Part shown: positions 1 to 37,429 of the stretch, one piece after another
Numbering within the stretch: the stretch's first letter is position 1
How the letters are laid out: every line of letters starts with the position of its first letter
Source of the DNA: a bacterium
Lineage (GTDB): Bacteria > SZUA-182 > DTGQ01
Assembly (NCBI GenBank): GCA_040755755.1
Contig: JBFLZW010000021.1
Coordinates: forward strand, 1-37,429
Direction: 5' to 3'
DNA: 37,429 nt
Notes under the pieces: generated by a model
What the model saw: only the letters and a program-made list of their open reading frames with translations
The model's database searches: none
What the model was told of the DNA's origin: nothing
Made by a program: the position numbers and the translations under genes

Positions 1-78
1 GCCGATCCATTCCGACTCCTGGCTCCTGACTCCTGACTCCTTTGCCCGAATTGGGCTTTCAGGTTCACCTGGCTAGTT
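1..78 (-). repeat. Dispersed 3'-flank repeat, copy 1
   Basis: Contains CTCCTGACTCC-type 7-mers, then a small palindrome (GCCCGAATTGGGC) and a second hairpin (CAGGT/ACCTG). A close copy lies at about 25035-25103, in the same relation to the 3' end of another minus-strand gene. The hairpins could work as a terminator or mRNA-end structure for coaBC, but there is no clear U tract. This placement is inference; the repeat itself is directly visible. Confidence 0.6.
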
Positions 79-145
79 TTACATGGGTTATAGCATTTTT
101 TTTATTCAACGTCCGGACAGTAGTGAGGATGTATAGGAAGAAAGG

Positions 146-1357
146 TTAATCGATCTTTTCCCTCAGCAGGTCTTCGACGGCATCGAGGATTTTTTCAGCT
201 ATCTTCTCTTTACTCATCAGGGGCAGATGGATGAGTTTTTGCTGTGAATCGATGATGGTCACGATGTTGGTATCTCGTTCAAAGCCAGCCCCTTCCTGGG
301 TTATATCGTTGGCACAGATAAGGTCCAGGTTTTTTTCTTTGAGTTTGGTCATTGCATTGGCCACGACATTCTCGGTTTCAGCGGCGAATCCGACCAGGAT
401 GTGGTGTTTTTTTATCTGACCTAAATGCTTTAAGATATCGGGAGTAGCCTCCAATTCAAGGGAGGCGGTTGATGATCCGGCCTTCTTGATCTTCTGGCTG
501 GCCTGGTGAAGTGGTTTGAAATCACAGACCGCCGCTGCCATGATGGTGACCGAAGAGGAGGGGAAATGCTGCTCGACGGCCTGCATCATCTCGCGGCTCG
601 TCACTACCGGAAGGTATTCGATGCCGGAATCAGGAGGGGGAAGAGATGTCGGGCCGCTGATCAGGGTGACTCTGGCGCCTCGCCGCAAAGCGGCCCTGGC
701 CAGTGCAAATCCCATCTTGCCCGAAGATCCGTTGCTGAGATACCTGACCGGGTCGAGATATTCTCTGGTAGGACCGGCCGTGATAACCACTTTGCGCTGA
801 CGAAGCGGGCTTTTTCCCCCGAGCCTTTGCACCACACGATCAAGGATATCCTCGATCGGCGCTAATCTTCCCTTCCCGCTTTCCCCACAGGCCACTTCGC
901 CCACAGCCGGTTCAATGATCCCCACTCCCTCAGCTTCCAGTATCCGGAGATTCCTTTGAACGAAGGGGTTGGCATACATGGCCGGATTCATGGCTGGAGC
1001 CAGCAGAACGGGTGAGCGCAGAGACAGAAAGAGCGAAGTCAGGAAGTCGTCGGCAATTCCGGCGGCGAATTTTCCAATCACATTGGCGGTAGCCGGAGCT
1101 ACCAGCAGTAAATCAGCCTTGTGCGCCAGTGCAATATGCTCCGGCCTGAATTCAGCGGCTGTGTCGAACAGGGTTATAACCGTCTTTTGCCCTGAAAGGG
1201 TCTGAAAGGTGAGGGGAGAGATAAATTCAGCAGCGTTTCGGGTCATCACTACGGTCACGGCAGCCCCCAGACGGCGAAGCCCTCTCAGTATCTCGACCGC
1301 TTTATAGGCAGCGATACTTGCGGTCACTCCCAGAACGACCTCTTTTTGAGCTAACAT
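146..1357 (-). CDS. coaBC: Bifunctional phosphopantothenoylcysteine decarboxylase / phosphopantothenate-cysteine ligase
   Basis: This cytoplasmic enzyme joins cysteine to 4'-phosphopantothenate and decarboxylates the product, two steps of coenzyme A synthesis. The N-terminal half (residues 1-180) is the flavin-dependent CoaC domain: His74 in the HIALAHKAD segment, the PAMNPAM motif at 121-127 and the active-site Cys157 in GEVACGESGKGRL. From about residue 190 the CoaB ligase domain begins with ITAGPTREYLDPVRYLSN and includes the KIKK lysine region. The length of 403 aa is normal. The start codon overlaps the rpoZ stop by 7 nt (ATGTTAG), so the two are translationally coupled. In Bacillus the next gene would be priA; here only repeats follow. 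Confidence 0.96.
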   Translation of the reverse strand: MLAQKEVVLGVTASIAAYKAVEILRGLRRLGAAVTVVMTRNAAEFISPLTFQTLSGQKTVITLFDTAAEFRPEHIALAHKADLLLVAPATANVIGKFAAGIADDFLTSLFLSLRSPVLLAPAMNPAMYANPFVQRNLRILEAEGVGIIEPAVGEVACGESGKGRLAPIEDILDRVVQRLGGKSPLRQRKVVITAGPTREYLDPVRYLSNGSSGKMGFALARAALRRGARVTLISGPTSLPPPDSGIEYLPVVTSREMMQAVEQHFPSSSVTIMAAAVCDFKPLHQASQKIKKAGSSTASLELEATPDILKHLGQIKKHHILVGFAAETENVVANAMTKLKEKNLDLICANDITQEGAGFERDTNIVTIIDSQQKLIHLPLMSKEKIAEKILDAVEDLLREKID

Positions 1358-1698
1358 TTGCTTTCAGGTATCTCGCTGCTCTCGGATGGCAATGGTTCCA
1401 TATGCCTATGCCCGTCCGGGTCCATTTCTTCCTGATCCTGTGGCTGCTCATCCGGTTCCATCGTTTCAACGGGCAAGCCTTTACTCCAGGTATAACGAAC
1501 CTTCCCGGCCTTTAATTCCTCCAGAGCCAGCGTGGTAGATTTGGTGGATTTTGATTTAACCAGCGCTACCTGATTCGGGCTCAAGCCTCTTGCCTTGGCC
1601 TCACCTGCAATCTGTTTACTTCTTTTAGCCGCAGCAATTACCAGTTGAAACTTTGATTTCAACTGGGTCTTGGATCCTTGCTGAGGAGATTCTGTCAT
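1351..1698 (-). CDS. rpoZ: DNA-directed RNA polymerase omega subunit
   Basis: Omega helps assemble and stabilise RNA polymerase by clamping the beta' subunit. The N-terminal 65 residues carry the family pattern: KFQLVIAAAKRSKQI followed by a conserved helix ending in TTLALEELKAGKVRYTW. The rest is a polar, acidic tail (about residues 75-115) rich in E, D, P and Q, which is variable in this family. At 115 aa it is somewhat longer than the usual 60-90 aa. It sits between gmk and coaBC, as in many Firmicutes and Desulfobacterota. The call rests on this motif and on synteny. Confidence 0.88.
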   Translation of the reverse strand: MTESPQQGSKTQLKSKFQLVIAAAKRSKQIAGEAKARGLSPNQVALVKSKSTKSTTLALEELKAGKVRYTWSKGLPVETMEPDEQPQDQEEMDPDGHRHMEPLPSESSEIPESKC

Positions 1699-1775
1699 TC
1701 TTTTGCCTCCCTGTATCTGTTCCGGATAAATTGCTTACTCCATTTCGCCTAATGAGTAATAGTGCTCTCCAGCAA

Positions 1776-2399
1776 TTATGGCAATAAAAGTTCCTGTACG
1801 ACAGACCTCATCTTGCCAGGTCTGCAATGCTCCGCTAAAATAATGGCTTTGACTTTCTCAACCACTTCTTCCAGGTCATTGTTCACCACCAGATAGTCGT
1901 ACTCCCGGCAGCTTTGGACCTCTTTCCGGGCAGTATTCAGCCGGTCTTCTACCTCCTGATCCGTTTCCGTTTTTCTGCTTCGCAATCGCTCCTCAAGAAC
2001 CTGCCAGGAGGGGGGGAGAAGAAAAATAAAGATTGCCCCCCGCATCTTCTCGTGCAATGTCCTGGCCCCCTGGACATCGATGTCCAGAAGGATATCCTTT
2101 TTATCCTGCAAGGCGGCGATGATAGGCTCCTTCGGCGTTCCATAGAAATTCTGATGCACCATCGCCCACTCGAGCAGCGATTCGTTCTCGATCTTTTTCT
2201 GAAAAACCTCGTGAGACACAAAGAAATAATCCCGGCCATTCACCTCGCCAGGCCTTGGCGGACGCGTGGTACAGGAAATCGAATAATAAAGGTTTTGAAG
2301 ACGGGAGAGCAGAATATTGCGTAATGTTGTCTTCCCCACGCCTGAAGGAGCTGAGATTACAAAAACAGCAGATTCATAGCTTTGAAGGTCCAATTCCAT
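1776..2399 (-). CDS. gmk: Guanylate kinase
   Basis: Converts GMP to GDP with ATP in the cytoplasm. The P-loop APSGVGKTT is at residues 17-25, followed by the GMP-binding region (SISCTTRPPRPGEVNGRDYFFVS in two halves), the LLDIDVQGA segment and the lid with paired arginines (RLRSRKTETDQEV). The length of 207 aa is standard. It lies 12 nt downstream of remA on the same strand and 77 nt upstream of rpoZ, so all are probably co-transcribed. The start (ATG at 2399) gives a ten-residue leader before the first strand, which is usual. Confidence 0.96.
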   Translation of the reverse strand: MELDLQSYESAVFVISAPSGVGKTTLRNILLSRLQNLYYSISCTTRPPRPGEVNGRDYFFVSHEVFQKKIENESLLEWAMVHQNFYGTPKEPIIAALQDKKDILLDIDVQGARTLHEKMRGAIFIFLLPPSWQVLEERLRSRKTETDQEVEDRLNTARKEVQSCREYDYLVVNNDLEEVVEKVKAIILAEHCRPGKMRSVVQELLLP

Positions 2400-2410
2400 G
2401 GGACAGGTAG

Positions 2411-2689
2411 TTATATGCTTGAAGTTTCGAGGCCAATCCTCTGCGAAATCGTCTCAGGCTGCACGGCAGAAAGAATGATATGGCCACTGTCAGTGATAAT
2501 AATGGATCGTGTACGCCGGCCATGAGTGACATCAATGAGCTTTCCGCTCTCTCTGGCATCCTCCTTGAACCGTTTCATCGGCGCTGAATTCGGAATAGCG
2601 ATAGCAACGATCCTTGAGGCAAAAACAATATTCCCAAAACCGACATTGATCAACTGATTATTACTGCTCAACTGATTTCTCCCATACAT
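2411..2689 (-). CDS. remA: RemA/DUF370-family regulatory protein
   Basis: Small DNA-binding regulator family. RemA activates biofilm matrix genes in Bacillus subtilis, where it lies between yloC and gmk, exactly as here. The diagnostic stretch is [18 protein letters not shown], followed by [19 protein letters not shown] and the [19 protein letters not shown] segment. The 92 aa match the family length. In diderm bacteria the target is generally unknown, so only family membership is claimed. It is 33 nt downstream of yicC. Confidence 0.85.
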
Positions 2690-2722
2690 AGGCGAGTAGA
2701 CAAGAGCGTCTCTCCCGGAGGT

Positions 2723-3607
2723 TTATTCGATGTTTTGGATCTGCTCCCGGATTTTTTCCAGCTCACCTTTGATTTCAACCACTTTTTGAGAAATATCCGC
2801 ACTATTGGACTTGTATGACAGAGTGTTTACTTCCCGATGGATTTCCTGCAGCAGAAAGTCCAGCTTGCGGCCCATCGGCCCATCAGATGCCAGGAATTCC
2901 TTCATTTGGCTGAAATGGCTTTTGATTCTGGTCAACTCTTCCGTGACGTCGAGTTTTTCGGCTACCATCACGATCTCCTGCTCCAGACGTCCGGGCTCCA
3001 CGGACAGCTCCGGAAAATGCTCGGCAATCCGGGCAGACAACTGATCCCGGTATTCCCTGACCAGCATCGAGGTTTTTTCCTGGATGGAGCTGATAATGGT
3101 TTCGATATACTCAACTCTGTGCTGGATGTCAGCACACAGTGACTTTCCTTCACTCGCTCTCATGCTTTGAATCGAGACAAGCACCTGCTGCACAGCCTGT
3201 TCGATGAGCGGCCAATGCATATCTCCGTTCCCATTTAAGCTGGATTCCTGAACTTCAATGATATCACGGATAAAAGGGGTCATCGAGGATAGACTGACCT
3301 CTTCTTTGATCTCCAGATGATTGCATAATCCGAGAAGAGCCTGATAATATTTGGAGGCATTCTCGAAATTGATCTGCAATTGAGCCGTATCGCTCTGTTT
3401 ATTCAGGGAGATATATAAATCGATCTTTCCCCGCTGGAAAAAGGACATAACCATATCGCGGATTTTTTTCTCCAGGCTGCTGAGAGATGCGGGCAATTTG
3501 ATAGAGACATCGCAAAATCGGTGATTCAAGGATCTGCCTTCTACGGAGATGGTTACTCCATCCCCTTGAGCTGTTCCGCAGCCATATCCGGTCATACTTA
3601 CAATCAT
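2723..3607 (-). CDS. yicC: YicC/YloC-family endoribonuclease
   Basis: Member of the YicC family of endoribonucleases, implicated in RNA and sRNA turnover. The N-terminus has the characteristic MTGYGCG motif and the VEGRSLNHRFCDVSIKLP strand region. The C-terminus has the DUF1732 signature: ELTRIKSHFSQMKEFL followed by GPMGRKLDFLLQEIHREVNTL and the SNSADIS segment. The length of 294 aa is typical. It is the first gene of the minus-strand yicC-remA-gmk-rpoZ-coaBC operon and is preceded by a good sigma70-like promoter at 3662-3690. Confidence 0.93.
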   Translation of the reverse strand: MIVSMTGYGCGTAQGDGVTISVEGRSLNHRFCDVSIKLPASLSSLEKKIRDMVMSFFQRGKIDLYISLNKQSDTAQLQINFENASKYYQALLGLCNHLEIKEEVSLSSMTPFIRDIIEVQESSLNGNGDMHWPLIEQAVQQVLVSIQSMRASEGKSLCADIQHRVEYIETIISSIQEKTSMLVREYRDQLSARIAEHFPELSVEPGRLEQEIVMVAEKLDVTEELTRIKSHFSQMKEFLASDGPMGRKLDFLLQEIHREVNTLSYKSNSADISQKVVEIKGELEKIREQIQNIE

Positions 3608-3661
3608 TTACTCGTCTCCTGCTTGTTCCCTTACGGATTAATTTTACCAGTTTGACCAAAG

Positions 3662-3690
3662 ATGATATATTATTACTATAGCAATGTCAA
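3662..3690 (-). promoter_or_regulatory. Predicted sigma70-type promoter for the yicC operon
   Basis: On the minus strand a perfect TTGACA (3685-3690) is followed by 17 nt and TATCAT (3662-3667). It lies about 55 nt upstream of the yicC start in the divergent gap. Predicted from sequence only. Confidence 0.6.
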
Positions 3691-3721
3691 TGGATTTTAC
3701 ACAATTTATCCATTGACCGTC

Positions 3722-3750
3722 TTGACATTCACTTGTAGGTATACTATGCT
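3722..3750 (+). promoter_or_regulatory. Predicted sigma70-type promoter for the amidase gene
   Basis: TTGACA (3722-3727), 17-nt spacer, TATGCT (3745-3750). Transcription would begin near 3757, about 24 nt before the first ATG of the amidase. Predicted from sequence only. Confidence 0.62.
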
Positions 3751-3780
3751 TTATATTTTATACGATTAAATTTCGCCGGT

Positions 3781-5217
3781 ATGACTTCATCATCCAGAGC
3801 CTTTTTGACCGCTTACGACGCTTACGCTTATGCTTATATGAAAGATGTTACTGTAAAAACCGCTTTTGGCTTCATCGTGACCGTCACCCTGGCCTTTTGT
3901 TCCCTCACGGCAGCGGCATCCTCCCCTTCTTACCTTAAGGATGTCCGTTATTCCTCCTCACCAAACGGTTCTACCCGGGTAGTCCTCGATCTTTCGCAGG
4001 CTATCAGCTTTACCAGCCAGCTGGCCGATGATCAGCAGTCAGTTTTTATCGTCCTGAAAGATTGTGAAGACAGGTCGCACAAAGATGCCATGATGCTCAA
4101 AAGTCCCCTGGTCAGACAGGTGCGGATCAATAACCAGGAGGAATCCCGCAGTCTCGTGGTCCGGATTTCCCTGAACCGGATGGTTGACTATAAGATTTTC
4201 ACCCTTAAGCCCGAACTGGATAAACCCCACCGGATCGTTCTGGACTTTTTTCAGCCGAAGGACCACCAGGAGCTCCAGCCAAAGGTCACCGAGGTTGAGC
4301 CAGGAGACATTGGAGCGAAGCCAGGGGGCATTGGGGCAGAGCCAAAGGTCATCGGGGTGGAGAAAAACCATGAGCAGGGAGATAATGATGGCCGGGGGAA
4401 GGGGGACAGGGATATCAAACAGGAAAACATCAAGCGGGAGGAGAGCAATACCAGGGCGGGAAAAAAGAAGGTCGTGGTCATTGATCCGGGACATGGCGGA
4501 GAGGACCCCGGAGCTATCGGCAGTAATGGAACCAGGGAAAAAGATGTCGTTTTGCAGCTTGCCAGGGAGCTTAAAAGCTACCTTAACCAGCACTTTCCGG
4601 AAATCCAGGTCCATCTGACCCGCGACGGGGATTATTTCATTCCCCTTCGCAAACGGATTCTCATTGCCCATCGACACCATGCGGACCTGTTTATCAGCCT
4701 TCACGCCAATGCCAGCAGGAAAAAGGATGTGCAGGGAGCTTCCGTTTACTATTTATCCGAAACCTCCGCCAGTGACCGGGCCTCACGGCTGCTGGCCGCC
4801 AGAGAGAACTCTTCGGACCTCATTGCCGGCGTCAAACTCAGTAAGGATAAGGAAGTCAATACCATCCTGATCGACCTGGTGCAAACCTATACCACCAGCG
4901 AGAGTATCAGGATCTGCAATGCGACGCTCGATGGCCTGCATTCTTCCGGATTCCATAATAAGGGTGTCAAATGTGCTAATTTTGCGGTCTTAAAATCCCC
5001 CTCAATCCCCTCCGCCTTACTGGAAATCGGCTATATTACCAACCGTCAGGATGAAAAGAAGCTGATCAGTCAGGAGTTCCAGCGGCAAATCGCCCGGCAA
5101 ATAGGAAAGTCAGTATGGGTTTGCCTGATGGGGGGAATGCACGAGGAGCCGACTTCTCCTGAATCACCTGATGTGCACGGCAAAGCAAAAGCCGAGGCCG
5201 ACACCCCCCGGTTCTGA
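3781..5217 (+). CDS. N-acetylmuramoyl-L-alanine amidase with AMIN domain
   Basis: Periplasmic zinc amidase that cuts the bond between MurNAc and the peptide stem, used in cell separation. A signal peptide ends near residue 47 (FIVTVTLAFCSLTAAASS). If translation starts at Met20 (3838), the signal peptide has a more usual length; neither start has a strong Shine-Dalgarno. An AMIN domain covers about 52-155. The Amidase_3 domain (230-445) has His238 in DPGHGG, Glu253 in REKDV, His308 in SLHAN and catalytic Glu415 in LLEIGYITN. The linker (about 172-195) contains a three-times repeated PGxIGA-like unit made by a 21-24 nt DNA repeat. Similar to AmiC, but the subtype cannot be set from sequence alone. 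Confidence 0.92.
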   Translation: MTSSSRAFLTAYDAYAYAYMKDVTVKTAFGFIVTVTLAFCSLTAAASSPSYLKDVRYSSSPNGSTRVVLDLSQAISFTSQLADDQQSVFIVLKDCEDRSHKDAMMLKSPLVRQVRINNQEESRSLVVRISLNRMVDYKIFTLKPELDKPHRIVLDFFQPKDHQELQPKVTEVEPGDIGAKPGGIGAEPKVIGVEKNHEQGDNDGRGKGDRDIKQENIKREESNTRAGKKKVVVIDPGHGGEDPGAIGSNGTREKDVVLQLARELKSYLNQHFPEIQVHLTRDGDYFIPLRKRILIAHRHHADLFISLHANASRKKDVQGASVYYLSETSASDRASRLLAARENSSDLIAGVKLSKDKEVNTILIDLVQTYTTSESIRICNATLDGLHSSGFHNKGVKCANFAVLKSPSIPSALLEIGYITNRQDEKKLISQEFQRQIARQIGKSVWVCLMGGMHEEPTSPESPDVHGKAKAEADTPRF

Positions 5218-6203
5218 GCCAATACGACTCTACGGCCAATCGCCAATCTCAGGAAGCTCCCAAGAGTATTAGCATAATCAAGGGGGAGGATATACCAAAG
5301 GGGAGGATTCCGGTATTCATCCCCCACCGGGAAAATCGCTGCCCTGCGCGCAACGTCCATGCGCCGAAGTTCCACCCTTGAACAAAAGCCCAAAAGCCAA
5401 CCTTAATCCAAATGACATGTACAGAACGAATCATACGGCCAGCTTAATCTCATATCCCTCTGGGGGGCAATGATGCTCTTACACCCTCAAGATAATGCTC
5501 CTGCCTTCTGCGGCGGTAGCCGCTTTGGACTGCGGTAGCACGATACCGCTTTCCTTCTCCTGGATCGAAAGATGATCTGGCGGCCACTTTCCTTGCGGAT
5601 GGCTCAATACTGCCGCTTTTGAAAATAGCCGGGATTACCTTGTAATACCCATTGTAACTTGATCCTTATAACCCTTCTCCACTTCTTATCTTTTTATCTT
5701 CGTGCGCTTCATGTCCCTTCGTGCGCTTCGTGTCCTCTCACTTCCCCTCTGGATAAATTCCCCCATGAAAAGAGGGAATAATAAACCTGTCCGCCCCTGA
5801 ACCTCAAGGGGGAGGAGATTTATTGGCTATTTCCAATAGGGACAGGCTATCCCAGCCATAGGGGAAACGTTAGCTTAACACCTATGCCCTTCAGGGGCGA
5901 GGGAGAAAAACACTGCCCTTGAGCCCCACGCCTGCTCTTAACTTAATACCATTGCCTCTGAAAGGGGGCGAGGGAGTAGAGAGGTCCCCATGTTATCTTG
6001 GAGCCAGTGTCGAATTTGGCCATCACTGAGACATATTGGTTTTTAAAAAAGGAAGTGGCAAAAAAATTAGTCAGGGCTGAACATGATAGCGTTCTGTTAG
6101 AAAATTTACCGATGTATGCATTGTATTTAAGTTGTACCAAAATATAATTCAGTATCGGTATAGTTTTAGTTATATATAACTATTAACTGAAAGAGAAGAA
6201 TGT

Positions 6204-6734
6204 AACTTACGGGGCGAAGCTATAACATTTTGTACAATGATGCCTTTATGATGGTTCCGGTTCCAATGTGAGGGGCCGCCACCATAATGCTCTGGAGTAG
6301 CGGAGCACTCTTGTCCCAGCCCCATTCATCCGGTGGATGGGGTTAGAAATTTCGGCTATCGAAGCAGGTAATCCAGAGAGTACAGCCCGCAGCAAAGATT
6401 CAAGACCATGAGTATTACCTTAACCAAGATGAAACTAAAGAGTTTTACCTCCTTATACGGGCACTATTATGCGGTTCTCCAGAGAAACGGTAAATCCGGA
6501 GCGGCTCTTGGGAAAGACATAAAACCAAGTCATAACCGATTGAATTTTCACTGCTGTTTCATCATGCTGGAAAAAAATTTAAATAAGGGTGAATTCGATA
6601 ACGTTTTATAAAAACTTTATCCGATATATCTGACGTATTTAATTAGTATGAAAATAGAATTAACTATAAGTATAATAGAATATAAAATTTTAGATAAAAT
6701 AAGGAGATGGAACTTACGGGGCGAAGCTATAACA
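6204..6734 (+). repeat. 24-bp perfect direct repeat pair, 507 bp apart
   Basis: The copies are 6204-6227 and 6711-6734. Each begins AACTTACGGGGCG and ends GCTATAACA, and each is preceded by a very AT-rich stretch of about 60 bp. The enclosed segment includes a strong hairpin near 6317-6345 (CATCC/GGATG arms within C and G runs). The function is unknown; it could be the ends of a small element or two leaders of non-coding transcripts. Confidence 0.6.
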
Positions 6735-6810
6735 AATCAGGAGAAGCTGTCACACGCATTCTTGACTGTACGCTCCGAACGTGACACTCGATGAGGATAA
6801 TTAAGGGGAA

Positions 6811-7010
6811 GTGGGGACACGAAGATCACGAAAAGACACGAAGATAAAAAAGATAAGAAATAGGAGAGCTTTTAAAAACAATTTATTAGCCTCTGGTTAA
6901 TAACTTTCATCTTTTATTGATACAGAAAGAATAATGACTGATAATTTCCTTAAAAAATTTAACCTCTTCGTGCTCTTCGTGGTCCTTCGTGCTTTTCGTG
7001 ACCCTTTTTT
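6811..7010. repeat. Inverted pair of CTTCGTG-type repeats
   Basis: About 6811-6860 is built of CACGAAGA/CACGAAAAG units. About 6964-7010 is the reverse complement type (CTTCGTGCTCTTCGTGG and following). The arms are about 45 nt each and imperfect, with an AT-rich centre. A further relative is at 5690-5745. This looks like a dispersed intergenic repeat. Confidence 0.6.
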
Positions 7011-7023
7011 CATCGGGGCGTGC

Positions 7024-7103
7024 GCCCCGCCAAATACCGCACGCGATCTGATTGTTGATTCTGACCGGCTGCTGATGTATCTGCGGATTTATCGCGCTGG
7101 GTA
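7024..7103 (+). repeat. Dispersed repeat, left copy (inverted partner at 18101-18167)
   Basis: Bases 7024-7048 match the reverse complement of 18143-18167 at 24 of 25 positions, and 7083-7096 (GCGGATTTATCGCG) match the reverse complement of 18107-18120 exactly. The intervening part is different in length and sequence. The two copies enclose the whole peptide region. Confidence 0.7.
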
Positions 7104-7211
7104 CTGAGCCATTCGGTAATACATTCGAAAATACATTTGGCCATTGACAGGCCTTTGAAATCTATCCGGGAAATGGGGACGGCTCCAATGCTGATACCGT
7201 TGTAACCGTTC

Positions 7212-7255
7212 ACTCCCTCTCACCCCAACTGGGAGAGGGGTGGGGTGAGGGGGGA
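7212..7255. repeat. GC-rich palindromic repeat (CTCACCCC/GGGGTGAG type)
   Basis: An interrupted palindrome whose arms contain CCCTCTCACCCC and GGGGTGAGGG. Related elements are at 9403-9553, 11396-11435 and 16133-16185. Resembles the REP-like palindromes scattered in many bacterial genomes. Confidence 0.6.
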
Positions 7256-7468
7256 TTTTCGGATAGGCCATAACCTCAAAGGGTTTCAGGAAAGTAACTA
7301 TTCAGGTAGATAGCTGCAGATATATAGGCTGTCAGAAAAAGACAAGGCGTCCCCACCATTGAGAAAGGCTTTGAGACTGACAGACTGACAAGCCCGCAGT
7401 CTCAACAACCTGTCAACTGAAAGCCTGCATACTATTCAACAGGGAAGCCTGCATAAAAAGGGAAAGAA

Positions 7469-9346
7469 ATGAAAGGACTCCAACTGAAAGAGGATGTTAA
7501 AAACTGCTTCAGCTTATACATAAAATATGTAAAAGAAACTCTCGGCGTAAAGTTTATTATCGCAGGCATATTCTTATCAATTATAAATCAGCTTTGCAGC
7601 CTGGCAATCCCTTTCATATCAAAATTTGTAATCGATATCGCAATAATACAGAGGAATACACAGATTCTCTTAATTACCTTTTTGGTATCACTCGGTATTC
7701 TCGCCATAATGGCCCTTACCTCTCTGGTGGCCAATTTCCTGCTCTTCAAGGTTTTCGCTAAGAGTGGAATACAACTGAAAATGGATTTATTCAAGAATAT
7801 TCAAATGGCTCCCCTGAATTTCTTTAATCAGGTAACGAGAGGCGATATTACCTACAGGATTTTAACAGACACGGAAAAATTAGTCGGATTTTGGACTCAA
7901 TGCTCAGTGATGATCCCGTTTCAATTAATATTAATAATAGCCAGTATCACGATGATAACCTGGAATAAAAATCTGGCCGTATTTGTTTTCATTATCCTTG
8001 CTGTTCAATCACTGGTAATCGTTTTATTCAACAAGCCGCTTCTCAAGTATTCCTTTCTCATCAAGGAAAAGGCCCAGGAGGTTCACAAATATACCGTAGA
8101 GCATTTTTCACGGATAGAGCTTGTCCGCTCTTTTTCAAATGAAAAGCCGGAACGGGACGGTTTTCTTGGCCTCCTGAACGAGAAATTAATCATAGATTTG
8201 AAAAACTTTCTCATCCATAAGTATTCAGAGAATGTCAACTTGATAATCAGCAACTTATGGATCGTCCTGGTATTGTGGTACGGCGGGTCATTGGTTATCA
8301 ATAATGAAATCAGCTTGGGAACGCTTCTGGCCTTCTTGATGTTAGCCAATATTCTCTATAAACCGATTTATACTTTGACAGAATTATTCCTCACGTTCCC
8401 CGATGTACGATCAAGCCTCTCCAGGATTAACGAATACGATCAGGTCAAACCGCAGGTTATTGAACCTGTGCACGCTCTGGATTTTGTTCCCCAGGAGGGC
8501 AATATTTCAATAGAAAACTGCTCCTTTACCTATGATGACCATAAAATATTAAAAAATGTAAGCTTGAATATTCCTTCAAAAAGTATTTTTGCCCTGGCTG
8601 GTCCCAGCGGCAGCGGAAAGACAACCCTTTGCCGCCTTATCGTCCGGTTTTTCGATCCCCAGGAGGGCAGTATCTATCTGGACGGGAAAAATATCCGGGA
8701 CATTAAACTTTCTTCATTGCGAAGATCGGTTCTCATGACCCTTCAGACCAACCATGTCTTCAATACGACGATTTTGAAGAATATTACCTATGGATGTAAG
8801 GATTTAGATAAAACAAAGGTTTTAATGGCCTTGAAAAAAGCGGGCGTGGATTTCATCTATAAAATGCCCAACGGTCTCGAGACCGTTATCGGTTCCAATG
8901 GTATCAATCTTTCAGGAGGCGAGGCCCAGAGAATCGCTCTGGCCCGCGCCTTTTTGTTCAAACCGAAAGTATTTATCTTCGATGAGACCACAGCTTTTGT
9001 AGACCCGGAAACGGAAGAAAAGATAAAGCGCTCACTCCTGGAACTGAAAGAAAACAGCACCATAATTTTCATTGCCCATAACCTCTCGACTATTCTGCTG
9101 GCGGATAATGTGGCCATCATGGAACACGGTGTGATCAAGGAATCAGGTGTTCCCCGGGTATTGATAAATGACGAAACCAGTTACTTTTCCAGGCTGTATT
9201 CTTCGGTCTTACAAGGTGGGGCAAGTCCAGGTATTAAGGGTGATGTGAGTCCGGGTATTGGTGATGTGAGTCCAAGTCTTGGCGATGCAAGCCCAGGGCT
9301 TGAGGATGGGGCAAGCCCAAGCCTTCATGAAAGCCTGGTCGCATAG
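7469..9346 (+). CDS. ABC exporter, fused membrane and ATP-binding domains (no peptidase domain)
   Basis: A type IV-fold half-transporter that should act as a homodimer and export a substrate from the cytoplasm. Residues 25-310 hold about six membrane segments. The ATPase domain has Walker A GPSGSGKTT (378-386), signature LSGGEAQRIALARA (481-494), Walker B with catalytic Glu (FIFDE, 502-506) and the switch His537 in IAHNL. There is no N-terminal C39 domain; a separate C39 protein is encoded next. The C-terminus (585-618) carries five imperfect 7-8 residue repeats of the type SPGxxGDV, produced by a 21-24 nt DNA repeat beyond the normal end of the domain. The first gene of the plus-strand accessory block; a peptide is a plausible substrate by context only. 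Confidence 0.93.
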   Translation: MKGLQLKEDVKNCFSLYIKYVKETLGVKFIIAGIFLSIINQLCSLAIPFISKFVIDIAIIQRNTQILLITFLVSLGILAIMALTSLVANFLLFKVFAKSGIQLKMDLFKNIQMAPLNFFNQVTRGDITYRILTDTEKLVGFWTQCSVMIPFQLILIIASITMITWNKNLAVFVFIILAVQSLVIVLFNKPLLKYSFLIKEKAQEVHKYTVEHFSRIELVRSFSNEKPERDGFLGLLNEKLIIDLKNFLIHKYSENVNLIISNLWIVLVLWYGGSLVINNEISLGTLLAFLMLANILYKPIYTLTELFLTFPDVRSSLSRINEYDQVKPQVIEPVHALDFVPQEGNISIENCSFTYDDHKILKNVSLNIPSKSIFALAGPSGSGKTTLCRLIVRFFDPQEGSIYLDGKNIRDIKLSSLRRSVLMTLQTNHVFNTTILKNITYGCKDLDKTKVLMALKKAGVDFIYKMPNGLETVIGSNGINLSGGEAQRIALARAFLFKPKVFIFDETTAFVDPETEEKIKRSLLELKENSTIIFIAHNLSTILLADNVAIMEHGVIKESGVPRVLINDETSYFSRLYSSVLQGGASPGIKGDVSPGIGDVSPSLGDASPGLEDGASPSLHESLVA

Positions 9347-9402
9347 GAAGCTTGACAATGACTGTTAAAAATAAGGAGTGTAGCCCTTTTCTGCCCGTTG
9401 CG

Positions 9403-9553
9403 GGCACCTATTCTCCTGCGCCCGCAGGGCATTTGTTCTCCCTCGCCCGTGAGGGCGCTTATACTCCCCTCGCCCGTGGTGAGGGCTCCTATACTGCCCG
9501 TGAGGGCACTTATACTCCCTCGCCCCTCCGGGGAGAGGGCTGGGGTGAGGGGC
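9403..9553. repeat. Cluster of GC-rich palindromes
   Basis: Five successive short inverted repeats: GCCCGCAGGGC, CGCCCGTGAGGGCG, CGCCCGTGGTGAGGGC, TGCCCGTGAGGGCA and a larger CCCCTCCGGGG-centred one. They are spaced by TATACT-containing linkers. Frames through this array are artefacts. It may end transcription of the ABC gene or protect its mRNA. Confidence 0.65.
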
Positions 9554-9654
9554 CTGCTTGGTTAGTATCCTGAAGCTGATGACATTGGCCCTCTGCATGG
9601 AGAGGGTTAGCAACAAGGTGCATAAGAGCATTAATCGCAATTAATCATAAGCGT

Positions 9655-10506
9655 ATGAACCATAAATATATATTCATGGCAGCAGGCAGTGCGGCGGTTA
9701 TATTGCTCATCAAATCAAATGGATTTTGCCAAAGGCGTCAAATACATCCGGTGAATGAGGCGAACCAAGTGAATCAAGTGAATCAAGCGAGTCCAGTGAG
9801 CCCAGCAAATCCAGTGAATCCGGTGCCCCCCCCGGTGTATCCAATGTATCCGGTGACTCCAATGGAAAAGGGTATCACAAAGGGCACTGAGAAGCATACT
9901 CTCATGAAGGTAAGGTCATATATGGATGTTAAGTTCTCCCGCGTGGATAGACAGATGTCAGAATACACGTGCGGCCTGGCTACTCTTGCTACGCTCTTTA
10001 CCTATTATTTCGACCTGCCGGTACATGAGGATGAAATAGCGAACGATTTTCTCAAAAATATCATCATCGAGAAAAGAGGAATCAGCTTTTTGGATATGAA
10101 AAACTTTATCCAGAGTAAAGGGTATAAGGCAGCCGGGTATCAGGTAAACTTATCGGCTCTTCTTATGGTTTTGGAAGAGACTCCGGTGCCAATCATTATC
10201 CATACCATGAGAACGCAGGGGAAGTATGACATGGGCCACTTTTCTCTCCTGCTGGGCTATCGCGATGGCTATTTCATCATAAAGGATCCGGCATTTGGCA
10301 ATCGGGTCGTTTCTGAGGAAAGTTTCAGCTCTGAATTTACCGGCCGTATTTTGATCGCATTACCTGCTGATAAAGATAAAGCAATCTTGGACAAAACCTC
10401 CAAGAGATTGAAATTTGAAATCATTAACGCTCAAAAGTACTTATTAAAGGTGAACTACTTTGAAAAAGCTTACCCTAAACTTAATTATCATTTCTTTACT
10501 TTTTAG
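9655..10506 (+). CDS. Periplasmic stand-alone C39-family (double-glycine type) peptidase
   Basis: Predicted cysteine peptidase that could remove leader peptides after export. Residues 1-25 form a signal peptide or membrane anchor. Residues 34-70 are a proline/valine/asparagine linker with three-residue periodicity (NQVNQVNQ, then PVNPVPPP), made by a 9-nt DNA repeat. The C39 fold spans about 95-240 with the full triad: Cys106 in EYTCGLATL, His195 in MGHFSLLLGY and Asp211 in IIKDPAFG. Most C39 domains are fused to an ABC transporter; here it is separate and faces the periplasm, beside a peptidase-less exporter. It overlaps the next gene by 47 nt. FapD of the Pseudomonas functional-amyloid system is a known C39-like protein encoded near an outer-membrane pore, but homology of the two loci is not claimed. 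Confidence 0.85.
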   Translation: MNHKYIFMAAGSAAVILLIKSNGFCQRRQIHPVNEANQVNQVNQASPVSPANPVNPVPPPVYPMYPVTPMEKGITKGTEKHTLMKVRSYMDVKFSRVDRQMSEYTCGLATLATLFTYYFDLPVHEDEIANDFLKNIIIEKRGISFLDMKNFIQSKGYKAAGYQVNLSALLMVLEETPVPIIIHTMRTQGKYDMGHFSLLLGYRDGYFIIKDPAFGNRVVSEESFSSEFTGRILIALPADKDKAILDKTSKRLKFEIINAQKYLLKVNYFEKAYPKLNYHFFTF

Positions 10507-11344
10507 CATTCCCAAGGCCGCAGTTGCGGCAGAAACTGATGGATCGATATTCAGGTTATCTTTCGAGAAAGGCTCTCTCTACTCTCTGGATTTGAAGTAC
10601 AGAAGCTATGTCACTGAGTCAATCAGATTTAGAGTGGCCCAGCCTACGATAACCTACGGGCATTTTTTCAGCAGAGGGTGGGCATTTTTCACTTGTGCGC
10701 CGTTTATATATTCCAATAAAGAGCTTGAAGATGCCAGAGGGGAGAACGAAGAAAAACAGGTTTATCTTTTACTCGGTAATGTTGTTATCACTCCTCAGTA
10801 CAGCTTCAAATGGAAAGGCAAAACTATCCGGCTTTCTCTGGAGACGCAGTTACCTACGATGAATAGACTCTATGAACTGGAATCACAGGAAACGAAAGCG
10901 AATGGTAACGGTAATGGGCAGGGTTTTATGAATATGAATCAAAATCAATCTAATACGAGTAAATTAGGCAAGTTAAATATAAAAGAAAATAAAATATTAA
11001 CAACGAAACCCTCTATCATCATAAGCCGTGCTTATGATCCCATAATTCATGTAATAAACTTAAGCTTTTGTCAACCCTTATGGAGAGAGGAAAACCGGGA
11101 AGAAATTTACCAATATTGGAATGCTGAGGCCAGCTACGGTACCTATTTTGTTGTGAATGATAAGTTCACCCTTAATTCAGACCTTGGCATTTCAACAGGG
11201 AAAAAGAAAGAAAATTATATTCTTAAGGTCGGGACAACCTTTTTCTCGACCCCAAAACAAGGATTGGATATTTATTTGCTCAATATGTATAACGGATTAA
11301 CCTGGGAAGTTACTGCCGGAATCTCGTACACGATTACGCGGTAA
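10460..11344 (+). CDS. Predicted outer-membrane beta-barrel protein, function unknown
   Basis: A signal peptide (residues 1-24, MKKLTLNLIIISLLFSIPKA then cleavage near AVAAE) is followed by alternating amphipathic strands rich in aromatic residues. The end is a short strand finishing ISYTITR. An Asn/Gly/Gln-rich loop lies near residues 150-165. The start is a TTG at 10460, supported by AAAGGTGAA five nt upstream, giving a 47-nt overlap with the C39 gene. The fold is inferred from pattern, not from a recognised family. It could be a pore or surface partner for the peptide handled by the upstream exporter and peptidase. Confidence 0.68.
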   Translation: MKKLTLNLIIISLLFSIPKAAVAAETDGSIFRLSFEKGSLYSLDLKYRSYVTESIRFRVAQPTITYGHFFSRGWAFFTCAPFIYSNKELEDARGENEEKQVYLLLGNVVITPQYSFKWKGKTIRLSLETQLPTMNRLYELESQETKANGNGNGQGFMNMNQNQSNTSKLGKLNIKENKILTTKPSIIISRAYDPIIHVINLSFCQPLWREENREEIYQYWNAEASYGTYFVVNDKFTLNSDLGISTGKKKENYILKVGTTFFSTPKQGLDIYLLNMYNGLTWEVTAGISYTITR

Positions 11345-11395
11345 TAAGCTGAAATCTCTTATAGAATTACCCAGGAGTAATGCATGGGGCCTCCA

Positions 11396-11435
11396 CTACT
11401 CTCCTCCCCCTTGAGGGGGGATGCTGGGTGGGGGT
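11396..11435. repeat. Short GC-rich palindrome
   Basis: CTCCCCC and GGGGGG arms with TTGA between them, followed by GGGTGGGGG. Same family as 7212-7255 and 16133-16185. Confidence 0.45.
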
Positions 11436-11564
11436 GAATACAAGAACTACCCTTCTGTTAAGGGATGGGAAATAGAGCACACCTTCATATATGAGCAATT
11501 GGTTGAACTTATATAACTTTGTAGGCCATGGTACTCAAACATATATCAAAAAGGGGAGTTAAAA

Positions 11565-12689
11565 ATGGCAGAGCTACAAACACCAGCAACATCTTCGATC
11601 CCGATTAAACATGCCAAAATTCTAAAAGGCCCGCTTCAAATGGCTTTTGATATAACTAATAGATGTAATTTTAAATGCCTTCATTGTTATAACAGAAGTG
11701 GCGAGCACGATAGAATACACGATGAACTAAAGGATAAGGAAGTTATAAAATTTATTAAAGATGTTGTCAAAATTAAGCCTCTAAACCTTTGCATATGTGG
11801 GGGAGAGCCATTATTGAGAGAGGAATTAGTCTATGAGGTCGCAAAGATTCTATCGCGAGAAAACATCATGGTTTCTCTTGTTACTAATGGTTCATTAATG
11901 ACTGAGGACAGAGCAAAACGTCTTCTTGATAGTGGGATCGAAAGAATACAAGTTAGTCTTGATGGTGCGAGCGCTGAAACCCATGAGAGACTCCGTGGAT
12001 TTAAGGGGAGTTTTAAAAAAGTATTAGATGCTATTTCGATACTTAAAAGTATTAATGGTTCCAAGACAATAGTAGGGGTTGCTTTTTGTCCTACCCGGTT
12101 TAACTGTCATGAGTTTGAGAAGGTTTTTTATATGTGTAAGGAACGGGAAGTAGATAGTATTCGTATCCAGCCATTAATGCTTTTGGGCAGAGCTCAATTG
12201 AACATTAGGGGAATAGAGCCAACACCACTACAATATCGTAATTTGATGAGAACGATCAATTCCCTTTGTTATAAATATGGATCAGCATCAATAGACTGGG
12301 GCGATCCTATTGACCATCTTATAAGAAATTCCTCTGTAGCACAACATTGTGTTGTTTTCGTACATATTTTTTCAAATGGTGATATTGCTGCATCACCTTA
12401 TCTTCCAATAGTTGTAGGGAATATAAAAAGATATTCTTTTATCAAATATTGGGATGCAGGGCTGGCTCGAATGTGGGAATCGGAGTTACTAAAAAAATTT
12501 GCGAACAAAATTAAAAGCATTCCGGATTTAGGAAAAGAACATAATGGTTTGCCAATTGTTATGTTTGATGAAGATATTTATGTTGATCTTGTTGATGACA
12601 ACTTATTTAAAGTTAAGGAGTCAACAGTCAGGAGTCAAAATTCAGGAGCAAGAAGAGAAATACAGGCTGGAAGCCTGCCTGGTAATTGA
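11565..12689 (+). CDS. Radical SAM enzyme, probable RiPP maturase
   Basis: Residues 24-210 are a radical SAM domain: the cluster motif Cys34-x3-Cys38-x2-Cys41 (CNFKCLHCYN) and the SAM-binding GGEP at 79-82. The C-terminal part (about 255-305) has the outline of a SPASM/Twitch region: AQHC at 259-262, FSNGDIAASPYLP where the family normally has a G(D/N)xxPC stretch, and VVGNIKRYSFIKYW. The usual extra cysteines are missing, so auxiliary clusters may be absent or reduced. The last 22 residues are encoded by a GTCAGGAGTCA-type dispersed repeat and are probably a late addition. SD GGGAG precedes the ATG. The PqqD/RRE gene and small peptide gene downstream point to peptide modification; the chemistry is not predictable here. 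Confidence 0.88.
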   Translation: MAELQTPATSSIPIKHAKILKGPLQMAFDITNRCNFKCLHCYNRSGEHDRIHDELKDKEVIKFIKDVVKIKPLNLCICGGEPLLREELVYEVAKILSRENIMVSLVTNGSLMTEDRAKRLLDSGIERIQVSLDGASAETHERLRGFKGSFKKVLDAISILKSINGSKTIVGVAFCPTRFNCHEFEKVFYMCKEREVDSIRIQPLMLLGRAQLNIRGIEPTPLQYRNLMRTINSLCYKYGSASIDWGDPIDHLIRNSSVAQHCVVFVHIFSNGDIAASPYLPIVVGNIKRYSFIKYWDAGLARMWESELLKKFANKIKSIPDLGKEHNGLPIVMFDEDIYVDLVDDNLFKVKESTVRSQNSGARREIQAGSLPGN

Positions 12690-12703
12690 AACCCAGCCAT
12701 TTC

Positions 12704-12725
12704 GTCATTCCCGCGAAAGCGGGAG
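12704..12725. repeat. REP-like palindrome
   Basis: GTCATTCCCGCG followed by AAAGCGGGAG. This is a common type of bacterial intergenic palindrome. Relatives are a half copy at about 15284-15301 and a fuller copy at 37374-37399. The rest of 12690-12895 is AT-rich and shows no gene. Confidence 0.6.
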
Positions 12726-12895
12726 CATGTCCTAAACTTCTCTATTCTACTGCTCCTGCAAGGATGGCGATGATGTGGTACATGGAGCCTCTGTGACAGC
12801 CGAAATGAAAATCAAAATCAATGGATAAATTAATTTGATATAAAATTATTATTTTTATCTAAAAATAATTTATTAAATAATGGGAGAAATTAATT

Positions 12896-13807
12896 ATGCA
12901 AAGTTTGGAAAATCATCGCCCTATTTTTAAAAAGGAAAATCTTATATACGAGAGAGAAGAAAAGGATAGTAATTGGACAATTCTTCCTAAGTTTCATCCG
13001 GAGACGAGAGAGTTAATTATAAATCGCACTGCCAAAGAAGTCTTAATGTATTGCGATGGAACGAGGACGATTGAAGAAATAGTAAAAGCCATGAAGGACA
13101 AATACCAAAATGCAGCTATCGAATTAATAAGAAATGATGTACACAATACTCTTGCAAGTTTTTCCAGGTTAATGATTATTCAATGGGAAAATGAAAATCC
13201 TTTTCTTTTTAAAAGAGAAAGAATAATTTCTGATGAAACATTTTTTAGGATTGGAGTTGAAGAGGATATATTAGAAATTAAGGCATTTATTGAAAAATCA
13301 GGCATATCGGAGAAAAAGCTTGAACAGAAAGAAAATTCGGAACTGTTTTTATATAGAAGTTCGCTTATTGATCCAATAAATGAGTATTCAGAAGTAGCAA
13401 TGAGGCAAAAGATGTTTAGATATTATGAAGATTTTTTTATTTATTTCAATAAAAAAGAAATTTTAAGCCTCATATCAATCGCTTTGCCAATGCCTCCTAA
13501 TCAGGCTGCATCTTTTAACTTAGTAATCGCGAAGAAAAGCATCTTAAAAGATTTGCTGAGATATTCTGCGGATAATTTGCCATTTATTTCCGTTTTTAAA
13601 ATTAGAAAAATAAAATTATATGAGGATATGAATGAAAAGTTATCTCCTGAATTCGAAAAAATTTTTGTTGATGAAGGATATAAACAGGAAGGCATACTGA
13701 GGGATGAGTTAGGATTAAATCATGACCTGAGGATCATGAGTTGGATATATGATCCTTTATTTATCGACGAGGTTGAAAAACAAAGAAGCAATATTACATA
13801 TAATTAA
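12896..13807 (+). CDS. PqqD-like RiPP recognition element fused to a GNAT-like domain
   Basis: Residues about 15-100 match the PqqD/RRE winged-helix fold: FHPETRELIINRTAKEVL, then CDGTRTIEEIVKAM and an amphipathic helix ending FSRLMIIQW. Such domains bind RiPP leader peptides and hand them to the modifying enzyme. Residues about 115-295 resemble a GNAT acyltransferase, most clearly in VDEGYKQEGILRDEL followed by RIMSWIYDP, which fits the last strand-helix pair of that fold. The acetyl-CoA loop is not obvious, so activity is uncertain. SD GGGAG lies 9 nt before the ATG. It sits between the radical SAM gene and the candidate precursor, and codon use is strongly AT-biased. Confidence 0.78.
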   Translation: MQSLENHRPIFKKENLIYEREEKDSNWTILPKFHPETRELIINRTAKEVLMYCDGTRTIEEIVKAMKDKYQNAAIELIRNDVHNTLASFSRLMIIQWENENPFLFKRERIISDETFFRIGVEEDILEIKAFIEKSGISEKKLEQKENSELFLYRSSLIDPINEYSEVAMRQKMFRYYEDFFIYFNKKEILSLISIALPMPPNQAASFNLVIAKKSILKDLLRYSADNLPFISVFKIRKIKLYEDMNEKLSPEFEKIFVDEGYKQEGILRDELGLNHDLRIMSWIYDPLFIDEVEKQRSNITYN

Positions 13808-13996
13808 TTGATAGTTGATTACTGTAGTTAGGACATATGTATTCAAACTTTTTATATGAACTGGATCAGAAGTGTCTTACAGATACACCTTAGTAATTCA
13901 TATAGTATATTATCTTCCCGGGGGAGAAGGAGCCTATCAGAAAATTCTGTCTATTTTTTAGAGAGATTATAAAAAATTAGGGAGGAGGTGAAAATT

Positions 13997-14149
13997 ATGG
14001 CATATGAAAGACCTTCAATCGAGGCTTTAGGTGATGCCCAAATGGGTGAAGTAATGGGTGCCTGGGCTTTTGCTCTGGTCTTTGTACCTTTTCTATCTTT
14101 CACCTGGCCATTTGGCACAGGCGGTGTGGGCATATATCTGGTCCTGTAA
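13997..14149 (+). CDS. Candidate RiPP precursor peptide, 50 aa
   Basis: A 50-codon gene with an excellent ribosome binding site (GGGAGGAGGTGA, 6 nt before ATG) and a terminator 54 nt after the stop. The peptide starts MAYERPSIEALGDAQ, which fits the YxxPx(I/L)xxxG leader pattern bound by RRE proteins, best known from lasso-peptide leaders. Residues 15-50 are hydrophobic and aromatic (GAWAFALVFVPF, SFTWPFGTGG, VGIYLVL) with no cysteine, and a Gly-Gly lies at 42-43. No lasso cyclase or protease genes are present, so lasso chemistry is unlikely; the radical SAM and RRE-GNAT genes just upstream are the likely partners. An alternative is a small membrane protein. Confidence 0.75.
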   Translation: MAYERPSIEALGDAQMGEVMGAWAFALVFVPFLSFTWPFGTGGVGIYLVL

Positions 14150-14202
14150 TTGCTGCTTAGAGTTAGTTTGAGCAGCGTGATTTTTGTCTGAATGATAGGC
14201 TA

Positions 14203-14230
14203 AAAACTCTTCTCCCCTGGGAAGAGTTTT
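14203..14230 (+). terminator. Rho-independent terminator after the precursor gene
   Basis: Ten-base stem AAAACTCTTC / GAAGAGTTTT with an 8-nt loop and a 3' TTTT. It would separate the precursor mRNA from the LolA-like gene. Because the A and T runs mirror each other, it may also work on the other strand. Confidence 0.7.
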
Positions 14231-15190
14231 ATGGAGATTAATAATAAGAGAAATACAGGAAAGTATATGAAAAGAAGATCTTGCGGGAAAATGAGTATGG
14301 AGAGTAAAAAGAAATTGTACTTTTCGAAGTCTCAAGAATCTGGTTGGAATTTGAAACCGAGTGCCAGGATATCAATAATAATGCCCCGGTTATCATCAAT
14401 ATCAATACTAATATCGTTAACATTATTAATCCTCTCCTTTTTCACCTTATTACCAGCGAAAGGATTCCCAATGGATTTACCAGACATAACTTACATTACT
14501 CAAACTGCCAGGGAGAAACATGAAAACCTTAAGGCAGCGATACCCAATATAGCACTTGTCCAGGAGTCAATTACCGTTACTGATAAAGATAACATTACTT
14601 CGATTATTAAATCTTTTAAGCAGGGTGAAAAGTTCCGGATGGAGGCTGAAATTACCTCAAAACTTAACCAGGGTAAAAAGGCTATTACCATTTATGATGG
14701 AACAGACTATTGGACTATTTCTTCCGGAGTAAAGACCAGGCTTTCCGAGGACATGAAGAAAAAAATTCAGACTACTGCTGAAAGGAAATGGTGGGACTTG
14801 CTTCCTGATGGGGCGGAGATCAAAGGCATCGAGAAAATTGATGAATCTGAATGTTACCTCATAGCACCTGGTAAGGTATCACCCCCAAAAGTAGAAAAGA
14901 ACTCTATTAACAGACTTTGGATTGATAAAGAAAAACTGATGTTACGCAAAGTCGAATCCATAGGGCTAAAAGGTGAAATTTACATTATGGTTATTTCTGA
15001 CTTTCGCACCATTAAAGACAATATAGAAATTCCTTTTAAGGTAATGACATATAAAGATAATAAGCTCGTGTCAACTGTTACAACAAAGTCTTGTGAAATT
15101 AATAATGGAGGGTTTCCGAGTAAGTATTTTGATGCAAATGCAGAGCAAGATATTAATATTAAGGAGGTTATCAAGGAATTATTTGATTGA
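14231..15190 (+). CDS. LolA-like outer-membrane lipoprotein-sorting family protein
   Basis: The mature part (about residues 85-319) resembles the LolA/LolB-like fold found in proteins named outer membrane lipoprotein-sorting protein. Recognisable segments are KFRMEAEI, TIYDGTDYW, NRLWIDKEKLMLRKVE and the late ISDFRTIKDNIEIPFKVM. The first ATG directly abuts the preceding terminator stem, so translation probably starts later: Met13 (14267, AGGAAAG upstream) or Met51 (14381), which would begin just before the hydrophobic export segment (54-76). These proteins bind hydrophobic acyl or peptide ligands in the periplasm. A role in carrying or resisting the hydrophobic peptide is inference. Confidence 0.8.
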   Translation: MEINNKRNTGKYMKRRSCGKMSMESKKKLYFSKSQESGWNLKPSARISIIMPRLSSISILISLTLLILSFFTLLPAKGFPMDLPDITYITQTAREKHENLKAAIPNIALVQESITVTDKDNITSIIKSFKQGEKFRMEAEITSKLNQGKKAITIYDGTDYWTISSGVKTRLSEDMKKKIQTTAERKWWDLLPDGAEIKGIEKIDESECYLIAPGKVSPPKVEKNSINRLWIDKEKLMLRKVESIGLKGEIYIMVISDFRTIKDNIEIPFKVMTYKDNKLVSTVTTKSCEINNGGFPSKYFDANAEQDINIKEVIKELFD

Positions 15191-15917
15191 TTAAAAGTAA
15201 CTACTCAGGCACAAAGCACAGAGGGACAAAGGCACAAAGGGGAAAAGAAGATACAGTGAACGCTGAGCACTGTAAATCCTCAAAGGCTTCGCGGGAATGA
15301 CGAAATGGATAAAGCTAATGGAGAAATGGCCGTTGCGATTGCGATGGCGAAATGGTCGTTGCGAACAACGAAGTAGTCAAAGTATATTGAGAAGTCTGCT
15401 CCCCCTGCCGGATGAACAACCCTCAGCTAATTGCTGAGCAGGTCACAAAGGTGCGTGTACCAGCCCCGGATGTTCTGGCGAAGTACGTACTGGCTTGCCT
15501 GCCTAAAGTGCGTAGTGGCTGCCCTGCGAAATGCGAAAGTCTATCGCGCAACTACGCACCTGGCCTGCCGTTCCTGCCGCCTTGCCATCGTAAGCGCAAA
15601 TGTATCCTGCTATCCTGTGCTGTATCCAGTTCCTCCGAACACCCACACCTCAAGTGCGCAGCAGAGCAAAAGCCGAAGGCGATATCCGGTCTTCTCAGTA
15701 ACTTAACCATCCTCCCAGTCAAGGCTTTTCATATCCTGTCCGCACACGCCCCCCCGGAAAGAGCGTATTGTCTTCGATATCCATACTTTCTTCGAGAACC
15801 TGGCTGAAAAATTCCGGGAGCCTGCCCCAGTGTAAACATGCCTCAGTGTCGGACCTGCTCCAGTGCCGGATGCCATCACCTCCTTTCGAATAGGCAGAGA
15901 GCCTCTGCTCTGCCGTG
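15191..15917. other. Gene-free spacer
   Basis: Contains a CACAAAG/CACAGAGG-type repeat (15205-15240), a half REP-like element (about 15284-15301) and GC-rich sequence with no convincing gene. On the minus strand an almost perfect anti-16S sequence (AAAGGAGGTGAT) at about 15878-15889 has no start codon at a suitable distance; it may be the remnant of another peptide cassette. Confidence 0.6.
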
Positions 15918-16025
15918 TTATATGAAACGAAAAAAACCAAAGGGAGTAAAAACTGTAAAGCGCGGAATCCAGATAAAAAATGGAGTAATCAGTATCCCTG
16001 CTTTGATGCTGGTTTTTATGTTCAT
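15918..16025 (-). CDS. Small aromatic peptide A (divergent paralogue)
   Basis: A 35-codon gene, too short for normal calling. Residues 1-15 read MNIKTSIKAGILITP and residues 27-35 read TPFGFFRFI. It shares with peptides B-E the positions Ile3, Thr5, Lys8, Gly10, Thr14-Pro15, Thr27-Pro28, Gly30 and Phe32, without gaps. It is the most divergent copy: its ribosome site is weaker (GGGTGAAA instead of AGGAGGTGAAA) and it lacks the final alanine. It lies last in the array, 373 nt after B. It could be decaying or specialised. Confidence 0.6.
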   Translation of the reverse strand: MNIKTSIKAGILITPFFIWIPRFTVFTPFGFFRFI

Positions 16026-16132
16026 GGTTTCACCCGGTCCTTTTCGTGGTTATCAAGGTTATCTAAGTTATCAACATTACCAAGGGTAGTAGCAAATTCT
16101 TGATCATAAGTATATTCCAGGGTGGTTCCTGT

Positions 16133-16185
16133 ATTCACCTCCACCCAACCTCCCTCCTCAAGGGGGAGGAGTGTAAGGGGAAGTA
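16133..16185. repeat. GC-rich palindromic repeat
   Basis: CCTCCCTCCTC and GGGGGAGGAG arms. Same family as 11396-11435 and 7212-7255, in the spacer between peptides A and B. Confidence 0.45.
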
Positions 16186-16294
16186 ACTAAAAGTAAATAC
16201 CTGCTGAAGGCGAACTTATTACTGTACCTGATCACTGTACCTGGAAAAAACTCTCGTTCACGACATTGCCATGCTCTCAATATCAATATCAATA

Positions 16295-16335
16295 CCCTCA
16301 CGCCGGAGAGAAAATCCATTCTCCAGGCGTGAGGG
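16295..16335 (-). terminator. Strong stem-loop between peptides B and A
   Basis: CCCTCACGCC plus GGAGA pair with TCTCC plus GGCGTGAGGG, giving about 15 pairs with one bulged base and a 10-nt loop. It lies 64 nt after the stop of peptide B. There is no U tract, so it could be a weak terminator or a 3'-end stabiliser rather than a classical terminator. Confidence 0.5.
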
Positions 16336-16398
16336 CATCTTGGGCTAAGGTGAAATTGTTTCCTTTACTCTATAATCTATAACCATACTCCATTAAGG

Positions 16399-16509
16399 TT
16401 AAGCAAAGAAATTGAATAAACCCCACGGGGTTAATCCGAAACAGTTAATGAGAGTCAAACTCCAGGGAGTAACACGAAATCCTGCTTTCAGACTGGTTGC
16501 TATCTTCAT
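16399..16509 (-). CDS. Small aromatic peptide B
   Basis: A 36-codon gene preceded by a near-perfect ribosome binding site (AAAGGAGGTGA, 5-6 nt from ATG). Residues 1-16 are MKIATSLKAGFRVTPW, residues 17-25 are SLTLINCFG and residues 26-36 are LTPWGLFNFFA. Two TPW motifs bracket a variable centre. It is basic at the N-terminus, hydrophobic afterwards, and has no long leader. Ala9-Gly10 with Leu7 at -4 resembles a very short double-glycine type site for a C39 peptidase. No known family is recognised. Confidence 0.8.
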   Translation of the reverse strand: MKIATSLKAGFRVTPWSLTLINCFGLTPWGLFNFFA

Positions 16510-16738
16510 TTTTTCACCTCCTTTCCGTAATATGCCTTCGGTTCATAGACTGGGCCGGAAATGCCCTCTCTAAAACCGCCTCCCGAGAGCATGGGTCTGT
16601 AATACAGACACTCTCTGACTCTCTGAAGGATATAATAACTGGACGTCCTCAGTTCAGAGTGTAGTGTACCTCCTCCGAACAATAAGCCTTTTCATAACCA
16701 AATCAGGTATGCCTCCTGGTTATATTGCATTATCAGTA

Positions 16739-16849
16739 TCAGGCAAATAAATGGAAAAATCCAAATGGTGTTAATGCACTTATGCACCAGATATTCAGAC
16801 TCCAGGGAGTAACACGAAATCCTGATTTAAGGTTGGTTGCTATCTTCAC
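16739..16849 (-). CDS. Small aromatic peptide C (GTG start)
   Basis: 36 codons, starting with GTG; its ribosome site is GGAGA. Residues 1-16 are MKIATNLKSGFRVTPW, 17-25 SLNIWCISA and 26-36 LTPFGFFHLFA. It is a clear paralogue of B, D and E with Ser9 in place of Ala9. A longer in-frame ATG frame reaches 16942, but homology to the other copies begins exactly at this GTG. Like B, it has one cysteine in the variable centre. Confidence 0.78.
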   Translation of the reverse strand: MKIATNLKSGFRVTPWSLNIWCISALTPFGFFHLFA

Positions 16850-16969
16850 TATTGATCTCCTTGTCTCATTGTCTCCTTGTTCCAAAATTACCAACGGCTT
16901 TCGGCATTTCTCTCCAGTCCGGGTTATCTTTGATTTCTCCATTACCAGCCTGTTGAATGGCTTTGTGGA

Positions 16970-17070
16970 GTATCACTCTAATAACCGGCTTCGCTGAAAA
17001 AGCTTGGCAATAGTGGAAAGGCATTTCCACTGCTGCCAGAAAGCCTTTCCACCACTGCTTTACGTGATAC
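16970..17070 (-). repeat. Hairpin-rich spacer unit between peptides D and C
   Basis: Bounded by GTATCAC (16970-16976) and GTGATAC (17064-17070), the latter touching the TAG stop of peptide D. Inside is a near-perfect hairpin at 17012-17031 (AGTGGAAA/TTTCCACT) and further CCTTTCCACCAC half copies. The same arrangement recurs at 17278-17396. These elements would fold at the 3' end of each peptide message. Confidence 0.65.
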
Positions 17071-17180
17071 TAGGCAAAGAAATTGAATAAACCCCATGGA
17101 GTTAACCAATACCAATCCACGATGGTAAGACTCCAGGGAGTGACGCGAAAACCTGCTTTCAGATTTGTTGCTATCCTCAT
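17070..17180 (-). CDS. Small aromatic peptide D
   Basis: 36 codons with ribosome site AAAGGAGGTGA before ATG. Residues 1-16 are MRIATNLKAGFRVTPW, 17-25 SLTIVDWYW and 26-36 LTPWGLFNFFA. It has four tryptophans. Closest to E, differing at four positions (Arg2, Leu18, Tyr24, Trp29). Its TAG stop overlaps the inverted-repeat spacer downstream. Confidence 0.82.
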   Translation of the reverse strand: MRIATNLKAGFRVTPWSLTIVDWYWLTPWGLFNFFA

Positions 17181-17277
17181 GATTTCACCTCCTTTTTTTA
17201 GGATTGCCAAAAGTTTCCGGCCTTTCTATCCAGCCTTTTTGATCTCTCCTTTTAGCCTGCTGATCCGGCCTCGTGGA

Positions 17278-17396
17278 GTATCACCCCTCCACTGAAGAAG
17301 AGCTTATCAATGGTGGGAAGGCCTTCCCACTATTGGCGGAGAGACCTTCCCACCGCCTGGGTGGGAAGGCCTTCCCGCTACTGCCTAAGGTGATAC
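17278..17396 (-). repeat. Hairpin-rich spacer unit between peptides E and D
   Basis: Bounded by GTATCAC (17278-17284) and GTGATAC (17390-17396, touching the TAG stop of peptide E). It holds an 18-base perfect palindrome at 17313-17330 (GTGGGAAGG/CCTTCCCAC) and a near-copy at 17361-17378. Same design as 16970-17070 with different stem sequences, so structure rather than sequence seems kept. Confidence 0.68.
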
Positions 17397-17506
17397 TAGG
17401 CAAAGAAATTGAATAAACCCAACGGAGTTAACCAGAACCAATCCACGATAGTAAAGCTCCAGGGAGTTACCCGAAAACCTGCTTTAAGGTTAGTTGCTAT
17501 CTTCAT
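17396..17506 (-). CDS. Small aromatic peptide E (first of the array)
   Basis: 36 codons with ribosome site AAGGAGGTGAAA before ATG. Residues 1-16 are MKIATNLKAGFRVTPW, 17-25 SFTIVDWFW and 26-36 LTPLGLFNFFA. It is the most upstream copy and lies 831 nt downstream of the ABC exporter operon on the same strand, with a structured leader before it. No database family is recognised; a secreted or membrane-active peptide is the favoured interpretation. Confidence 0.82.
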   Translation of the reverse strand: MKIATNLKAGFRVTPWSFTIVDWFWLTPLGLFNFFA

Positions 17507-17538
17507 AGTTTTCACCTCCTTATCTCAGGGTTTAGCCC

Positions 17539-17591
17539 CAGCTTGGGATTACTCTCAAGCTGAAGGCATACATGCCCCATACTGGGGCATG
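17539..17591 (-). promoter_or_regulatory. Two perfect hairpins in the leader of the peptide array
   Basis: Hairpin 1 is 17539-17562 (CAGCTTG/CAAGCTG, 10-nt loop). Hairpin 2 is 17571-17591 (CATGCCCCA/TGGGGCATG, 3-nt loop). They end about 33 nt upstream of the peptide E start. They might act in attenuation or mRNA stability. I could not match them to a known riboswitch. Confidence 0.5.
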
Positions 17592-18336
17592 GTAATAGTT
17601 GTAAAAACCCTTCCTCCGAAATAAATCTCCCATGATGTACCTGGTTGATGATAGCACCGCAGGGCACTATCTCTCAGTTATCAACACTGAACATATATCG
17701 TCACTAAGGTTGGAGAATAATTACTACAAAAAGATGTATATTTTAGTAAATTCAAGTACCAATTTTATGTAGATTATGGAAATTAAAAAGTTAACTACTT
17801 GATATAATTATAAATTATGAAAGAAGGCCAGATTATTTGGAGGCTAAAAAATTTGGTATTATTAGGCAGAATTTTGACTTAATTTGTACAGTGAATGTGT
17901 GCAGCCCTGGCCGTTGCGAGATCTATATTCGAAAGGTCGAAGTAAGAGTAAGAGAAACTACTCAGGTAGGATAGACTGTAGTCTTTTGAAGGCAATGTCA
18001 ATAGCTTTAGGCTACGTATCGAGAAAGCCCCTCACTTGCCACAGAGGCTCCCTGCCAGACCTCTTCCAAAGGGGCGAGGGAGAAAAGAGACCAGCTTATT
18101 ACCCGTCGCGATAAATCCGCGGCCAATTAGGCTCGACCAAGGGATCGCGTGCGGTATTTGGTGGGGCAAAAAAGCAGCCTCACCCTCTTCCGTTAGCGAC
18201 TATCGAATACATGTGGTCGCTGCCTTTTTCATGAGGGAAGCCCCTCCTCCACTCCCTGGTGTGCACTTAGCTTAACACGTGGTACCTTATCCAGGCACGG
18301 TCAAAATGTAAGGTTTACGGGCTGGTGGATGTATGC
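17592..18336. other. Spacer between peptide array and exporter operon
   Basis: 17700-17890 is very AT-rich and is the likely place of a promoter for the peptide array on the minus strand, though no consensus pair stands out. 17890-18330 is GC-richer and carries repeats, including the inverted partner of 7024-7103. I see no supportable gene on either strand. Confidence 0.55.
18101..18167 (-). repeat. Dispersed repeat, right copy (inverted partner of 7024-7103)
   Basis: Contains CGCGATAAATCCGC (18107-18120) and a 25-nt block (18143-18167) that pair with the left copy in reverse complement. It lies just outside the 3' end of the exporter operon, so the two copies bracket about 11 kb containing all peptide-related genes except the C39 exporter. 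Confidence 0.7.
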
Positions 18337-20622
18337 TTACGGATGGGCAATAACCAGGAGGGTGGGGGCCTGCTCAAGGACATACGCCAGGGCCTGATGG
18401 AGGCTTTCCGGGTCAAGCGCGGCAAAGCTCTCATCGAGAATGATCAGGTCTGCGCCCTGGAGCAGTGCCCTGGCAATGTAGATGCGGCTTTTTTCTCCAT
18501 GGGAAAGCTGCCATCCGGTCTCCCCGACCATCTGCATCAGTCCTGCGGGCATGCGGTCGAGCAGGCTGCCGAGGCCGAGTTTGCGGCAGACTGCTTCAGC
18601 CTCCTCAAGGTCACCGGGCTGCGGCGGCCAGCGCCGGCCCATCAGGAGATTGAAGGCCAGGGTGCCGGTGAGGACATGGTTTTCGTGAAACTGGGGCGCG
18701 GCGGCCACCCGGCGGCGCCAGGTCTGTGTCCCGACGGTTGAAAGGTCAAGTCCCCGCATCAGAAGAAGGCCCGACTCAGGCGCGCGCAGGCCGATGAGCA
18801 GAGAGGCCAGGGTGGATTTTCCTCCCCCGGAGGGGCCTTCGAGCAGGAGCTGGTCACCGGCCCTGATTTGCAGGCTGCATCCGTAGATAACCGGCTCGCT
18901 GCGGCCCCGGTAGCGAAAGGCACAGTTATGCATCTCAATCACCGGATACTGCTCGTGCTGCTCATTCTGTTCATTCTCCTTCGGGGAATGGGGCTCGTGC
19001 GTATGGACAAGAGCTGAGGAAGAAGGCAGCCCGCAGGCTCTGGGGCGGCCTGCTGCATGAAAGAGCGGGGCGACCTGCTTCCAGGCAATGACGGTATCGG
19101 CAAGGCTCATAAGCCCTGCCGGGAGCTTTCCCAGGGCACGCTGGGCGAGTAAGACCCCGGCCAGGCCGACTGCCAGCACCCCCACCGATCCTGCCTGACC
19201 CGAAACAAAGGCCACAGACAGCCCGGCAAGGCCCAGAACCAGCCACCCCGAGGGTATCAGGGTCGTGAGCAGAACTGCCCGTGAATCCATAGCCTTTGAC
19301 AGCTCCAGGTAGCGCTCGACCGCCTGATCCTCTCCATCGTGCCAGTGTTCACGCCGCTCCTGGGCAAGCCTGGTCCTGTGGCCAACCATCCGCTCAACCA
19401 GGTCATGGGTCATTTCAAGACGCATCTTTGTCCATTCCCAGCGGTCGGTGAGGTAGCGCCAGCCCCAGAAAAGGGATATCATCACCCAGACAAGAAACAG
19501 GAGGATATTCAGCCTTCCTCCTGTGCCGATTCCAAGAACCACGGTAGCCGCAATCAGCTCGATGATCATGGCTATGCTGGTAAATCCGCTGTTTAAGGCA
19601 AGGGATTCCAGGGCTTCGGATTCAATGACCCGGCCAAGGAGCTGTCCGGCACCCTGGTGGCTGATCTCTTCAGGCTCAAGCTGCAGGGCACCATACAGGA
19701 GCCGCTGCTTGAGGAGTCCTCCGGCATTGATGGCCAGAGCGCCCTGAAACCAGGTCGCGGCCATCTGGAAGGGGATCATGGTGAATAACAGCAGCGCCCA
19801 GGCCAGGAGCCACCCCAAATCGAGGTTGCCCTGCAATGCCCCCCGCCCTATTACCCACCAGGCAAAGACCATCAGTGCGTATTGAACCGTGTAGGCCCCG
19901 GTGAGGGCACAAAAGGAGCGCGGAAGGCGGGCCTGACGCATCTGCTGCCAAAAGCCTGCGCCCGGCGAAAGCCGCAGAAGCCAGCACCGGGTAACCGGCA
20001 CCGGGCCAAGGTGCTCGGACAGAATGACTGCCCGTGCCTGTGCATGGCGCTGCCTGCTGACCATGACCTCAGCGAACAACCGGTCGATCTCAGGGGCAAG
20101 GTATGATTCCAGCCCCTGGCACAGTATCGCTTGGACTGTCTCAAGGGCGATCCGGTGCACCTTGTGGTCAGGGCCGAGAATGGATAATGGCTGATTTTTC
20201 CGGCCCTGCCGTTTGCCGGGAACAAGGGCCAAAAAACGCGGGGCTTCCTGAAAACCGGGGTGTCCGGGTTGTCCGGGCAGGGGAATGAGTGCCGGGGCGG
20301 CACCCTGCAAAAGCCTGCCGGTCATGTCATAGGTGATATCGATTGGCTCGGCCTCAAGCCCAAGGTAACTGACAGCCGACTCGATCCACTGCTCAAGGGC
20401 TTTACCTGCACCGCTATCGCCCCCGGCGGTTTGGGATTCGGTTTGGAATTGCTGAATAATGCTCTGCGGCGGTCCGGGCATTTCGATCGGCAGGGGCTTG
20501 AGTGAGCTTTTTCTGGCCAGAATTTCCAGGGCTTCGCCTAACCGGGAGACCGGCCAGGAGAAAGCCTCCGGCTCCGAAAAAATTTTTCCAGTTAATTTCT
20601 GGCTTAATTTCTGATGTTCCAT
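18337..20622 (-). CDS. ABC transporter subunit (second ABC of the C39 export operon)
   Basis: 761 aa. An N-terminal non-membrane region of about 230 residues is followed by membrane segments (about 235-510) and an ATPase domain. Walker A GPSGGGKST is at 596-604, signature LSHGEKSRIYIARALL from 706, Walker B LIILDE at 726-731. The protein stops one residue after the switch histidine (IAHP), so the last strands that normally follow are missing. Its ATG abuts the stop of the C39 transporter gene, so they are coupled and probably form a heterodimer. The three-gene set recalls NHLM/NHLP-type peptide export systems (HlyD, ABC1 with peptidase, ABC2), but exact family membership is not proven. Confidence 0.87.
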   Translation of the reverse strand: MEHQKLSQKLTGKIFSEPEAFSWPVSRLGEALEILARKSSLKPLPIEMPGPPQSIIQQFQTESQTAGGDSGAGKALEQWIESAVSYLGLEAEPIDITYDMTGRLLQGAAPALIPLPGQPGHPGFQEAPRFLALVPGKRQGRKNQPLSILGPDHKVHRIALETVQAILCQGLESYLAPEIDRLFAEVMVSRQRHAQARAVILSEHLGPVPVTRCWLLRLSPGAGFWQQMRQARLPRSFCALTGAYTVQYALMVFAWWVIGRGALQGNLDLGWLLAWALLLFTMIPFQMAATWFQGALAINAGGLLKQRLLYGALQLEPEEISHQGAGQLLGRVIESEALESLALNSGFTSIAMIIELIAATVVLGIGTGGRLNILLFLVWVMISLFWGWRYLTDRWEWTKMRLEMTHDLVERMVGHRTRLAQERREHWHDGEDQAVERYLELSKAMDSRAVLLTTLIPSGWLVLGLAGLSVAFVSGQAGSVGVLAVGLAGVLLAQRALGKLPAGLMSLADTVIAWKQVAPLFHAAGRPRACGLPSSSALVHTHEPHSPKENEQNEQHEQYPVIEMHNCAFRYRGRSEPVIYGCSLQIRAGDQLLLEGPSGGGKSTLASLLIGLRAPESGLLLMRGLDLSTVGTQTWRRRVAAAPQFHENHVLTGTLAFNLLMGRRWPPQPGDLEEAEAVCRKLGLGSLLDRMPAGLMQMVGETGWQLSHGEKSRIYIARALLQGADLIILDESFAALDPESLHQALAYVLEQAPTLLVIAHP

Positions 20623-23589
20623 CTAAAACTCCCCCTGTGCTGAAAGCATCCTGTCCGCCGATCCCCTGCTCTCCTCCCACCCGTCAACAGCAGCTTCTTC
20701 GATCACCTGTCCTGCATCGAGGCGCAGCCTGCGCCAGGCCGGACCGGACCAGAAACCTCTTCTGACCCTCTCTTCCACTTCCGCTATCGCCCGGTAGCGT
20801 GAATCGGGCCTGCTGGCAAGGTCAGCCGGAGCACCGGCCTCAACAATCCGCCCCCCCTCCATTACCAGGACCTGGTCAAAGCCGATGGTCTCGCCTACAT
20901 CATGGGTAATGCACAGGAGCGTGGCCTGCGGCCAGAGCTTTCGGCAGTTCGAAAGAAGGTCCTGCCGCTGCCGGTAATCGAGCCCCCGGAATGGCTCATC
21001 CAGGATCACCAGCCGCACTCCAGGCCGGAGCATTCCCCGGGCAAGGCGAACCCGCTGCCCCTCACCGCCTGACACCAGGACTCCGCCCTCGCCGAGCCGG
21101 GTCTGGAACCCGGCTGTCAGCCGTCCCAGAACACTGTGCAGGCCAGCCGATTGTATCGCCTGTCCGATCGGCAGTGATGCATCGGGGGCAATTCCATAAT
21201 AGAGGTTTTCGAGCAGGGAGCGGTTCCAGAGCTGCACCGAAGGATCAATCCAGGCCGTTTCACGGCGAAGCCGCTCAAGCCGGTCAGCGGTGAGGGGGCA
21301 TCCGTCAACCAGGACCCGTCCGCTGAAGGGGCGGTGCCAGCCGAGAAAAATGCCGACCAGCGTGGATTTTCCTGCACCTGAGCGGCCAACGATGGCCACA
21401 TGGCTTTGCGGCTCGATGGCCAGGTCAATGTCAGTGAGGATGATCTGCCCGGCTGCCCGCACACCCACGCCTTCGAGAAGAAGGGATACTCCCCGTCTTA
21501 CTTTCACTGTTCCCGGCGGATAGCCCGGACTATCATCAGACTCCTGCAATTCCCCGCCCTGAATATCTGCTTTGCCCTGCGGAGCCGCCGTTTCCCCGGC
21601 GGTTGGTTCTTCGGGAGCGCCGAGAGGTTCAATCAGGCGCAGGGTCACGTTGCGATGATTGGGGTACTGCCGGGCCATCGTGGCCACCATCTGACCGAGA
21701 TTTGGCAGATTCAGGGCCCAGTACCCCAGTAAAAGGACCCCCCCGGCATCACCTCCGTGTGCCAGATAGCTGAACAGGAGCCATGCAGCCAGCCCAAAGC
21801 CGATGAAGGACAAAAGGCCCTCGATGGCCACTACCGCGGCCTGGAAGCCAAAGCCTGCATTGGCCCACTCGACCAGCAGGTCCTCATGCTCACGGCGGAC
21901 GGCCCGTTCCGCACTGTGAGCACGCACTGCCACCAGGCCAAGCATTACATCGAGGTAGAAACGGCTCAGGGCCCCGCCGTGGTTCCGGACCCGGAGATTT
22001 CGCTCAGCCAGGTAGGGGTTGACGATAAGGGGCAGGCCGACGCTGAGCAGGGTGGTCAGCAGGGCAATCAGCGCACTCTGCGGGTATATCCAGGCAATTG
22101 CAGCCGTAGTCAGGGCAAGCTCGAAGGTCGTGCGGATGAATTGGCCGCCAAGGGTTGGCAAAAGCCGCAGAGTTTGTACACTGTGGCTTCGCTCGGCCAT
22201 ATCCGAGGTAAGGCGGCTTTGAAAGTAGCGGTCATGGAGCCGGGGAATTTTTTCCATGAAGGCCAGCCGGAGGCGGGACTCAAGATGCCGTCCAAGGCGC
22301 AGTAATTCTGCGGCAATCGGAAGCTCCAGGAGAAGAGCCGCAGTTGCAAAAACGAGAATCGCGGCCATGAATTCGAGCCGCTGCCCGGCCAGGCCAAGCT
22401 CCCGGCCAAGGTCAAAAAGCCCGCGAAACAGCAGGGCCTGGATAATGACACTGGTAGCTGCCATAGCCAGGGCGACAATGAGAAGCGGCGCAGACAGGAA
22501 ACCGTCGTGAGCCAGGAGCTTCAGAAGCTCACGTCCGGCCTTGAGCGGCCGCTCATGGATGGCTGCTTCGAGCTCGACCGAAAGAGCAGCGGGACCTGCC
22601 CCGCTATCCGGGCTGCTATCCGGGTTGGCGGTACCCGGCTGAACAGAAGCGCCTCGATCCTGGCTTTCGGGTATACTATCCTGCCCCTCAACCGCAGTGT
22701 AGAGGGCCATCCTTCCTGCTGCCGCCTGCCTGCCAAGTGCCCGGACGAGCACAGCGCCGCGCAGGAAAAGCTGTTCTTCACCCCGCATCCCGGCCGGAGC
22801 GGGCTGAACTGACCAGTAGGCAGCCGGAATGACTCTTGCCATCTCCTGTGCCGCCTCTCCCCGCCCGCGTTCAAAGAAAGCCCTGATCACGCCATGAGCC
22901 TGCCGTCCCGGTCTCAGTGCCCCTGATCTGACCAGGGAATCGACCATCCGGCAGGCCGCATCCAGGGTGCCTATCGGCTGCCAGCCAGGGTCCTGGAGCG
23001 CCTCCTGTACGAGCAGGATTATTTTCCTCCGTGATAATCCAAGCCTTGCCAGCCTGTGGCAGAGGGCCCCCAGAAATTCGGGCGTCCCTGCCCAATCCCG
23101 CCAGGCCGCAGCCGGAACCGGCATGGTATGAACATACAGCTCATGGAGAAGCTGCCTGCATCTTGGCCACCTTCTGCCGGTAGCCGGATCCATGACCTGA
23201 GCGATGCGGCCATGAATCCGCCAGATGACAATAAAGTGCGTCAGCCCGCTTGGGCTGCACACAGCGGCAATGGCGGGCAAAGCCCTGGCCTGGGGGAGCA
23301 GCAGGTGATCGACCGGCAGCATGATCTGTTCTGCTTCGAGCCCCAGTTGCATGGCCACCTGTTCCAGGGTGTTCATGGAGGTGCCATCGACATCGGTCTG
23401 GCACGCCTCACGGAGTCGGCCATAGCTTACCCGGATGCCAAAACCTTCAAGGAGGCACTTCAAAGATGCTGGCCCGCAGTCCATGCTCGATGTCTGGACG
23501 ATTTCCGGAATAATCAGGCGCCGGCGGTTTCCTGGGGCATGCCGGGGGGAGGAAGGGCTGGCCGTGCTGGCGGCGCCGTCAGCGGACAT
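20623..23589 (-). CDS. C39 peptidase-containing ABC exporter
   Basis: 988 aa, longer than the usual 700-720 aa for peptidase-containing exporters. The C39 domain (about 28-150) has the full triad Cys38 (SSMDCGPASL), His118 (LTHFIVIW) and Asp134 (VMDPATG). About 200 residues of unknown, mostly soluble sequence (150-355) come before the membrane domain (about 360-660). The ATPase has Walker A GRSGAGKST (735-743), signature VSGGEGQRVRLARG, Walker B LVILDE and His896. A tail of about 70 residues follows the ATPase core. It should cut a double-glycine type leader and export the rest. It overlaps the HlyD gene by 11 nt. Codon use is GC-rich, unlike the peptide genes. Confidence 0.92.
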   Translation of the reverse strand: MSADGAASTASPSSPRHAPGNRRRLIIPEIVQTSSMDCGPASLKCLLEGFGIRVSYGRLREACQTDVDGTSMNTLEQVAMQLGLEAEQIMLPVDHLLLPQARALPAIAAVCSPSGLTHFIVIWRIHGRIAQVMDPATGRRWPRCRQLLHELYVHTMPVPAAAWRDWAGTPEFLGALCHRLARLGLSRRKIILLVQEALQDPGWQPIGTLDAACRMVDSLVRSGALRPGRQAHGVIRAFFERGRGEAAQEMARVIPAAYWSVQPAPAGMRGEEQLFLRGAVLVRALGRQAAAGRMALYTAVEGQDSIPESQDRGASVQPGTANPDSSPDSGAGPAALSVELEAAIHERPLKAGRELLKLLAHDGFLSAPLLIVALAMAATSVIIQALLFRGLFDLGRELGLAGQRLEFMAAILVFATAALLLELPIAAELLRLGRHLESRLRLAFMEKIPRLHDRYFQSRLTSDMAERSHSVQTLRLLPTLGGQFIRTTFELALTTAAIAWIYPQSALIALLTTLLSVGLPLIVNPYLAERNLRVRNHGGALSRFYLDVMLGLVAVRAHSAERAVRREHEDLLVEWANAGFGFQAAVVAIEGLLSFIGFGLAAWLLFSYLAHGGDAGGVLLLGYWALNLPNLGQMVATMARQYPNHRNVTLRLIEPLGAPEEPTAGETAAPQGKADIQGGELQESDDSPGYPPGTVKVRRGVSLLLEGVGVRAAGQIILTDIDLAIEPQSHVAIVGRSGAGKSTLVGIFLGWHRPFSGRVLVDGCPLTADRLERLRRETAWIDPSVQLWNRSLLENLYYGIAPDASLPIGQAIQSAGLHSVLGRLTAGFQTRLGEGGVLVSGGEGQRVRLARGMLRPGVRLVILDEPFRGLDYRQRQDLLSNCRKLWPQATLLCITHDVGETIGFDQVLVMEGGRIVEAGAPADLASRPDSRYRAIAEVEERVRRGFWSGPAWRRLRLDAGQVIEEAAVDGWEESRGSADRMLSAQGEF

Positions 23590-24814
23590 TGTGTCCTCCG
23601 GTGACTGATCCAGCCGTTGCAGCGGACCCGGCAGGTCCGTCCATCGAGCCGAAGCTTTTCGAGGGGCGCGTCAGCAGCTTTCCCACAAGCCGCAGTACCA
23701 GCTCTGCCGGTGTGGTTCGATCCACCTCGACTTCAACCGAACCTGACAAACCATGCTGGAGAGGGATAGAAGAGACAAGGTTCGGGTCAAGAGCAAGCTC
23801 AGCCCTGACCTGCCCATCCCTGACTTCACTGGCGATCCTGGCGACCCTGGCTGGAATGCAGCCATATTGGGTCCAGGGGAAGCTGTCCAGGCGAAGCTGT
23901 GCCCGTTGACCGGGCCGGATGCGGCCTACCGTCTCTGATGCAGAAAAAAGAGCTGTAATGATAAGCCGCCCCGGAGTGAGAATGGTTCCACATCTTTCCC
24001 CCTCATGGATTACCGACCCGATCCTCAGATCCTTCATGCCATCAATTTGCCCGGCCACCGGTGCCCGAATTGAACCCTTGCCAATCTCGCCGAAGAGCCG
24101 CTCGATAGTCAGGGTCTTGGCCGCTATTTCTCCCTTGACCATAGCTATCTGGCGTTTGATCTGCTCTCTGCGCACCCGGCTTTCACTCTGACGGTTCTTT
24201 TCCTCCCATTCGAGTTGATGGGCACGAAGTTTGAGCGCCTCAGCCACCTCCTGGCGCTTTTGCATCTCTGCTTTTGTACGGAGGAAATCCACCTCGGACA
24301 CAATGCCATCAGCCCGCAGGACCTCCATCCGCTTGAATTCGTCCTCCAGCAGCACAAAGTCCACTTCCGCTTCCCGCTGCCTGGCCCGGGCCTCATCAAT
24401 GGCTTTTCGGGCTATCTGCTGATACTCATAATGTGCCTGCCTCTGAGCCTTCAATTCTCTGAAAAGCGCATCGAGCTGCCGGCTCAGGGCATCCACCTGA
24501 GAGCGCTCCTCAGCAACCATCAGGTGCTCCGAGGCCGTATCCAGTTCAACCAGAAGGTCGCCAGGCTGCACCTTCCGGCCCAGCACCATGTGATTGGCCA
24601 CAACCCGCCCCCCGATGGGAGCGTCCAGCGAATAGGCCGCCAGGTCCAGCTCTATCATTGCTGCCCCGCTCACCTCATACAGGGTGACTCTGGCCGCCAA
24701 AAACCAGATTGCCCAGAGAACCAAAACCACAGCGGCAAACACCAGGCACAACACCGACCGCCGATGGCTGTCGGCCCGAAGCGCCCGCAGGGAACGGGAA
24801 AAAAACCTGGACAT
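23579..24814 (-). CDS. HlyD-type membrane fusion protein of the export operon
   Basis: Periplasmic adaptor linking the inner-membrane ABC pair to an outer-membrane channel. It has one membrane segment (about residues 20-42), a split lipoyl-like domain (DAPIGGRVVANHMVLG and IRAPVAGQIDGMKDL), a long coiled coil (about 100-235) with many Glu, Arg and Gln, and a C-terminal beta-barrel part. I choose the ATG at 24814 because GGAGG lies 5 nt upstream; an in-frame TTG at 24826 would add four residues. First gene of the operon; no TolC-like gene is present in the window. Confidence 0.9.
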   Translation of the reverse strand: MSRFFSRSLRALRADSHRRSVLCLVFAAVVLVLWAIWFLAARVTLYEVSGAAMIELDLAAYSLDAPIGGRVVANHMVLGRKVQPGDLLVELDTASEHLMVAEERSQVDALSRQLDALFRELKAQRQAHYEYQQIARKAIDEARARQREAEVDFVLLEDEFKRMEVLRADGIVSEVDFLRTKAEMQKRQEVAEALKLRAHQLEWEEKNRQSESRVRREQIKRQIAMVKGEIAAKTLTIERLFGEIGKGSIRAPVAGQIDGMKDLRIGSVIHEGERCGTILTPGRLIITALFSASETVGRIRPGQRAQLRLDSFPWTQYGCIPARVARIASEVRDGQVRAELALDPNLVSSIPLQHGLSGSVEVEVDRTTPAELVLRLVGKLLTRPSKSFGSMDGPAGSAATAGSVTGGHNVR

Positions 24815-24919
24815 CAGTGCCTCCAATGCGTGGATTGAGGATATTTTGGTTAACGAGAATATGCCGCCAGGATTATTTTAGCAATTTTTCTTGGCAACTA
24901 TTGTTATATCAAGATCGGC

Positions 24920-24948
24920 ATTATACTTAAATTTTATGTAACTTATAA
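24920..24948 (-). promoter_or_regulatory. Possible promoter of the C39 export operon
   Basis: On the minus strand a perfect TATAAT (24920-24925) lies 17 nt after a weak TTATAA (24943-24948), about 105 nt upstream of the HlyD start in a very AT-rich stretch. The -35 match is poor. Confidence 0.35.
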
Positions 24949-25034
24949 GTTAAGAAATTATATTTATGAGGCGGGATAGATGTTTCCTGGCTGGTTTTGG
25001 TATTGGCATTAGCATTGATGATCGTCATTCGGGC

Positions 25035-25103
25035 AATTCGGGTGCGCCCATTCTGGCTCCTGGCTCCTTTGCCTGAATCGGGCTTTCAGGTTCACCGGGC
25101 TAG
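25035..25103 (-). repeat. Dispersed 3'-flank repeat, copy 2
   Basis: Shares with 1-78 the CTGGCTCCT 7-mer stretch, a GCCTGAATCGGGC palindrome and the TTTCAGGTTCACC...GGCTAG segment. It begins exactly at the 3' end of the minus-strand gene 25100-25501. Confidence 0.6.
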
Positions 25104-25501
25104 ATATAAGCTCTCAGGTATTGAGAATAATCCGCCAGCTCTCGTTCGAGAGTTCCCTGGGATATGATATCCATTTCAACTAATATTTCCCCGAGAAGAG
25201 GACGGGATTTTTGCTGGAGGTCAAGCAACCGCTTGACCTCTTCCTCTTTCAGATAACCAAGCTCAACTGCAATCGTTCCAAAGGTCTTTGGATTCTTATC
25301 CTGCTCATTGAGGATGTGAAAGACCTGCTTGACCGTAAGCATTTTTTCCTGAAGCGCTATTTTCTCGATAGCTGCCGTGCGCTCCTTTTGTAATCCCAAA
25401 GCATTAATCACTGTCTCCTCGGTGACAACGCCCCTATTAACCAAAAACTGACCAAACTTTAGCAATGGCTCTTGATTAATTTCCTTTTCTAATTCAGCCA
25501 T
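25100..25501 (-). CDS. Small protein with GspE-N/MshEN-like repeats
   Basis: 133 aa, no signal peptide. Built from repeated half-motifs of the type found in the N-terminal domain of type II secretion/pilus ATPases: FGQFLVNRGVVTEETVINAL at residue 16, a degenerate copy at 47-67, FGTIAVELGYLKEEEVKRLL at 74 and LGEILVEMDIISQGTLEREL at 103. In MshE such units bind cyclic di-GMP, but whether these copies keep binding residues is uncertain. It has its own ribosome site (AAGGAGACAAAT) and no operon partner on its strand. The C-terminus enters the dispersed repeat. Confidence 0.72.
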   Translation of the reverse strand: MAELEKEINQEPLLKFGQFLVNRGVVTEETVINALGLQKERTAAIEKIALQEKMLTVKQVFHILNEQDKNPKTFGTIAVELGYLKEEEVKRLLDLQQKSRPLLGEILVEMDIISQGTLERELADYSQYLRAYI

Positions 25502-25741
25502 AAATTTGTCTCCTTTCCTTCTTAATTATTATCGAGTAAAGGAAAGCTTGCCTTCGGCTTCCGGCACAAAGTGTACTCTCCTTACAGACAGCAATACAAA
25601 AGCACCTGGCCAACCTGCACATTTTTGAGCGGCCTTACCGACTATAATTGTCGAAGGGTCAAGGCAGCTTCAGATTTTCGGGGCCCAAGCGTTGAGCAGG
25701 CTCCTTTTCCTCCTCTCGAAAGATGTGCATAGGCGCATGGT

Positions 25742-27067
25742 ATGAAGCTTGGCTGGGTGAGAAAACTGGATAATTTTGCATTTCACCAGCTCTGGGGCCG
25801 GGACATCAGCTCGCTTGGCAGGTTCAGGGTCTTTCTGATCAAATTGCTGAGGCTGATTTATGTGGCGGTGAAAAAGCTCACCGGGAGACAGCTTTCCCTC
25901 CAGGCAATGAGTCTGGTCTACACGACCCTCCTGTCTTTGGTTCCCTTGCTCGCGGTCAGTTTCTCGGTGCTGAAGTCATTTGGGGTGTATAACCAGATAG
26001 AGCCATTCCTGCGTAACTTTCTCGCCCCCTTCGGACCCAGGGCCGGGGAGGTGACCCAGAAAATTACCGAATTCGTGGCAAATATGAAAGTCGGTGTCCT
26101 TGGTACGGTCGGGCTGGCCACCTTAATTTACACCATCATATCCCTTCTCCAGAAAATCGAGAACGCCTTCAACTCCATATGGAAGGTCAGGCGGTCACGG
26201 AGCTTCCTCCGAAAGTTCAGCGACTATATGAGCGTTATCTCTATTGGTCCTCTCCTTGCTTTCTCGGCAATCAGTTCCATCGCCTCCTTCATCAGGACAA
26301 CACCCTTTCAGAAGCTGGCTTCGCTGAAACCCATTGGCATGGTCTTTTATTTTACCGGCAGGCTGATTCCCTATTTTCTTATCAGCGCAGTCTTTACTTT
26401 TCTCTATATCTTCATACCCAATACCAAGGTGAGATTCAAATCGGCACTGGTGGGGGGCCTGCTGGCAGGCGGTCTCTGGGAGGGTGCCGGATGGGTCTTT
26501 GCATCGTTCACGGTATCGTCGACCAAATATGCGGCCATCTATTCCGGTCTGGCTATCATTATTCTTTTCATGATCTGGCTCTACCTCAGTTGGCGCATCG
26601 TTCTGATCGGTGCGGAGATTGCCTTTTACCATCAGTACCCGCTGATTCTCGGTGCGAATCAGGAGGCGCTTTTTGCCGACCACCGGTTCAGGGAAAAGCT
26701 CATCCTGACAATCATGTTCCTGATCGGCAACAGCTACTACCATAACACCCCTGCCTGGACGCTCAATTCGCTGGTGAATTATCTGCAGCTCCCGGTCGAT
26801 CCCATTCAGGATATTCTGACCATTCTGGAGACAAAGGGGCTGGTTATTGAAGTTAACGATGGTCCACACATCTTTTTGCCAGCCAGGGATATCGAAACCA
26901 TAACCCTGAAAGAGCTGCTCGGCTCGGTCAGAATGATTGGCCATGATCAGGACAGCCTTTTTTCTGTCAGCGAGGTTGACCGGATCATCGGTGATATCGA
27001 CCAGGCCATCGGGAAGGCGATCGGCGAGGGGACCATCAAGGACCTTGTTCTTGGCAGCCAGCCGTAG
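25742..27067 (+). CDS. YihY/BrkB-family membrane protein
   Basis: Inner-membrane protein of the YihY family (often mislabelled ribonuclease BN); the function is unknown. The family features are clear: an N-terminal RQLSLQAMSLVYTTLLSLVPLLAV helix region (in two parts), EPFLRNFLAPFGP, FNSIWKVRRSRS, and the late LYLSWRIVLIGAEIAFYHQY. About six membrane segments cover residues 30-300. The soluble C-terminal extension (about 315-441) looks like a winged-helix segment, as in many longer members. No strong Shine-Dalgarno is present, so the start at 25742 is a best guess. Confidence 0.9.
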   Translation: MKLGWVRKLDNFAFHQLWGRDISSLGRFRVFLIKLLRLIYVAVKKLTGRQLSLQAMSLVYTTLLSLVPLLAVSFSVLKSFGVYNQIEPFLRNFLAPFGPRAGEVTQKITEFVANMKVGVLGTVGLATLIYTIISLLQKIENAFNSIWKVRRSRSFLRKFSDYMSVISIGPLLAFSAISSIASFIRTTPFQKLASLKPIGMVFYFTGRLIPYFLISAVFTFLYIFIPNTKVRFKSALVGGLLAGGLWEGAGWVFASFTVSSTKYAAIYSGLAIIILFMIWLYLSWRIVLIGAEIAFYHQYPLILGANQEALFADHRFREKLILTIMFLIGNSYYHNTPAWTLNSLVNYLQLPVDPIQDILTILETKGLVIEVNDGPHIFLPARDIETITLKELLGSVRMIGHDQDSLFSVSEVDRIIGDIDQAIGKAIGEGTIKDLVLGSQP

Positions 27068-27088
27068 GGTACTTATAAGGAAAAAGAA

Positions 27089-27131
27089 AAAGGACACCAC
27101 TGAGACACTGAGACACAGAGAAAAACACAGG
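27089..27131 (+). repeat. Left inverted repeat flanking the toxin-antitoxin pair
   Basis: About 43 nt of CACTGAGACACAGAG-type sequence ending AGAGAAAAACACAGG. It matches the reverse complement of 27853-27894 with about six differences and one gap. Confidence 0.65.
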
Positions 27132-27236
27132 AAATGAGCAAAAGTGCAGGGAGCGAGAGCGTTAGAGAGTGAAGAGTGAGAGCCTGGGAGGGTGAAAAAC
27201 GCTTTGACTTTGAAGGATGCTTGGTATCAACTAGCC

Positions 27237-27500
27237 CTAAAGTCCTCGGTAGATTTCCCGACGATGACCGATTTTTACGATCAGGATTATTAGCTCATTA
27301 CTTCGCACGGTATAGATAACCCGGTAATCTCCTGTTCTGATCCGGTAAAGGTCATGCTCATTGGTGAGTTTCTTTGTATCGGGCGGATATGGATTTTCCG
27401 CTAAGGCATTAATCCGGTTTTTAATGCGGACCTGATCCTTTTTGGGGATATCCTTGAATTGGCGGGCAGCACCCGGAGAAAATTCTATTGTGTAAGCCAC
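27237..27500 (-). CDS. RelE/ParE-family toxin
   Basis: 87-aa predicted mRNA interferase or gyrase-type toxin of the RelE/ParE superfamily. It shows the family outline: YTIEFSPGAARQFKDIPK, a helix with KNRINALAENPYPPDTKKL, then YRIRTGDYRVIYTV and the end KIGHRREIYRGL, which resembles RelE more than ParE. It starts with GTG at 27500, overlapping the antitoxin stop by one base (TAGTG), which couples translation. Small GC-moderate gene in a cassette bounded by inverted repeats. Confidence 0.9.
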   Translation of the reverse strand: MAYTIEFSPGAARQFKDIPKKDQVRIKNRINALAENPYPPDTKKLTNEHDLYRIRTGDYRVIYTVRSNELIILIVKIGHRREIYRGL

Positions 27501-27754
27501 TATAACCCCTGTTCAGCTTTTATTTGTTCCCAGGGAATAGTTCCCTTTTCCTTCACTTCTTCCAGGGCCTCTTTGGCATCTTCAATGTCAATCTGATCTT
27601 CAAGTTTCTCCAAAAGCTCCAGGTCTGCAATGGAAACTACAGCGGCCAGGTTTTTTCCCCGACGATGAAGGATAACCCTTTCTTCTTTATAAGCCACGCG
27701 GTTGAGGATGTCTGCAAAATGGTCACGGGCTTTACTGGCAGATAAGCGAGTCAT
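27500..27754 (-). CDS. Phd/YefM-family antitoxin
   Basis: 84-aa antitoxin that should neutralise the RelE-like toxin and repress the operon. The Phd/YefM DNA-binding half is SASKARDHFADILNRVAYKEE, split by ERVILHRRGKNLAAVVS. The C-terminal helix EDAKEALEEVKEKG would wrap the toxin. I choose the ATG at 27754, with GGAGGATT 6-8 nt upstream. A longer frame to 27853 would place the promoter and operator inside the gene and is rejected. Confidence 0.9.
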   Translation of the reverse strand: MTRLSASKARDHFADILNRVAYKEERVILHRRGKNLAAVVSIADLELLEKLEDQIDIEDAKEALEEVKEKGTIPWEQIKAEQGL

Positions 27755-27783
27755 AATAAAATCCTCCCTCTTGTACGAATTGT

Positions 27784-27825
27784 GTATCTTGTACAAGGAT
27801 ACTATACTTCCTTGGACCTTGTCAA
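27784..27825 (-). promoter_or_regulatory. Promoter and operator of the toxin-antitoxin operon
   Basis: On the minus strand TTGACA (27820-27825) is followed by possible -10 boxes TATCCT (spacing 18) or TAGTAT (spacing 15). The palindrome CTTGTACAAG (27788-27797) lies at the start of transcription and is the likely autorepression site; a related GTAC half-site lies near 27773. Confidence 0.6.
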
Positions 27826-27852
27826 GTGTACATCCGGCCAATAATACCCTCA

Positions 27853-27894
27853 CCTGTGTTTTTCTCTGTATCTCTGTGTCTCTGTGGTTTCCTT
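27853..27894 (-). repeat. Right inverted repeat flanking the toxin-antitoxin pair
   Basis: CCTGTGTTTTTCTCTG followed by TCTCTGTGTCTCTGTGG; the reverse complement of the 27089-27131 repeat. It ends 20 nt from the 3' end of the guanylyltransferase gene. Confidence 0.65.
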
Positions 27895-27913
27895 GTTTTT
27901 CTTGCCTTTATGG

Positions 27914-29353
27914 TCATGTCACCCCTTCTCCCCGGTCTTGGGTCCTGCCGAAGTCATCGTCAAAGCGGACGATGTCATCCTCTTCAAGGTAGTGCCCCAG
28001 TTGTACCTCGATGATATGGAGCGGGATTTTGCCGGGGTTTTCAAGGCGGTGCGGGGTGGTCTTGGAAATATAGGCCGACTGGTTCTCCTCCAGGAAGAAG
28101 GTTTGACTGCCATTGGTGATTTTGGCTGTTCCCCGCACAACCACCCAGTGCTCACTGCGGTGGTAGTGCATTTGATGGGACAGTTTGGCACCCGGATAAA
28201 CGATGATCCGCTTGATTCTGGTGTCGCCTTTCTCCTCCAGGGTGGTATAGGTGCCCCAGGGGCGGTAAACCGTGGTGTGGGCCTGATATTCCCTGCGGCC
28301 TTTGGATTTCAGTTCATTGACGATTGATTTCACGTCCTGGCTTTTTTCAAGGTCTGAGATAAACACCGTATCGGGGGTTTCGACCACTACCATATTCTCA
28401 AGGCCGTTGGCAACGACCAGCCTGCCGTGACCCTTGATGAGGCAGTTTTTTGTCTCCCTGACGATGACATCTCCTTCGACCACATTCTGATTATCATCCT
28501 TGGGCAGAAAATCATAGAGGGATTTCCAGGAGCCGATATCACTCCAGCCAAAATCAGAGGGCAGGACCACTCCGCGCCCGGTTTTTTCCATAATGGCGTA
28601 ATCGATGGAGATATCGGGTAACTGCTGGTAGCGTTCCCGAAGCTGGCCATCTTCGGCATTCATCAATTCCCGCATGCTCTTGAGAAGAGCGGGCTGGAAG
28701 GTCTCGAATTCCTCCAGGATCACTGAAGCCTTGAAGGCAAACATGCCGCTGTTCCAGTAGAAATTGCCGGCCTCGACATAATGCCGGGCTGTTTTTTCGT
28801 CCGGCTTTTCCACAAACCTCCTGACAACCAGGGCATCTTCTCCTTCGAGTTTTTGTGCTCCTTCGATGTACCCATAGCCTGTTTCCGGGTAATTGGGTTT
28901 GATGCCAAAGGTGACCAGATGGTCTTTTCCGGCAAGTCTGATGGCTGCCTGCAATTTCGCCTGAAAGCTTGCCAGGTCATTGATGACATGGTCGGCAGGC
29001 AGAATCAGCAGAATGGCATCCGCTTCTGTCTGTAAAATGGTCAGGGCGGCCAGAAGAATTGCCGGTGCGGTATTTCGCCCGCACGGCTCGGTGATGACCT
29101 TGTTGTCAGGCGGTATATCGATGGCTTTCAGATGCCGTTTGATTTCATAATAGTGTTCGATGCCGCAGACGATGCGCACTCTGTCCGGGGAAAGGAGTGG
29201 AAAGAGCCTTTTGATGGTGCCCTGGATCAATGAATCAGCCCCGACCAGGCTGACGAGCTGTTTGGGAAAAAGCTGGCGTGAAATCGGCCACAGCCTCGAG
29301 CCAGTGCCTCCGGCCAATAAAACTGGATAGACCTTTATTTCCTGCTCATGCAT
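27914..29353 (-). CDS. manC: Mannose-1-phosphate guanylyltransferase / mannose-6-phosphate isomerase
   Basis: Makes GDP-mannose for polysaccharide synthesis. The N-terminal nucleotidyltransferase domain has the pyrophosphorylase signature AGGTGSRLWPISRQLFPKQ, and the mannose-binding FVEKPDE segment lies near residue 175. The C-terminal cupin (about 375-470) has the metal-binding MHYHRSEHWVVV motif expected for the type II isomerase domain. The length of 479 aa is typical for the bifunctional AlgA/ManC/CpsB family. It stands beside pulA with no other sugar-nucleotide gene in the window, so the polysaccharide it serves is not known. Confidence 0.95.
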   Translation of the reverse strand: MHEQEIKVYPVLLAGGTGSRLWPISRQLFPKQLVSLVGADSLIQGTIKRLFPLLSPDRVRIVCGIEHYYEIKRHLKAIDIPPDNKVITEPCGRNTAPAILLAALTILQTEADAILLILPADHVINDLASFQAKLQAAIRLAGKDHLVTFGIKPNYPETGYGYIEGAQKLEGEDALVVRRFVEKPDEKTARHYVEAGNFYWNSGMFAFKASVILEEFETFQPALLKSMRELMNAEDGQLRERYQQLPDISIDYAIMEKTGRGVVLPSDFGWSDIGSWKSLYDFLPKDDNQNVVEGDVIVRETKNCLIKGHGRLVVANGLENMVVVETPDTVFISDLEKSQDVKSIVNELKSKGRREYQAHTTVYRPWGTYTTLEEKGDTRIKRIIVYPGAKLSHQMHYHRSEHWVVVRGTAKITNGSQTFFLEENQSAYISKTTPHRLENPGKIPLHIIEVQLGHYLEEDDIVRFDDDFGRTQDRGEGVT

Positions 29354-29382
29354 GCACGTATGACTCCTTCTCTATTATTATT

Positions 29383-32300
29383 TCAAGAACTTTCCTCACT
29401 GTGAAGCACTACTGCGCTGGCAGGTGCAACGACCAGGGAGACGGAAGCGATTTCTCCCTCCTGTGGCACGCCGCTGTCGAGGCGGACATCCCTCCACTTT
29501 CCTTCGGGCAGGAGGAAGGTGGCTGCCCCGCTCGTGCTTCCGTTTATCAGGACCAGAATCTTTGACCAGGATTCCCCGCTCAGGCCGCTGCCGTCGATGG
29601 AATAGACGATTTGCTCAGGAACCGGAGCAGTGGCCTGCACCCGGCTGTAGATCCTTTCGGCATTGCCCAGCCGGAAGGCCGGATGCTGCTTGCGAAGGGT
29701 GATGACCCCCTTGAGGTAGTGGAAAATATCAGCATGGATGGTCTTGAGGTGCCAGTCGATCCGGTTGATCGAATCAGGCTGATTGTAAGTATTGGCGATA
29801 TGCTGCTTGGTGCGATAGAGGTCCATGCCGCAGTAAAGAAAAGGGATGCCCTGGGCAAGAAGGACCAGCAAACCCGCCAGTTTGACCATCCTCTTGCGGC
29901 TGTTTTCATCCATATTGGCCGATAGTTCAAGTTTATCCCTCAGCACCAGATCATCGTGACAGGTGACATAATTGATGGTTTCATCGGGATCCTGGGCAAA
30001 ATCCTCGATCGATCCCCGTAATCCCCGGCAGATGGAGGCGGCGATATCGATGGAGGAATGCCCCTGAATGAAGGATGGGTCCGGACCATTTGGCGACCCC
30101 TTGATGGCATTGCGAAAATGGTCGTTGAACACCCCGTAACCCCGGCCTTTTTGCCTCCCCTTCTCGTTGATCACCGCAAGAGGAGATGGCCCGGCGGCCC
30201 AGGGTTCCCCGTAGATCAGGATAGTCGGATGAATGGCGTGCAACTCCGCCGCAACCCTGGTCATGGTTTCAACATCGATCAGGCCCATGAGGTCGAAGCG
30301 AAAACCGTCAATGTGGTATTCCTGGATCCAGAATTTCACCGAGTCGAGTAACAGCTTCCGGGCCATGGGATAGGTCGTGTTAAATTCATTCCCTGTCCCG
30401 GAGCCGTTGGAGATTTTTCCTTCTTCGTCCATCCGGTGATAATAGTAGGGCACAACCTGATCGAAGGGAGCCCGGCTGTCGTAGTGATTATAGACAACAT
30501 CCATAATGACCCGAAGGCCGGATTTATGCATATCCTTGATCATCTGCTTAAGCTCTCTGATTGCGGTTTCATCGGCCGCATTACTGGCATAGGTTGCCGC
30601 CTCAGGCGAGAAAAAAAGGGTCGGCATATAACCCCAGTTATAATGGGGAAACTGTTGAAACTGCTCCCGGCCTATCCAACTGGTGAAGCTCATGACGGGC
30701 ATGATCTGGACATGGGTCACTCCCAGCTCAAGCAGATGGTCAAGCCCTGTTCTGACCTGCTCCGGTCCCCTGGTCCCGGTTTCGGCAAGTCCGGTATACA
30801 GCCCCTTGTTCTTTACCCCTGAGTTGGCGGCAATGGTAAGCTCCCGCAGGTGAAGCTCATAAATGACGGCATCCTCCGGTTTGATAAATCCGTCTTCCGG
30901 TATTACCTCCCGGAACGCAGGCCGGTGGTCCTCTTCCCATCTGAGCTGCCGGTTGATTTCCTCAAAGTCGACAATTTTCCCCCGCGACGGCCCGACAGCA
31001 ATCATCTCAGCCCAGGGATCAACGATTTCTTTTTCTCTGCCTTCCTGGTCAGTCAAACGAAGCATATAAAAGGCATCCTTCCAGTCTCCGGCATGGCTCC
31101 CCTGAAAGACGCCATGCTCGTCCCTGGTCAGGGGAACTTCAATTCCCGTGCGGTCATCAAATGACCTGAAGAGCATGACCCGCATCTGTTGTACGTCAGT
31201 AAAAGGGAAATGGAAGAACAGCGCCTGCGGGGTATATGACACACCCCGGTCGGATGAAGGTGCATGCTCCGGAACGGTCAGAATTCCTCTGGTCTGTGAG
31301 CAGGCACAGCGGCAATAGGGATCCATGACCTCGGACAGTTTTCCGTAGCAGGTCAGACGGAAAGTATAGTACTGCCCTTTCAGATCTCCCGGCACGGTCA
31401 CGCTGAAGATCCCGTTTGTCTGCGAAATCCACCTGCCGCTCAGGTCGCCGGTCATAGGCACCTCACTGGCCTGATCGGACCACAGGTCCGGGTACAGGAG
31501 CACTGAAACGGCTTCGGCCATGGGAGCGAAGACCTTGAAGGTAGTAGCCTCCGGACTATACGTAACACCAAGGTTATTACCGTCATAAAAGAACCGGGGT
31601 TCGGCCAGAATCTTCCTGGGGATGACCTTTTTATCCTTGTCCAGATAATACTCCTGGCGGATATCCAGGTCCTTCTCCAGCTCAATGGCTAATTTTCTGG
31701 TCTGGAGACCCAGGAGGAGCAGGGGGGGATCAGCTATTCCCGGCACCCAGCCGTGGTCCGGGTTATCGAGTGTCTCTTTAAATTTGAACTGGATGGAGCC
31801 ATCATGGGGAAATCCGTAAACGATCAGTTCATAATATCTTTCCTGCTCATTCCACCACATCTTCCATCGCGGGTCTCCTTCACCATGCTGCCAGTTATTA
31901 TGATTGCCCAGAACAAAAATGCTCCTCGGACCTTCGAGCCGCTCCTCTGCCGGGTCTCCCTGAGAAGATGGATCATAGATAAAGTGCACTGCTCCATTTT
32001 CCAGGATCTCATAGCCATCTTTCCGCGGATTAAACGAGGTTTTCTGACCAAGGAGGTTTGTGTTCCTGACCGTAGAGATAGGAAAGATCGTCCCTCCCCG
32101 CTCACGCAGAGAAAACGATACAGCCTTCAACTCCCCCTTTTCATCCGAGACTATCGGGGCCGAGAGATTGACGATAATGGTTCTTGGATCATCGGCAAAG
32201 GCAGCGACAACATTGATTTTGATTTCGGGAGGCACATAATAGATATTCGGGTCATTTTCCAGCAGCCAGATCTCCGTCGGTATCGGTCTGGCGATCTCAA

Positions 32301-32553
32301 TGAATCTGGTTTCTTCTTTTCCTCTATCCCACCGGTCCCTGCTCTTTTTAATCAAAATGCCCACCCTGGCTGAGCTCCCCAGCTTCTGGCAGTCTATGCG
32401 GCTGAAAACACCATAGTCATCATGCCCCACAAATTCGAACAGAGCTCCGTGCCTGCCTTCCAGCCACATCCACAGATACCAGTCATCATAACAGCCATCG
32501 TAGCGGTGGTAATGGATAGTCAAGCAGGAACAGGAGGTGGTTAGTTGGATCAT
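29383..32553 (-). CDS. pulA: Type I pullulanase-like glycoside hydrolase (GH13)
   Basis: Debranching enzyme that cuts alpha-1,6 bonds in pullulan, starch or glycogen. At 1056 aa it is longer than many relatives. In order: a CBM41-like N-terminal domain (YDDWYLWMWLEG), a pullulanase N2-like beta domain (FADDPRTIIVNLSAPI), an extra domain around residues 200-320 with FVLGNHNNWQHG that resembles a CBM48/CBM20-like binding unit, a second CBM48-like stretch, then the barrel. Catalytic motifs are HYNWGYMPTLFFSPEA, GFRFDLMG (nucleophile Asp), LIYGEPWA (acid Glu) and YVTCHDD. No signal peptide is seen, so it is probably cytoplasmic and acts on glycogen-like material. It lies 29 nt upstream of manC on the same strand. 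Confidence 0.93.
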   Translation of the reverse strand: MIQLTTSCSCLTIHYHRYDGCYDDWYLWMWLEGRHGALFEFVGHDDYGVFSRIDCQKLGSSARVGILIKKSRDRWDRGKEETRFIEIARPIPTEIWLLENDPNIYYVPPEIKINVVAAFADDPRTIIVNLSAPIVSDEKGELKAVSFSLRERGGTIFPISTVRNTNLLGQKTSFNPRKDGYEILENGAVHFIYDPSSQGDPAEERLEGPRSIFVLGNHNNWQHGEGDPRWKMWWNEQERYYELIVYGFPHDGSIQFKFKETLDNPDHGWVPGIADPPLLLLGLQTRKLAIELEKDLDIRQEYYLDKDKKVIPRKILAEPRFFYDGNNLGVTYSPEATTFKVFAPMAEAVSVLLYPDLWSDQASEVPMTGDLSGRWISQTNGIFSVTVPGDLKGQYYTFRLTCYGKLSEVMDPYCRCACSQTRGILTVPEHAPSSDRGVSYTPQALFFHFPFTDVQQMRVMLFRSFDDRTGIEVPLTRDEHGVFQGSHAGDWKDAFYMLRLTDQEGREKEIVDPWAEMIAVGPSRGKIVDFEEINRQLRWEEDHRPAFREVIPEDGFIKPEDAVIYELHLRELTIAANSGVKNKGLYTGLAETGTRGPEQVRTGLDHLLELGVTHVQIMPVMSFTSWIGREQFQQFPHYNWGYMPTLFFSPEAATYASNAADETAIRELKQMIKDMHKSGLRVIMDVVYNHYDSRAPFDQVVPYYYHRMDEEGKISNGSGTGNEFNTTYPMARKLLLDSVKFWIQEYHIDGFRFDLMGLIDVETMTRVAAELHAIHPTILIYGEPWAAGPSPLAVINEKGRQKGRGYGVFNDHFRNAIKGSPNGPDPSFIQGHSSIDIAASICRGLRGSIEDFAQDPDETINYVTCHDDLVLRDKLELSANMDENSRKRMVKLAGLLVLLAQGIPFLYCGMDLYRTKQHIANTYNQPDSINRIDWHLKTIHADIFHYLKGVITLRKQHPAFRLGNAERIYSRVQATAPVPEQIVYSIDGSGLSGESWSKILVLINGSTSGAATFLLPEGKWRDVRLDSGVPQEGEIASVSLVVAPASAVVLHSEESS

Positions 32554-32680
32554 AGCATTGTCCTCCCCCTTAGAGTTTTTGTGAGATTGTGAGATCAGGT
32601 CTATTCGGCTTTTCCCCGCCTTTCCCTTTACGGCTCAAAAGAAATTATCGGTTTGAAGGTATCAATTTCAGCTTTTCCAC

Positions 32681-32750
32681 TGACCACTGACCACTGACCA
32701 CTGACCACTGACCACTGATCACTGATCACTGATCACTGATCACTGGCCAC
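32681..32750. repeat. Tandem 7-bp repeat, ten units
   Basis: Five TGACCAC units, four TGATCAC units and one TGGCCAC in perfect 7-bp phase. The array covers the stop codon of the diadenylate cyclase gene and encodes its last residues (VASDQ). Confidence 0.9.
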
Positions 32751-33911
32751 TGATTTAACTCGAAAATCCAGCCGGACCGATGTCGGGTCGATGTATTCCA
32801 GTTGGATGCCGGCAGGCAGGCTGATATCCTCTCTGGACAGATAAAAAGTGCGCCTTCCCCATTGGGCCAGGGCGACGTTTAAATCGACCCGAAGGTCCTC
32901 AGATTTCAGTGAGGCAACCAGTTTGCGGGTGCCTTTGATGAATATTTTGGCCTTTTTGGGAGGAGAGGTCAATTCCATATTGGCAGGGACGTTTTTATAC
33001 TCGATGGGCACGATCATATCGAGAGAGTAGTTCTGCTGCCCGGCCAGGAGGGCCCAGAAGAAAAAAACCAGGCAGAAGGCAGCCACTTTCCTGGGCCAGT
33101 GGTCCAGAATTGTCCGGGAGATGAAATCCTGGACTGACAGTTTCTCCTTCTTTCTTTTTTGGGTCAGATGCTCGACAATCAGGGTGCTCAGGATTTTGGC
33201 GTCCGGAACTCTTTTTATCTGGCCGTATTGAACTGTGGATACATGCCCCCTTTCCTCGGAAACAACAACGATAAACGCATCGCACTGCTCTGACAGCCCC
33301 AGAGAGGCCCGGTGCCGTGAGCCGTACCGGGTGGGCAGGTTGGCTTTTTCCGTCATGGGCAGGAATCCGGACACCAGTCTGATCCGGTCTCCATCGATGA
33401 GGATGGCTCCATCATGGATGGGAGAGGATTTCTGGAAGATGCTCAGCAAAATGGGCTCGCTGATTTCTCCGTTGAAGGCAATTCCATCCCGGATCAGGTG
33501 CTGCAAATCATCTTTTTGCTGAAACACGATGATCGCACCCGTCCTCTCTCCGGCCATCCGGAAGACAGCCTGGCTGATGGTTTCGACCATGGAGGGATCA
33601 TGGGCTACACCCTTTTTTTCCGGCAGCAGGTTCAGCGGATTGACCCGCTCCAGTACCTCGCGGATTTCGGGCTGGAAAACGATGATGATCAGAACGATCA
33701 ATACCTGCCAGAAAACCTGAAAGACCCAGGTGGAGAGAAAAAGCCCGCAGGATCTCACCAGGGTGTAAATTCCCCCAAGGCCCATTAAGCCGATGAGAAT
33801 CCGGAAAGCTTTGGTTTTGTGGAACAGACTGTATAACTGATAGGCAATAAAGGTAATCAATAAAATGTCGATAAGATCCAGCAATTTGAAGTTCATTAAT
33901 AAATTGACCAT
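32733..33911 (-). CDS. cdaA: CdaA-type diadenylate cyclase with fused YbbR-like domain
   Basis: Makes cyclic di-AMP from two ATP. Residues 8-82 contain three membrane helices. The DAC domain (about 85-245) has the catalytic motifs DGA (167-169) and GSRHRAS (197-203). After a linker there is a further membrane helix (275-291) and a domain of about 90 residues (298-385) resembling one YbbR repeat: VPIEYKNVPANMEL, then VDLNVALAQWGRRTFYL and the last strand YIDPTSVRLDF. In Firmicutes CdaA (about 270 aa) and the YbbR protein CdaR are separate adjacent genes; here they are one chain. The 3' end runs into the 7-bp tandem repeat. No glmM lies nearby. Confidence 0.9.
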   Translation of the reverse strand: MVNLLMNFKLLDLIDILLITFIAYQLYSLFHKTKAFRILIGLMGLGGIYTLVRSCGLFLSTWVFQVFWQVLIVLIIIVFQPEIREVLERVNPLNLLPEKKGVAHDPSMVETISQAVFRMAGERTGAIIVFQQKDDLQHLIRDGIAFNGEISEPILLSIFQKSSPIHDGAILIDGDRIRLVSGFLPMTEKANLPTRYGSRHRASLGLSEQCDAFIVVVSEERGHVSTVQYGQIKRVPDAKILSTLIVEHLTQKRKKEKLSVQDFISRTILDHWPRKVAAFCLVFFFWALLAGQQNYSLDMIVPIEYKNVPANMELTSPPKKAKIFIKGTRKLVASLKSEDLRVDLNVALAQWGRRTFYLSREDISLPAGIQLEYIDPTSVRLDFRVKSVASDQ

Positions 33912-34025
33912 GAGACAGTGTATACCATACCTTCCGATTTTATGATATTATCAATGAGCTTGGCACTGCATTTCGAGCCGATAAAAACCTGATGAAAATA
34001 ACTGATGAGGTGTCTGTGCAGTATC

Positions 34026-36404
34026 ATGAAGATAAAATTTCGCTCGGTAAAAGCATTTCTGATTATCTTTCTTGTTCTCGTCTGCCTTATCGATCCTGCT
34101 TCGGCGGATGCTCCTTACGGGCAAGAGATCAAAAAAGACCAGGAAATTCAAAAACTTCAGCAGGATATAGCATCCCTGGAAGATGTTTTAAAGCTACTCT
34201 CCGATGAGAAACAAAGAAGCGCCTCGATCAGTCAGATCGAGAGCCTGCTGGCTGCCAAAAGAGAGAGCCTGGCGCAGAAAACCGGTGCCGCTCCCATTAC
34301 CAGACATGGCGGTCCTCTCAATTTTATCCAATTATTCCAGAATGTCAAAAAAAATTTATCTCATCTCGACTTACTCAAGAGAAAGGTCGGTCATCTGTCG
34401 GAGGACTACGGCCGGATCAAAGAGTATCTTTCCAACCGGGAGGTCAGGCTCAGGCTGCTTGATACCGGTCTGAAGCTTGTGCTGTTCTTCGTTTTCGGGG
34501 TCATCTTATGGCTTCTTTCCCAAAAATTAACCCAAAAATGGAAGGCTTCCTGCCAAAGAAGGGATAAGGCTTCCCTTTCCGGAAAGTTGAGAGCCCTGTC
34601 ATTTCACCTTTTTCTCAAGACCTATCCCCTGGTCATTCTTTTCCTGCTGGCCTGGGGGCTCTTGAGCCTCCTCTTTTCAGAAACGACTGTCTCGGCTGCC
34701 CTCACGGTCCTCGGTGCATGGTTTGGCTGCCGCTTCTTCAAAAATCTCTGCCGCCTGGTCGTCTCCCCGCAAGAGGAGGAAGACCGGTTATTTCACCTTG
34801 AGGATTCTCTGACCAGGTACATCCTTGACTGGTGCCGCCGGATTCTCTTCCTGAGCCTGTGGGCCTTCATTCTGGTCAGAGTGAGCGCCCTGCTTGGTCT
34901 TGAGCAGATGTCGGCCGCTTTTTTCAAAATCTATAAGGCGGGCATGCTGATAGCCCTGACCATTATTCTGACCCGGTGGAGAGAGAGCATCCGCAGGCGG
35001 TTTTCCTTTACCGTGGAAGAGAAAGACCCTGCCTGGAAGATAAAGGTGAAAAACGCCTATAACCAGGCGCTGGGGAAGGCCTATCTGGTGCTGATTATTT
35101 ACTTTTCCGGAATCCTTATGCTCGATCTTCTGGGCTATGAGCAGGCTGCACAGATTTCCCTGTATGCCACCATGAAAAGTATTCTGGTTATTGCTCTGGC
35201 CGTTCTGGTCAGGATCTTCTGGGGCAGGCTCTTTCAGAAGATCTCGATCCTGGGCAGGCAGCATGCTCAGCGTTATCCCGATCTGGAAAAGCAGATTAAC
35301 CAATATATTGTCTGGATCAGCCGCCTTGTCCGGCTGTCGATAATCATCCTGACCCTGCTGATAATCATGACCATCTGGAAACTCGATATCTTCGGATTCC
35401 TGGCCCGTCACTCAGCCCATCTCTTCCGGCTTGTCCGTATTCCGTCTCTTGTTCTGACGGCGATTATTTTAATTCAGATCATCGCCTTCGTGATTCAAAA
35501 AGCTGCCAGGCGGGTCGCTGAAACAAGGATTCAGAAGGGGGAAGGCCCTCCTGTCGAGGTCGAAAAACAGATGAAAACCATCGTCGGAATGCTCCATAAG
35601 ACTGCCGCGGTTTTTATCTGGTCGGTTACGGGAACCATGATACTCAAGGAGCTTGGATTTTCCATCGGCCCCCTTCTGGCCGGTGCCGGAGTCGCCGGTC
35701 TGGCTGTGGGCTTCGGGGCCCAGAATCTGGTGCGGGATATTCTCAGCGGGCTTTTTATCATCGTGGAGAATCAGGTCAGGGTGGGGGATGTGGCCATTCT
35801 CAACGGGACCGGCGGCCTGGTCGAAGCGGTAAACCTGCGTACTACGGTCCTGCGGGGCCTTGATGGAACGGTCCATATTTTCCCCAATGGGACCATCACT
35901 ACGGTCTCCAATATGACCCACGGCTTTGCTTACTATGTGTTCGATATTGGCATATCTTACAAGGAGGATGTAGACCAGGTGTTTGCCGCTCTCCGGGAGG
36001 TTGGCGACCAGATCGCCCAGGAGGAGCCTTACCGCTCCATGATCCTGGAACCACTTGAAATTCTTGGCCTGGACAGGCTCGATGATTCATCCATGCTCGT
36101 CAAGGCCAGGATCAAAACCCTGCCGATCAAACAATGGGATGTAGGCCGGGAGATGAACCGCAGAATCAAGAAGCGGTTCGATCAGGAGGGCATCGAGATT
36201 CCCTTCCCCCACCGCACCATCTACTTCGGGGAGAAAAGCAAGCCCATCGATATCAATATCAGAAATGCGGAGGATATCGGAGTTAAAGGGCGGGGGGAAA
36301 AGCAGGGGGAGCAGGGTGGCCAGGGGATGCAGGGAGGTAAGTTAAGGGAGCTTATCCGGGTGATAGTCAGAGAAATACTGGCTGAGGAGAAAGGGCGGAA
36401 GTAG
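34026..36404 (+). CDS. Large MscS-type mechanosensitive channel
   Basis: Inner-membrane channel that opens on osmotic downshock. I choose the ATG at 34026 (Met8 of the longer frame from 34005), because it begins directly with a signal peptide (MKIKFRSVKAFLIIFLVLV and cleavage near ASADA). A periplasmic coiled-coil part (about 30-130) precedes roughly nine to ten membrane helices. The MscS core is near residues 530-740: the pore helix AGAGVAGLAVGFGAQNLVRD, then VGDVAILNGTGGLVEAVNLRTT in two parts and FPNGTITTVSN. The length of 792 aa lies between MscS and MscK. The C-terminal tail has a QGEQGGQGMQGG low-complexity insertion before a final helix. Confidence 0.92.
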   Translation: MKIKFRSVKAFLIIFLVLVCLIDPASADAPYGQEIKKDQEIQKLQQDIASLEDVLKLLSDEKQRSASISQIESLLAAKRESLAQKTGAAPITRHGGPLNFIQLFQNVKKNLSHLDLLKRKVGHLSEDYGRIKEYLSNREVRLRLLDTGLKLVLFFVFGVILWLLSQKLTQKWKASCQRRDKASLSGKLRALSFHLFLKTYPLVILFLLAWGLLSLLFSETTVSAALTVLGAWFGCRFFKNLCRLVVSPQEEEDRLFHLEDSLTRYILDWCRRILFLSLWAFILVRVSALLGLEQMSAAFFKIYKAGMLIALTIILTRWRESIRRRFSFTVEEKDPAWKIKVKNAYNQALGKAYLVLIIYFSGILMLDLLGYEQAAQISLYATMKSILVIALAVLVRIFWGRLFQKISILGRQHAQRYPDLEKQINQYIVWISRLVRLSIIILTLLIIMTIWKLDIFGFLARHSAHLFRLVRIPSLVLTAIILIQIIAFVIQKAARRVAETRIQKGEGPPVEVEKQMKTIVGMLHKTAAVFIWSVTGTMILKELGFSIGPLLAGAGVAGLAVGFGAQNLVRDILSGLFIIVENQVRVGDVAILNGTGGLVEAVNLRTTVLRGLDGTVHIFPNGTITTVSNMTHGFAYYVFDIGISYKEDVDQVFAALREVGDQIAQEEPYRSMILEPLEILGLDRLDDSSMLVKARIKTLPIKQWDVGREMNRRIKKRFDQEGIEIPFPHRTIYFGEKSKPIDINIRNAEDIGVKGRGEKQGEQGGQGMQGGKLRELIRVIVREILAEEKGRK

Positions 36405-36479
36405 AGGGATATCTGGGGTGAGATTTAAGATTAATACCTTCTGGCACTACGGGATCAGGGGCTTCCAGTTCACCATGGC

Positions 36480-36758
36480 GTGATCTTCGGATCGTATGCT
36501 ACAGGGAAATTTCACCAATGGAGCGACATCGATGTTATCGTTATATCACCCCAGTTCGACAAGGTATTTCAACGGAAGGATATAGATATAGATCTGTTGT
36601 GGCGTACAACAGCCAGGACCGATAACCGGATTGAACCCATACCCTGCGGCGAGCAGCAATGGGAGAAAGATGATTCCACCCCTATTATCGAAATTGCACG
36701 GCGTGAAGGCGTGCTGGTAGAGCTTTGTGAGGTTGCTGGGACAAATTCCAATAAGTAA
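36480..36758 (+). CDS. MNT-type nucleotidyltransferase, probably N-terminally truncated
   Basis: The motif GSYATGKFHQWSDIDV matches the GSxARGxxxxxSDxD active site of minimal nucleotidyltransferases, many of which are antitoxins that modify HEPN toxins. The annotated frame begins at a GTG inside the first strand (VIFGSY). Reading upstream in frame gives LLALRDQGLPVHHG, exactly the helix this family has before the motif, but a stop at 36432-36434 blocks it and there is no usual start codon. The 5' end is therefore lost. No HEPN partner is present. The 3' part overlaps the opposing UPF0175 gene by 190 nt. Confidence 0.7.
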   Translation: MIFGSYATGKFHQWSDIDVIVISPQFDKVFQRKDIDIDLLWRTTARTDNRIEPIPCGEQQWEKDDSTPIIEIARREGVLVELCEVAGTNSNK

Positions 36759-37015
36759 GTAATGTTATTTTTCAGTTCCTCAGCAATTTCCTCAGCAGTA
36801 ACCTGGAAGGGAGAAACCTTGAAACGCGAGAGAGCCACGAGAAAATCATGCCTGCTTACACCGGCAATCTCAGCCGCTTTGGATTGAGAGATCATCTCCA
36901 CTTCATACCACTTAACCGCTGCGGCAAGGCGAAGCTCTTTGATAAAGGCATCCGGGCTGAGCTTGAGCGCCGAAAAAGCTCCTTCCGGCAAGTCAATGGT
37001 TACTCGGACTGACAT
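36569..37015 (-). CDS. UPF0175-family antitoxin-like protein with read-through tail
   Basis: Residues 1-82 match the UPF0175 family, small helix-turn-helix proteins often paired with PIN-like toxins: VTIDLPEGAFSALKLSPDAF, KELRLAAAVKWYEVE, and MISQSKAAEIAGVSRHDFLVAL. It starts at ATG with a good SD (AGGAGGACATC). Members are usually 80-100 aa; this frame runs to 148. Residues from about 87 onward are simply the antisense of the MNT gene and are not family-like, so the original stop seems to have been lost. No toxin gene follows. Probably a decaying antitoxin remnant. Confidence 0.75.
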   Translation of the reverse strand: MSVRVTIDLPEGAFSALKLSPDAFIKELRLAAAVKWYEVEMISQSKAAEIAGVSRHDFLVALSRFKVSPFQVTAEEIAEELKNNITYLLEFVPATSQSSTSTPSRRAISIIGVESSFSHCCSPQGMGSIRLSVLAVVRHNRSISISFR

Positions 37016-37429
37016 GATGTCCTCCTGGGATAGATTTGTAAATTTTGGCTTTCCTCCTTCGGTAAATCCTGCAACCAGGCAACTCTCTCCCCGTCCTGTA
37101 TCTTCGTACTACTTAGAGCCGAAAAGTCCTGGGAGACCAAGCCATTATTGGAGTCATCCCCACTTTTCGGATAGGTACTTAGCAGGAATGGCACTTACAT
37201 AAGAGTTGGTATTTCTCCCACAGAGGCGCAGAGACGCAGAGGATATCATTGGAAAGTAAAAAGCAGGAGTAAAATAAATTCCTTTCGCTCTCATTTATTA
37301 GGCACCATCCCTGTGGTAAGATAGGGCTGATCAAATATGTCAGCCATTATGTCAGCCATCGGATTCATTCTCTGTCATTCCCGCGTAGGCAGGAATGACG
37401 GGATTGGAGGCTTTTGAGAGGTATTTGGT
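37016..37429. other. Spacer with repeats, no gene seen
   Basis: Holds a CAGAGGCGCAGAGACGCAGAGG-type repeat near 37217-37238, in two adjacent parts, and a REP-like palindrome at 37374-37399 (GTCATTCCCGCG and CAGGAATGAC arms). The window ends here, so a gene could begin beyond it. Confidence 0.55.

Follow-up and report, generated by a model that had tools for sequence, protein, structure and literature searches.

The 37,429-nucleotide stretch of DNA analysed here (the window) very probably carries a RiPP cassette, built around a radical SAM maturase, a PqqD-like protein and a short precursor peptide. We base this on the presence of such a peptide in 15/15 loci, the co-divergence of the radical SAM and PqqD-GNAT proteins, the tandem precursors of locus L069 and a terminator after the precursor gene. 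A sequence-only reading had already drawn attention to the three genes, in this order and on one strand, and had taken them for a RiPP cluster with an RRE protein and a YxxP leader; both points were borne out, and the cluster falls outside every named radical SAM RiPP family searched. We further suggest that the radical SAM enzyme remodels the peptide core and that the product is exported, and we give this proposal as a whole about an even chance. The three genes do lie at 11565-14149, where the cluster had been placed, but the locus is larger and also includes an ABC exporter, a C39 peptidase, a putative outer-membrane protein and a LolA-like protein. Its features are as follows.

About 5113-15928 (5114..15927), no strand: extent of the cassette island, from blastn against sister species L080
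7469..9346, forward strand: ABC exporter (membrane and ATPase parts, without a C39 domain), probably for a peptide; PF00664 E 8e-33, PF00005 E 3e-29
9655..10506, forward strand: C39 cysteine peptidase with an N-terminal hydrophobic segment; PF03412 E 9e-21
10460..11344, forward strand: putative outer-membrane beta-barrel protein with a TTG start, overlapping the C39 gene
11565..12689, forward strand: radical SAM maturase; Pfam PF04055 E 1e-26
12896..13807, forward strand: PqqD (RRE) domain fused to a GNAT-fold domain; PF05402, AlphaFold, Foldseek
13997..14149, forward strand: precursor peptide, 50 aa; ORF reading, alignment, leader motifs
14151..14177, forward strand: terminator-like hairpin, 11-pair stem with a T-rich tail; RNA fold
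14231..15190, forward strand: LolA-like protein with a signal-peptide-like segment; PF17131 E 1e-5

The precursor, MAYERPSIEALGDAQMGEVMGAWAFALVFVPFLSFTWPFGTGGVGIYLVL, starts at ATG 13997 with the Shine-Dalgarno sequence AGGAGGTG just upstream and ends with the stop at 14149; the GTG at 13988, given as the start in the ORF listing, is part of the ribosome-binding site. The peptide has no Pfam match. The hairpin begins 2 nt past the stop codon, and the segment 14140-14200 folds at -17 kcal/mol (z -2.2). No Rfam elements were found near the precursor, and a sigma-70 promoter scan gave results no better than shuffles.

In the precursor alignment, the columns that do not vary are the Y and P of YxxP. 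Further along the leader, I8, L11, M16, V19 and G21-A22 fall at positions -15, -12, -7, -4, -2 and -1 of the classical rule for C39 recognition, which calls for hydrophobic residues at -15, -12, -7 and -4 and for GG or GA at the end (PMC10885120). The corresponding leader motif, [LM]xx[VIT]xG[GAES], was seen in 6/6 peptide loci with a C39 gene and in 0/6 without one, a contrast that is inflated by the relatedness of the loci; several of the C39-less loci have other leader ends, such as QPLG. This co-occurrence and the fit to the rule support the C39 protein as the probable leader peptidase, which would cut after Gly21-Ala22. The position of the motif sets the window leader at 22 aa (residues 1-22) and the core at 28 aa.

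Relatives were sought with a radical SAM profile scan of 84,980 species genomes and follow-up searches, which recovered the three core genes of the cassette from about 17 other genomes, mostly as contigs of metagenome-assembled genomes (MAGs). The hosts belong to Bacillota, Spirochaetota, Gemmatimonadota, Gracilibacteria and poorly classified MAGs. The cassette is rare: it was seen in 4/392 genomes in the order of Petralouisia and in 2/296 in the phylum of the Treponema MAG, and a search of 386 broad relatives returned only two genomes, both already known. Wherever the contig was sufficient, a YxxP ORF with a hydrophobic tail stands beside or near the radical SAM gene (15/15 loci, the window included, with L015 and L016 left out of the count because their contigs end too early), far more often than chance would give. 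This is the opposite of what the sequence-only reading had named as its refutation, radical SAM/RRE pairs that never adjoin the peptide. The filter used for these peptides was occasionally positive on control DNA, there with unrelated ORFs. The peptides of these loci are 44-79 aa long, and those of the relatives mostly have a Val/Ala/Gly-rich hydrophobic core. Wherever the contig reaches, the PqqD-GNAT gene also accompanies the radical SAM relatives, in several phyla, and the distances of the two proteins are correlated (Mantel r 0.84, 0/5000 permutations). In the radical SAM tree, members of different phyla are intermixed, an indication of transfer. Locus L069 has four tandem precursors on one contig, with leaders alike and cores variable. 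There are additions elsewhere: a second radical SAM/SPASM enzyme and a GNAT-only paralogue in L017 and L022, a B12-radical SAM enzyme next to the peptide in L021 and L024, and SdpI or DUF3784 genes in L017, L018, L021, L022, L024 and L025. In the window, neither an SdpI or DUF3784 gene nor a B12 enzyme was found.

Decayed copies were also encountered. A Bacillota MAG (L037:1946-2784) retains an intact YxxP peptide along with the remains of its GNAT and radical SAM genes, the latter a 79-aa fragment that includes CxCGGE, and in Thermoanaerobacterium (L022:8668-10547) a decayed first copy of PqqD and radical SAM directly precedes the intact radical SAM gene. A Peptococcaceae MAG has three small ORFs in tandem (MTFVLPD...GELGEEDLNRVAGGAGETQGKCYGFGY; L027:10361-11511, reverse strand) in the vicinity of another radical SAM gene; they resemble precursors of some other RiPP.

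Only five cysteines are invariant among 11 aligned radical SAM enzymes of the family. C34, C38 and C41 form the CxxxCxxC of the AdoMet cluster, while C76 and C78 make up a CxC directly before GGE. All 15 family members had the resulting CxCGGE, as against none of 22 other radical SAM enzymes from the same scan. The predicted structure puts C76 and C78 in strand beta-2, directly N-terminal to GGE, and from this secondary structure and the position of the motif the pair is expected to face the SAM site. The C-terminal part is SPASM-like and has lost the cluster ligand cysteines, leaving no auxiliary cluster. NCBIfam assigns the enzyme to none of its families (the best score was 127.5 bits, with the cut-off at 500); by fold its nearest neighbours are SkfB, SuiB and MoaA. 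Its relation to EpeE is remote (profile E 4e-9), with an alignment that stops before the Cys223 region. The PoyD model TIGR04517 had no match in this genome at E 1e-20, and control genomes gave none either. The last 24 or so residues of the enzyme (12613-12689) run into a dispersed repeat of the AGTCAGGAGTC type, with many copies in the genome.

The second protein had been called an RRE-GNAT protein, and structurally this holds. A PqqD domain (PF05402) occupies residues 34-89 (32.9 bits, above the cut-off of 23.4; E 8e-8) and was found in 10/10 homologues; the C-terminal half has a GNAT fold (AlphaFold pLDDT 85), for which Foldseek returned RimL and SpeG (best RimL, E 2e-8). This half is hardly visible to Pfam sequence models and was recognised through structure prediction; a PDB sequence search with the whole protein gave nothing useful, and a tblastn search of plasmids gave one weak PqqD match only. 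The CoA pyrophosphate loop motif [QRK]xxGx[GAS] is absent in 16/16 homologues, and the GNAT domain looks catalytically dead and is regarded here as a scaffold. A 2025 survey of RREs found that 21% of PqqD-annotated proteins are long and without a second Pfam domain, and termed this an opportunity (PMC12710340); the present family fits that group.

The related cassettes L015, L020 and L071 hold homologues of most of the window's neighbour genes. The ABC protein has homologues in L015, L020, L071 and L017 (phmmer 3e-203 to 2e-104), the C39 peptidase has relatives in L015, L020, L071 and L019, and the outer-membrane candidate has homologues at the matching place in L015 (2e-52) and L020 (3e-29). 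The last of these proteins has no confident Pfam or NCBIfam match, and its putative beta-barrel nature is suggested by a signal-peptide-like N terminus and by composition. The LolA-like protein scores 25.7 bits with PF17131, under the cut-off of 30, and has a homologue in the L071 cassette (E 1e-8). At its C-terminal end the ABC protein has short tandem repeats, GDVSPGI/GDASPGL (9209-9335), and GC-rich repeats of 20-30 nt come after them in the intergenic stretch (9394-9519).

A 10.8 kb segment (5113-15928) is missing in a congeneric species (G001, contig L080), where blastn finds the flanks colinear and about 128 bp apart. The cassette was therefore gained here or lost there as one unit. In 1-kb blocks at 6-15 kb the island has a G+C content of mostly 31-42%, whereas the flank on its left has about 50%. 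Close to each island end (5165-5206 and 15646-15687) there is a copy of an imperfect 42-nt repeat (79%), a possible insertion mark. In the long non-coding stretch 5' of the ABC gene there is also a 28-nt direct repeat, 96% identical (6200-6227 and 6707-6734), without an Rfam match. A second peptide system occupies 15918-17515 and 18337-24826 on the reverse strand, with four paralogous peptides of about 36 aa (consensus MKIATNLKAGFRVTPWS...LTPWGLFNFFA), a related fifth one at 15918-16025 (MNIKTSIKAGILITPFFIW...) and, on the same strand, an HlyD protein, a C39-ABC protein and an ABC protein similar to those of NHLM-type export. Strong ribosome-binding sites precede most of the four paralogues. 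Four peptides of this type occur at the equivalent chromosomal place in the sister species (L080:973-1972).

The window core, WAFALVFVPFLSFTWPFGTGGVGIYLVL, is Cys-free, which excludes thioether chemistry, as had been noted at the outset. It has two Trp, five Phe and one Tyr; the richness in Trp and Phe, also noted earlier, is peculiar to the window member, and the family's cores are rich in Val, Ala and Gly. Pooled, the cores consist of 26% Val, 23% Ala, 9% Leu and 8% Gly. The L019 core is made up of G, F, V, A, M, L and I alone, and the L069b core has neither an aromatic residue nor a Cys; any reaction common to the family must therefore work on plain aliphatic residues. Aromatic C-C crosslinks, raised earlier as one option, were rejected as the family-wide chemistry, since some cores are without any aromatic. 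Side-chain volume alternates along the cores with a period of two (the pooled value was reached by 3/2000 shuffles; window core p 0.008), with core starts placed by eye and with significance for only some of the peptides taken singly. No 3.6-residue period was seen.

We suggest that the enzyme epimerises its peptide, converting L to D residues, and on the conserved cysteine pattern and the context we rate this a little short of even. Proteusin epimerases have the radical SAM cluster only and require a critical Cys, EpeE relies on Cys223, and the structurally known radical SAM crosslinkers have auxiliary clusters (PMC8326336). The single cluster, the invariant spare cysteines, the cores without crosslinkable residues, the two-residue alternation, the B12-radical SAM partners and the SdpI/DUF3784 genes all argue for epimerisation. 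The PqqD domain would bind the N-terminal YxxP of the precursor and present the hydrophobic core to the radical SAM enzyme, which would abstract C-alpha hydrogens along the core; a thiol of the CxC would then give hydrogen back from the opposite face, and several hydrophobic residues would become D-amino acids. The ABC protein would export the peptide, with the C39 peptidase removing the leader, and the putative outer-membrane and LolA-like proteins might serve delivery across the outer envelope. By analogy with gramicidin or polytheonamide, the 28-residue product might be a membrane-inserting, bacteriocin-like peptide, an idea we hold tentatively and at well under even confidence. Several points tell against epimerisation: the enzyme is outside the PoyD family and only distantly like EpeE, its closest folds are those of other enzymes, the CxC might instead have a redox or structural role, the alternation depends on core boundaries set by eye, and in the window, where the core is richer in Trp and Phe than elsewhere, none of the immunity-like or B12 partners of other loci was found.

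Some of these same points would favour a RiPP cassette with a different C-H modification, whether a C-C or C-O crosslink, desaturation, hydroxylation, decarboxylation or backbone rearrangement. SkfB and SuiB make crosslinks, the window core offers Trp, Phe and Tyr and the link to EpeE is weak, but the auxiliary-cluster cysteines of known crosslinkers (PMC8326336) are absent here, and some cores have neither aromatic nor heteroatom residues; we consider such a modification possible, and clearly less than probable. The product could also be no bacteriocin at all but a secreted structural or amyloid-like hydrophobic peptide, a fibre subunit tailored by the radical SAM enzyme. The window C39 peptidase resembles those of the FapD and FilB type (66.6 and 69.2 bits), its gene adjoins that of the putative outer-membrane protein, and Val-rich alternating cores are beta-prone. 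Both scores, however, fall far short of the respective cut-offs, there is no outer membrane in the Gram-positive members, and the SdpI and DUF3784 genes found in many members resemble immunity genes, which makes a fibre improbable.

An active acyltransferase in the GNAT half would instead yield an acylated peptide or lipopeptide whose acyl group the LolA-like protein carries. The fold is nearest that of RimL, an N-alpha-acetyltransferase, and the LolA-like gene adjoins the precursor. We nevertheless rejected this role, since the CoA loop is missing throughout the homologues; moreover, Lys, Ser, Thr and Cys are all missing from the L019 core, whose N-terminus becomes free only once the leader has been cut off. 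We rate acylation as improbable. Finally, the peptide could be an unmodified class II-like bacteriocin, with an unrelated substrate for the radical SAM pair. Some peptides do match class II bacteriocin models weakly (PF10439, E 3e-6 in one member), but the three genes occur together in every informative locus, the two proteins co-diverge, and the Y and P of YxxP do not vary. This we regard as very improbable indeed.

Epimerisation remains our preferred chemistry. The closest known systems resemble the cassette only in part. Proteusins of the polytheonamide type share with it a hydrophobic core, an RRE and a radical SAM enzyme whose one cluster is that for AdoMet, and with L021 and L024 also a B12-radical SAM enzyme. 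Unlike their long nitrile-hydratase-like leader, the family leader is a 22-25 aa YxxP leader (that of the window, at about 22 aa, has no NHLP model match), the RRE is on a separate PqqD-GNAT protein, and the radical SAM enzyme is outside TIGR04517 and carries CxCGGE. Epipeptides (EpeX/EpeE) likewise have a short leader cleaved on export, a hydrophobic core, an expected membrane-active product and a proposed Cys hydrogen donor; yet EpeE has two clusters and its Cys223 elsewhere, whereas the family enzyme has no conserved auxiliary-cluster Cys, and epipeptides have no PqqD-GNAT protein and unrelated precursors. Given the mismatch with both the PoyD and EpeE families, functional resemblance should not be read as membership.

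Lasso peptides share the YxxP motif and a PqqD-type RRE, but here there is a radical SAM enzyme, and the scanned window ORFs include no lasso cyclase or B-type protease; the earlier statement that both are missing stands to that extent, with the qualification that a peptidase, of the C39 type, is present at 9655-10506. In GeoRSP, SynChlorMet, PQQ and mycofactocin systems a radical SAM enzyme also works with a PqqD-like protein or small peptide, but scores are far under the family cut-offs, the SPASM cluster Cys are absent here and the peptides differ. C39 double-glycine bacteriocins and microcins have a hydrophobic peptide, a GG or GA leader, a C39 peptidase and an ABC exporter, to which this family adds a dedicated radical SAM enzyme, an RRE protein and the YxxP motif. 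In contrast to sactipeptides and ranthipeptides, the window core has no Cys and the radical SAM enzyme no SPASM or twitch cluster Cys.

We found no Pfam or NCBIfam model for this class of cassette and no description of it in the open literature, with preprints and subscription papers largely outside our scope and an earlier description possible. There is a real chance that it is a RiPP class of its own. In its broadest form, which we think unlikely, our proposal is of a widely transferred class whose radical SAM enzyme has one cluster and a CxC dyad for hydrogen relay and, assisted by a PqqD domain that sits on a retired GNAT scaffold, turns hydrophobic YxxP peptides by epimerisation into pore formers of alternating D and L residues. 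Spread over Gram-positive and Gram-negative bacteria, this would be a polytheonamide-like solution of independent origin, with another enzyme family and a short leader.

If our proposal is correct, several bacterial groups would share a new RiPP class, distinguished by a radical SAM family and a precursor family not found elsewhere under a Pfam or NCBIfam name and by a scaffold that fuses RRE and GNAT. How peptide epimerases regenerate their hydrogen-donating thiol could then be tested directly on the invariant CxC next to the SAM site, and the precursors, with hydrophobic cores of 25-56 aa and no need for Cys, are simple substrates. The cassettes might be a source of pore-forming antibacterials together with the genes for immunity to them.

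Follow-up and report, generated by a model that had tools for sequence, protein, structure and literature searches.

A tandem array of short aromatic peptide genes with a predicted ten-residue export leader beside a C39-ABC exporter

Described peptide exporters and the locus

Class II microcins and bacteriocins are unmodified peptides exported by C39-ABC transporters together with HlyD and TolC proteins. Known microcin leaders are longer than the candidate leader described here and end in GG. PCATs such as PCAT1, which are associated with double-glycine leaders, carry a C39 domain with Cys, His and Asp residues fused to an ABC exporter. NHLM/NHLP systems (TIGR03796, TIGR03797 and TIGR03794) have a three-gene layout of a C39-ABC protein, a second ABC protein and HlyD. 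Double-glycine sites also occur in class II and III microviridin precursors and in many graspetides (PMC13039773; see also PMC8939145). In one graspetide exporter, it is the C39 domain that cleaves after the double-glycine site (PMC13039773), and the leader-cleaving enzyme of some graspetides has been called unknown (PMC8939145).

We analyzed a 37,429-nucleotide stretch of bacterial DNA (the window) in which five short minus-strand ORFs (15918-17506) lie just downstream of same-strand genes for an HlyD-type adaptor and two ABC exporter subunits, ABC1 and ABC2. On its predicted features, we call this system a PCAT-exported peptide type. Like PCATs, it combines an intact C39 domain and an ABC exporter in one protein, and the predicted cut follows the small-residue pair [AS]G, with a hydrophobic residue at -4. 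It differs from them in its basic leader of ten residues ending in KAG, its use of two different ABC subunits plus HlyD, the long insert between the C39 and membrane domains of ABC1, and the end of ABC2 after the H-loop. The NHLM/NHLP models share the three-gene layout and are among the nearest named peptide-export models, but the window proteins score far below their curated cut-offs (166 of 853, 111 of 709 and 30 of 156 bits), and no NHLP or Nif11-type leader is seen. The peptides resemble class II microcins and bacteriocins in appearing unmodified and in their predicted export by C39-ABC, HlyD and TolC proteins, but their cargo and leader sequences are unrelated to those of that group. Finally, in Sorangium and Planctomycetota, some precursors of double-glycine graspetides and microviridins have our leader motif where leader and core meet, and their loci contain the same exporter. 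The window peptides, by contrast, lack the PFFARFL docking site and the TxKYPSD core, and no ATP-grasp match was found among the scanned neighbors.

The five peptide genes and their relatives

The sequence-only reading had described five tandem paralogous mini-genes on the minus strand, and all five are present. Four encode 36 amino acids and the fifth encodes 35. Their products are given here with a slash at the predicted cleavage site: gene 1 (17396..17506), MKIATNLKAG/FRVTPWSFTIVDWFWLTPLGLFNFFA; gene 2 (17070..17180), MRIATNLKAG/FRVTPWSLTIVDWYWLTPWGLFNFFA; gene 3 (16739..16849), MKIATNLKSG/FRVTPWSLNIWCISALTPFGFFHLFA; gene 4 (16399..16509), MKIATSLKAG/FRVTPWSLTLINCFGLTPWGLFNFFA; and the divergent gene 5 (15918..16025), MNIKTSIKAG/ILITPFFIWIPRFTVFTPFGFFRFI. 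Gene 1 matched the peptide profile at E 2e-23, gene 3 was recovered by the profile, and genes 2, 4 and 5 were recovered both as ORFs and by the profile. Gene 3 starts with GTG rather than ATG. Strong ribosome sites of the AGGAGGTGA type precede genes 1, 2 and 4, a fair site (AAGGAGA) precedes gene 3, and the site before gene 5 is weak (CCGGGTGA). The alignment confirmed that I3, T5, K8, G10, T14, P15, T27, P28, G30 and F32 are the same in all five copies. The description of both ends as fixed holds for four copies and fails for copy 5, because this copy is a distant paralogue with 40% identity to copy 1 (67-89% for copies 2-4). Residues 11-36 are hydrophobic (hydropathy 0.55-1.43), weakly charged and 23-48% aromatic, and they contain two [TS]P motifs. 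As had been supposed, the peptides belong to no recognized family: no Pfam or NCBIfam model matched above its cut-off, and the best, DUF3902 (E 0.02), fell below its own.

The copies are separated by spacers of 200-370 bp. GC-rich inverted repeats (GGGAAGGCCTTCCCAC...) lie between genes 1 and 2 at 17310-17380, and terminator-like hairpins such as GCCCTCACGCC...GGCGTGAGGG occur in other spacers; the arrays of the related genomes G001 and G003 contain similar hairpins. The region upstream of the array is partly conserved in three genomes. A hairpin directly upstream of the gene 1 ribosome site (17537..17564, minus strand) can be aligned across these genomes and has two pairs changed on both sides; since only three sequences are available, this evidence is weak and at most suggestive. 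Elsewhere in the window, a 2.2 kb stretch without genes contains two plus-strand copies of AACTTACGGGGCGAAGCTATAACA (about 6200-6230 and 6710-6740), spaced by about 510 bp and with no Rfam match.

A profile built from the five peptides found no further copy in their own 5.26 Mb genome. Homologues were found outside the locus in two related genomes. G001, from the same genus, carries four tandem copies on contig 83 (best E 8e-22), the last of which (L035:1865-1972) is the counterpart of gene 5, likewise last in its array. G003, from another genus of the family, carries three copies on contig 429 (best E 4e-9). A fourth ORF in the G003 array (L036:5482-5598) keeps the first ten residues and has an unrelated tail (MKVKTNIKGG-KAFRLM...). 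A widened profile added nothing convincing over 290 genomes, and no peptide relatives were found in IMG/VR or plasmid records. We rejected weak profile matches in distant genomes (E 0.002-1) as noise consisting of fragments or sequences with internal stops.

Substitutions among the copies concentrate at third codon positions. Together with the homologues beyond the locus, this dependence on codon position bears out the view of the array as translated paralogous mini-genes, and the five ORFs are real, homologous genes. Pooled pN/pS was 0.20 for residues 2-10, 0.00 for residues 11-17, 0.56 for residues 18-25 and 0.44 for residues 26-35; the value for residues 18-25 is rough because synonymous changes there are near saturation. 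With an overall pN/pS of 0.35, positive selection on the peptides was rejected. Selection is purifying and relaxed in the center, and the diversification of the center proposed earlier was not supported.

The adjoining exporter and the leader motif

The array is explained through a search with the neighboring exporter, which the sequence-only reading had missed, and not through a peptide search. The exporter genes comprise a HlyD-type periplasmic adaptor (23579..24826, minus strand; Pfam HlyD_3, 4e-14), ABC1 (20623..23589, minus strand), which consists of a C39 peptidase (Pfam C39, 3.8e-20), a long insert and an ABC exporter, and ABC2 (18337..20622, minus strand), a second ABC exporter subunit. 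Aligning the C39 domain of ABC1 with PCAT1 over 105 residues showed that the catalytic Cys, His and Asp are all kept. ABC2 ends right after its H-loop (LLVIAHP). In nearly every related locus with a whole gene, the alignment stops at query residue 760-761, and this unusual end after IAHP or IAHT is conserved across all lineages observed. TolC-type proteins are encoded in the window's genome.

The three genomes of the family that encode the exporter are those that encode the peptides, and neither exporter nor peptides were found in G002, a further genome of the family, or in the rest of the class. The ABC1-ABC2-array order in G003 is the same as in the window, so that an exporter with a catalytically complete C39 domain is linked to peptide genes in two genera. 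G001 has its exporter on contig 156 and its array on contig 83, where an amidase gene adjoins the array; because other genes flank both, the two are unlinked.

We compared the exporter to those of other bacteria. Of 386 genomes, two distant ones, G091 and G256, have a match to most of the C39-plus-insert part of ABC1. A LanB dehydratase gene adjoins the exporter in G256, and G091 also contains a 21-residue ORF beginning MKIRTGIKAG. Scanning 84,980 GTDB genomes with the ABC1 N-terminus (an alignment of five C39-plus-insert sequences) yielded 80 loci with the exporter. They represent six or more phyla and include Chloroflexota, Acidobacteriota, Planctomycetota, Myxococcota, Pseudomonadota and delta-proteobacterial lineages. 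The HlyD-ABC1-ABC2 order is retained in most of them. Contigs of metagenome-assembled genomes may be mis-binned, and several matches come from isolates (Sorangium, Microbulbifer, Ramlibacter and Minicystis). The annotation of one RefSeq plasmid names the exporter only generically. On a Piscinibacter gummiphilus plasmid (L193), the exporter adjoins a likely RiPP cluster (DUF692, TfuA-like, carbamoyltransferase-like and MoeB), and a small ORF of 57 amino acids contains LKAKVNVKLG, a loose form of the leader motif.

Small ORFs beginning with a motif like that of the window peptides lie beside many of these exporters. We scored [KRNQ][IVLFMTY]x[TS]x[ILVMCF][KRQ][AGS]G near the ORF start, summarized as MK[IVT][KR][TS]xx[KR]AG, and found 85 matches beside the exporter in 35 of the 80 loci, whereas 12 permuted motifs matched 1-7 times each. 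In about half of the loci, the flanking DNA examined contained no motif. When the motif was searched in DNA form, 20 of 79 foreign loci contained a total of 56 sites, and the reversed motif had no match. A ribosome-site-like core precedes 54 of 64 sampled motif ORFs. A matrix derived from 40 distinct leaders of foreign loci, none of them from the window's genus, ranked the window ORFs 1-5 of 2134 start codons. Genes 1, 5, 4, 3 and 2 scored 22.8, 21.8, 20.4, 18.2 and 16.6 bits, in that order, and the next start scored 5.1. The array ORFs of G001 and G003 likewise ranked first. Motif ORFs also occur away from the exporter in 8 of 18 exporter genomes (24 sites against 2 control sites; 11 ORFs in Minicystis rosea), most of the 18 having been picked for the lack of a motif ORF close to the exporter. 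The pattern is at chance level in about 380 exporter-less genomes, where a stricter motif gave three matches that do not resemble leader peptides and were rejected as unconvincing.

Because the motif is found beside foreign exporters and the foreign-leader matrix picks out the window ORFs, residues 1-10 look like an export leader, and a leader cut after residue 10 is the simplest reading. The earlier view, in which a single peptide keeps its ends and diversifies at its center, was not supported: the first ten residues look like a leader common to otherwise unrelated peptides, and the rest would be cargo. The window leader has [AS]G at -2/-1 and keeps the hydrophobic residue at -4, with a hydrophobic residue at -8 instead of -7 and none at -12. 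Its shortness, basic character, lack of hydrophobic residues at -7 and -12, and AG in place of GG are points against an export leader. The exporter loci that have no motif nearby and the separate positions of exporter and array in G001 also speak against the export reading. None of the library models holds the motif, and a search of the open-access literature for TNVKAG, TGVKAG, SNVKAG or similar sequences found no description of it; matches to VKAGG or NHNQT were unrelated. Thus, we provisionally regard the leader as undescribed in the libraries and open-access papers searched.

Cargo, alternative readings and significance

We consider it likely that the array encodes precursors of small secreted peptides that carry an export leader and leave the cell through the adjoining C39-ABC system. 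Residues 1-10 (MK[IV]xTxx[KR]AG) would form a minimal export leader and residues 11-36 the cargo. The C39 domain of ABC1 would recognize the leader and cut behind its Ala-Gly (or Ser-Gly) pair. The aromatic cargo of 25-26 residues would be pumped out of the cell by ABC1 and ABC2 together with the HlyD adaptor and an outer-membrane protein of the TolC type. We infer that ABC1 pairs with ABC2 and that the window peptides themselves are exported. No modifying enzyme is conserved beside the array, so the cargo probably either lacks modification or receives it from enzymes encoded elsewhere. A membrane-active, bacteriocin-like cargo is our tentative preference over a signal or envelope role because the cargo is long, hydrophobic and rich in aromatic residues.

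The peptides could instead be secreted pheromone signals, in which case those of the window would be aromatic variants of unusual length. The sequences that follow the motif in foreign peptides are unrelated and include SVNWG, PELQIHG, RAVWGA, cysteine-containing tails, aspartate-rich tails and NHNQT repeat units. Many of these cargos are only 5-10 residues long and occur in multicopy arrays, in favor of this reading; L115 has three copies of SVNWG, and in Microbulbifer rhizosphaerae (L136:3085-8520) about 24 leader sites of the MKTKSQVKAGPELQIHG type run in one direction upstream of the HlyD gene. The window cargo, however, is much longer and hydrophobic, and no receptor or regulator gene is conserved beside the array across all three genomes, and we regard the signal reading as unlikely. 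In some foreign loci (L099, L139, L162 and L163), single ORFs contain several KVKTNVKAGG...NHNQT-like units in polyprotein-like leader-cargo repeats. Because it is repeated within one chain in such proteins, the motif may not always be removed. Sequences of this type adjoin exporters, yet none was matched in plasmids.

KxTxxKAG might also be a docking site for an unlinked modifying enzyme rather than a leader for export and cleavage. RiPP enzymes often bind leaders, and the exporter adjoins LanB, ATP-grasp and DUF692/TfuA clusters in other genomes. Against this reading, motif loci carry differing or no recognized modifying enzymes, and the exporter alone is common to them. Graspetide precursors, moreover, retain their own docking site besides the motif. 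In a microviridin-type precursor from Sorangium (NCBIfam NF033738, E 2.5e-14), whose locus also contains an MvdD-type ATP-grasp gene, the motif lies between the PFFARFLE docking site of the leader and the TxKYPSD core, and this core must be cut from its leader at about the position of the motif, which favors the export reading. We find the docking reading improbable.

Still harder to sustain is the idea that the peptides stay in the cell as hydrophobic membrane peptides, for example as a type I toxin array (Ibs/Tis-like) with a positive N-terminus, one membrane span and long untranslated spacers. The small size, tandem arrangement, hydropathy and spacer lengths of the array fit such a model, but its N-terminus matches the leader of hydrophilic peptides beside the same exporter elsewhere, a positive-inside signal needs no Thr5, [AS]9 or Gly10, and the presence of the peptides tracks the exporter. 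A toxin array of this type would be expected to have an antisense RNA gene opposite each copy; there is no Rfam match in the window and promoters are not above chance, though a novel antisense RNA would escape Rfam.

On the plus strand at 7469-15190, the window contains a second peptide-maturation-like cluster with an ABC exporter, a stand-alone C39 peptidase (FapD/FilB-like), a radical SAM protein without a SPASM match, a PqqD-fused protein and a LolA-like protein; no obvious precursor gene was seen. Its RiPP-like components and its position within 1-8 kb of the array might suggest that it modifies the array peptides, but this is very improbable. The cluster is on the opposite strand, and it falls outside the conserved system. 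We rejected the radical SAM protein (11565-12689) as a partner: neither G001 nor G003 encodes a close relative (at best about 30-42% over part of the length), and the 80 exporter loci contain none either.

We return to export through the C39-ABC system. With somewhat less confidence than for the array itself, we favor the broader model that an unnamed HlyD-ABC1(C39)-ABC2 secretion route, present in at least six phyla, recognizes a "KAG" leader of ten residues. Its cargo would include RiPPs, graspetides among them, as well as unmodified mini-peptides in arrays that reach about 24, some of them with only 5-7 residues following the leader. The aromatic peptides of the window would be one lineage-specific cargo family of this route. 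If this is true, a large pool of bacterial mini-peptides, secreted and mostly unannotated, could be located directly with one ten-residue motif. Many of these peptides would be below the size that gene callers detect, and they would come from soil and aquatic phyla in which few bacteriocins or signals are known. A leader-removal and export step would be indicated for some graspetides, and the motif would represent a compact cleavage and secretion tag.

Follow-up and report, generated by a model that had tools for sequence, protein, structure and literature searches.

Mini-genes with a short shared leader motif accompany a family of C39 peptidase-containing ABC exporters

How would an exporter that carries its own C39 peptidase handle peptides with a leader of only ten residues? 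The question is raised by the window studied here, a stretch of 37,429 nucleotides that forms an entire contig (G000:C21) of a 5.26-Mb bacterial genome and that holds an export operon and five mini-genes. We propose that the mini-genes encode secreted peptides, each made of a ten-residue recognition leader and a core of 25-26 residues, and that the three proteins of the operon (HlyD, C39-ABC and ABC2) bind these peptides, cut them after Gly10 and export them. We put the probability of this reading at about 0.84: gene structure, selection, linkage, co-occurrence and the sharing of the motif across phyla were observed directly, and binding, cleavage, export and activity are inferred.

In the proposed scheme, the leader M-K-[IV]-x-T-x-[LVI]-K-A-G would be essentially just the recognition motif of the exporter. 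The C39 domain of C39-ABC would bind this motif and cut after Gly10, and the core would then leave the cell through the C39-ABC/ABC2/HlyD complex. No modifying enzyme common to the three genomes that carry the family was found, so the core is probably unmodified. That it acts as a bacteriocin-like or signalling peptide is an inference from sequence, which does not decide between the two.

The operon starts with a HlyD-type membrane-fusion protein (positions 23579-24814, minus strand; PF13437 HlyD_3, E 4.2e-14), for which the first ATG is at 24814 and the open reading frame opens at a TTG at 24826. An orthologue is present in a second genome of the same genus, G001. The next gene (20623-23589, minus strand) encodes a C39 peptidase-ABC transporter fusion of 988 aa, with PF03412 (E 3.8e-20), PF00664 (E 5.4e-10) and PF00005 (E 9.6e-21) all in one protein and with the catalytic residues Gln32, Cys38, His118 and Asp134. 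The protein fits the sequence criteria of a peptidase-containing ABC transporter (C39 PCAT/AMS): its C39 domain is N-terminal, has intact Cys, His and Asp, and is fused to the membrane and nucleotide-binding domains of an ABC transporter. Cys, His and Asp are also conserved in all homologues that extend over those positions, and the Gln is present in most of them, the window's own protein included. The third gene, ABC2 (18337-20622, minus strand; PF00005), encodes a second ABC transporter of 761 aa without a peptidase. It is 57-72% identical to its counterparts in G001 and in G003, a genome from another genus of the same family, and shares their C-terminal end. Because this end is conserved across homologues, it is not a truncation. 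In all three phyla in which ABC2 was found, the protein stops directly after the H-loop His (..VIAHP or VIAHT; 18337-18345 in the window).

The five mini-genes follow on the same minus strand and count 35-36 codons each: A (17396-17506; leader MKIATNLKAG, core FRVTPWSFTIVDWFWLTPLGLFNFFA), B (17070-17180; MRIATNLKAG, core FRVTPWSLTIVDWYWLTPWGLFNFFA), C (16739-16849, with a GTG start; MKIATNLKSG, core FRVTPWSLNIWCISALTPFGFFHLFA), D (16399-16509; MKIATSLKAG, core FRVTPWSLTLINCFGLTPWGLFNFFA) and E (15918-16025; MNIKTSIKAG, core ILITPFFIWIPRFTVFTPFGFFRFI). The first-pass annotation had described an exporter operon followed by a peptide array in the same orientation, and all of these parts were recovered in place on the minus strand. 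Its wording that the exporter genes lead directly toward the peptides is right for order and orientation and slightly generous for distance, as 830 nt separate the ABC2 stop codon from mini-gene A (273 nt past ABC2 in G003). It had also read residues 9-10 as Ala-Gly in A, B, D and E and Ser-Gly in C, and residue 7 as Leu in A to D and Ile in E, all of which we reproduce. It had called this a minimal double-glycine-type site; the features at -4, -2 and -1 are present, and 'minimal' undersells the site, since Thr at -6 and Lys/Arg at -3 are also near-constant.

The mini-genes are real genes under purifying selection: with paralogue and orthologue pairs pooled, the leader codons have a pN/pS of 0.18 and the core codons one of 0.33. 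The leader is conserved and the cores diverge, which counts in favour of the leader as a recognition element. A purine-rich ribosome-binding site precedes each gene by 7-12 nt; it is strong for A-D and weaker for E (AAGGAGGTGAAA before the ATG of A, B and D; AAGGAG in C). With the start codons backed by these sites, the ten-residue leader is most likely complete and does not come from a truncated reading. Four of the five genes can be aligned over about 64 nt at 81-86%, and E is most similar to mini-gene d of G001 (MKVKTTLQAGILITPFFIWIPWIRILTPFGFFRYL). The cores (25-26 residues) are hydrophobic and rich in aromatic residues, with two TP[WF]-like motifs. Mini-peptide A matches no NCBIfam family and no Pfam family at its cut-off. 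No additional copies were found elsewhere in the 5.26-Mb genome or in the plasmids and viral contigs searched, and the search of genome contigs returned the G001 record as its sole match.

Upstream of the array lies a conserved 15-nt box (TTAGTGACGATATAT, 17693-17707, minus strand), which is promoter-like by position. The box (TTARTGACGATATAT) precedes the first mini-gene in G000, G001 and G003 and occurs once in the window's whole genome when at most one mismatch is allowed. Between D and E, folding an alignment over four relatives predicts a hairpin (16295-16335, minus strand) of 17 pairs, six of which have changes on both sides; it could be terminator- or processing-like. No known RNA family was detected in the array at the gathering threshold.

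To what extent do exporter and mini-genes travel together? Among the nine genomes of the phylum, both are present in G000, G001 and G003 and neither in G002 and G004-G008; no genome (0/9) has the exporter without mini-genes or the reverse. In G003, C39-ABC (with its 5′ end cut), ABC2 and 3-4 mini-genes follow each other in a single orientation. The leaders of the four mini-genes there are MKIKTNLKAG, MKISTNVKAG, MKVKTNIKGG and MKVKTNCKSG, and one of the cores is unrelated to the rest despite the same leader. The metagenome-assembled G001 carries four mini-genes (contig JAILZY010000008.1) that adjoin an amidase gene; its exporter operon is complete and lies on a separate contig, followed by a large helicase gene. 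This lack of linkage counts against the pairing. Moreover, the three positive genomes all belong to one family, so the co-occurrence within the phylum alone is statistically weak.

We also considered the leader segments themselves, 29 in all, which are not independent because many come from close relatives. The conserved unit is [IV]xTx[LVI][KR][AG]G, in which Thr at -6 and Lys/Arg at -3 are almost as constant as the Gly. Counting back from the predicted cleavage site, Gly is found at -1 in 29/29 segments, Ala at -2 in 25/29, Lys/Arg at -3 in 28/29, Val, Leu, Ile or Cys at -4 in 29/29, Thr at -6 in 26/29 and Ile/Val at -8 in 25/29; information peaks at -1, -6, -2, -3, -4 and -8. All 29 segments meet the double-glycine criterion (Ala, Ser or Gly at -2 with Gly at -1, and a hydrophobic residue at -4). 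The canonical criterion of hydrophobic residues at -7 and -12 is not met: position -7 is Lys, Arg, Thr, Ser or Glu in 23/29 and Ala in 6/29, and a ten-residue leader has no -12. The -8, -6, -4 spacing suggests binding in an extended conformation, from which we infer that the tag [IV]xTx[LVI][KR]AG is probably bound as a strand and not as a helix.

More distant relatives of the exporter were found with an ABC2 profile in two other phyla, in 19 of 282 genomes of the phylum of G256, which we guess from gene content to be Myxococcota-like, and in 4 of 199 genomes of the phylum of G091. At these GC-rich loci, where genes were called by codon usage, small ORFs with ribosome-binding sites around the exporters carry the leader motif of the window. 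For example, G534 has three mini-genes just past ABC2 (MKAKTNVKAG with TYGSGTRSTASQASTRAELL, MKAKTNVKAG with AIGRGTRSTASQPGTRAELL and MKVKTNVKAG with YIGRKGAGNSARFE), G791 has MKVETDVKAG with GAIWVGDGRGNHNETIVG, and G821 has ..VILKTAVRGG with SVPSTRDPPPGYNHNQRGLAKAHEA. In G633, one ORF (L059, 7561-7370, minus strand) holds three tandem units of motif and core (MKVKTTVRAG with NYSVNHNANG, VKIKSKVRAG with GAPGNHNANG, and VKIKSKVRAG with ALAVNHSASRVNI); the cores are about ten residues long and contain NHN or NHS, and the arrangement suggests, from sequence, one precursor that may give several short peptides. Bare ten-residue leaders thus occur near the exporters of G534, G633 and G791, and on an ABC2 tree they are found on at least three branches (the window family with G791; G534; G633), with modest support for the deep nodes.

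Other distant exporters lie near precursors with long leaders, of the microviridin and radical-SAM types, which end in the same motif (VRTGLKAG, VKTDVKAG, IRTDVRAG, FRTGVRAG). Microviridins (PFFARFLE..VRTGLKAG..MKYPSD) are found near the exporter in G596, G441 and G432; MvdC/MvdD-type ATP-grasps stand next to them at both loci tested. A precursor of family NF033738 with ATP-grasp ligases nearby is present at L068 and L076. In the precursors of G600 and G595, ..FRTGVRAG and ..IRTDVRAG precede the core, and nif11_3-like radical-SAM maturases are adjacent. G256 has a LanB dehydratase by the exporter, and the contig ends within its candidate precursor, after ..VKRTRVR. Because distant exporters of the same family adjoin unrelated peptides with the same tag, the tag is very probably the signal by which the exporter selects peptides for cleavage and export. 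The evidence is not uniform. At 13 of the 24 distant exporter loci, several of them on short contigs, no motif peptide was found in the stretch examined, and looser motif searches at the remaining loci gave only one doubtful candidate (MKIRTTTRKG at L061). A Betaproteobacterial relative of the exporter (L100, Piscinibacter gummiphilus plasmid NZ_CP136338.1; 30.6% identical), in a cluster with DUF692 and TfuA-like genes, has only a diverged form of the motif, in a nearby 57-aa protein (7356-7529, plus strand; ..KAKVNVKLG with PIPFIAG..), which counts against the proposal.

The pairing of exporter and peptides, which the first-pass annotation had inferred from position only, thus gains support from the synteny in G003, the presence of both parts in G001 and the absence of both from six other genomes. 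The check it had suggested, co-occurrence of homologous exporters and mini-genes, came out positive in G003 and G001, with motif peptides at the distant loci as well. It would have been refuted by exporters linked consistently to long-leader precursors without such co-occurrence; long leaders do exist, but they end in the same motif.

We next asked how often such matches would arise by chance. A strict motif, [IV].T.[LIVC][KQ][ASG]G, derived from the window's family only, was run against those small ORFs at the 24 distant exporter loci that have a ribosome-binding site. It matched 7 peptides at 6 loci, whereas 200 composition-keeping shuffles averaged 0.07 and never exceeded 1. With Arg permitted at -3, a change made post hoc after some of the loci had been seen, there were 12 peptides at 11 loci (60 shuffles: mean 0.72, maximum 3). 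A leader-DNA pattern was also run on 386 genomes sampled across the domain and matched G000, G001, G003, G091 and G144, that is, 4 of 5 exporter-positive genomes versus 1 of 381 negative ones (Fisher p = 2.7e-8, or 1.2e-4 when the window's family is taken as one count). The sole exporter-negative match, in G144, reads into a 91-aa ORF without a clear ribosome-binding site. The match in G091 exposed a previously unknown mini-gene (MKIRTGIKAGCPRNDDDGGGE; MKIRTGIKAG with CPRNDDDGGGE) which, as in G001, is unlinked to the exporter. Within one phylum, a leader-DNA pattern matched five genomes; two are exporter-positive, with both matches beside the exporter, and the three further matches look like chance.

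Could another system in the window be the partner of the mini-genes? The plus strand at 7469-15190 carries an ABC exporter, a stand-alone C39 peptidase (FapD/FilB-like), an unassigned protein, a radical SAM protein, a PqqD-fusion protein and a LolA-like protein. This cluster adjoins the array, and its combination of a radical SAM protein, a PqqD domain, a C39 peptidase and an ABC exporter is RiPP-like, so that the mini-genes might be its precursors and the C39-ABC exporter might serve something else. Yet the PqqD-fusion protein is found in 0 of the 8 other genomes of the phylum, the mini-gene carriers G001 and G003 included, and the cluster looks private to the window genome. In G001 the mini-genes stand beside the amidase gene with no radical-SAM cluster between, and in other phyla the leader motif recurs by the C39/ABC2 exporter without a radical-SAM/PqqD cluster. 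As a partner, the cluster was ruled out because it is absent from both relatives that carry mini-genes, and we give this explanation very little credence.

The cores are also hydrophobic enough, at about 25 residues, to be small intracellular membrane proteins, in which case the neighbouring exporter would be a coincidence. Other bacteria are known to carry arrays of 35-residue hydrophobic toxins, and hairpins and repeats lie between the mini-genes here, as would suit a repeat array that encodes type I toxin-like or stress peptides. We nonetheless judge this highly improbable: it does not account for the first ten residues being the best-conserved stretch, for their recurrence, by the same exporter family, on unrelated peptides that are hydrophilic or enzymatically modified, or for the co-occurrence of exporter and mini-genes at the genome level. 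A different doubt concerns the cut itself. Conservation of the motif is observed and its cleavage is not, and in two exporters beside microviridins Gly replaces the oxyanion Gln, so the ten residues might be a targeting tag that the exporter leaves in place or that another protease removes later. This is very unlikely in our view, given that the C39 Cys, His and Asp are kept in all homologues that span them, that the Gln is kept in most homologues, that conservation falls after Gly10, and that C39 enzymes cut after just such an Ala-Gly with a hydrophobic -4. Our preferred reading remains that of a leader recognised and removed by the C39-ABC exporter.

The two exporters with the replacement are the C39-ABC proteins of L068 and L071, both of which adjoin microviridins; there, the oxyanion-hole Gln before the catalytic Cys has become Gly (TVGTSAMDCG).

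How does the system compare with those already described? The NHLP/Nif11 export cassette comprises a HlyD protein (TIGR03794), a peptidase-ABC (TIGR03796) and an ABC protein (TIGR03797) (Haft et al. 2010, PMC2887384). Like the operon in the window, it combines a membrane-fusion protein, a peptidase-ABC and a second, peptidase-less ABC, and it serves several RiPP classes via a shared leader (PMC2887384). What the leaders have in common here is an 8-residue motif, in contrast to the 70-90-residue NHLP or Nif11 domain, for which mini-peptides of 35-36 aa are too short. Membership in the NHLP/Nif11 (NHLM) cassette was ruled out by the curated cut-offs: the window proteins score 30.1 bits against 156.2 (TIGR03794), 166.4 against 853.3 (TIGR03796) and 111.5 against 709.4 (TIGR03797), and exporter members from another phylum also fall below.

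Known C39 peptidases such as LahT, ComA and PCAT1 recognise leader hydrophobics at -4, -7 and -12 (and -15) on a helix (PMC10885120). These double-glycine PCATs share with the window a C39 domain fused to an ABC exporter, a small residue plus Gly at -2/-1 and a hydrophobic -4. The leader here, however, may stop at -10, its -7 is usually Lys, Arg or Ala, and the conserved positions are -8, -6, -4, -3, -2 and -1. A C39-ABC exporter is also part of described clusters for class II microviridins and other graspetides (PMC13039773, PMC8939145). Three relatives of the window exporter adjoin microviridin precursors and MvdC/MvdD-type ATP-grasps, whereas the window shares only the exporter family and the leader-end motif: its mini-peptide has no NF033738 match and no microviridin core, and no ATP-grasp was found among the neighbouring proteins scanned. 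The best reading is that the system works like a peptidase-containing ABC exporter with a double-glycine-type leader that lacks the usual hydrophobics at -7 and -12, with cleavage and export inferred. No publication describing the leader motif was found in the literature searched, which left out most subscription journals.

These results suggest a secretion tag that is compact and transferable and that escapes gene callers and RiPP miners, because its genes have 21-36 codons and a leader without the usual helix motif. Since one exporter family is tied to several product classes, searching for the motif near the exporter should expose many unannotated secreted peptides. A broader generalisation, on which our own judgement is evenly split, is that C39/ABC2/HlyD exporters across phyla read a short tag, probably as an extended strand, that this tag alone is enough to export the product of almost any short ORF, and that the substrates of these exporters come from tag-only mini-genes, whether single, tandem within one ORF or arrayed, from several RiPP classes and perhaps from phage mini-genes.

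Regarding phages, a similar leader pattern gave 12 matches in IMG/VR, about chance level by our own estimate for a 33-bit pattern. Two related tailed-phage contigs (L089 at 10285 and L093 at 13371, both minus strand) carry mini-ORFs (MKVKTGLKAGLLHVPTADFGERHEQHTPHLR and MKVKTGLRAGHHREDHDHDDVPRTH) upstream of a terminase gene; the leader DNA is kept, the flanks can hardly be aligned, and no exporter lies on the stretches examined. They are possibly phage-borne substrates of a host exporter, with the overall match count at chance level.

Finally, two features of the window lie outside the array and its exporter. Two near-identical copies of an element (aacttacggggcgaagctataaca) lie about 500 nt apart upstream of the radical-SAM cluster (6204-6227 and 6710-6734, plus strand); the element matches no known RNA family at the gathering threshold. 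At 27074-27910, a 58-nt inverted repeat (83% complementary) flanks a gene (27500-27853) that resembles a Phd/YefM-type antitoxin.
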